DNA of 38,035 bases from Candidatus Wolfebacteria bacterium (GCA_024654025.1 JANLIR010000008.1:1-38035); one strand, 5' to 3'; counted from the first letter of the stretch, positions 1-38,035 are shown. Translations and numbers: made by a program. The notes: generated by a model not told the origin, from the letters alone.

Positions 1-2544
1 TACTTGTCCATAAGCGGGGTCGGATTTGTTTGTTATATTGTATTTGAGTTGAAGCTTCTGAATAGCTTGTTTGGTTAGTTGTCCGTAATAACCGGTTATC
101 AATTTTTCAGGATAGATATCAGGGTATTGGGAGAGAAATGATTGGAGATTTTTGACTTCAGGATTGGTTAGGCCAGGATACAAATGCTTAGTAAAGGACA
201 TTGATGGATATTGGGATACTGGGATATTAGTAGATACTGGTGGATATTTATTGATATTAGGAGAAGATATTGGAGCTTTCGCTGAAGAAAGAATAGATAT
301 TGGAAGCCCAGCGCTTGCTACGGCAGCAGAGACAGAACAAGCAGAAGTTGTTTGTGATAATGAGGAAGTTGCTGATTCAGTGGAATCTCCATTTCTGTAT
401 TTGACTTCATAGGAATAGGAGGTATTGCAAGTAAGTCCTGTGTCAGTATAGGAATTAGTGGTTATCCAACCGGAATTATTTGAATTTGTCGTATTGAGGA
501 AATAATAGCTGGAGGAAGCGGAAGAAGTGTTATTGAAGGAATCAACAGATAAAGCAATGGAAGTTTGGCTCGGAGTGGCGGAGAAATTAGTGGGGTCAGG
601 AGTAAGAGTGTATTTGCTGGAAGTGGCTCCATATGAAGAGATGTTTCCTGCTAGATCTATGAATCTGACATCATAGGCATATTGGGTGTTGGAAGTTAGA
701 GATGAATCAGAGGTAGTGGCGGTGGAAGTGGAAACAGCTGATAAAGTGGTGGTGGAATTTTTTCTGACTTGCCATTGGTAGAGTCCTGACCCTGATTCAG
801 TGATTGTTGAAGTAGAAGGTCTGTTGATGATTATTGAGGAAGAAGTGATTGTTCCGAATGTTGATGAGGCGATTGTGCCTGTGGGAGCAACTATATCAAT
901 CCCAAAAGAATTGCTTCCTGAATTGAATTGGGTAAATGATGAGGTTCCATTGGAATAATCCAATAATCTAGCTTGCCATTTATAGTTTCCGTCAGGAAGA
1001 GAAGAAACAGTAATAGATGAAGTGGCGGTAGCATTGGCAGAAGAAGTGGCGGTGGAAGTGGTGAATGTTGAGGCGGTGTAGTTGGGAGTATTGGAAAATG
1101 TAGAAGTTGATAATTCTATCTGGAGTTTTTCCAGGTCGTTTATATCAGTATCGGAAACAAGGCCGGAGAAACATACTGTTGAGGTGGATATCCAATAAGT
1201 GGAGGTGGATATTGAACTGGAACAATCCGACTGGTACTGGCCTATGCTTGCCGGAGCGTTGGGATTGGTGTTTATGAATTCATCCGCTCCGATGTCCCAA
1301 GCAGAACCCCAAGGTCTGGTTTGTCCGTCAATGTCGTCGGTAAAGTTTAGCGGTGCCGTATCGCCCGAGGTGTCCGTGCCAACGTCGATGAGTGCGGACC
1401 CGACTGGAAGGTGGAAGTCCTCACTGCCGGGGGTCACATTGGTAAAATTCGTTGTGTTCACCGCAATGTCATCCAAACTCGCGTCAGCGGCTGTATTATC
1501 GGAAGCGGCATTAGTAGTTTGCGTAATGCCCCGATAGAGAGCCCTGCCATAAGTTCCGATCCCTCCGAGATAAGTATTTTTGACAATGAAAGGAGTCGAG
1601 CCGGGATTGTCCAAGCCGGCATATCCTCCGATAAATGTAGAGTTGTAAATAGAAATTGAGCCTGTGGATTGGTTACGATAAGTCCAAAGAAAGCTTCCGT
1701 TGGTCGTACTGGGATAAATGTCATAACCTATGACATTCCATACTTTTAGCACAAGGTTTTCGGTATTCACATTCATACCAGCCTGAAGATAAGTGGAATT
1801 CATGTGGCCCCGCAAAATACTATTAGAAAGCCATGATTCATTCGCCGCAGAAACAGACTTATAGACGATTATATTCCTTGAATTGGCGGTTGGATCGATC
1901 GTCTGTACCTGTAACCCATCAAGGCGGACGTAGTCCTCATAAACATCAATGGGAATCGAGTCGGTAGCGATAAGGCGGTATTTATTCGTATCCCACTTCC
2001 CGGTGTGCCTGGCCGTTGGAGTGGTATAAATTCTGATATAGTTAGTAGAGGTAGTTGTCCATCCGTTAATTCCAACAACGGTCGTATCAGGACTTGTCCA
2101 TGCTCCGTCGATTTTAGCGGTGGCAATGACGGAATCTCCGGTATCGGATATTTGGAAATAGTTAGTAGTAGAAGCGGTTACTCGCCACTGGTCGTTTATT
2201 TGAAAAGAATAAGTGGAGCTGGAGATAGAGGCGACGAGTATTTGAGTGGCTGTATCGTGTTTAGAAATTCCTGTTATCCCAGTTGAGGTTGAATTTCGCC
2301 ATAAGGTAGTAGTAGCACCATCGGCAATAACCCCAGTTACTGAACCAGAAAAAACCTTTGTGGTAGCAACGGTCAAATCAGTATTAATAGCCGCTTCCCA
2401 GGAAGACAAGGTGTTATAATCCCCTCCTGATTGTAAAATAGTGGAAACAAATTCAGTGGCGGCGAAAGAAATACCGCTACTGATAAATATAGAGATAAAA
2501 TAGATAAATATGGATAAAAATAGTACAAAAAATATACGTTTCAT
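1..2544 (-). CDS. Exported right-handed beta-helix protein with FN3-like repeats and C-terminal peptidoglycan-binding domain (partial, runs off the left edge)
   Basis: Not in the ORF track because no stop lies inside the window. Manual reverse translation from ATG at 2544 gives MKRIFFVLFLSIFIYFISIFISSGISFAATEFVSTILQSGGDYNTLSSWEAAINTDLT..., paralogous to ORF 7999..10695. The visible C-terminus is FTKHLYPGLTNPEVKNLQSFLSQYPDIYPEKLITGYYGQLTKQAIQKLQLKYNI, a PG_binding_1-type pattern. Confidence 0.85.
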   Translation of the reverse strand, partial: MKRIFFVLFLSIFIYFISIFISSGISFAATEFVSTILQSGGDYNTLSSWEAAINTDLTVATTKVFSGSVTGVIADGATTTLWRNSTSTGITGISKHDTATQILVASISSSTYSFQINDQWRVTASTTNYFQISDTGDSVIATAKIDGAWTSPDTTVVGINGWTTTSTNYIRIYTTPTARHTGKWDTNKYRLIATDSIPIDVYEDYVRLDGLQVQTIDPTANSRNIIVYKSVSAANESWLSNSILRGHMNSTYLQAGMNVNTENLVLKVWNVIGYDIYPSTTNGSFLWTYRNQSTGSISIYNSTFIGGYAGLDNPGSTPFIVKNTYLGGIGTYGRALYRGITQTTNAASDNTAADASLDDIAVNTTNFTNVTPGSEDFHLPVGSALIDVGTDTSGDTAPLNFTDDIDGQTRPWGSAWDIGADEFINTNPNAPASIGQYQSDCSSSISTSTYWISTSTVCFSGLVSDTDINDLEKLQIELSTSTFSNTPNYTASTFTTSTATSSANATATSSITVSSLPDGNYKWQARLLDYSNGTSSFTQFNSGSNSFGIDIVAPTGTIASSTFGTITSSSIIINRPSTSTITESGSGLYQWQVRKNSTTTLSAVSTSTATTSDSSLTSNTQYAYDVRFIDLAGNISSYGATSSKYTLTPDPTNFSATPSQTSIALSVDSFNNTSSASSSYYFLNTTNSNNSGWITTNSYTDTGLTCNTSYSYEVKYRNGDSTESATSSLSQTTSACSVSAAVASAGLPISILSSAKAPISSPNINKYPPVSTNIPVSQYPSMSFTKHLYPGLTNPEVKNLQSFLSQYPDIYPEKLITGYYGQLTKQAIQKLQLKYNITNKSDPAYGQV

Positions 2545-2790
2545 CAAATTAAGTATAACAAAATAAATTTCTACCGCAATATTAACAATCTTTATCTAAA
2601 TTCCACTATTTTCTCCCTCTTCTTTTTTCTATATACGCCAACCTTTATCAATGTTTCTCTATTTATATCTATAAATACTTTTTTAGATAATAGATAATCC
2701 CGTTGGAGCTGAGGGAGGAGTGTCCCGCTTTTGTCTCCGGCTCGCCAGAGCAACAAAATCGAGAGTGTCGGAGATTCCGCCAGCTTTCTG

Positions 2791-4140
2791 TTACGATACG
2801 GATAAACCAGTGGGATTGGCTGGCGGAATAATATCAGATGACCCCGAAACGTATTCATACGCGCCCCGATCCCAGACGCCGTCAGTGCCCCTTACAACGC
2901 CAGTCAGATCACTTTCATAGATTGCACTAAGTGCTAAGCCAGCGAGTGCTCCAGACAAGCGGAAGTCGCCATTGGCAGAATCTACATATGGGTCGCTACC
3001 GAAAGGAAGATCTGTGTCGTGCTCCCCTTCCGCGTTTCCGGATCCGCATTGGATCATCGTGTTGTAATCGGAATCCGCCATTTCTGTGATTGTATAGTTT
3101 TTGCACCTGTACCAAAGATTATTATAGACAGCATTGCTGTTCCCTTCATATAAGTGATACGAGGCGTTTATCCCGCGATGATTGAACACGGAGTTGTTGT
3201 AAATTTTCCAGTTGTACGCTTGCGCTGCCGCTGACCTCGTAGTAAAAATACCGTTGTTCACGCCTGTATAAATCGCAGAAGTGCTGTCGTTCCAGAACAC
3301 CATATTGCCGTATATTTCCCAATTGTAATCGTCCCCGGTAAGATTAACCACAACGCCGGTACCTTCTATGTCCTCCCATACATTGTAGCGAATAGTATAG
3401 TAATCGCCATAATTATCGGACCATCCTTCGGCGTGAACGCCGGAAGTTGACCGATTCCTGGCGAACCAGTTATATTGCACAAGCACGTTTTGCCAGTTTC
3501 TTGTCAAGAAAAACGTTCGGGTGGAATCATGCAGATAAGAATACTCAAGTGTAAAATTCGACACTGCCGTGTTTCCGTAAATATGATCCGCCGCGTCCGA
3601 GTCCGATACTTCAGTGGTATCAAAAGCAAACTCACTATGGCGTATAGCTATGTTGCTTGGAGCATTTGTCATAGTGAACAGAGTATCGTAGGTTGTATTA
3701 TAAAATTTTATTCCGTGTCCGACTTTCCAACTCGAAGGGCCACCGCCGGTAATTCCATCAATATCCCAATATCCGGTCGTAACTGTGGCCCTGGCGATAA
3801 CCGCTTGGCCATCGCCATACCCGGAGTCCCATCCAGTATCCGTGCCGTGAGCGCCGCTTGTCGCTTTTTTAATGTAAATGTAGGCCGTCCCGGATACTGC
3901 CGTATTGAGCGTAACAGCGTTATAAGAACCAACAGCTAAAAATATCGTGTCTCCGCGAGCCGCAAGGTTTTCCGCCGTTGATAACTGATCGCAAGCGCTC
4001 CCCAAATCCCAGTCGGAACAAGTGCTTCCGGTTGCTCCATCTCGGACATATAAATTCGCGGCTTGGGAGTTTTTTGCCCAGCCGAAAAGGCCGAGAAATA
4101 ATATTGCGAAAATTATTTTAAATTTTGAAAATTTGTTCAT
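2791..4140 (-). CDS. Exported right-handed beta-helix protein with C-terminal IIPPANPTGLSVS tail
   Basis: 449 aa; signal peptide ending NSQAAN; repeated NxxVxNN/YNN-type beta-helix coils; GAYEYVSG then tail. Confidence 0.85.
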   Translation of the reverse strand: MNKFSKFKIIFAILFLGLFGWAKNSQAANLYVRDGATGSTCSDWDLGSACDQLSTAENLAARGDTIFLAVGSYNAVTLNTAVSGTAYIYIKKATSGAHGTDTGWDSGYGDGQAVIARATVTTGYWDIDGITGGGPSSWKVGHGIKFYNTTYDTLFTMTNAPSNIAIRHSEFAFDTTEVSDSDAADHIYGNTAVSNFTLEYSYLHDSTRTFFLTRNWQNVLVQYNWFARNRSTSGVHAEGWSDNYGDYYTIRYNVWEDIEGTGVVVNLTGDDYNWEIYGNMVFWNDSTSAIYTGVNNGIFTTRSAAAQAYNWKIYNNSVFNHRGINASYHLYEGNSNAVYNNLWYRCKNYTITEMADSDYNTMIQCGSGNAEGEHDTDLPFGSDPYVDSANGDFRLSGALAGLALSAIYESDLTGVVRGTDGVWDRGAYEYVSGSSDIIPPANPTGLSVS

Positions 4141-4178
4141 TGGAAATTGTTTGAAAATTGATAATTAAAAATTGAAAA

Positions 4179-5564
4179 TTATAAAACGCTTAGTCCCGTT
4201 GGCACGGCGGGCGGGGTGGTATCGCCGCCGAAAACGTATTCATACACTCCGATGTCGGGAACGCCTATTATCGGGTTGCCTAAAATATCCGCGGCCAGCC
4301 CAACGTCAACTCCAGCATTGATAGCCGGGCTTCCGCCATTTAATCTGAAATCTCCAGCCGCACTGTCAAAAAATTGCGGGTCCACCTGGATGTTCCCGTT
4401 TCCGGCATAAAAATACCCGACGCCCGGCGCCCACAGCGAGTGGTCCGGGGGCGTAGGATCGGAGTAAACGTTGTAGACCGGCGAAGGGTTGTCGTTATTT
4501 GTGGGATGCCGGCCGGTAAAAATGTTGTTTTTTACATCGGGAGAAAAGAAACTTCCAAAATATGTGTCATGGAAAACATTGTTATACACTCTCTCAGGCC
4601 GTAAAGCAGTCCCCGGGTGAGTTTTATAAACTCCGGATCTGATGTCTGAAAATACGTTATACAGAACATCAATATTGCCGAAATTGTTGACATTGTCCGC
4701 CGTTGTCGACATTATTCCCTGTCCGTCGATATTTACGACGCGATTATTTCTGAAAACAAGATTAAATGGCCCGCTTGGAGGCCTTATTTGTAAAACATCG
4801 TTATGAACTCCCGTTATCCACGGAACATCCAACAAATCGTGAAAGTAAGAGAATTCTACGGTCAAAGTGCCCATGCCACCATATTTGATTTGGTCTTCAT
4901 AGGCCGTTTGTTTGAAATCGCTATGGCTTACAAGAGCATTGTTTGAATTAATGAGAAGCCCTGTTCCCCACGATCCAGTCCTTTCCGCTTCATATTTTAT
5001 ATTCTTTAATTCAAAAAAATCCGCGGCCGACCGCACGTTAATATTATAGCCGGTTTCATCGGTAAGATTAACGGTGAACTTTGATGCATCTTTTCCGTCA
5101 ATTGTCACATATGGCTGCCGCACGATAATATTGTCGGTTATAAGAACCGCTCCGTCACGGCCCGGCTCAGTGGACCTTTGGATCGTAATTCTTTGCGAAG
5201 CTACCCCCGCCTTATTGACATCCAGAACCGTTGAATAAACCATATTGACTGCTCCGCCGTCGATATGCACATTGTCGCCCGCCTGAACAGAGTTCCAATT
5301 TATTTGGTTAAGTTCGTTCCAGGCGTTTTCCCAGTTGCTCCCGGTGGAATTATTTCCGCTTTTTGAAACATACCAATCGGCCCCGTATGCTGGCGAGACC
5401 GGAGCAAGACTGAAAAAAATGGTAAAAATAAAGAAAATAAATCCGAAAGATAAAAACTTTTTGCGGCCAGCAATGGGATAAACCGTCCGGGAACTTTCCG
5501 CCCGGCCGAAAAGGCCAAGAAGGGTTATCGAGAGGAAAATGATTTTTATTTTATGCCTTTGCAT
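4179..5564 (-). CDS. Exported right-handed beta-helix protein with C-terminal DTTPPAVPTGLSVL tail
   Basis: 461 aa; two consecutive signal-peptide-like hydrophobic segments; beta-helix coils; GVYEYVFGG then tail. Confidence 0.85.
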   Translation of the reverse strand: MQRHKIKIIFLSITLLGLFGRAESSRTVYPIAGRKKFLSFGFIFFIFTIFFSLAPVSPAYGADWYVSKSGNNSTGSNWENAWNELNQINWNSVQAGDNVHIDGGAVNMVYSTVLDVNKAGVASQRITIQRSTEPGRDGAVLITDNIIVRQPYVTIDGKDASKFTVNLTDETGYNINVRSAADFFELKNIKYEAERTGSWGTGLLINSNNALVSHSDFKQTAYEDQIKYGGMGTLTVEFSYFHDLLDVPWITGVHNDVLQIRPPSGPFNLVFRNNRVVNIDGQGIMSTTADNVNNFGNIDVLYNVFSDIRSGVYKTHPGTALRPERVYNNVFHDTYFGSFFSPDVKNNIFTGRHPTNNDNPSPVYNVYSDPTPPDHSLWAPGVGYFYAGNGNIQVDPQFFDSAAGDFRLNGGSPAINAGVDVGLAADILGNPIIGVPDIGVYEYVFGGDTTPPAVPTGLSVL

Positions 5565-5585
5565 TTCGTTGTAGGTTGTCAGTTG

Positions 5586-7841
5586 TTAGTTGACAGTTAA
5601 TCCCTGGGGCGCGGCGGGAGGAGTAGTATCTGCTCCTGAAGCTGCCCCGTTCCATCCTGCCAGACGCGCCATCAGCCACCATAAAGCCTTGGCTTTTCTA
5701 ATATCAAGAGCATCGTTTGCATGGTCGCCCGCGTAAGTGTTAGGAGTAACGCTTTCACTGTAATCTGGATTGCGTAAATACTGGCCGCTGTTTATATATT
5801 GAGAGGTGTTGGTATTGTTCCAATTTTCAATATCCGCTTGGTCAAACAAAATACCGCTATTGGCTGAAGCGGCCTGGCGAATCATATCATTCCAACGATT
5901 CATGTCCGCGCCGTAGGTTGTATTGCAGTCGCTGACAGAGGTAGTGTACAAAAATTTGGTCGAGTTAACTGTTGAATCGGTATTAAAATCCGTAAGAGCG
6001 TTAAGATACAGCTGCAAGTCGGCATCGCCGAAAGGATGGCCGATTTCGCCGGTAGCATATGCCGGATTGCACATGTGATACGACCAACCGTAAATGGAGG
6101 CGCTAACGGGATAACCGAACACCGCAGCCGCCTGTCTGATGGTATTCTTCTGCGTTGTCTTAGCCGCGTCATCGGTCCAGTAAGTACTGGCGCCGCCGAA
6201 TTCAGACCAGGAACTGTAGGCGGATGAATACTTGCCGGTCAAATCTCTCAAAGAATTATCGTTAATAAACGAACCGGGGTTGTAAGCAACATCAGCGCTG
6301 TATTTGGAATTTTGAGTCTCGAGAAGTTGAAACCCGTAGTGGAATTGACGTGCATGCGATTGTCCGAAAACGCTTGCCACAAGGCGGCGGCTTTTGATTT
6401 GTTCAATCCAATAGTCAGGAATTATATTAAAATCATCAACGGCTCTGTGGTCGGCGACAATGAACGGCGAGGAAGAAACAGAATTTACATAAAAAGAAAT
6501 TAAAAAATCATCGGGATTGGAATTCCCCAAAGAATCAACACATCTCACATAGTAATTATAGCTCCGGCCGTTTTGCAAACCAGTCAGAAACGCGGAATGC
6601 AATGTGCCGCCCGTAGTTGAAAAAGTATTCATCATTGATAAATATGGAGCTCCGGCAGTTGTTGAATACCGGCAGGCGGCGTTTTCATTTGTTGTCAAAG
6701 ATAATGTCGCTTGAGTTGTGCCGGCGCCAAGAGTTCCGGTTGGAGAACCTCCGGAACGATAAGGAGGGATTGTGTCTTGCGGAGGCGGCGGAGCGGAACC
6801 GTTATATTCGTCCGCTCCGATATCCCAAGAGCCTGCTCTGATTTCGCCGTCAATGTCAGTTGAAAAAGATATGGCTGAATCCGATGACAAATCAATTCCG
6901 GCATCCTTAGCTGCGCTATCACTTGAAGATAAATGATAATTTCCGTTTGTCGAATCGCTAAAAGCGGCAGCTTGATTTATTTTGTTTCCAGTACCTCCCC
7001 AATCGTCTGATGTGGAATCGTCAGATATATTATAGCTAGCGGCCCAACTTTGGCCGGTGTTGGCGCGATATGCCTGTCCTGTTGCCGAAACGCCAATATT
7101 ATTAATTAAAGTTCCTGCGCCAATGCTGTTATAAAACGCCCTTCCGGCATTGGCTATACCGGTGTTGTTGTAGAAATACGCATTAACATCGGCATCGTTT
7201 AAGAAGAAAGCTTCGGCCCCGGAATTGGTAGAATTGTTAATGCCTATATTATTCCATAATTTAACAGTTAACGGTCCAACGTAATAGATATCATAGATGT
7301 CATAGCCGGAATTATAGTCATTTTGGCCGAAGCTGTTGGAAATCCGCACTTCCCCGGCTCCGCTTGTATTATAAATAAAATAAATACGATTATTGTCGGT
7401 GATGCGGATGGATATGCCGTCAATGCGTACATTCTCTTCAGAGATGATAAGCGGAGTCGTTCTGCGATAGCCCGGTCCCCATGTGCCGTCATGGCGGGCT
7501 TGGGGTGTTGTGTAAATATTAATATAACGGCTGGCATCGGTGGTCCATCCGTTTATAGTGACCGCAGACGCATCCGGATTAATCCATGTTCCGTCTACTT
7601 TAGCGGTGGCAATGGTATCGGCGCAAACCAGATCGCCCGTTGCACAAGAACCAAAATTTATTCCTCCGTAAGCGGATTCCCAAGCGGAGAGTGAAGTAAA
7701 ACAATTTGAATAACCAGAACAATCCTGGCGGACGAGACCGACTACCTCGGTAGCGGCACGGGAATTATTGTTCATGCCAAAAAAAATCGCTATTAAAAAT
7801 AAATTTCTCCAGCTGAAAAATTTTTTGAAACAAAATTTCAT
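5586..7841 (-). CDS. Exported beta-helix protein with FN3-like domain, uncharacterised C-terminal domain and DTTPPAAPQGLTVN tail
   Basis: 751 aa; N-terminal VGLVRQDCSGYSNCFTSLSAWESAYGGINFGSC module shared with the pilin fusion at 16383..17984; DIGADEY closing the helix; FN3-like TIPPYRSGGSPTGTL...; then a separate ~270 aa domain. Confidence 0.8.
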   Translation of the reverse strand: MKFCFKKFFSWRNLFLIAIFFGMNNNSRAATEVVGLVRQDCSGYSNCFTSLSAWESAYGGINFGSCATGDLVCADTIATAKVDGTWINPDASAVTINGWTTDASRYINIYTTPQARHDGTWGPGYRRTTPLIISEENVRIDGISIRITDNNRIYFIYNTSGAGEVRISNSFGQNDYNSGYDIYDIYYVGPLTVKLWNNIGINNSTNSGAEAFFLNDADVNAYFYNNTGIANAGRAFYNSIGAGTLINNIGVSATGQAYRANTGQSWAASYNISDDSTSDDWGGTGNKINQAAAFSDSTNGNYHLSSSDSAAKDAGIDLSSDSAISFSTDIDGEIRAGSWDIGADEYNGSAPPPPQDTIPPYRSGGSPTGTLGAGTTQATLSLTTNENAACRYSTTAGAPYLSMMNTFSTTGGTLHSAFLTGLQNGRSYNYYVRCVDSLGNSNPDDFLISFYVNSVSSSPFIVADHRAVDDFNIIPDYWIEQIKSRRLVASVFGQSHARQFHYGFQLLETQNSKYSADVAYNPGSFINDNSLRDLTGKYSSAYSSWSEFGGASTYWTDDAAKTTQKNTIRQAAAVFGYPVSASIYGWSYHMCNPAYATGEIGHPFGDADLQLYLNALTDFNTDSTVNSTKFLYTTSVSDCNTTYGADMNRWNDMIRQAASANSGILFDQADIENWNNTNTSQYINSGQYLRNPDYSESVTPNTYAGDHANDALDIRKAKALWWLMARLAGWNGAASGADTTPPAAPQGLTVN

Positions 7842-7871
7842 AATCTTTTTTATCAGTATAACAGATTATCT

Positions 7872-8170
7872 TTAAGAAGATTTTTTGATCTGGTCCAGGA
7901 TTTGATTCAATTGATCTTGCAGATAGTTGATCTGTTCCAGAAGATTGAGTATCCTTCTTGTTTTCGGCCCCACATATCCATAAGCAGAGTCGGATTCATT
8001 AGCTATGCCGTATTTGATCTGAAGTTTCTGGACTGCTTGTTTGGTTAATTGTCCGTAGTATCCGGTGATCAGCTTTTGGGGATAGATATCGGGGTATTGG
8101 GAGAGAAATGATTGGAGGTTTTTGACTTCGGGATTGGAGAGGCCGGGGTAGAGATACTTTGTAAATGATA
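7872..8170 (-). pseudogene. Out-of-frame peptidoglycan-binding domain plus coiled-coil-like tail of the 7999..10695 gene
   Basis: Reverse-strand translation VSFTKYLYPGLSNPEVKNLQSFLSQYPDIYPQKLITGYYGQLTKQAVQKLQIKYGIANESDSAYGYVGPKTRRILNLLEQINYLQDQLNQILDQIKKSS*, aligning with the in-frame C-terminus of CDS 1..2544. Frameshifted or phase-variable rather than necessarily dead. Confidence 0.8.
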
Positions 8171-10695
8171 CTGATTGATATTGATTGATATTGATTGATA
8201 TTAGTGGATATTGGGATACTTGTTGCCTGCCCTGAGCCTGCCGAAGGGTTGGTTGATATTGGTTGCGGTTTCGTCGGCGAAAGAATACTAATCGGCAATC
8301 CGGCGCTTGCTACGGCAGCAGATACAGAACAAGCAGAGGTTGTTTGCGATAAAGAAGAAGTGGCTGATTCGGTTGCGTCTCCATTTCTGTATTTGATTGT
8401 ATATGAATATGAAGTATTGCAAGTAAGTCCTGTGTCAGTCCAGGAATTGGTTGTTATCCAACCGGAATTATTTGAATTTGTTGTATTGAGGAAATAATAG
8501 CCAGAGGAAGAAGAAGACGCGTTATTGAAAGAATCAACTGATAAAGCATTGGAAGTTTGGCTTGGAGTAGCGGAGAAGTTAGTGGGACTAGGAGTAAGAG
8601 TGTATTTGCTGGAAGTGGCTCCGTATGAAGAGATATTTCCTGCCAGGTCTGTGAATCTGACATCATAGGTGTATTGGGTGTTGGAGGTAAGAGATGAGTC
8701 AGAAGTGGTAGCAGTGGAAGTGGAAACAGCTGACAAGGTGGTGGTGGAGTTTCTTCTTACTTGCCATTGGTAAAGGCCAGAACCACTCTCTGTGATTGTT
8801 GAAGTAGAAGGCCTGTTGATGATTATTGAGGAAGAAGTGATGGTTCCGAATGTTGATGACGCGATTGTTCCTGTGGGAGCGGTGGTGTCAACTCCAAAGG
8901 AATTAGTTCCTGAATTGAATTGAGTAAATGATGATGTTCCGTTGGAATAATCCAATAATCTGGCTTGCCATTTGTAGTTTCCGTCTGGAAGAGAAGAAAC
9001 AGTAATTGATGAGGTGGCAGTGGCACCAGAAGAAGAAGTGGCGGTGGAAGTGGTGAAGCTGGAAGCGGTGTAATTAGGAGCATTAGAAAACGTAGAGGTG
9101 GACAATTCTACTTGGAGTTTTTCCAAATCATTGAGATCAGAGTCGGAGATAATACCCATAAAACATGCGGTAGATGTAGTTATCCAATAAGTGGAGGTGG
9201 ACATAGCGCTGGAACAACCTGAAGTGTATTGGCCTAAACTAACTGGAGTATTGGGAGCGGTGTTGACGAATTCATCCGCTCCGATGTCCCAAGCAGAACC
9301 CCAAGGTCTGGTTTGTCCGTCAATGTCGTCAGTAAAACCAATTTCGGAGACGCTTGAGGTGGCGGAGTCTTTAGCGGCAGTGTCTGATGAACGAAGGTGG
9401 AAATCAGAAGTGGAGGTAGAAACAAACGCCACAATTTTACTGGTTGTTGCGAAGGTGGCGTTGGGCGCGTCTCCAGCGATGTCGGAAATGTTGTAATTGG
9501 AACCTGCTGGGAAACTCCCGGAGTAACCATCTGTAGAACTTTGAGCAATATTATTCTTATGCAACCCCGTATTATCCGACCAACTAAAATACCCACCATA
9601 CGAATTATAAACAGTATTGTTGTAAACATAATGGGTACTTGCACGAGTGCGTATTCCATAATTAACATAAGAGCCGTTGATAAAATCATAAACGATATTA
9701 TTCCAAACCCTAGAAGTAAGACCAGTAACCTCAAGTATTATTCCGCTATTATTAGCGGCCGTCCCTGACAAAACTCCTTTTATAATATTATCGGAAATCC
9801 TCACATCTGAACTGCCAGCATCAACATACGCTTGAAGAATGCCAGCGTCCCAAGCACTATTAGTAGTTAATCGTATCTGTAGTCCTTCCACACGCACATA
9901 GTTTTCCCGATTTGTAAGAATTGATGCTAATACATATTTCGTGTCATCCCACTTCCCGCTATGCCTTGCCGCAGTAGTAGTATAAATTTTTATGTAGTTG
10001 GTTGAGGTAGTTGTCCAACCGTCTATTGTAACCGCAGTCGTATCCGCGCTTGTCCAAGCTCCATCTATTTTAGCAGTGGCTATGGCGGAATCGCCTGCGT
10101 TGGATATGACTATATAATTAGAACCGTTTACCTGAAGTTGTTCGCCTGATTGAAAATTTGATTTGCCTCTGGCAGAAGTTTGACCAGAAGTATTAAGAGT
10201 TGAAGTGACTATTAGGGTTAATTGGGTGCTTGATTGGATAGACAACACTTGTTGCCAGGTTTGGGATGATTCAAGCCAGATATAATCATCTGCTGTTAGT
10301 TCGGTTGTGTATAAGGTTCCGTCTCCGGTAACCGTGGAGGTGGTGTTGGAAAAAGTTGAAGTGCCGGTCAGGATGTTTCTGATGTTTTCCACAAGAACTT
10401 GATTGCTTGTAGTGGATGCGTTATGAAGAACCTTAGCTTTGGTAGTTGTGGATACTGAACCAGTAACAGTTGCTCCGTCTGAAACAGTTCCGGTTGTGGA
10501 AGAAACGGAATAAACCTTGGTGGAAGAAACTGTTAAATCGGTATTAATTGCCGCTTCCCAAGAAGACAGGGTGTTATAATCCCCTCCTGATTGCATTACA
10601 GATGAAACGAATTCAGTGGCGGCAAATGTTTTGGGGATTAAAAAAACCAGGCCTAAAATAAATACGGTTAATAAAAATATTAGCTTTCCGCGCAT
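7999..10695 (-). CDS. Exported beta-helix protein with FN3-like repeats; C-terminal peptidoglycan-binding domain present but out of frame
   Basis: 898 aa ORF; signal peptide; beta-helix and FN3-like part closely parallels CDS 1..2544. After the 10-bp repeat the homologous PG-binding sequence continues in another frame down to a TAA at 7872-7874. Confidence 0.8.
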   Translation of the reverse strand: MRGKLIFLLTVFILGLVFLIPKTFAATEFVSSVMQSGGDYNTLSSWEAAINTDLTVSSTKVYSVSSTTGTVSDGATVTGSVSTTTKAKVLHNASTTSNQVLVENIRNILTGTSTFSNTTSTVTGDGTLYTTELTADDYIWLESSQTWQQVLSIQSSTQLTLIVTSTLNTSGQTSARGKSNFQSGEQLQVNGSNYIVISNAGDSAIATAKIDGAWTSADTTAVTIDGWTTTSTNYIKIYTTTAARHSGKWDDTKYVLASILTNRENYVRVEGLQIRLTTNSAWDAGILQAYVDAGSSDVRISDNIIKGVLSGTAANNSGIILEVTGLTSRVWNNIVYDFINGSYVNYGIRTRASTHYVYNNTVYNSYGGYFSWSDNTGLHKNNIAQSSTDGYSGSFPAGSNYNISDIAGDAPNATFATTSKIVAFVSTSTSDFHLRSSDTAAKDSATSSVSEIGFTDDIDGQTRPWGSAWDIGADEFVNTAPNTPVSLGQYTSGCSSAMSTSTYWITTSTACFMGIISDSDLNDLEKLQVELSTSTFSNAPNYTASSFTTSTATSSSGATATSSITVSSLPDGNYKWQARLLDYSNGTSSFTQFNSGTNSFGVDTTAPTGTIASSTFGTITSSSIIINRPSTSTITESGSGLYQWQVRRNSTTTLSAVSTSTATTSDSSLTSNTQYTYDVRFTDLAGNISSYGATSSKYTLTPSPTNFSATPSQTSNALSVDSFNNASSSSSGYYFLNTTNSNNSGWITTNSWTDTGLTCNTSYSYTIKYRNGDATESATSSLSQTTSACSVSAAVASAGLPISILSPTKPQPISTNPSAGSGQATSIPISTNINQYQSISISIIYKVSLPRPLQSRSQKPPIISLPIPRYLSPKADHRILRTINQTSSPETSDQIRHS
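8161..8220. repeat. 10-bp tandem repeat (gatattgatt-type units) inside coding sequence
   Basis: ctgattgata ttgattgata ttgattgata ttagtggata ttgggatact, preceded by gtaaatgata. Confidence 0.9.
8225..8250. repeat. Same family as 30212-30237, in beta-helix gene linker
   Basis: gcctgccctgagcctgccgaagggtt; encodes NPSAGSGQA. Confidence 0.75.
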
Positions 10696-10721
10696 AAATT
10701 AATTGTAGCAAATTTCGATTG

Positions 10722-12023
10722 TTAAACAACGCTTAGTCCTGTTGGTGCGGCAGGAGGAGTAGTGTCGCCAGAAACATATTCATATGCTCCAAGGTCGGGA
10801 AAAGAACTTGCCGATCTGCTATTTCCCTCAATATCAGTAGGAACTGTGGCGGTAAGATTAAGACCAGCGTCAATTGGAGCGGCTCCGGTAACTAAATGAT
10901 AGTTTCCATTTGCTTTGTTAATGTAATAACTATCTGAGGTAGCTATATTGTTTATTATTGATAGGCCTATGTTATTTTTAACATCGGTTGTCCCTGCTGA
11001 GATATAAACTGCTTTGGAATTCGGCATATCAATTGTATTGTGATAAATTTTCCTTGCGTACCCTGAATCCCCCGCCCAAAGATTGTCAACATAAATTCCA
11101 TAATGGTTCGCATTAATATTATAAATTAGATTGTTATATATCGTAGATCCGGTTCCTGCCCGTATCGCAGTATAACCAGTATGAATAATGTTGTTTTTGA
11201 TTATGTGGTTTGGATTTGAATCCCATCCTTTGCCGTCAGTATGATTGGATTGATTCACTTCGATTGCCCCAACCGTGGCACCAATATCTGGAGTGTTATA
11301 AATGAGATTGCCATCAACTGTAATATCATGAGTTCCAGGTTTTAACTCTATAGCTTCATCTACTATATTATAGATGGTATTATTTTTTACTAAAATATTA
11401 TTAGTATTGTCTTGTAATCCTCCTGAACCGGTTCCTATGTATATTCCTTCGCCGTTATATTGCCATTGACGAGTATCGTGGATTAAATTATTTTGAATCG
11501 TAATGTAAGACGAATTATTGTGGATAGAAACGGCGTCTTGTCCAACATGATGCACGCTGGAATTTTCTATTATCATATGATCCGAATTTTCTATCCAAAT
11601 TCCCTGATTATAATTTGTTATTTCAAAGCCAGAAAGATTCATATAACTAACGCCGCTAAATTTCATTCTTCCTGTATTGATTCCATTTCCCAAAAGTTTG
11701 GGAGTATGGCCGCTATAGGCTTTAATCTCTGTGCTTTTGGCACTATTGCCGCTTGGGCCTGTTATGGTAAAACTTTCGTTATAAGTCCCGTTTTTCACAA
11801 TAAGATTGTCTCCGCCTGAAATTATACTTATGCCATATTGAATAGTGCACCATGGATTAGATTCTGTTCCGTAAGAAGAAGAATTATTACAAACAGGAGA
11901 TCCGGAATTATCAACATAATAATTGGCGGCTTGGGAAATTTTAATAAATATTAAACCAAAAATCCCTGTGAAGATAGCGAGAAAAATAATAAACTTTTGA
12001 AAATTTCTAACTTGAAAATTCAT
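10722..12023 (-). CDS. Exported right-handed beta-helix protein with DTTPPAAPTGLSVV tail
   Basis: 433 aa; signal peptide; many IxNNxIYN coils; DLGAYEYVSG then tail. Confidence 0.88.
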   Translation of the reverse strand: MNFQVRNFQKFIIFLAIFTGIFGLIFIKISQAANYYVDNSGSPVCNNSSSYGTESNPWCTIQYGISIISGGDNLIVKNGTYNESFTITGPSGNSAKSTEIKAYSGHTPKLLGNGINTGRMKFSGVSYMNLSGFEITNYNQGIWIENSDHMIIENSSVHHVGQDAVSIHNNSSYITIQNNLIHDTRQWQYNGEGIYIGTGSGGLQDNTNNILVKNNTIYNIVDEAIELKPGTHDITVDGNLIYNTPDIGATVGAIEVNQSNHTDGKGWDSNPNHIIKNNIIHTGYTAIRAGTGSTIYNNLIYNINANHYGIYVDNLWAGDSGYARKIYHNTIDMPNSKAVYISAGTTDVKNNIGLSIINNIATSDSYYINKANGNYHLVTGAAPIDAGLNLTATVPTDIEGNSRSASSFPDLGAYEYVSGDTTPPAAPTGLSVV

Positions 12024-12059
12024 TTATATTTTTAAAAGTTATGGGTTGATGGTTGCGTG

Positions 12060-12091
12060 CCCCGTAGCGAGTTTTACTCTGCTACTTGGGG
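12060..12091. repeat. Intergenic GC-rich hairpin
   Basis: CCCCGTAGCGAGttttaCTCTGCTACTTGGGG; stem with small bulges, between two beta-helix genes. Confidence 0.7.
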
Positions 12092-12092
12092 G

Positions 12093-13475
12093 TCAGTTAA
12101 TTGTCAGTCCTGTCGGCGCAGAAGGAGGAGTGGTGTCAGGAGAGCCGCCTGTTAGCGGGTGGGGATAGGTATAAGCGGTATAGGGATACGTCGCGTCTCC
12201 TGTTTGCGGAGCGCGATTATAGTAGTCGCGATTCGCCTGAATATGCGCGGATGTATAGCATGTGCCAGTTTCCGGCGAAGCGTCGTACACGCTTGCCGTA
12301 ACCGGCGATCCATTTAATGTGTTGTCCCAATAATAGATTGGGGCTGGTATTCGATTTCCACCTTGACCTGCTTGTTCAAAGCATTGATACCCACGGTACG
12401 TTTCTGTTGGAGATTTGTTTCCATCATATGTATACGCGCTATACCCTCCTTGGGAATTATCCCAAGTGCCGTTGCATTGCCCTCTCGTCGTATAAAGAGA
12501 GCCAGAAGTTGTTTGTCCGTACCTGGTAAACCAATTCTCACATGACCGGTAATTCGTCATTTGTACACCACGAGAACCCCAATCCCCGATAATTGTATTA
12601 TTGTAAATTTTCCCTGTTCCGCCACGGAACTGAAACATCCATACAGGACGCACCCGCTCCGTGCCACTGTACTGAGTCATGGTATTCCCATATGCTTCAA
12701 ACGCCAGGCAGCTATCTCCTGAATCAGGACCGTGAGTTGCGATACTCCAATTTACCAAGGTATTGTAACGAACGACGTATTTTCCTCCGTCACCACAGTC
12801 AAACGCGTCCGAACTACCTCCAGTGGAATCCTCAAAGTATGAGTCTTCAAAATATACGAAAGTGTTATCTCCCCATGTGGTAGGAATCTTCCAGTTATCT
12901 GCAACGGGAACGGTAGTTATCTTTCCGCGGACAAGAGTACCTCCTATGTTTCCTCCCGAATTTCCCGTAGTAACCCGAACGTGGTCTATTAATCCGGTCG
13001 CTCCGTTGGTAGCCGTGAAAGATCTTCCATGGGAAAGAGTTTGGTCAACATATATATGGTCAAAACGGAAAACAGTTCCAACTCCATTTGCTTGTATCAT
13101 ACCCCATGTTGATCCGCCACCGGTTTCAGTAGACCCGACACGGAACCCACTAATTCTATAAAACCCGGCAGTTCCGCCAACGCTAAATAACGTCGTATAT
13201 GTCGGATATGCGCCTCCATTGTTTCTGAGGTATGTACCGTTTTCGTTTAGCGCCTTTATGGTCAATGGTTTTGTGACGCTTACCCCAGAACTCCAATCCC
13301 AAGTCCCATCAGGACACACAAGCGTATCGCCTGCCGTTGCCGAGGATACGTAAGAAGCCACTGTTGTCCGAGCGCAATCCGGGAGGTTAGTCGTCGCTGC
13401 CCAAGAACTTTCCGCCCAGCCGAAAATTCCAAATAAAATGAATAAGAGACCGGTAATAAGTAATTTAATTTTCAT
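12093..13475 (-). CDS. Exported beta-helix-like protein with DTTPPSAPTGLTIN tail
   Basis: ORF track start is 13523; the internal MKIKLLITGLLFILFGIFGWAESSWAA (ATG at 13475) is a better start because it begins directly at the signal peptide. Confidence 0.8.
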   Translation of the reverse strand: MKIKLLITGLLFILFGIFGWAESSWAATTNLPDCARTTVASYVSSATAGDTLVCPDGTWDWSSGVSVTKPLTIKALNENGTYLRNNGGAYPTYTTLFSVGGTAGFYRISGFRVGSTETGGGSTWGMIQANGVGTVFRFDHIYVDQTLSHGRSFTATNGATGLIDHVRVTTGNSGGNIGGTLVRGKITTVPVADNWKIPTTWGDNTFVYFEDSYFEDSTGGSSDAFDCGDGGKYVVRYNTLVNWSIATHGPDSGDSCLAFEAYGNTMTQYSGTERVRPVWMFQFRGGTGKIYNNTIIGDWGSRGVQMTNYRSCENWFTRYGQTTSGSLYTTRGQCNGTWDNSQGGYSAYTYDGNKSPTETYRGYQCFEQAGQGGNRIPAPIYYWDNTLNGSPVTASVYDASPETGTCYTSAHIQANRDYYNRAPQTGDATYPYTAYTYPHPLTGGSPDTTPPSAPTGLTIN

Positions 13476-13512
13476 AATTTTATTTACACTACTAATAATA
13501 GCCTTGCAATTT

Positions 13513-14793
13513 CTACAATTCATCTGCTCCGATATCCCAAATAGATCCCCTGGTTTGTCCGTCTATGTCAGTAGTAAAAGCCAAATTGGGGTCTGCGGAT
13601 AAATCAGTTCCGGTATCTTTGGCGGAAGTATCGGTTGAAACGAGATGAAAGTCGCCAGTGGAGGTGGAAACAAAATTTACTATTTTACTTGTTGTCGCGA
13701 AAGTAGCGTTAGGAGCGTCTCCAGCGATATCGGAGATGTTGTAGTCGGAGGAGGTTGCAAAAGTGCCGTTATATCCATCATTTGCACCTTGCACAATATT
13801 ATTTTTTGCAAAATAATTCACTCTGACATTTATAACAATACCATCTACACTATTATAAATAGTATTGTTATAGCTGTGTACAACCATGTTATAGCCCGTG
13901 TCAGCACCAAAATAAATACCCATGCCTCTGGTCCCATTTTTAAAATCATAAATAATGTTATTCCACAAAAAATTATTGTTTGAACGAGCGCCGGAACTGA
14001 TCAGTCCTGTAATGTTCTGGCTTCCTGCAGTTAGCGTGCCAGTTTTAATTATGGAGTTAGAAATTCGCAATTCTGAATTAACATTATCAACAAAATTGAA
14101 TATCCCATAAGTGGAGACCGCGGAACTATTCGAAGCCTTAATTTGTAAGCCGTCTATTTTTGTGAATTCTTCCCTCACCCATACGGCGCTACCGTCGGCT
14201 GAGAGAGTTACTTCTAATCTGTATTTCCCCGTATCCCATTTCCCGTTATGCCTTGCTGTGGCAGTAGTATAGATATTGATGTAGTTAGTTGAAGTAGTTG
14301 TCCAGCCTACAATAGCTACAACCGTAGTATCCGCACTTGTCCAAGAGCCGTCAATTTTGGCGGTAGCAATTGCAGAATCTCCCGTATCGGATATTTGGAA
14401 ATAATTGGTGGTGGAAGCGGTTACTCGCCATTGATCGCCTACTTGAAAAGAATAGGTGGAGCTGGAGATAGAAGCGATAAGGATTTGAGTGGCTGTGTTG
14501 TGTTTGGAAACTCCCGTTATCTCGGTTGATGTCGAACTTCGCCATAAAGTAACGCCAGCGGCGTCAGCGATTGTCCCAGTTACTGAACCAGAGAAAACTT
14601 TTGTGGTTGAGGTTGTTAGATCGGTATTTATAGCCGCTTCCCAAGCGAATAGAGTGGCATAATCCCCTCCCGTCTGTTGAATAGTGGAGACAAATTCAGT
14701 GGCGGCGAATGCTTTGTTGCTTATTCCAAAAACCAGCAGAATAAATACAATTAGAAATATTATTTTTTTAAAATTTATAACCTGAAAATTCAT
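13513..14793 (-). CDS. Exported right-handed beta-helix protein without the tail (ends DIGADEL)
   Basis: 426 aa; signal peptide; module TEFVSTIQQTGGDYATLFAWEAAINTDLT shared with 1..2544 and 7999..10695. Confidence 0.85.
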   Translation of the reverse strand: MNFQVINFKKIIFLIVFILLVFGISNKAFAATEFVSTIQQTGGDYATLFAWEAAINTDLTTSTTKVFSGSVTGTIADAAGVTLWRSSTSTEITGVSKHNTATQILIASISSSTYSFQVGDQWRVTASTTNYFQISDTGDSAIATAKIDGSWTSADTTVVAIVGWTTTSTNYINIYTTATARHNGKWDTGKYRLEVTLSADGSAVWVREEFTKIDGLQIKASNSSAVSTYGIFNFVDNVNSELRISNSIIKTGTLTAGSQNITGLISSGARSNNNFLWNNIIYDFKNGTRGMGIYFGADTGYNMVVHSYNNTIYNSVDGIVINVRVNYFAKNNIVQGANDGYNGTFATSSDYNISDIAGDAPNATFATTSKIVNFVSTSTGDFHLVSTDTSAKDTGTDLSADPNLAFTTDIDGQTRGSIWDIGADEL

Positions 14794-14820
14794 TGAAAAT
14801 TGGAAATTTAAAATTATAAA

Positions 14821-16377
14821 TTATGATATGGACAGCCCTGTCGGCACAGCGGGAGGGGTGGTGTCAGCCGGAACTCCAGAAACATATTCATACGCGCCAC
14901 GATCCCATGTTCCGTCAGCGCCACGGATATTTCCGTACATATCCAGACGGGAATCGAACGTGCCGAAAAACGTATCAGCGGACTCGTTCCACCATGATTG
15001 TGCCGCTAAGTTTAATCCTGCCGCTGTTGGAGCGACCACCCTATAATCATCTTTGGTATAGTCTACGAATATGCTGGATGATAATCCAGTTTGTGCGTTC
15101 GTTCCTCCGGGCGCGCCATATCCACCGGAAGCGTGATACCCATGACCTGTCTGCCTATTGCTGGTAGAGTTATTGCTGTTGTAATATAGATTGTTGTAGA
15201 GGTAGTTCTCAGCCACTACAGAATAACCAGATGCTATATGGTAGCGTATCTGCGTGAACTCCGCGCCAGCATCGGTCAAAGAGTCTCGAAGATTAACATG
15301 AGTATTGTTGTAGGAACTAACGTAAGAAAACTCAGGTGTTGCGGCTACCGCTTCTGCTCCTGCGACAATGCCGTTATTAAACCCACGATTTCCTTCGGTA
15401 CAATCACCTACGCTTGGTAGGCACACTCCTGTTTGTCCATACTTATTGTAGATAATATTTCCATAAAACCTTACCTGACGAAAATTCTCTCCATATAAAA
15501 TCGCCTGACCTTCATTATGAATAAACTTATTCCATCGTACTACGATATAGTTTGGCAGGTCAGAACCAGCGCCGGGCCAGTGGAATTGAAGCACTTGTCC
15601 GTATGGCGCATAGGGACAATTACCCCGAACGCCCGGTCCACAATAAGGACGCCGCCTTCCAAGCCTTTCTACAACACTCCTTTCAATCAAGACATACTTT
15701 GAGTTTCCGAACTGCATTCCATCAGTAGTACAGTTTTGAAAGTATGAGTTTTGTATTTTATAATGATGTCTATTGACGCCTGAAACACGAAGGGCTATCG
15801 TATCATCCGAACCTAAAATTCCTTCCTGATCTCTGGCAGCATTATAAACGTGGACATACCTTATAGTAATATTACTCGAATTTGTTATCTGTACATATCC
15901 AGCGTGGAGTAAATGAGTGTTAAGGCTGACTTTTATTCCATAATCGAGGGTGTTGGTACTGGGTACTATATGAGTTCCGTTTCCGTCGATTGTATAATAA
16001 CTGGTTGCGAAAATTATCGGACCGGTGAAGATTGCCTGTCCTGTTCCATAAGAATCGCTCCATCCGGTTGACGTTCCGTGATCTGCAACGGTGGCCTTCT
16101 TAATCGTAATCACGAGAGTGCCATTAACCGCATCATCAAAGATGTGTCCGGCACCATATGATCCGGTAGCAAGGTAGTAGGTATCTCCGCGGGTAAGGGC
16201 GGAGGGGAGACTGCCGTAGGCGTTTGCCCAGTCAGATCCGTTTCCAGAGGCTCCTTGCCGCACGTAGCGGTTGGCTGCTTCGGAACTTTCCGCCAAACCA
16301 AAAAGGCCGAGAAATACTGCCAAAAAAATTAAAAAAATTTTGTTCGGAGATTTATAGATACTCATAAAAATCGGCAA
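14821..16377 (-). CDS. Exported right-handed beta-helix protein with DTTPPAVPTGLSIS tail
   Basis: 518 aa; signal peptide GLFGLAESSEAAN; beta-helix coils; RGAYEYVSG then tail. Confidence 0.87.
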   Translation of the reverse strand: MPIFMSIYKSPNKIFLIFLAVFLGLFGLAESSEAANRYVRQGASGNGSDWANAYGSLPSALTRGDTYYLATGSYGAGHIFDDAVNGTLVITIKKATVADHGTSTGWSDSYGTGQAIFTGPIIFATSYYTIDGNGTHIVPSTNTLDYGIKVSLNTHLLHAGYVQITNSSNITIRYVHVYNAARDQEGILGSDDTIALRVSGVNRHHYKIQNSYFQNCTTDGMQFGNSKYVLIERSVVERLGRRRPYCGPGVRGNCPYAPYGQVLQFHWPGAGSDLPNYIVVRWNKFIHNEGQAILYGENFRQVRFYGNIIYNKYGQTGVCLPSVGDCTEGNRGFNNGIVAGAEAVAATPEFSYVSSYNNTHVNLRDSLTDAGAEFTQIRYHIASGYSVVAENYLYNNLYYNSNNSTSNRQTGHGYHASGGYGAPGGTNAQTGLSSSIFVDYTKDDYRVVAPTAAGLNLAAQSWWNESADTFFGTFDSRLDMYGNIRGADGTWDRGAYEYVSGVPADTTPPAVPTGLSIS

Positions 16378-16382
16378 AAAGG

Positions 16383-17984
16383 TTAATTTCGACTTTTCAC
16401 TACTGAAGGCGTCAATATTAAATTACTCCCTATTTCTAATATATTAACATTTTGGCCTCCGTCTTTGCCACCTATTTTATCCACGCCTTTGTTTTTGTCG
16501 GATTCAAATATGGAGGTCAGTTCCCATTTCTTGCCGTCGGTGACAAAAGTATAATATTTGCCGTTTTCTGATTCATTTGTGGGGTCAATGGGCAAAACAG
16601 ATAAGGTATTTCCTGAGATTTTACCAAAATCCACCGGTATCCATCCGATTCCGTTTACTTTCTGAAATGTTGAGGAAGCAAAACATCTGTATGCCCAGCC
16701 AGAAGGAGGAGCAGGCAAAGAAGAATGATTGGTACAATTTCTGTTGTCATCCGGCAAAGACAGGAAAATATCTTGAAGCTGGTCAGCGCCGATGTCCCAA
16801 ATATTAAATCTCCGAAGTCCATCAATGTCATTACTGAATGATAAATTAGGGTCGTTTAAAAGATTCACCCCAGCTCCTCTTGCGGCAGTATCAGAAGGAG
16901 AAAGATGAAAATCATCGCCAGCTTCATTTACAAATTGAACTGTGGCGGCGTTTATGGGATTTGAACCGGGCGCATCGGTCTGCGATGGGCCGGAAAGGTT
17001 GTTAGTGGAGGAGGCATTAAAAATTCCGCTATAATTATAAGTATTGTTATAGGAAATGTTGTTTTTGGCGAGAACCGTTCCTGAATTGCGGTAAAATCCA
17101 TAAACTGAATTATATACGGTGTTGTTATAAATATAGACTTTTAAAGATATGTTATTGACTATTCCCCTTCCGTTGGAGCCATTAATAAAATCATAGACAA
17201 TGTTATTCCATATGTAAACGGTGGCATCTCCTTCAAGATCAGATACTATTATTCCCCAGCCAGAACTAGTTCCTGACAGAACCCCTCTAACGATATTTTC
17301 TGAAATCCTAATATCGGATGGATTATTTACGGATAGTACGGAAACGGCATCACAAGTTGTGCAAGACGTTAATGTATCTTTTATTTGCAGCCCCTCCACC
17401 CTTACAAAATCCTCGTTTATAACCAATGAATCTTGATTTGTTGTTTCTAACCGATATTTCGTATCGTCCCACCTCCCGTTGTGTCTTGCTTCAGAAGTGG
17501 TATAAATTTTAATGTAATTGTTCGGCCCGGTTATCCATTCGGCTATCTGTACATAATTTGTATCAGCTGTACTCCACATACCATCAATCTTGGCTACCGC
17601 TACTTTATTAGCGCAAACTAAATCGCCTTGAGCGCAAGAACCGAAATTAATACCTCCGAATGCCGTAACCCAAGCAGCTAATGAAGTAAAGCAGTTTGAA
17701 TATCCTACGCAATCCTGGCGGACCAAACCGATTACGGCATTTGAAGGATCGGCTTGAACAATATTGGAAGTTTTAAAAATATCACCATATTCCTTGTACG
17801 CCCTTATCGCGGTATCAATCGCTTTTAAATCAGTTGTCCTAAGCGCATCTCTTGATTGTTTGAAAATTTCCGAAGGATTTAAAATCATAACCGTAACAGT
17901 GCCAACAATAGCCAAAACACCTACAACAATAAGAAGCTCGAGGAGGGTGAAGCCATTATTTCGCGAAGATTTGTTGACAAACAT
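16383..17984 (-). CDS. Type IV pilin-like protein with inserted right-handed beta-helix domain
   Basis: N-terminus MFVNKSSRNNGFTLLELLIVVGVLAIV is a class III (prepilin peptidase) signal; middle is beta-helix homologous to 5586..7841; C-terminus ...YRCFASSTFQKVNGIGWIPVDF...LPIDPTNESENGKYYTFVTDGKKWELTSIFES is pilin-like. Confidence 0.87.
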   Translation of the reverse strand: MFVNKSSRNNGFTLLELLIVVGVLAIVGTVTVMILNPSEIFKQSRDALRTTDLKAIDTAIRAYKEYGDIFKTSNIVQADPSNAVIGLVRQDCVGYSNCFTSLAAWVTAFGGINFGSCAQGDLVCANKVAVAKIDGMWSTADTNYVQIAEWITGPNNYIKIYTTSEARHNGRWDDTKYRLETTNQDSLVINEDFVRVEGLQIKDTLTSCTTCDAVSVLSVNNPSDIRISENIVRGVLSGTSSGWGIIVSDLEGDATVYIWNNIVYDFINGSNGRGIVNNISLKVYIYNNTVYNSVYGFYRNSGTVLAKNNISYNNTYNYSGIFNASSTNNLSGPSQTDAPGSNPINAATVQFVNEAGDDFHLSPSDTAARGAGVNLLNDPNLSFSNDIDGLRRFNIWDIGADQLQDIFLSLPDDNRNCTNHSSLPAPPSGWAYRCFASSTFQKVNGIGWIPVDFGKISGNTLSVLPIDPTNESENGKYYTFVTDGKKWELTSIFESDKNKGVDKIGGKDGGQNVNILEIGSNLILTPSVVKSRN

Positions 17985-18072
17985 AGATATTAGTTGATAT
18001 TTATTAATACTAAGAATATTTATTTTTTATTTAGCGGGCCAGCAAGCTTGTTTGTATTCTTTTTTATCCACA

Positions 18073-18100
18073 TTGACAAAATTTGACGCTTTGCTAATAT
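18073..18100 (+). promoter_or_regulatory. Putative sigma70-type promoter on the plus strand
   Basis: TTGACA - 16 nt - extended -10 TGCTAATAT. Confidence 0.5.
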
Positions 18101-18114
18101 ATATATACTAAACG

Positions 18115-18154
18115 TGAGGCGGATATTTCGTATGTCCGCCTCATTTGTTTTTTT
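18115..18154 (+). terminator. Putative intrinsic terminator (hairpin plus T-tract on the plus strand)
   Basis: TGAGGCGGA tatttcgtatg TCCGCCTCA TTTGTTTTTTTC. Confidence 0.65.
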
Positions 18155-18779
18155 CTTCATCATATTTTATAACATTTTCCAATCTTACAAAATCCCTAAA
18201 ATTACTGCCGGCAAATTGCCTTATTTCTCGCGCCGTTCTTGGACCCCGCGCCAAAATGATAATTTCTTTTCCTTTCTCTTTTAAATATTTTAAGACCGGC
18301 AAGAAATCGCCATCACCAGACAAAATAACCGCGCGATCAAAATTATCCCTTTCTTTCATTAAATAAAAAGCCATTTCTACATCGCAATTAGCTTTTCTCC
18401 TAGTAGTCCCATCTTCTTGTTCATACAACTTCACTGGTTTAAGAATCAATTCATAACCGAAAATCTTTAATTTTAAATAAAATCTGACTCGTTGAAGATG
18501 GCGGCTTATTAGTAAAAGTTCGACTTCGTTTAGTTTATCACCTTTTTTGGCTATTAAACTAACAAGATGCTTTTCTAAATCTTCTATAGGAACCGTGCCG
18601 TTTTTCAAATAATCATATTCAAAATCGTGAATTTCAACACCGCCAAAATAAAAAACTTGCTCAATTTGATACTTATCTTTGAGATATTGCAATAATTTTT
18701 TATAATCAATTTTCCAGCCCAAACTTTTTTCTCCGCCATAAAATAAGTTTGAAGCGTCAATAAAAGTAAAAGTTTTCAT
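18141..18779 (-). CDS. NYN domain (LabA/DUF88-like) protein
   Basis: FIDASNLFYGG start, CDVEMAFYLM, VILSGDGDFLPVLKYLKEKGKEI: NYN/PIN-like acidic motifs. Confidence 0.85.
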   Translation of the reverse strand: MKTFTFIDASNLFYGGEKSLGWKIDYKKLLQYLKDKYQIEQVFYFGGVEIHDFEYDYLKNGTVPIEDLEKHLVSLIAKKGDKLNEVELLLISRHLQRVRFYLKLKIFGYELILKPVKLYEQEDGTTRRKANCDVEMAFYLMKERDNFDRAVILSGDGDFLPVLKYLKEKGKEIIILARGPRTAREIRQFAGSNFRDFVRLENVIKYDEEKNK

Positions 18780-18793
18780 GTATCAAATTATAT

Positions 18794-20176
18794 TTACTTT
18801 TCTTTAATAATGACCATCAAATCCGCGACGTTAAAACTTTTTTGTTCGGCGAAAATCAAGTCGCCTGTTTTTTCAAAAAAATGGAATGAATCGTGGTTTT
18901 CTAAAAACTTTTCCGGCTCCAATTTTAATTTTTTCGCTTTTTCCACAGTCTCTGAATCGACTATGGCTCCGGCGGCTTCGTTGTTATCATGGCCGTCAGA
19001 GGCAAGAGCCAACGCAACAATGTTATTAGTAATTAGTAATTGGTTATTAGTTATTAGTCCCAGAGCGGCTTCCTGATTTCTGCTTCCTTTGCCATTTTTT
19101 TTAGCGCCTTTTAGGGTTACGGTTGTTTCACCGGCTGCCAAAAGTACTCCGCCGGGCCAAATTTCATCTACCAATTTAACCAGCGCTTCTCTTGCTTCTC
19201 CGTCATAAGATAAAGAAAAAATTCTCGAGCTCAATTCCATTTCTTTCGCTTTTTCTTCCATCGCCAAAACCGCGTCGTTGTTGCATACAAAAAGTATATT
19301 TTTTATTTTTTTGAAATACTTCTGGTCTTTGGGAGTTTCGAGCAGATCTATTTTTTTTAAGCTAATGCCATATTTTTTTAAAACATTTTCAGCTTCTTCT
19401 TTGGTTGTCATATCAAAAACAGTCGGACCCGAAGCTACCGTAGACATATCGTTGCCGATAACATCGGAAACTATTAAAGATACAACTCGCGCTGGATAAG
19501 CAATCTTAGCAAACCCACCGCCTTTGAACTCGGAAATATGCTTTCTAACAATATTCATTTCTTTAATGTCCGCTCCGCTAGAGGTAAGTTCTTTAAAAAT
19601 AACGGCGGCTTCCTTTAATTCTTTATCAGACGCGCAAGCAAGCGCAGAGCCGCCTCCGCAAATAAAATTTATAAGAAGATCGTCTTCGTTTAAATTTTCG
19701 GCGAGAGTTATTATTTCTTTGGTGGCTTTAATATTTTGCTTTGACGGCAAAGGATGAGTGCCCTTGTAAATTTTCAATTTTACCTGCCCGCCGAAGTCTT
19801 GGCGCAGGCGGGAATTTTCAATTTTAAATTCTGGCTCTTTAACATCAATTACTATGCCCTTGGCCAGCTTATCTCCCAGTTTTTGAGCTAAAACAGCGCT
19901 TGCCAAAGCAGAGCCTTTTCCGATTCCGACAATAAAAATTCTTTTGAATTCCTTTAAATTTATTTTTATCCCCCAAAGCCAGCTGGTGTAGTCCCCTTTT
20001 TTTTCATAAGCCGGATGGTGCAGCTCTAAAATATCGCCTTCGACTTTAATTCGGCTATCAACGGCTTTTTCAATATCAATCGCGTTAAGTCCGGCTTCGG
20101 CAATCAAAAGCGCCTTTTCTCTTAAAGGATTTGTTGCTAATTCCTCAAAATTTTTTATGTGAAAATTATTTTTCAT
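18794..20176 (-). CDS. Glycerate kinase, MOFRL/GckA-type
   Basis: FICGGGSALACASDKELKEAAVIFKELTSSGADIKEMNIVRKHISEFKGGG; VSLIVSDVIGNDMSTVASGPTVFD; AAGETTVTLKG..GSRNQEAAL; ALASDGHDN. Confidence 0.9.
   Translation of the reverse strand: MKNNFHIKNFEELATNPLREKALLIAEAGLNAIDIEKAVDSRIKVEGDILELHHPAYEKKGDYTSWLWGIKINLKEFKRIFIVGIGKGSALASAVLAQKLGDKLAKGIVIDVKEPEFKIENSRLRQDFGGQVKLKIYKGTHPLPSKQNIKATKEIITLAENLNEDDLLINFICGGGSALACASDKELKEAAVIFKELTSSGADIKEMNIVRKHISEFKGGGFAKIAYPARVVSLIVSDVIGNDMSTVASGPTVFDMTTKEEAENVLKKYGISLKKIDLLETPKDQKYFKKIKNILFVCNNDAVLAMEEKAKEMELSSRIFSLSYDGEAREALVKLVDEIWPGGVLLAAGETTVTLKGAKKNGKGSRNQEAALGLITNNQLLITNNIVALALASDGHDNNEAAGAIVDSETVEKAKKLKLEPEKFLENHDSFHFFEKTGDLIFAEQKSFNVADLMVIIKEK
19783..19812. 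repeat. Palindromic element in glycerate kinase gene
   Basis: cctgCCCGCCgaagtcttGGCGcaGGCGGG, encoding RLRQDFGGQV between EFKIEN and KLKIYKGTHPLP. Confidence 0.75.
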
Positions 20177-20984
20177 TAAAAAGTAGTGCGGCTCCTATTA
20201 CCTGCGCCTTGTCTCCTAATTTTCCTTTGACTATCGGCGTCTTTTTGGCTAGAGGCGACATTATGTATTTTTTGGCAACCCTTTTTATAACGTCCATTTT
20301 TAAACTTCCGTTATTTATACCCCCTCCGCCTAAAATTACAATATCAGGATCAATAGTATTTATTAAATTCGCTACTCCTGTCCCAACTATTTTACTCCTG
20401 TCTCCGAATTTAAAAAATGCCTTCTTTCCTCCTAATTCCTCAAAGCTTTTCTCCTTTCCATTTCTCTTTTCTTCTTGAAATATCGTATGCCCAAACTCTC
20501 CTGCGCTATTAGTTTTTCCCTGATACATTTTACCATCTATTATAATACCCCCGCCTATGCCCGTACCAATGGTCAAGCCCACAATGTTTTTATAACCGCA
20601 ACCTGCGCCTAATTTAGCTTCCGCGCGCAAAAAACATCGGCTGTCATTATCGAACTTCACCGGTATTTTATATTTTTTTCCGCCGAGGGCGGATCCGCCT
20701 CTGGCGGAAAAAAAATCCCTTGCGTTCCAGTTATTCAAAAATGGGAGGTTCTGAGCTTTAACCAAAACACCTAAATAACCAACCACACCCGGCAATCCTA
20801 CTCCAATTCCTTTAACATTATTTCCTTTCTCTAATTCCGAAATAATTTTCCCCAATTGCTTTAAAAAATCTTTTTTATTCTTTGAGGTTTTAAATGTTAT
20901 TTCTTTCTTAATAAGTTTATTTTTAGCATCAAAAACCACGCCCTTAATTTTCGTCCCGCCGATGTCAATGCCTATGAAATACAT
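20166..20984 (-). CDS. ROK-family sugar kinase/regulator
   Basis: GIDIGGTKIKGVVFDAKN; GIGVGLPGVV; GLTIGTGIGGGIIIDGKMYQGKTNSAGEFGHT; VILGGGGINN. Confidence 0.9.
   Translation of the reverse strand: MYFIGIDIGGTKIKGVVFDAKNKLIKKEITFKTSKNKKDFLKQLGKIISELEKGNNVKGIGVGLPGVVGYLGVLVKAQNLPFLNNWNARDFFSARGGSALGGKKYKIPVKFDNDSRCFLRAEAKLGAGCGYKNIVGLTIGTGIGGGIIIDGKMYQGKTNSAGEFGHTIFQEEKRNGKEKSFEELGGKKAFFKFGDRSKIVGTGVANLINTIDPDIVILGGGGINNGSLKMDVIKRVAKKYIMSPLAKKTPIVKGKLGDKAQVIGAALLFNEK
20679..20708. repeat. 30-bp palindromic element in ROK gene
   Basis: TCCGCCgagGGCGGATCCGCCtctGGCGGA; palindromic outside the two triplets; encodes SARGGSALGG. Confidence 0.92.
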
Positions 20985-21002
20985 ACTAAAATACTTAAAA
21001 AC

Positions 21003-22826
21003 TTAATTACCGCTTATGACCTTTTTTGCATATTCCCAATACCTTTCGTCATTGTTCTTCGTCTTTAATTTATACCACCACTCGGCTCCCCATAAATAAT
21101 ATTCGTCAAAGCCGGTAGCTTTCGCATAATTAATTGTATCAGCAAAATAATCAGGGCTAAAGAGCTCAATTTGGCGAGCATAAGAAATATGGGGAATTTC
21201 CCGCTTATCCCACGGTTCTGCCTGAAGCTCGGAAACAAAAAACTTTTTTTGATATTCGCCGGTCAATCGCCTCACAATTTTTTCTTTCAGTTTGAAAAAA
21301 CTCGGTTCTAACGGATATTCAATGACTCCGGTCAGCCAGCCGATTGAGGGCGAATAAACCTTGCGGTACATTGTCGTGCCAAAAACATCGCCTTTTTGAA
21401 CGGCTTTGTACCATAAACCGAATTCGCCGCTGTCAGAAACAACAATCGGTCTTTTGTTATCAATTGATTTTATAAGGGAAATTTCTTTGTCAAGAAATCC
21501 GTCCGGCCGCTTGTCGCATTCGCCGAAATCCAAAAACGGCTCGTTTTCCGCTTGCCAGCTCTCAATGACGCTATTATTTTTATAACGTTCAACGATATTT
21601 TTTAAATAATCTCGAAGCGCGATTTCTTTTTCGTCGGGACTCAAATTATTCGCCCAATCCGGGATAAAACATTCCGGCCATCTTGGCACCTTCATGCCAA
21701 CGACCAAAATTACTTTTTTATTTTTAGCGGCGGATTTTTCTAAAAGCCAATCCGTATCTGAAAATTCATATTGGCCTTTAATTTTTTCAATATCGTCCCA
21801 GTAAGCGACTAATCGCAACTTTGACGGATTCAAATCATTTAAAATCGCCTCGTAATTTTTTTGCCAATCAAGGCCGAGTTGCCTGCTGAATTTTTGGGAA
21901 AACGTAACGCCCCAATTAATATGCCTATTAGTATCAACGGGTAAATTTCTTGCGTAACCGACGAGCCCTAACCACGCAAGTCCAATAACCACAAAAATAG
22001 TCGCTAAAATTTTTCCCACAAATACCTTGCCCTTAAAATGTTCTTTAAGAAGAACCCACGAAACTAAAAATATAACCACATACTTCAAGCTTTGGGTGGC
22101 ATCGACAAGCGCGGGATGAGTCAATGAAAAAGCCACGTTGACCAAAATCGATCCGGCGGCGGCAAAGGCGCGGTTGGCGAAGTAAGACACTTTATCTCTC
22201 GAACCGCTAGTTTTTGTAGCGGAGAAAATATTCTTTCTAATTTTCGGAATTAAAAGGAAAAGTGTCGCGAAAATTGCCTCGCCTATTTTTATCCAAACAT
22301 AGCCGGCAATAAACGGGCCTGATTGAAAAACAATTTTTGAAAGAGTGTGCGAAATTCCGAACATAACCGAACTTGCGAGAACCAGTAAAAATACCGACCA
22401 TACCAATTCTTTTTCCTCAATAAAAAACAAAACAAAGGCGCCCAAAATCAGCATGATAAAGCCGACAATATCGCCAACGCCAATCGCAATGTCTAAAAGC
22501 ATGTACCCGACTATCAAAGTGAATATTGGCGAAAACCCGCCGATAAGCGGATAGATTTTTGACGCCTCGCTTTTTGAAAGCGCCAAAAATAAAAAATACA
22601 TCGCAAACACAAAAACCACCGCCGAAGCAAAAGCGATAAGTATTGTTTTAATAGGAAGAATCGCAAAACCGAAAGGCATCAAAAAAATTGCCAAATAGCC
22701 CATTACGGCGAACCAAAAAGTATAAACTAAAGGATCAAAAAATCTCTTTTTTAAAAGCCATTTGTCGAAAACAGCGGAAACACCCAAAATCACCTGCGCG
22801 GCAATGGCGATATAAAACCAATTCAT
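21003..22826 (-). CDS. EamA/DMT-type membrane transporter fused to a clan GH-A glycoside hydrolase-like domain
   Basis: N-terminal ~300 aa with about ten hydrophobic segments (EamA-like); C-terminal LGLDWQKNYEAILNDLNPSKLRLVAYWDDIEK... with ENEPF (putative acid/base) and FFVSELQAEPW (putative nucleophile). Confidence 0.8.
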   Translation of the reverse strand: MNWFYIAIAAQVILGVSAVFDKWLLKKRFFDPLVYTFWFAVMGYLAIFLMPFGFAILPIKTILIAFASAVVFVFAMYFLFLALSKSEASKIYPLIGGFSPIFTLIVGYMLLDIAIGVGDIVGFIMLILGAFVLFFIEEKELVWSVFLLVLASSVMFGISHTLSKIVFQSGPFIAGYVWIKIGEAIFATLFLLIPKIRKNIFSATKTSGSRDKVSYFANRAFAAAGSILVNVAFSLTHPALVDATQSLKYVVIFLVSWVLLKEHFKGKVFVGKILATIFVVIGLAWLGLVGYARNLPVDTNRHINWGVTFSQKFSRQLGLDWQKNYEAILNDLNPSKLRLVAYWDDIEKIKGQYEFSDTDWLLEKSAAKNKKVILVVGMKVPRWPECFIPDWANNLSPDEKEIALRDYLKNIVERYKNNSVIESWQAENEPFLDFGECDKRPDGFLDKEISLIKSIDNKRPIVVSDSGEFGLWYKAVQKGDVFGTTMYRKVYSPSIGWLTGVIEYPLEPSFFKLKEKIVRRLTGEYQKKFFVSELQAEPWDKREIPHISYARQIELFSPDYFADTINYAKATGFDEYYLWGAEWWYKLKTKNNDERYWEYAKKVISGN

Positions 22827-22844
22827 TTGTTAAATTATACCAAA

Positions 22845-24122
22845 TTAAACCGAGTTCTGCTTGATTATTTTCTTGTATTCCAAAGCGCTGGGGCGAATTT
22901 TCCGCTCCAAAGTTTTTCCGCCCGAGGCGGATCCGCCTTTGGCGGAGTAATCAATCTCCACCAGCCCAAACCTCGGCCAAAAACCTTTATCCCACTCAAA
23001 ATTATCCAATAATGACCAGTGAAAATACCCGCGGACATCCACATTGGCGGACAATGCTCTCGAAATTGCTTCAACTGTTTTTTCTATAAACCAAGTTCGG
23101 TGCTGATCTTGCTTATCTGCTAATCCGCTTTCGGTTATAAAAATCGGTCTATGATAACGCTTTAAATTATTTAAAACATTTTCAATACCTTCCGGATGAA
23201 GATCCCAACCGACATCGGAGATAACTTCGTTGGTATTTTTATTTAAGCCGTAATCTATCCTATTATGAAAATAAAAATTAAGGCCGATACAATCCAAATA
23301 GTTTTTTGTATTCCTTAAAAAATAATGGTTCCAAAACCTTTCAAAGAATACTTTTAATAAAACATTTATTATTCCTTCTGAAGATTGAAAATCGGATAAA
23401 TTACAAACCACTCCGACTATGGAGGAGGAATTATTTTTCTTAATCGCTTTATAAGATCTTTTATGGGCCGCGACTAATTTTCTTATTGTTAAATAAAAAT
23501 TAAAAATCCCCTGACGCTGAGGAGTCCACCTGCCTCGAAAATAGGCGTTTAAAGAATATATTTCCGGCTCATTAATGGTCAACCAGTATTTAACTTCTGA
23601 ATCAAGCGACTTTACCACTTTCGATACATACCGCTCAAAGTATTTTGGGAAATTCCGGTTCCTGACTCCTCCTTTTTTTGCGAGCCAAACCGGTAAAGTC
23701 CAGTGCCACAAAGTAACGAACGGCTCAATGCCCTTTTTTTTAAGCGTTTGGATAACATGCCGATAATGTTCGATTTCTTTTTCATCAAATTCTCCTTCTT
23801 CGGGTTCTATTCTGGACCATTCAATTGAAAACCTATGCGCGTTATGGCCCAATGACTTGGCAATATCAAAATCCGCCTCGTAACGGTTATAATGGTCGCA
23901 TGCTTTCCCGGAAATATAGTTTTCCTCCTGAAGCGGGTTCGGATAGCTTTCTAAAATAAATTCCGGCCATCCGCCGGCTGGCGGATTGTTTTTCGCGATT
24001 TGCGCTTTGATTTTCGCGTTCTTCAATTCCCACTCTGACCAATCATTGTGGTTATCGCCCTCAACTTGATAAGCTGAAGTCGCCGCTCCCCAAAAAAAAT
24101 CTTTAGGAAATTTAAATTCCAT
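22845..24122 (-). CDS. Glycoside hydrolase family 1 (beta-glucosidase-like)
   Basis: FPKDFFWGAATSAYQVEG; YWLTINEPEIYSL (acid/base Glu); IFITESGLADKQDQHRTWFIEKTVEAI (nucleophile Glu); YFHWSLLDNFEWDKGFWPRFGLVEID. Confidence 0.93.
   Translation of the reverse strand: MEFKFPKDFFWGAATSAYQVEGDNHNDWSEWELKNAKIKAQIAKNNPPAGGWPEFILESYPNPLQEENYISGKACDHYNRYEADFDIAKSLGHNAHRFSIEWSRIEPEEGEFDEKEIEHYRHVIQTLKKKGIEPFVTLWHWTLPVWLAKKGGVRNRNFPKYFERYVSKVVKSLDSEVKYWLTINEPEIYSLNAYFRGRWTPQRQGIFNFYLTIRKLVAAHKRSYKAIKKNNSSSIVGVVCNLSDFQSSEGIINVLLKVFFERFWNHYFLRNTKNYLDCIGLNFYFHNRIDYGLNKNTNEVISDVGWDLHPEGIENVLNNLKRYHRPIFITESGLADKQDQHRTWFIEKTVEAISRALSANVDVRGYFHWSLLDNFEWDKGFWPRFGLVEIDYSAKGGSASGGKTLERKIRPSALEYKKIIKQNSV
22917..22946. 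repeat. 30-bp palindromic element in GH1 gene, same family as 20679-20708
   Basis: TCCGCCcgaGGCGGATCCGCCtttGGCGGA; encodes SAKGGSASGG in the same frame. Confidence 0.92.
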
Positions 24123-27100
24123 TATATTTTTTTAATTCCCAGCCAAATTTTATTTGAATCCAGTTGAGTTTCTATTTGAGCGTTGATTTTATCGAATTTT
24201 TTCAAATCCAACGATTTAGCGTTTACTTCTTTTAATAACTCCTTAGATCGGTTATTTAAAATATTTTTAATAACACCTTCAGCTTCTATAAAAAGCTGAA
24301 TTTTATCCTGCGGCCTCAAGCCTGCTTCTTGCCTTAAGTCCTGAACTATTCTAACCAATTCGCGAATTGTTCCCTCTTCCTTGAGTTTTGGAGTAATTTT
24401 CGTATCCAGTTCTATTTCGTCCTTTATTTTCTGGTCAAAAATAATTTCTTTTACGTTTATTTCTTCGGCTAAAATTTTTAATAAATCCTCGCTGATTTTT
24501 GTTTTTTTATTTTTTATTTTCAATGCAGCTAACGGCTGCCTTACCTTAATTCCGACTTGAGCTCTTTTTGCCAGCCCCAAACTCGCTAATTTACGCACTT
24601 CTTCCATGCCCTCTATCAATTTTTTATCTATCAATTTATTGTCAGCTTTAGGCCAATCCTCCAAATGAACTGATTCGAATTTTTTATTATCTAAAGACTT
24701 GTACAAAGCATCGGCAAAAAACGGCGTAAAAGGCGCGATTAGCTTGCTGATTTCCGAGAGTGCCTTACTTAATATCGCCGACGCTAATTCTAAATCTTTT
24801 TTGTTTTCCGATTTCTGAAATCTTCTTCTGGAGCGTCTTATGTACCATCTGGACAAATCATCAAATAATTTTTCAATTTCTCGCGCGGCTTCAACTATCT
24901 CATATTTTTCTAAATTGTTTGTTGCTTTAAGAATCGCTTCATTCAACCGGGATAAAATCCATTTATCCAAAGCGCCTAATTTTTTGTAAGAAATTAGAGC
25001 TTTTGATTTTACTCCATAAGTTTTTAAAAATATTAATGAATTAAATAAAATGGAAATAAATTTTCGGGAAATTTCCAGTAAATCTTTCTCGTCAAACCGC
25101 TTTGATTCTCCGGGCGCGTTAACGGTAAAAAAATACCATCGCACGACATCAACTCCGTATTTTTCAAACATTTGACCAGGTACAACAATATTCCCTTTTG
25201 ATTTGGACATTTTTTTGCCAAACTTATCCAAAATTAATCCCAAAGAAACAACATTTTTATAAGGAGCTTCCTTGCCCAATAAAACAGAAACAGCCAATAG
25301 AGTATAAAACCATCCTCGAGTTTGATCTATCCCTTCGGAAATATAATCAGCTGGGAATCGGATTTTTTTATCTATAAGATTTTTATTTTCAAACGGATAA
25401 TGACATTGGGCAAACGGCATAGCTCCGGAATCAAACCAAGCGTCAATAACCTCGCTTGCTCTTTCCATTTTCGACTGGCAATGAGGACAGGCCAGATGAA
25501 CTTCGTCTATGAAAGGTTTGTGTAAATCAAGCCGCCCAAATTTATCGCGCGGAATATTTAAAAAATCTATTTTTCGAAAATCGCCGTTTTTTGGATATTT
25601 CTTACCCTTAAACTCTATTGATTTTTCGTCGGACAGTCCTTTGCCAGCGCATTCCAAAAGCCAAAGAGGGTCGCCATGGCCAACGATTAAAATATTTCTA
25701 TTTTTGTATTTTCTCTCAAGTCCTAATACAAAATCTACCATCCGCGATCTTACATCAGTTAAACTTTCACCTTTTTCCGGCGCTTTCTTAAACCGGTTTA
25801 TTTCACTTCCGTAAAACTGAGTTAATTTTTCTACCGGTTGATTATTTAAAACACCAAAATCCCATTCTCTTAATTTTTTATCAAATAGGATTTTTATACC
25901 TAATTTCTTGGAAACAATTTCTGCCGTTTCTTTGGCTCTTAAAACATCTGAGGAAAAAATTAAATCAATCTTTTTGTTTTTTAAAGAATTGGCAAGTTTC
26001 TCAATTTGAATTTTTCCTTTTTTCGTAAGCAAATTATTAAATTTTTCAGGATAAGAAGAAATAATGTCTAAATCGTTTGAATTCGCTCCGCCGTGCCTTA
26101 AAAGAAAATAATTGTTTTTAACCGGAGCTGATAACTTTGCTAATTCTTCAATTGAGCCGACTACGGTTTGTTTTTCACAATGAGAACACTGCCAAATCGG
26201 AAGCGGAGTGCCCCAATAACGCTCGCGTGAAAATGCCCAATCTTTAAGTTCGCGAAGCCACTCGCCGAATCGACCTTCTTTTAAATGGCCGGGCACCCAA
26301 TTAACTTTTTTATTTTGTTCGATTAGTTTTTTCCTTAACTGGCTCATTTTTATAAACCAGGAAGATGTCGCATAATACAAAAGTGGGGTGCCACACCGCC
26401 AACAAAAAGGATAATCATGCGTATAGACCTCTGAATCTAACCAATTATTGCTTTGTTTAAGATAACTAATTATTTTATCTTCGGCTTCTTTTGATTTAAC
26501 ATACAAACCCTCCAACCCCTTAACATCTTTAGTAAATTTACCTGATTCGTCCACGGTATGGTGTTGAGGCAAGCCAACCTTAATGCCTAAATTATAATCA
26601 TCCTCCCCATACATCACGGCTGTATGCACTACCCCCGTACCATCTGTTATTGTAACAAAATTAGCATCATAAACTTTATAAGATGTTTTTGATTTTAATG
26701 CCGGCACTGTAAAAAGCGGTTCATACTCTAAACCAACAAGCTCGCTTCCCCTTACTTTTATTCCTACGTTGCCAAGCTTTCGGCCAAGCGGAGAATCTTC
26801 AGCAACAATTAAAGTATCCCCTCCTTTTTCAGTTATTGAATAGATAATGTCTTTCCCAACAGCTAAGGCCACGTTTCCCGGCAATGTCCACGGCGTTGTC
26901 GTCCATGAAAGAATGTATATATCTTTAAATTCATGGTTCCCGATCCTTATTACTCGCTTCTTTAAATCATTCGCTTTTAGTTTAAACTTCACATAAATAG
27001 AATTTTCTATTGTTTCTTTATACCCCTGAGCAAGCTCGTGCGAAGAAAGAACGGTGCCGCAACGCGTACACCATGGAACTACTTTATGCCCTTTATAAAG

Positions 27101-27610
27101 AAGATCGTTATCCCAAACTTGTTTGATAGCCCACCACAAAGTTTCAATATAATTATTTTCATAAGTTATATAAGGACTGTTTAAATCCAGCCAAAAACCC
27201 ATTCTTTTCGTTAACCCCTCCCATTCATCTTTGTATTTCCAAACAGAGGCTCGGCATTTTTCGTTAAACTCCGCTATGCCGTATTTTTCAATTTCAGATT
27301 TATTTTTTATGCCCAACTCTTTTTCAACTTCCAATTCCACCGGCAAGCCGTGCGTATCCCACCCGGCTTTTCTCTCGACTAAAAATCCCGCCATTGTTTT
27401 GTAGCGGCAAATTATGTCTTTAAAAGAGCGGGCTAAAACATGGTGAATACCGGGCCTTCCGTTAGCTGTTGGCGGCCCTTCATAAAAAATGAAGTTCTTT
27501 TTCCCTTTCCTTCGTTTTAGGGATTTTTCAAAAATTTGGTTTTCTTCCCAAAATTTCAAAACTTTTTGCTCAATTTCGTTGGCGTTGTAGTTTTTGAGGT
27601 CTTTTAACAT
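24122..27610 (-). CDS. ileS: Isoleucyl-tRNA synthetase with inserted histidine-phosphatase domain
   Basis: GPPTANGRPGIHHVLARSFKDI (HIGH), KFGKKMSKSKGNIV (KMSKS), LSRWYIRRSRRRFQ; insert NNYFLLRHGGANSN...IFSSDVLRAKETAEIVS...LREWDFGVLNNQP...GESLTDVRSRM...ILIVGHGDPLWLL. Track start is 27667; the internal MLKDLKNYNANEIEQKVLKFWEEN (27610) is the likelier start. Confidence 0.93.
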   Translation of the reverse strand: MLKDLKNYNANEIEQKVLKFWEENQIFEKSLKRRKGKKNFIFYEGPPTANGRPGIHHVLARSFKDIICRYKTMAGFLVERKAGWDTHGLPVELEVEKELGIKNKSEIEKYGIAEFNEKCRASVWKYKDEWEGLTKRMGFWLDLNSPYITYENNYIETLWWAIKQVWDNDLLYKGHKVVPWCTRCGTVLSSHELAQGYKETIENSIYVKFKLKANDLKKRVIRIGNHEFKDIYILSWTTTPWTLPGNVALAVGKDIIYSITEKGGDTLIVAEDSPLGRKLGNVGIKVRGSELVGLEYEPLFTVPALKSKTSYKVYDANFVTITDGTGVVHTAVMYGEDDYNLGIKVGLPQHHTVDESGKFTKDVKGLEGLYVKSKEAEDKIISYLKQSNNWLDSEVYTHDYPFCWRCGTPLLYYATSSWFIKMSQLRKKLIEQNKKVNWVPGHLKEGRFGEWLRELKDWAFSRERYWGTPLPIWQCSHCEKQTVVGSIEELAKLSAPVKNNYFLLRHGGANSNDLDIISSYPEKFNNLLTKKGKIQIEKLANSLKNKKIDLIFSSDVLRAKETAEIVSKKLGIKILFDKKLREWDFGVLNNQPVEKLTQFYGSEINRFKKAPEKGESLTDVRSRMVDFVLGLERKYKNRNILIVGHGDPLWLLECAGKGLSDEKSIEFKGKKYPKNGDFRKIDFLNIPRDKFGRLDLHKPFIDEVHLACPHCQSKMERASEVIDAWFDSGAMPFAQCHYPFENKNLIDKKIRFPADYISEGIDQTRGWFYTLLAVSVLLGKEAPYKNVVSLGLILDKFGKKMSKSKGNIVVPGQMFEKYGVDVVRWYFFTVNAPGESKRFDEKDLLEISRKFISILFNSLIFLKTYGVKSKALISYKKLGALDKWILSRLNEAILKATNNLEKYEIVEAAREIEKLFDDLSRWYIRRSRRRFQKSENKKDLELASAILSKALSEISKLIAPFTPFFADALYKSLDNKKFESVHLEDWPKADNKLIDKKLIEGMEEVRKLASLGLAKRAQVGIKVRQPLAALKIKNKKTKISEDLLKILAEEINVKEIIFDQKIKDEIELDTKITPKLKEEGTIRELVRIVQDLRQEAGLRPQDKIQLFIEAEGVIKNILNNRSKELLKEVNAKSLDLKKFDKINAQIETQLDSNKIWLGIKKI

Positions 27611-27754
27611 CGTATCATTAAAATACAGAAAAAATGGCTTTTTTTCAATCCCGTAGTAATCCGCCATAGACGGGCTATTAAGGGATTAATCCCCATGCCT
27701 TTTGATAAAAACTGTCCTTTCCTTCTCTACGGTCCTCTTTCTAGCACACGCTAA

Positions 27755-28396
27755 TTATTTTACAGAAACTAACTTAGCGTAAGCCGATGCGGGATTTTTA
27801 CTTTTAAAAATATAGGAATCCGAAATGATAATATCGCCGCCGGCTTTTTTTATAAGTTTGGCGATTTCTAAATCGATTCCACCGTCAATTTCAACCACTG
27901 CTTTTGAAAATTTAGATTTTATCCACTTTATTTCCTGCAAAACAGATGAGTTAAATTTTTGGCCGGAAAATCCGGGTTTCACCGCTAAAATTAAAATAAA
28001 CTTAAAATCTCTTAAATACGAAAAGGCTTTCAGAGCCGGAGAACTGTATTTTATAGCCAACCCGATTTTATTTTTATACATTAACAGAGGCTTTATATTT
28101 TTTATCGCCTCAATGTGGATTAAAATTCTTTTGGCGCCCGCCTTGATCCAATCCCCCGCTATTTTTTCGGGGTTTTCCACCATCAGATGGACTTCTAAAT
28201 TTAGTTTGTGTTTTTGGGCTATTACATTTAAAAGCTTTAAATCTGAAGGTGTGATTTTTGTTTTTGCTTTGGTAAATTTCCCATCAGAAATATCTATTTG
28301 AACCCATCCGTTTTTCGGCAAAAATTTCGCCGCTTCCTTGAGTTTTTCTTTCGCGCTTCTAAAATCTTTACAATTTATAGCAGGAAAAACTTTCAT
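27755..28396 (-). CDS. rpe: Ribulose-phosphate 3-epimerase-like TIM-barrel protein
   Basis: WVQIDISDGKF, LEVHLMVENPEK, ILAVKPGFSGQKFNSSVLQEIKWI, VEIDGGIDLEIAKLIKKAGGDIIISDSYIF. Confidence 0.85.
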   Translation of the reverse strand: MKVFPAINCKDFRSAKEKLKEAAKFLPKNGWVQIDISDGKFTKAKTKITPSDLKLLNVIAQKHKLNLEVHLMVENPEKIAGDWIKAGAKRILIHIEAIKNIKPLLMYKNKIGLAIKYSSPALKAFSYLRDFKFILILAVKPGFSGQKFNSSVLQEIKWIKSKFSKAVVEIDGGIDLEIAKLIKKAGGDIIISDSYIFKSKNPASAYAKLVSVK

Positions 28397-28406
28397 AGCC
28401 TTATTC

Positions 28407-29681
28407 TTAGCTTAAGTTCAAAATTTCTTTAAATTTTTCTTCTTCCTCTTTCTTAAACGGACCGATGAAAGCCAAATTCATCTTATTGTTTTGAAAAATA
28501 TCTTTCGCCACATTAATAATATCGCCTTCCTTAACCGCCTCAATTTTTTTAATTATTTCTTCCGGTTCTTCGATTTTTCTTTCTAAAATCTCCTGCTCGC
28601 CGTAAAATCCGGCCAATTCATCAGACGTCTCTAACCCCAAAATTAGCCTGCCAATTATATGCTCTTTGGCTAAATTAAGCTCTTTATCGAAAACGCCTTC
28701 TTCTTTAATTTTTTTCAGTTCTTCCAAAACCGCCCGTAAAACGGGTTCGAATTTATCGTTTCCCACGCCGGCTGAAACGGCAAAAAATCCGTGGTCGGTG
28801 GAAAGATCGGCTCCAGCCCTAACATAATAAGCTGCGCCCATTTGTTCGCGGACCTTTTGCCAGAGCCGCGAACTCATACCGCCTCCTAAAATATCGCTCA
28901 GAATTCCAAGCGGATATCTTCGGTCGTCAAAAACATCAAACGCCCTAAAACCCAAAACTAAATGCGTCTGATCGCTGTCTTTGTATTTTATAGATACCCT
29001 CGGCTCGCTTTGGCTTTCGATTACTTTAATTTTGGAATTTTTTTCTCCGGTTTTAAAATCAGAAAAATGTTTTTTTACTTCATTAATGGCTTTTTGCTCG
29101 TCAAAATTGCCGGCGATTGTTATTACGGTTGATTTTGGAAGATAATTACTATTTCTGTAATTCAAAAAATCTTCCTGAGTGATTTTTTGAATATTTTCTT
29201 TGGGTCCTAAAATCCGCCAGCCAGCCGGCTGATCTCCGTACAACAAATCCAAAAATACATCCCAAACACGGCTTAATGGCTGGTCCTCAATTAAATTTAT
29301 TTCTTCAATAATAACTCCGCGTTCTTTGTCTATTTCTTTGCTGTCAAAAAGAGGGTTAAGATAAATATCCGAAACAACGTCTAGGGCTTTTTCAAAATGA
29401 TTCATCCTGACCTTTGCGAAGTACCCGGTTGCTTCGTGGCTGGTGAAAGCATTATAAGAAGCGCCAATACCGTCGAGCTCCGATGAAATTGCCAGAGCCG
29501 AGGGCCTTTTTTGCGTGCCCTTAAAAACCATATGCTCCAAAAAATGAGATATGCCGTTTATCTCTTTAGTTTCGTATTTTGAGCCCGCTTCTACCAAAAC
29601 CGATACCGTCACCGCTAAATTACCCGGTTGAGGAGCTAAAATAATTCTTAATCCGTTTTCTAAAATAATTTTTTTATGCAT
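28407..29681 (-). CDS. M16-family zinc peptidase (processing-peptidase-like)
   Basis: HFLEHMVFKGT (HxxEH), downstream GVIIEEINLIEDQP, LGGGMSSRLWQKVREQMGAAYYVRA. Confidence 0.93.
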   Translation of the reverse strand: MHKKIILENGLRIILAPQPGNLAVTVSVLVEAGSKYETKEINGISHFLEHMVFKGTQKRPSALAISSELDGIGASYNAFTSHEATGYFAKVRMNHFEKALDVVSDIYLNPLFDSKEIDKERGVIIEEINLIEDQPLSRVWDVFLDLLYGDQPAGWRILGPKENIQKITQEDFLNYRNSNYLPKSTVITIAGNFDEQKAINEVKKHFSDFKTGEKNSKIKVIESQSEPRVSIKYKDSDQTHLVLGFRAFDVFDDRRYPLGILSDILGGGMSSRLWQKVREQMGAAYYVRAGADLSTDHGFFAVSAGVGNDKFEPVLRAVLEELKKIKEEGVFDKELNLAKEHIIGRLILGLETSDELAGFYGEQEILERKIEEPEEIIKKIEAVKEGDIINVAKDIFQNNKMNLAFIGPFKKEEEEKFKEILNLS

Positions 29682-29729
29682 TTATAAACTATATCTTTTA
29701 CTTTTTAAGAATCAAACGGGCGCCGCAGA

Positions 29730-30011
29730 TTATTCTTTGGCGCCCTCTTCTTTTTCCACTCCTTCTTTATGTGTTTTATAAGCCTTCCAGGCGGCTAATC
29801 CCACCGCACCACTCGCCAAAACCAGCGAAGCCACTTTAACAAATTTACTTTCTTTTTTATTTTCCCATTCTACGAGGCGCTTAAGCGGCTGAATTACGTG
29901 TTTGTCACCCGCCTCGCCTTCGAGCATCATGCGTAAATTGACGTGACTTGTCCTGGCTAGCTTAAAATATTCGAGAAGCTCTTGGGCTGTTTTTCTTTCT
30001 TCCGGCTTCAT
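29730..30011 (-). CDS. Small hypothetical protein with one predicted membrane segment
   Basis: 93 aa; hydrophobic VASLVLASGAVGLAAWKAY near the C-terminus. Confidence 0.5.
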   Translation of the reverse strand: MKPEERKTAQELLEYFKLARTSHVNLRMMLEGEAGDKHVIQPLKRLVEWENKKESKFVKVASLVLASGAVGLAAWKAYKTHKEGVEKEEGAKE

Positions 30012-30108
30012 CGCGACCTCCTTATCAAAGATGTAATAATTACTTATAGAAGTATATACCTATTGATAGAAATAAAAAGGTAGGCCTAGAAGACTCACTG
30101 GACACGAT

Positions 30109-30444
30109 TTAACTAACCGCGCTTCCAGACTCCACTTCGTTGTCTGGAATCAATAAAACCGGACCGCTTTCTCCGCCTGCGGCTAAAAGCATGCCTTGGC
30201 TTTCCAGCTCCACCTGCCCTGAGTCAGATCGAAGGGTAAAAAAACGCGGTTCCAGATTCGCCACTACAACAATTTTCTTACCAATAAGATTTTCAGGACT
30301 GTAAGCCTTCCCGATTCCAGCGACAATTTGACGCCTTCCTTGTTCTGAGTCCGTCGAAGAATCGCCTCCAAAATCAACTTGAAGCTTAATAAGTTTTTCG
30401 GAGCCTTCAACTCTTTCAGCTTCAATAATTTTAGCAATCCTCAA
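30109..30444 (-). CDS. tRNA-binding domain (MetRS C-terminal/EMAP-like) protein
   Basis: IVAGIGKAYSPENLIGKKIVVVANLEPRF...ESQGMLLAAGGESGPVLLIPD. Confidence 0.85.
   Translation of the reverse strand: MRIAKIIEAERVEGSEKLIKLQVDFGGDSSTDSEQGRRQIVAGIGKAYSPENLIGKKIVVVANLEPRFFTLRSDSGQVELESQGMLLAAGGESGPVLLIPDNEVESGSAVS
30212..30237. repeat. Repeat element in the tRNA-binding-domain gene
   Basis: acctgCCCTGAGtcagatCGAAGGGta, near-identical flanks to 8225-8250 (gcctgCCCTGAGcctgcCGAAGGGtt); encodes TLRSDSGQV. Confidence 0.75.
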
Positions 30445-30455
30445 AACTAATCATG

Positions 30456-30674
30456 CTACTGCGCTGGCTGAGAAATTTGATCCTTTTTCTTGCTAAAAAA
30501 GAAGATGTAAAGAATTTCCAGCAAAGCCATTGTGTTTACCACAAGAATAGCAACGAACCACCATTTTTCGTTGTTTTTGGCAGCTTTCCATAACGCCACT
30601 CCTTTCCACGGCAAGACCCATAAAACAGCCAATAAAATCAACCACAAATTATCTAGAAAAAATTGATTAAGCAT
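30456..30674 (-). CDS. Small two-TM protein, DUF5652-like
   Basis: WLILLAVLWVLPWKGVALWKAAKNNEKWWFVAILVVNTMALLEILYIFFFSKKK pattern. Confidence 0.7.
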   Translation of the reverse strand: MLNQFFLDNLWLILLAVLWVLPWKGVALWKAAKNNEKWWFVAILVVNTMALLEILYIFFFSKKKDQISQPAQ

Positions 30675-30675
30675 A

Positions 30676-30817
30676 CCCAGTACTACAATTTCGATTATTT
30701 TTGATTTAATTCTCGAAATTGATGGTTAATTAATGTTTTTTTATTTTTTTGTCCAATACTGTTTTTTCTGAAATCCTCAAAAATTTATAGAGAATTTGTC
30801 GAAGTTGTAGTACTGGG
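30676..30817. repeat. Intergenic element with 19-bp near-perfect inverted repeats
   Basis: CCCAGTACTACAATTTCGA at 30676-30694 and TCGAAGTTGTAGTACTGGG at 30799-30817 (one mismatch). Confidence 0.85.
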
Positions 30818-30826
30818 CATATTTAT

Positions 30827-32302
30827 TTACGGTTGTAAAATATCGTTAGTTCGACCATTAATTGAAATTATAACATCTTTTACTCCGGGAAATTGTTTTG
30901 CGGTACTTATAATTTGAGCGCGAATGGAAACTACTCGGCACGAACCTCCGACTCCCTGCTCCAATGTCTGGTCAAAATCAGCCTTAACCACTCCGTCTTC
31001 TATAAATAAGCTCAGAATTTTAACTCCGGAGTTTATGCTCGTAAAATAACCGTCGTTTTTTTCCTTGTCAGTCGGCCCCTTAAATAATTCTTCCAGAGCA
31101 ATACGGCCAACACTGGGACTTCTAAAAACCGTTCTTTCAACCGAAAAAACTTTATCGCAAGAAACAGCCGGATCTAATTTATTATTGTTGAAAAAGGCCT
31201 TAACCGTCATTTTGTCGAATTTCAAAGTATTGGCTATTTTTTCAATATGATCTTTATCCCCGTAAAGCACAAAAAGTGAAAAATTTATTTCCGATATAGA
31301 CAAAGACCTCGGATAATTGACAACTAATTCAGCTTGATTATTTAGTTCATTTGGCTGATCAGCGGATGGTAAAATAATTCTTGCTTCTTGTCCGTCAATC
31401 TGCAAATTTTTTATGGAGGGACTCGAGCCGTAAGGGCGAGACGGTTTATTAATTTCATTTCTAATCATATCATCAAGAAACAAACCGTCGTTTCCGGCCG
31501 CGCTAACGCTAAAAAATCCGTCCGAACCTTTATAAGCGGTGTAAATACTGCCGGTTAATTTATAAGACGGGTCGGCTTTCCAAGAAGAAGGGTAAGAAAA
31601 TGAAACTTGAAAAACAGGATTAACATAAACCGACAAATTTTTCTTTGACCTGAATTTTAAAGGAATCGAAACCTTATCTATTTCACTGCCGTCTTTTGCC
31701 GAATAATCAAAAACTTCCAGCGAAACATCAGAGTTATCTTGCAAACGCTGCGTTGAAAGATAAATTTCTTTTTCAAAATCGCCGTATTTTCCGGTATCGG
31801 GAGCATTGGCGTATACGCCGGACTCATAAATCTTTTGGCCGAAAATACTGGCTCGAATATTAAGTTGGTTTTCGAAAACTCGAGCCCTGCCTTTAACCGT
31901 AAACGACTCGGAAACTTCATCGTTGGGTTTTGGAGAAAAAACAACGATGTTGGGCATTTGTGTTATTTTGAGTTCGTTCAAAATAAGAGAATCATCTTTA
32001 GTTAATTTGCCGGTTGCGTCAACTAAAAATCCATTTTGAAAATAATCGAAAGTTATGGCATTTCCGTCTTGGTCCAATAATTTCGTGTCGGCTGTAACCA
32101 ACAAAAGAAAATCTTTGTCGTCTTGAGTTTTAATTGTTATTAATTTCGCGCCCGAATCGATATTTTTAATTTCTCCGGAAACCGTCGCTTCTTTTACAAC
32201 AAAGTCAGTTGGCTTAACATTTTTGTAATAATTAAGATAAAAATAATAAGCGCCGACACCAACGACAATTCCCGCAAGAATCAAAAGCAATGTTTTTTTC
32301 AT
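30827..32302 (-). CDS. Exported/membrane-anchored protein with Gmad2-like and GerMN-like domains
   Basis: N-terminal hydrophobic anchor; IVVFSPKPNDEVSESFTVKGRARVFENQLNIR (Gmad2-like); TVKAFFNNNKLDPAVSCDKVFSVERTVFRSPSVGRIALEELFKGPT (GerMN-like). Confidence 0.8.
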   Translation of the reverse strand: MKKTLLLILAGIVVGVGAYYFYLNYYKNVKPTDFVVKEATVSGEIKNIDSGAKLITIKTQDDKDFLLLVTADTKLLDQDGNAITFDYFQNGFLVDATGKLTKDDSLILNELKITQMPNIVVFSPKPNDEVSESFTVKGRARVFENQLNIRASIFGQKIYESGVYANAPDTGKYGDFEKEIYLSTQRLQDNSDVSLEVFDYSAKDGSEIDKVSIPLKFRSKKNLSVYVNPVFQVSFSYPSSWKADPSYKLTGSIYTAYKGSDGFFSVSAAGNDGLFLDDMIRNEINKPSRPYGSSPSIKNLQIDGQEARIILPSADQPNELNNQAELVVNYPRSLSISEINFSLFVLYGDKDHIEKIANTLKFDKMTVKAFFNNNKLDPAVSCDKVFSVERTVFRSPSVGRIALEELFKGPTDKEKNDGYFTSINSGVKILSLFIEDGVVKADFDQTLEQGVGGSCRVVSIRAQIISTAKQFPGVKDVIISINGRTNDILQP

Positions 32303-32357
32303 AATATATTCATTATTTTACTAGAAAGACGTTCAAAATAAAATAGGATTACATCTA

Positions 32358-33569
32358 TCATAAACGTCCTTCTTTAATGTCGTTTCTCAATTTCTCGATA
32401 TACGAATTGAAAAAATAAAGATTATGAAAAGTTAAAAGCTTCAATGGAGTAATTTCTTTAGCTTTTAAAAGATGCGTTATATATCCGCGGGAATAATTTT
32501 GACAGACAAAACAACCGCATTTTTTATCGAGCGGTTTTTTGTCATTTAAAAATTTTGCTTTCGAGATATCCAAACGACCCTCGGACGTAAAAGCGTAGCC
32601 GTGGCGGGCATAATGCGTAGGGACAATACAATCAAAAGTATCCACTCCGGATTTTATTATTTTGGGTATATCCTCCAAATGTCCGATACCCAAAAGATGG
32701 CGGGGCATATCGCTAGGCAATTCTTTTATAGTCCAACCAATCATTTTTATCATCGTGTCTTTGTCGCCGCCGAATTCTCCTCCAATACCAAAGCCGTCGA
32801 AGGGAAGCGAGCCTATGAATTTCGCGCTTTCAATCCTTAAATCTTTAAATTTCCCTCCCTGGGTGATACCGAAAAGCGCTTGTTTCGTTGGCTTATTTTC
32901 CAGACAAATTTTCGCCCAGCGGTGAGTTTTAACAAGAGATTTTTTGGTATATTCATAATCGGCCAAAGGTGATGTGCATTCGTCAAAAGCGAAAATTATG
33001 TCAGCCCCGAGCGCTTGTTGAATTTTCATCGACTCTTTCGGACCTAAAAATATTTTTCTGCCGTCCACGGGCGAATTAAAGAAAACGCCGTCGCTCGTGA
33101 TTTTTACATTTCTAGGTTGCTGTCCTTTGCTAATAATTTTTTTATTCGTATCATTCGCATACATTCGTCCTTCGACCTGCTCAGGACGACCCTGAGCTTG
33201 CCGAATGGGTCGTATATTGGCATCGCGCTTAAAAATTTTACCAACTCCGTGATCACTGCCAAACCCCAAGCTAAACACTTGAAACCCGCCGGAATCGGTC
33301 ATAAGCGGACGATCCCAATTCATAAATTTATGCAAACCGCCGAAAGACTTAACAATTTTCTCTCCGGGCTTCAAATGAAGATGAAAGGTATTGGCGATTA
33401 AAAGTTGCGATTTAGCTTGCTTAACTTCTTCGCTGGTTAAAGTTTTAACAACCGCTTGAGTTGCAACAGTCACCAAAACCGGCGTTTCCACAACGCCGTG
33501 TGATGTTTTTAAAACGCCCAAACGGGCGTTCGAATTTTTCGATTTTTTTAAAATTTTAAATTCCAGCAT
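32358..33569 (-). CDS. tgt: tRNA-guanine transglycosylase
   Basis: LIANTFHLHLKPGEKIV, WDRPLMTDSGGFQVFSLG, DIIFAFDECTSP, GIGGEFGG, DTFDCIVPTHYARHGYAFT, zinc site CGCFVCQNYSRGYITHLLKAKE. Confidence 0.93.
   Translation of the reverse strand: MLEFKILKKSKNSNARLGVLKTSHGVVETPVLVTVATQAVVKTLTSEEVKQAKSQLLIANTFHLHLKPGEKIVKSFGGLHKFMNWDRPLMTDSGGFQVFSLGFGSDHGVGKIFKRDANIRPIRQAQGRPEQVEGRMYANDTNKKIISKGQQPRNVKITSDGVFFNSPVDGRKIFLGPKESMKIQQALGADIIFAFDECTSPLADYEYTKKSLVKTHRWAKICLENKPTKQALFGITQGGKFKDLRIESAKFIGSLPFDGFGIGGEFGGDKDTMIKMIGWTIKELPSDMPRHLLGIGHLEDIPKIIKSGVDTFDCIVPTHYARHGYAFTSEGRLDISKAKFLNDKKPLDKKCGCFVCQNYSRGYITHLLKAKEITPLKLLTFHNLYFFNSYIEKLRNDIKEGRL
33167..33212. repeat. Imperfect palindromic element in tgt
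   Basis: ttcgacctgCTCAGGacgaCCTGAGcttgccgaa; encodes IRQAQGRPEQVEG in the ORF. Confidence 0.75.
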
Positions 33570-33571
33570 TT

Positions 33572-34519
33572 TTAACCATTCGAAATCGTGTTTAAAAATC
33601 TTTCAAAAAACGGTTTTTCTTCTTCTTTCGCTTTATATCCGGTTTTTTGCTCAATCAGCGACAAGTTACGCTTAGTTTCCGCCTTGCCTTCAAAAATTAT
33701 TTCTTTGGCTTTGTAAAAATCGTGCCAATTAAAGCTTAAAACCGCAGGACTTAAAACAATGTCCGCTTTTTCTAAAATTGGTTTTGCAATTTGATATTCC
33801 GCCACAGAAGCGACCTTTCCAATAAGAGCCGGCATATGAGAAATTTTGAATTCCTCTTCGGAAAAATCAACCCATCTGCTGGAAACATCAACGGCAATGA
33901 CTATGTCCGCGCCCATTTCTCTTACAACGTCAGCCGGCACCGGATCGCAAAGACCGCCATCGGTTAATAATTGCTTATTGAATTTAACGGGCTTAAAAAA
34001 TATAGGTATCGCGCTGGAGGCTTTAATGGCATTTTCAAGATTGCCTTTTTTTAAAATAACTTTTTCGCCGTTATTTATATCGGTTGCTACGGCCCAAAAA
34101 GGGATTTGGCAGTTTTCTATTTTTTTATCGCCCAGACCGATATCCAAAAGTTCCGCTATGGATTTGTCTTTGAAAACTTCTCCTCTATTTTTTATGATTT
34201 TTCTTTTTGAAAAAACATCGTGATTGTGGATTTTAGAAAAAAGATTTTCTAAAAAAAGAATGTCTTTGGTCGCGGCATACCAACCTCCCACTAAAGATCC
34301 CATACTAGTCCCGCAAATAAAATCAATGGGAATTCCGGCTGATTCCAAAACCTTTATCACTCCCACATGAGCGAGTCCCCTTGCTCCCCCTCCGCCTAAA
34401 GCGAGCCCCACGCTTAACCTTGGTTTAGCGGTTTTTTCCTTTGTTTTTTTCGTTTCTTTTGTTTGTCTTATGTTTATCTTGCGCTTACTTTGCATTTGTT
34501 TTGTATTTATTTTAACCAT
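33572..34519 (-). CDS. Patatin-like phospholipase
   Basis: LALGGGGARGLAHVGVIKVLE oxyanion motif, GTSMGS nucleophile elbow, DGGLCDPVPADV. Alternative start MVKINTKQ at 34519 overlaps the upstream stop (ATGGTTAA), supporting translational coupling. Confidence 0.88.
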   Translation of the reverse strand: MVKINTKQMQSKRKINIRQTKETKKTKEKTAKPRLSVGLALGGGGARGLAHVGVIKVLESAGIPIDFICGTSMGSLVGGWYAATKDILFLENLFSKIHNHDVFSKRKIIKNRGEVFKDKSIAELLDIGLGDKKIENCQIPFWAVATDINNGEKVILKKGNLENAIKASSAIPIFFKPVKFNKQLLTDGGLCDPVPADVVREMGADIVIAVDVSSRWVDFSEEEFKISHMPALIGKVASVAEYQIAKPILEKADIVLSPAVLSFNWHDFYKAKEIIFEGKAETKRNLSLIEQKTGYKAKEEEKPFFERFLNTISNG

Positions 34520-35261
34520 TTTCCTTTTCGTAAGCCAATTTTCTGTAATTGCAATATTCACAGACCGGATTCGGCTGAGGGATTTCTTCGCTATCTAAAA
34601 CTTTTTTGATTTTTATAATGATCGGCTCAACCCACAAATCATCGGCTTGGTAAGGAATAATTTCCACGCTAAATTCAAGCTTGCCGTCAAAAGCCTCTCG
34701 ATCTTTTTTGCCGTTGCAATAAACAAAATACCCGGTATTAGAAACATCAAATCCGTTTTTTCTAAACAGCCATTGGTAAACTTCCATCTGTCTTTTATAG
34801 GACTCTTTGTATTCTCCGTCTAATGTTATCTCCTCTTGAGTGCTGGTGGACTTATAATCAACAATATATAACTTTTTGTTTCCATCAATCCACACATCGT
34901 CAATAGCCCCGAAAACCAAAAAATTGGTGGGCTCATGCAAATATTGAATGCCTCTTCTGTTGTTTCTCCAATCATATATGCGTTCATCGTTAAAAGGAAC
35001 AAAATTCAGACCGTAATGGCTCATCAAAGGATGGCTCGTTTCCTTCGCCCGATGGATATCAAATTCCTTTTTTAACAAATGATCGACGGCGGAATTCAAG
35101 CTGAAACCGGGCATGCTTGGCTGGGAAACCCCCAACCGCCTGTCTAGATAAAAACACCTCGGACATTTTGAAAACAAATCTATTTTAGACCGGCTTAGCT
35201 TAAAGGGCTCCTTGCTTGACGGATCAAAAAGAATTTTTTTATATTTGAAATTATTGGCCAT
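34512..35261 (-). CDS. PD-(D/E)XK nuclease-like protein (RecB/Cas4-type fold)
   Basis: LSRSKIDLFSKCPRCFYLDRRLGV; FGAIDDVWIDGNKKLYIVDYKSTS; C-terminal NPVCEYCNYRKLAYE. Confidence 0.82.
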   Translation of the reverse strand: MANNFKYKKILFDPSSKEPFKLSRSKIDLFSKCPRCFYLDRRLGVSQPSMPGFSLNSAVDHLLKKEFDIHRAKETSHPLMSHYGLNFVPFNDERIYDWRNNRRGIQYLHEPTNFLVFGAIDDVWIDGNKKLYIVDYKSTSTQEEITLDGEYKESYKRQMEVYQWLFRKNGFDVSNTGYFVYCNGKKDREAFDGKLEFSVEIIPYQADDLWVEPIIIKIKKVLDSEEIPQPNPVCEYCNYRKLAYEKENG

Positions 35262-35302
35262 TTATGAATTATATACCGAAAATCCGAAATTCGGCAAAAT
35301 AA

Positions 35303-35351
35303 AACCATAGATTCAAAATTTATTCTCAGAATAAATTTTGAATCTATGGTT
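35303..35351. repeat. Perfect inverted repeat, 24-bp arms, 1-nt centre
   Basis: aaccatagattcaaaatttattct c agaataaattttgaatctatggtt. Confidence 0.97.
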
Positions 35352-35379
35352 CGTGGTATAGTATACTATACCACGAACC
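35348..35379. promoter_or_regulatory. 32-bp perfect palindrome overlapping the stop codon of the TrpR-like gene (putative operator)
   Basis: GGTTCGTGGTATAGTATACTATACCACGAACC; contains the same 18-bp core as 35760-35777. Confidence 0.8.
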
Positions 35380-35758
35380 CGCGCGGACGGTTTTTAAGTA
35401 CGAATCTATACTTTCTAAACCTGCCGTGATAATGACTCTGTTTTTTCGCTTTAAATTTATCTTTGGAATAAACGCGCTTCTTCCAAATGGGCCGGCTGAA
35501 ATTATCCCTGATAAAGTTTACAGTTACGCGGGTCGCCCCTACTCTTCTGCTGATTTCTCTGTACCCGATTCCTTCCTTTAATAGCTTCTTTACCGCCAAT
35601 CTTTTTTCCATTGAAACAATTTCGTCGTCGGTCATGGCGGTTTTTAAAATTTTCTTCAAATCTTCTTCGTCTTTTGCTTTCTTGGCGCCTGTTAAAACTT
35701 CTCCCCAAATTTGGTTTTTGAATTTCTCGTCCCAATTTTTTTTGCTGGTTCTGCCCAT
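35366..35758 (-). CDS. TrpR/YerC-like DNA-binding protein with basic C-terminal extension
   Basis: DEIVSMEKRLAVKKLLKEGIGYREISRRVGATRVTVNFIRDNF; palindromic DNA at both ends. Confidence 0.85.
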   Translation of the reverse strand: MGRTSKKNWDEKFKNQIWGEVLTGAKKAKDEEDLKKILKTAMTDDEIVSMEKRLAVKKLLKEGIGYREISRRVGATRVTVNFIRDNFSRPIWKKRVYSKDKFKAKKQSHYHGRFRKYRFVLKNRPRGFVV

Positions 35759-35779
35759 TGGTATAGTATACTATACCAA
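35758..35779. promoter_or_regulatory. 22-bp perfect palindrome abutting the start codon of the TrpR-like gene (putative operator)
   Basis: TTGGTATAGTATACTATACCAA; contains TATACT usable as a -10. Confidence 0.85.
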
Positions 35780-35816
35780 CCAAAAAACACAACGAGTCGG
35801 AACAAGAGGGCGGGGG

Positions 35817-35879
35817 CAATTTTTAATAATAGAACGGGTTTTTAATAATCGAACGAGCTTCAATAATAGAGTGGGTAAA
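35817..35879. repeat. Three degenerate ~19-20 bp direct repeats upstream of the TrpR-like gene
   Basis: tttttaataatagaacggg / tttttaataatcgaacgagc / ttcaataatagagtgggt. Confidence 0.7.
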
Positions 35880-35894
35880 AAAATATAGTAAAAA

Positions 35895-36971
35895 TTATTC
35901 AAACCTTTCAATTCTTATTCCTATCAAACGGAAAAATTTTCTTTTAGGATTTTCGCGCTTGTCAAAAAATGGCGCCAGAAGCCTAAGGACTTCAAATTGA
36001 ATAGTTTTTAAATCCGGGCTTAATTTAGTTAAAGTACGCGAACGGTTTTTTGTTTCAAATCCTTCGAAACGAACCGTGATGGTTATTGTCTTAAAATTTT
36101 TGAATTCGCTTTTTTTAAATCTTTCAAAAACGCTTTCTGACAAATTAACCATACGGCCAGTAATAAATCGAGAATCGAGCGTGTCTTTTGAAAATGTTTC
36201 CTGCTCGCCCATGGATTTTATTTCATATTTTTCCACAATCGGCGAATCATCAATGCCTCGAATTTTAAAATACAAATCATCTCCCCATTTGCCGAGCATT
36301 TTTTTAAGCTCGTCTTTTGAAAGTTTTTTTAAATCTTTAACCAGTTTAATTTGGCGTCGGAGTAAAATTTCTTCGGTTTTAGGGCCGATACCGGGAATTT
36401 TACGGATGGGAAAATTTTCCAAAAACGCTTCTTCTTTTCCTTTTTCCACAACCGTCAAACCGTCAGGCTTTTTAAAATCAGAAGCGATTTTAGCAATCAA
36501 CTTATTTGAGCCAATACCTATTGAACAAGTTAATTTTTCTTCCTTTTTAATTTCGCTTTTTATTTTTTTACAAATACTTCCCGCTTTTTTATAATTTACG
36601 CAGGAACTTAAATCAAAATACATCTCATCTATACTCGCCGGCTCAACAAGAGGCGAAAACCTATGGACAATTTTTGATATTTCAAAAGATGATTTTTCGT
36701 ATTTCAAGAAATTCGGAAGTAAAAAAACAGCGGGCGGAAAGCCTTTTTTTCTAGCTTCCTCTGACATTTGCCACGCTCGAGAAATCGGCGTTGCTGAACG
36801 AATGCCGTACTTACGGGCTTTATAATTGGCCGTGGATACAACTCCCCGGCCCTTGCCCTCCATAGGATCGGACCCAACTACAATAGGTTGGCCTTTGTAT
36901 TTTGGCCGATCTCGTTCTTCAACCGCAGCAAAAAAAGCATCCATATCCAAATGGGCAATAATACGGGTCAT
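35895..36971 (-). CDS. dinB: DNA polymerase IV (Y-family)
   Basis: MTRIIAHLDMDAFFAAVEERDRPKYKGQPIVVG; VVSTANYKARKYGIRSATPISRA; ASIDEMYFDLS; SIGIGSNKLIAKIASDFKKPDGLTVV; IPGIGPKTEEIL. Track start is 36989; 36971 is preferred. Confidence 0.93.
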   Translation of the reverse strand: MTRIIAHLDMDAFFAAVEERDRPKYKGQPIVVGSDPMEGKGRGVVSTANYKARKYGIRSATPISRAWQMSEEARKKGFPPAVFLLPNFLKYEKSSFEISKIVHRFSPLVEPASIDEMYFDLSSCVNYKKAGSICKKIKSEIKKEEKLTCSIGIGSNKLIAKIASDFKKPDGLTVVEKGKEEAFLENFPIRKIPGIGPKTEEILLRRQIKLVKDLKKLSKDELKKMLGKWGDDLYFKIRGIDDSPIVEKYEIKSMGEQETFSKDTLDSRFITGRMVNLSESVFERFKKSEFKNFKTITITVRFEGFETKNRSRTLTKLSPDLKTIQFEVLRLLAPFFDKRENPKRKFFRLIGIRIERFE

Positions 36972-37029
36972 AAACAATAAACAACTCATTCCCAGCCGCA
37001 GTTTTAAAAAAACTTCGGCTGGATTATGA

Positions 37030-37194
37030 ATCCCGCACCTTTTATGGATCTAAATTCTTTTTAAAGCGCCGAACCAAACATAAAACACGCTCGCACGAAT
37101 AAATGTTGGACGCTTAAATCAATAGAATTTAAAAGATTCGTCCCATGCATAATAATTCGTGCATGGGACGAACAATCCATAAAAGGTGCGGGAT
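37030..37194. repeat. MITE-like element: 20-bp perfect terminal inverted repeats around an internal hairpin
   Basis: ATCCCGCACCTTTTATGGAT at 37030-37049 and its exact reverse complement at 37175-37194; internal TTCGTCCCATGCA(10 nt)TGCATGGGACGAA at 37137-37172. Confidence 0.85.
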
Positions 37195-37201
37195 GAATCG
37201 C

Positions 37202-37408
37202 CTATTTTTTTGTTAGTGACGGTGAAACAACGGCCAAATAAATAGCTGAAAGGCCGACGAGCGCATAAATAACTCTGGAGATAGCGGACATTGCGCCGAA
37301 AATCGCGGCAACAAGATCAAAACTGAAAAATCCAACAAGTCCCCAGTTAAGCGCTCCGATCAAAACCAAAACTAAGGCGACCCAGTCAAACGCGCTGAGA
37401 GCTCTCAT
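37202..37408 (-). CDS. DUF378 family small membrane protein
   Basis: LSAFDWVALVLVLIGALNWGLVGFFSFDLVAAIFG...SRVIYALVGLSAIYL. Confidence 0.92.
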   Translation of the reverse strand: MRALSAFDWVALVLVLIGALNWGLVGFFSFDLVAAIFGAMSAISRVIYALVGLSAIYLAVVSPSLTKK

Positions 37409-37487
37409 ATGTTTTAGAATTATTTTTTATCTTTTCCTGTCTGCCGACAGGCAGTCGACCTTTGTTTTGTGTTGATAGACTTCGGTA

Positions 37488-37874
37488 TTAAATTTTCAAA
37501 ACTTCTTTCACCTTGTTAGCAACATCCTGAAGCTTCCAATTTGGTTTATTGAAATAAAAAGATAAGTTATATTCTTCGATATTTTTTTTAAAAGAATTTT
37601 CCTCTTTCAAATTAGTAATTAATATTATCGGCACGGTTTTGCCCCATCCGTTCTGCCTGATTTTTTTTATCATCGTAAGTCCGTCCATTTTAGGCATAAC
37701 AATGTCCGACACTATTAAATCGGGATGGTTTTGAACGGCTAATTTTAACCCTTCTTCGCCGTTTTTGGCTTCCAAAACACCGAGACCCTCATGATATAAT
37801 TTACTGCTTATCATTTTTAACACATGAGGCTCGTCTTCAACGATAAGGACTGTTTTTTGAGGACTCTTACCCAT
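37488..37874 (-). CDS. Response regulator receiver domain protein (stand-alone)
   Basis: VLIVEDEPHVLKMI; DLIVSDIVMPKMDGLTMIKKIR; PIILITNLKEE; FNKPNW. Confidence 0.92.
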   Translation of the reverse strand: MGKSPQKTVLIVEDEPHVLKMISSKLYHEGLGVLEAKNGEEGLKLAVQNHPDLIVSDIVMPKMDGLTMIKKIRQNGWGKTVPIILITNLKEENSFKKNIEEYNLSFYFNKPNWKLQDVANKVKEVLKI

Positions 37875-37882
37875 AGGATACT

Positions 37883-37911
37883 ATTATACGACAATCATAG
37901 ATTTTCTTCAA
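37883..37911 (-). promoter_or_regulatory. Putative promoter of the response regulator, apparently leaderless or nearly so
   Basis: On the minus strand TTGAAG - 17 nt - TATAAT, with the ATG 8 nt after the -10. Confidence 0.6.
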
Positions 37912-38035
37912 TTGTCGCAATTACTGAATTGGTCGCAATTGCTGAACGAAGCTCGAACCTTTTTTGAACGGAAAATGCTCGAATAGCTCCGCTCCGCGTT
38001 TCCGCCCGCCGAATTTCGGCGAGCAAAGCAAAACA

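Follow-up and report, generated by a model that had tools for sequence, protein, structure and literature searches.

C-terminal tails encoded at the locus

The window analysed here is a stretch of 38,035 nucleotides from a genome of Candidatus Wolfebacteria (GCA_024654025.1 JANLIR010000008.1:1-38035; this genome is G000 below). Six genes on its minus strand end in a common tail of the form D-x-x-P-P-x-x-P-x-G-L-x-[V/I]-x-stop: gene 14821-16377 (518 aa; tail DTTPPAVPTGLSIS plus stop at 14821-14865), gene 12093-13523 (476 aa; DTTPPSAPTGLTIN plus stop, 12093-12137), gene 10722-12023 (433 aa, Pfam Beta_helix and choice-of-anchor Q; DTTPPAAPTGLSVV plus stop, 10722-10766), gene 5586-7841 (751 aa; DTTPPAAPQGLTVN plus stop, 5586-5630), gene 4179-5564 (461 aa, choice-of-anchor Q; DTTPPAVPTGLSVL plus stop, 4179-4223) and gene 2791-4140 (449 aa; DIIPPANPTGLSVS plus stop, 2791-2835). 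A sequence-only reading had described these C-termini, and all six are present in the sequence, with stops at 2791, 4179, 5586, 10722, 12093 and 14821, each one residue past the V/I. As that reading also noted, the next gene often begins within tens of base pairs of the tail stop (21-69 bp in five of the six cases). The designation of the genes as six paralogs holds for the common tail, whereas paralogy of the rest is loose: the bodies are beta-helix proteins, choice-of-anchor Q proteins and others without a family, and a G(A/V)YEYV stretch ahead of the tail is common to only four of the six.

An orphan copy of the tail on the same strand (DTPPSAPTGLSII plus stop, 2683-2724) follows the stop at 2791 in the same reading frame and has no gene of its own; it is probably left over from a former 3' end. 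Two further tail genes of G000 are located elsewhere in the genome, on contig C2.

Gene 14821-16377 encodes a signal peptide at one end and the tail at the other; neither a membrane anchor nor a wall anchor was found in it. The other five tail genes of the window are cargo genes of the same kind. The tail-less neighbours, all on the minus strand where a strand was assigned, mostly carry an anchor element: gene 1-2547, which runs off the window, has PG_binding_1 near the C-terminus; gene 16383-17984 combines a prepilin-type N_methyl start, a membrane element, with a body that resembles a beta-helix; and gene 7999-10695 is frameshifted near its 3' end, with a PG_binding-like C-terminus continuing in another frame. 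Only 13513-14793 has neither a wall-anchor nor a membrane-anchor element. This distribution fits tags that replace anchors. The frameshift site in 7999-10695 adjoins a short inserted repeat encoding NPSAGSGQAT.

The tail is conserved as a peptide

A protein-level search of G000 without the stop constraint found the motif in ten places, nine of which are tails and one a complete fibronectin type III (FN3) domain on contig C6. All nine tails stop exactly three residues after G-L. In the eight tail genes of this genome, the conserved residues are identical at codon positions 1 and 2 (except for leucine, with its own set of codons), while the third positions agree only to 29-57%. Such drift at fixed residues means that selection acts on the peptide: the tail is conserved as protein, not as DNA, and is not a product of chance. 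The same drift rules out a DNA-level repeat or recombination site as the cause, and it bears out the earlier suggestion that the tail is selected and did not arise by independent truncations. An FN3 remainder reachable by read-through or frameshift, which would have spoken against that suggestion, was looked for behind the stops in every frame of the window; there is none, and this explanation was rejected.

The tail is rare and patchy, and nevertheless far more frequent than expected by chance, as had been anticipated: in the phylum sample, a DNA pattern that takes in the stop matches 1 of 380 genomes, and the same pattern reversed, used as a control, matches none; the backward control gave zero matches in every tail scan. 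In the order to which G000 belongs, 6 of 244 genomes match, one of which (G066, DKNPPSEPSGFLLL) has the pattern within a 14-codon frame and was discarded as a chance match. Tails were also found in 8 of 131 genomes of the order of the Moranbacteria genome UBA1362, and a strict-pattern scan of 85,462 species genomes added a small number from Nitrospirota, Deltaproteobacteria and Parcubacteria. A viral hit (L158) was rejected as out-of-frame noise. Where the tail is present, several copies per genome are common (8 in G000, 10 in G621, 7 in G671).

Altogether, 56 tails were collected from 18 genomes and 2 phage contigs. They sit on proteins of unrelated folds (by eye, beta-helices, glycosidase-like, lipase-like and IPT-like proteins). 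Signal peptides, proposed as a companion of the tail, are indeed the rule: an N-terminal hydrophobic segment typical of them, as called by a simple hydropathy test, is present in 44 of the 45 complete frames.

The tail resembles the linker and strand A of FN3 domains

The consensus D-T-T-P-P-x-x-P-T-G-L-S-V resembles the linker and the first half of strand A in FN3 domains that are encoded in cis in the same genomes; in G000, for example, the tail equals the start of DTTPPTIPTNLSAT-AISSSQINLSW. The L and the V/I are fixed in the 56 tails (V in 46, I in 10), and the residues between and after them vary, the pattern to be expected of a strand that buries only one of its faces. As the search patterns fixed the L and limited the next-but-one position to hydrophobic residues (most also allowed F/L/M), only the preference for V/I among hydrophobics is independent of them. 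Judged from its sequence, the tail is best explained as FN3 strand A together with the proline-rich linker that precedes it.

FN3 domains without strand A

Two adjacent genes on contig C6 of G000 (L020) encode proteins with an N-terminal FN3 domain that begins at strand B. The first (L020:4943-5377, minus strand; 145 aa) has an N-terminal transmembrane (TM) helix and a linker directly before the FN3 domain; the second (812 aa) is secreted, with the signal peptide directly before the FN3 domain, and ends in PG_binding_1. We refer to such A-less FN3 domains and their proteins as sockets. Relatives are encoded in most of the other genomes that have the tail. The FN3 part of the 145-aa socket matches Pfam fn3 (PF00041) with 33.1 bits (cut-off 25) over profile positions 16-75 of 84, and most other sockets score at, above or just under the cut-off. 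Sockets match the profile from position 8-16 of 84 onwards, and the tail ends before that point. AlphaFold2 gave six strands, B-G, for the A-less FN3 domain; a complete seven-strand domain including strand A was not encountered. The domain presents itself as an acceptor sandwich without one edge strand, and in many genomes it stands directly after a signal peptide or TM helix. Placing the tail ahead of a socket extended the Pfam match to position 2, but a scrambled tail scored as well, and this gain, which does not discriminate, was dropped as evidence.

The commonest bacterial sockets are TM-anchored or carry PG_binding_1 (e.g., in G227, G218 and G622) or SH3_3 (in G165, below cut-off), whereas those of G621 and G755 carry Dockerin_1. 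In different orders, tail genes are followed by a recurring pair of A-less FN3 genes, one small and TM-anchored, the other secreted (L193:8301-9315 and L200:9923-12108); the small sockets of these pairs share a conserved cysteine pair (CPxGGY ... ESCFS).

Tail and socket genes occur together

The sequence-only reading had raised the question whether the tail co-occurs with one particular membrane protein; it does co-occur with the A-less FN3 sockets. Among the 244 genomes of the order, 6 have the tail pattern and 5 a socket, with 4 in common (hypergeometric probability 2e-7 to 5e-7, a figure that ignores shared ancestry, though G165 belongs to a different family). In six of nine genomes (G165, G218, G227, G625, G726, G755) the tail and socket genes are neighbours, against an expectation of about 1% each (P ~ 4e-10 in a simple random-order model with approximate gene counts); the smallest gap, in G218, is ~7 bp from the tail gene to the socket start codon. 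G218, G227 and G726, the last of the Moranbacteria order, share one arrangement: tail genes, then the small TM socket, then the secreted socket. On the phage contig L156, a tail gene stands directly behind an A-less FN3 gene.

As a control, 16 other genomes of the phylum sample with socket-like FN3 domains and without the tail were considered. Strand A is present in cis in all 12 of the signal-peptide-first FN3 domains shown for these tail-less genomes (e.g., DDTTPPSVVENFSATPGDGEVSLTW), so that in these lineages the strand is provided either by the same chain or by the tail of another protein. The correspondence has exceptions in draft genomes: in G001 both sockets are present and the tail was not found, and in G179 and G623 the tail is present and an A-less FN3 domain was not found. 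Furthermore, A-less FN3 domains occur in dozens of phage contigs without a tail within ~6 kb, and the A-less domain alone is thus no proof of a waiting socket.

Structure models of natural chains that contain both elements did not show docking. In AlphaFold2 models from L019 and L156 (the latter with its intervening TAA read as Gln) the tail is undocked (pLDDT ~25-32), and the A-less FN3 domain folds confidently without it (pLDDT mostly 87-98). As both models were poor outside the FN3 domain, most of both chains was left unmodelled and the alignments had 20 rows, we regard this counter-evidence as weak but real. In a fold search, the L019 model fell among structures of tandem FN3 domains, which added no evidence of docking.

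Proposed mechanism and alternatives

Of the options put forward in the sequence-only reading, the best fit is a beta-strand supplied to an FN3 partner that is incomplete without it: the predicted partner is encoded in the same genome, co-occurs with the tail and is often its neighbour. The secreted cargo would carry FN3 strand A and a proline-rich linker at its C-terminus; the socket, a separate protein with an FN3 domain starting from strand B, would be held at the membrane by its N-terminal TM helix or at the wall by PG_binding_1, SH3_3 or, in some genomes, a dockerin. Once the cargo is secreted, the L and V/I of its tail would fill the open socket edge, completing the beta-sandwich and docking the cargo non-covalently at the surface. 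We consider it probable that the A-less FN3 domain receives the tail in trans in this way, and that the cargo is thereby attached to the membrane or wall. Docking, its geometry and the role in surface display are what we infer here; the tail, its selection as a peptide, the anchored sockets, the co-occurrence and the adjacency are observations.

Alternatively, the tail could be a C-terminal sorting or processing signal for other machinery (a protease, transpeptidase or export factor), with the A-less FN3 domains merely co-inherited. Sortase (LPXTG), PEP-CTERM and type IX signals are likewise common C-terminal elements on unrelated secreted proteins, consisting of a motif, a hydrophobic helix and a basic end, or of a folded C-terminal domain, and served by an enzyme. 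The C-terminal position of the tail, its exact end, the signal peptides of the cargo and the many unrelated cargo folds would all suit such a signal. However, the tails end three residues after G-L, with no hydrophobic segment and basic end following the motif; the helix, basic end or Cys known from sortase, PEP-CTERM and MYXO-CTERM signals, the folded domain and the enzyme are all missing here. The sortase-like recognition tag that had been proposed was rejected on these grounds. Moreover, the tail reads as an FN3 linker plus strand A, and the linked gene encodes an FN3 domain lacking that very strand rather than an enzyme, which makes a sorting or processing signal unlikely.

Strand donation may also be real and serve to build extracellular head-to-tail chains or a matrix of cargo and FN3 proteins rather than to anchor them. 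On four viral contigs (L106, L139, L143, L145), the A-less FN3 proteins themselves have a strand-A-like peptide at the C-terminus, an arrangement that a head-to-tail polymer or a permuted domain would show; such an end is found in 4 of 47 A-less FN3 phage proteins versus 7 of 1167 frames (P 7e-5, for a loose pattern chosen post hoc), which also speaks for strand donation as such. The dockerin in place of a wall anchor on some sockets points in the same direction. Nevertheless, anchoring by TM helix, PG_binding_1 or SH3_3 prevails among bacterial sockets, and those inspected do not end in a tail, so chain formation seems quite improbable as the function of the tail. Finally, that the tails are functionless relics, strand A stumps of FN3 genes split or truncated at the A-B loop, is very hard to maintain: FN3 domains with strand A in cis are present in the same genomes and one copy, the orphan at 2683-2724, is a remnant, but 56 tails on unrelated folds and in unrelated phyla share the same end residue, often in several copies per genome, and those of the eight G000 genes keep their residues while the third codon positions drift.

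Comparison with known systems

In chaperone-usher pili, a strand of another protein fills the gap in an incomplete Ig-like sandwich (donor-strand complementation): an N-terminal extension stands in for the last strand (G), which the subunit is missing, and a chaperone and an usher take part (PMC5625045, PMC10903470). Completion of a sandwich in trans is what we propose for the tail and the A-less FN3 domain as well; here, however, it is an FN3 fold that would be completed, the strand it lacks is the first one (A) and the donor would be a C-terminal tail. No chaperone or usher genes were seen among the window ORFs. In the TasA/TapA fibres of Bacillus, secreted proteins are joined by strand exchange and TapA supplies the first donor strand (PMC10903470). 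There, an N-terminal donor links one kind of subunit into a fibre, whereas here one tail is found on many unrelated cargos and the candidate acceptor is an anchored FN3 domain.

In cellulosomes, a small C-terminal module on many secreted enzymes, the dockerin, plugs non-covalently into an anchored receptor, the cohesin. The dockerin is a folded calcium-binding domain of ~60-70 residues; in our case a peptide of 14 residues would act as the plug, with an incomplete FN3 domain as its receptor. Two of the sockets themselves carry Dockerin_1, and none of the cargo proteins of the window gave a dockerin match.

The principle of donor-strand complementation is thus already known from pili and TasA fibres, and a description of FN3 strand donation with a C-terminal donor and an anchored acceptor was not found in the open-access literature searched. 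It is conceivable, though we would put it slightly below an even chance, that the split FN3 domain serves generally for strand-and-socket display in several small-genome bacterial lineages, in Nitrospirota and in phages: any secreted protein could then be attached, through a C-terminal peptide of 14 residues, to an A-less FN3 domain bound to the membrane or wall. If so, surface attachment of this kind would be undescribed so far. To our knowledge, how small-genome candidate-phyla bacteria retain proteins at their surface is largely unknown; the proposed mechanism, if right, identifies tag, receptor and anchor, and a genome sequence alone would suffice to list the proteins on display. If a natural split FN3 domain reassembles, it would moreover offer a short genetic tag and a matching receptor, both ready for use; split Ig-like domains are already in use as such pairs.

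Other observations in the window

Short insertions are present inside otherwise ordinary genes at 32358-33569, 20166-20984 and 22845-24122 (RQAQGRPEQVEGR, SARGGSALGG and SAKGGSASGG), and an inverted repeat pair (20679-20712 and 22913-22946) is found among them. An isoleucyl-tRNA synthetase-like protein encoded on the minus strand at 24122-27667 has, by eye, an apparent phosphoglycerate-mutase-like insert (LLRHGGANSNDLDI...IVGHGDPLW).
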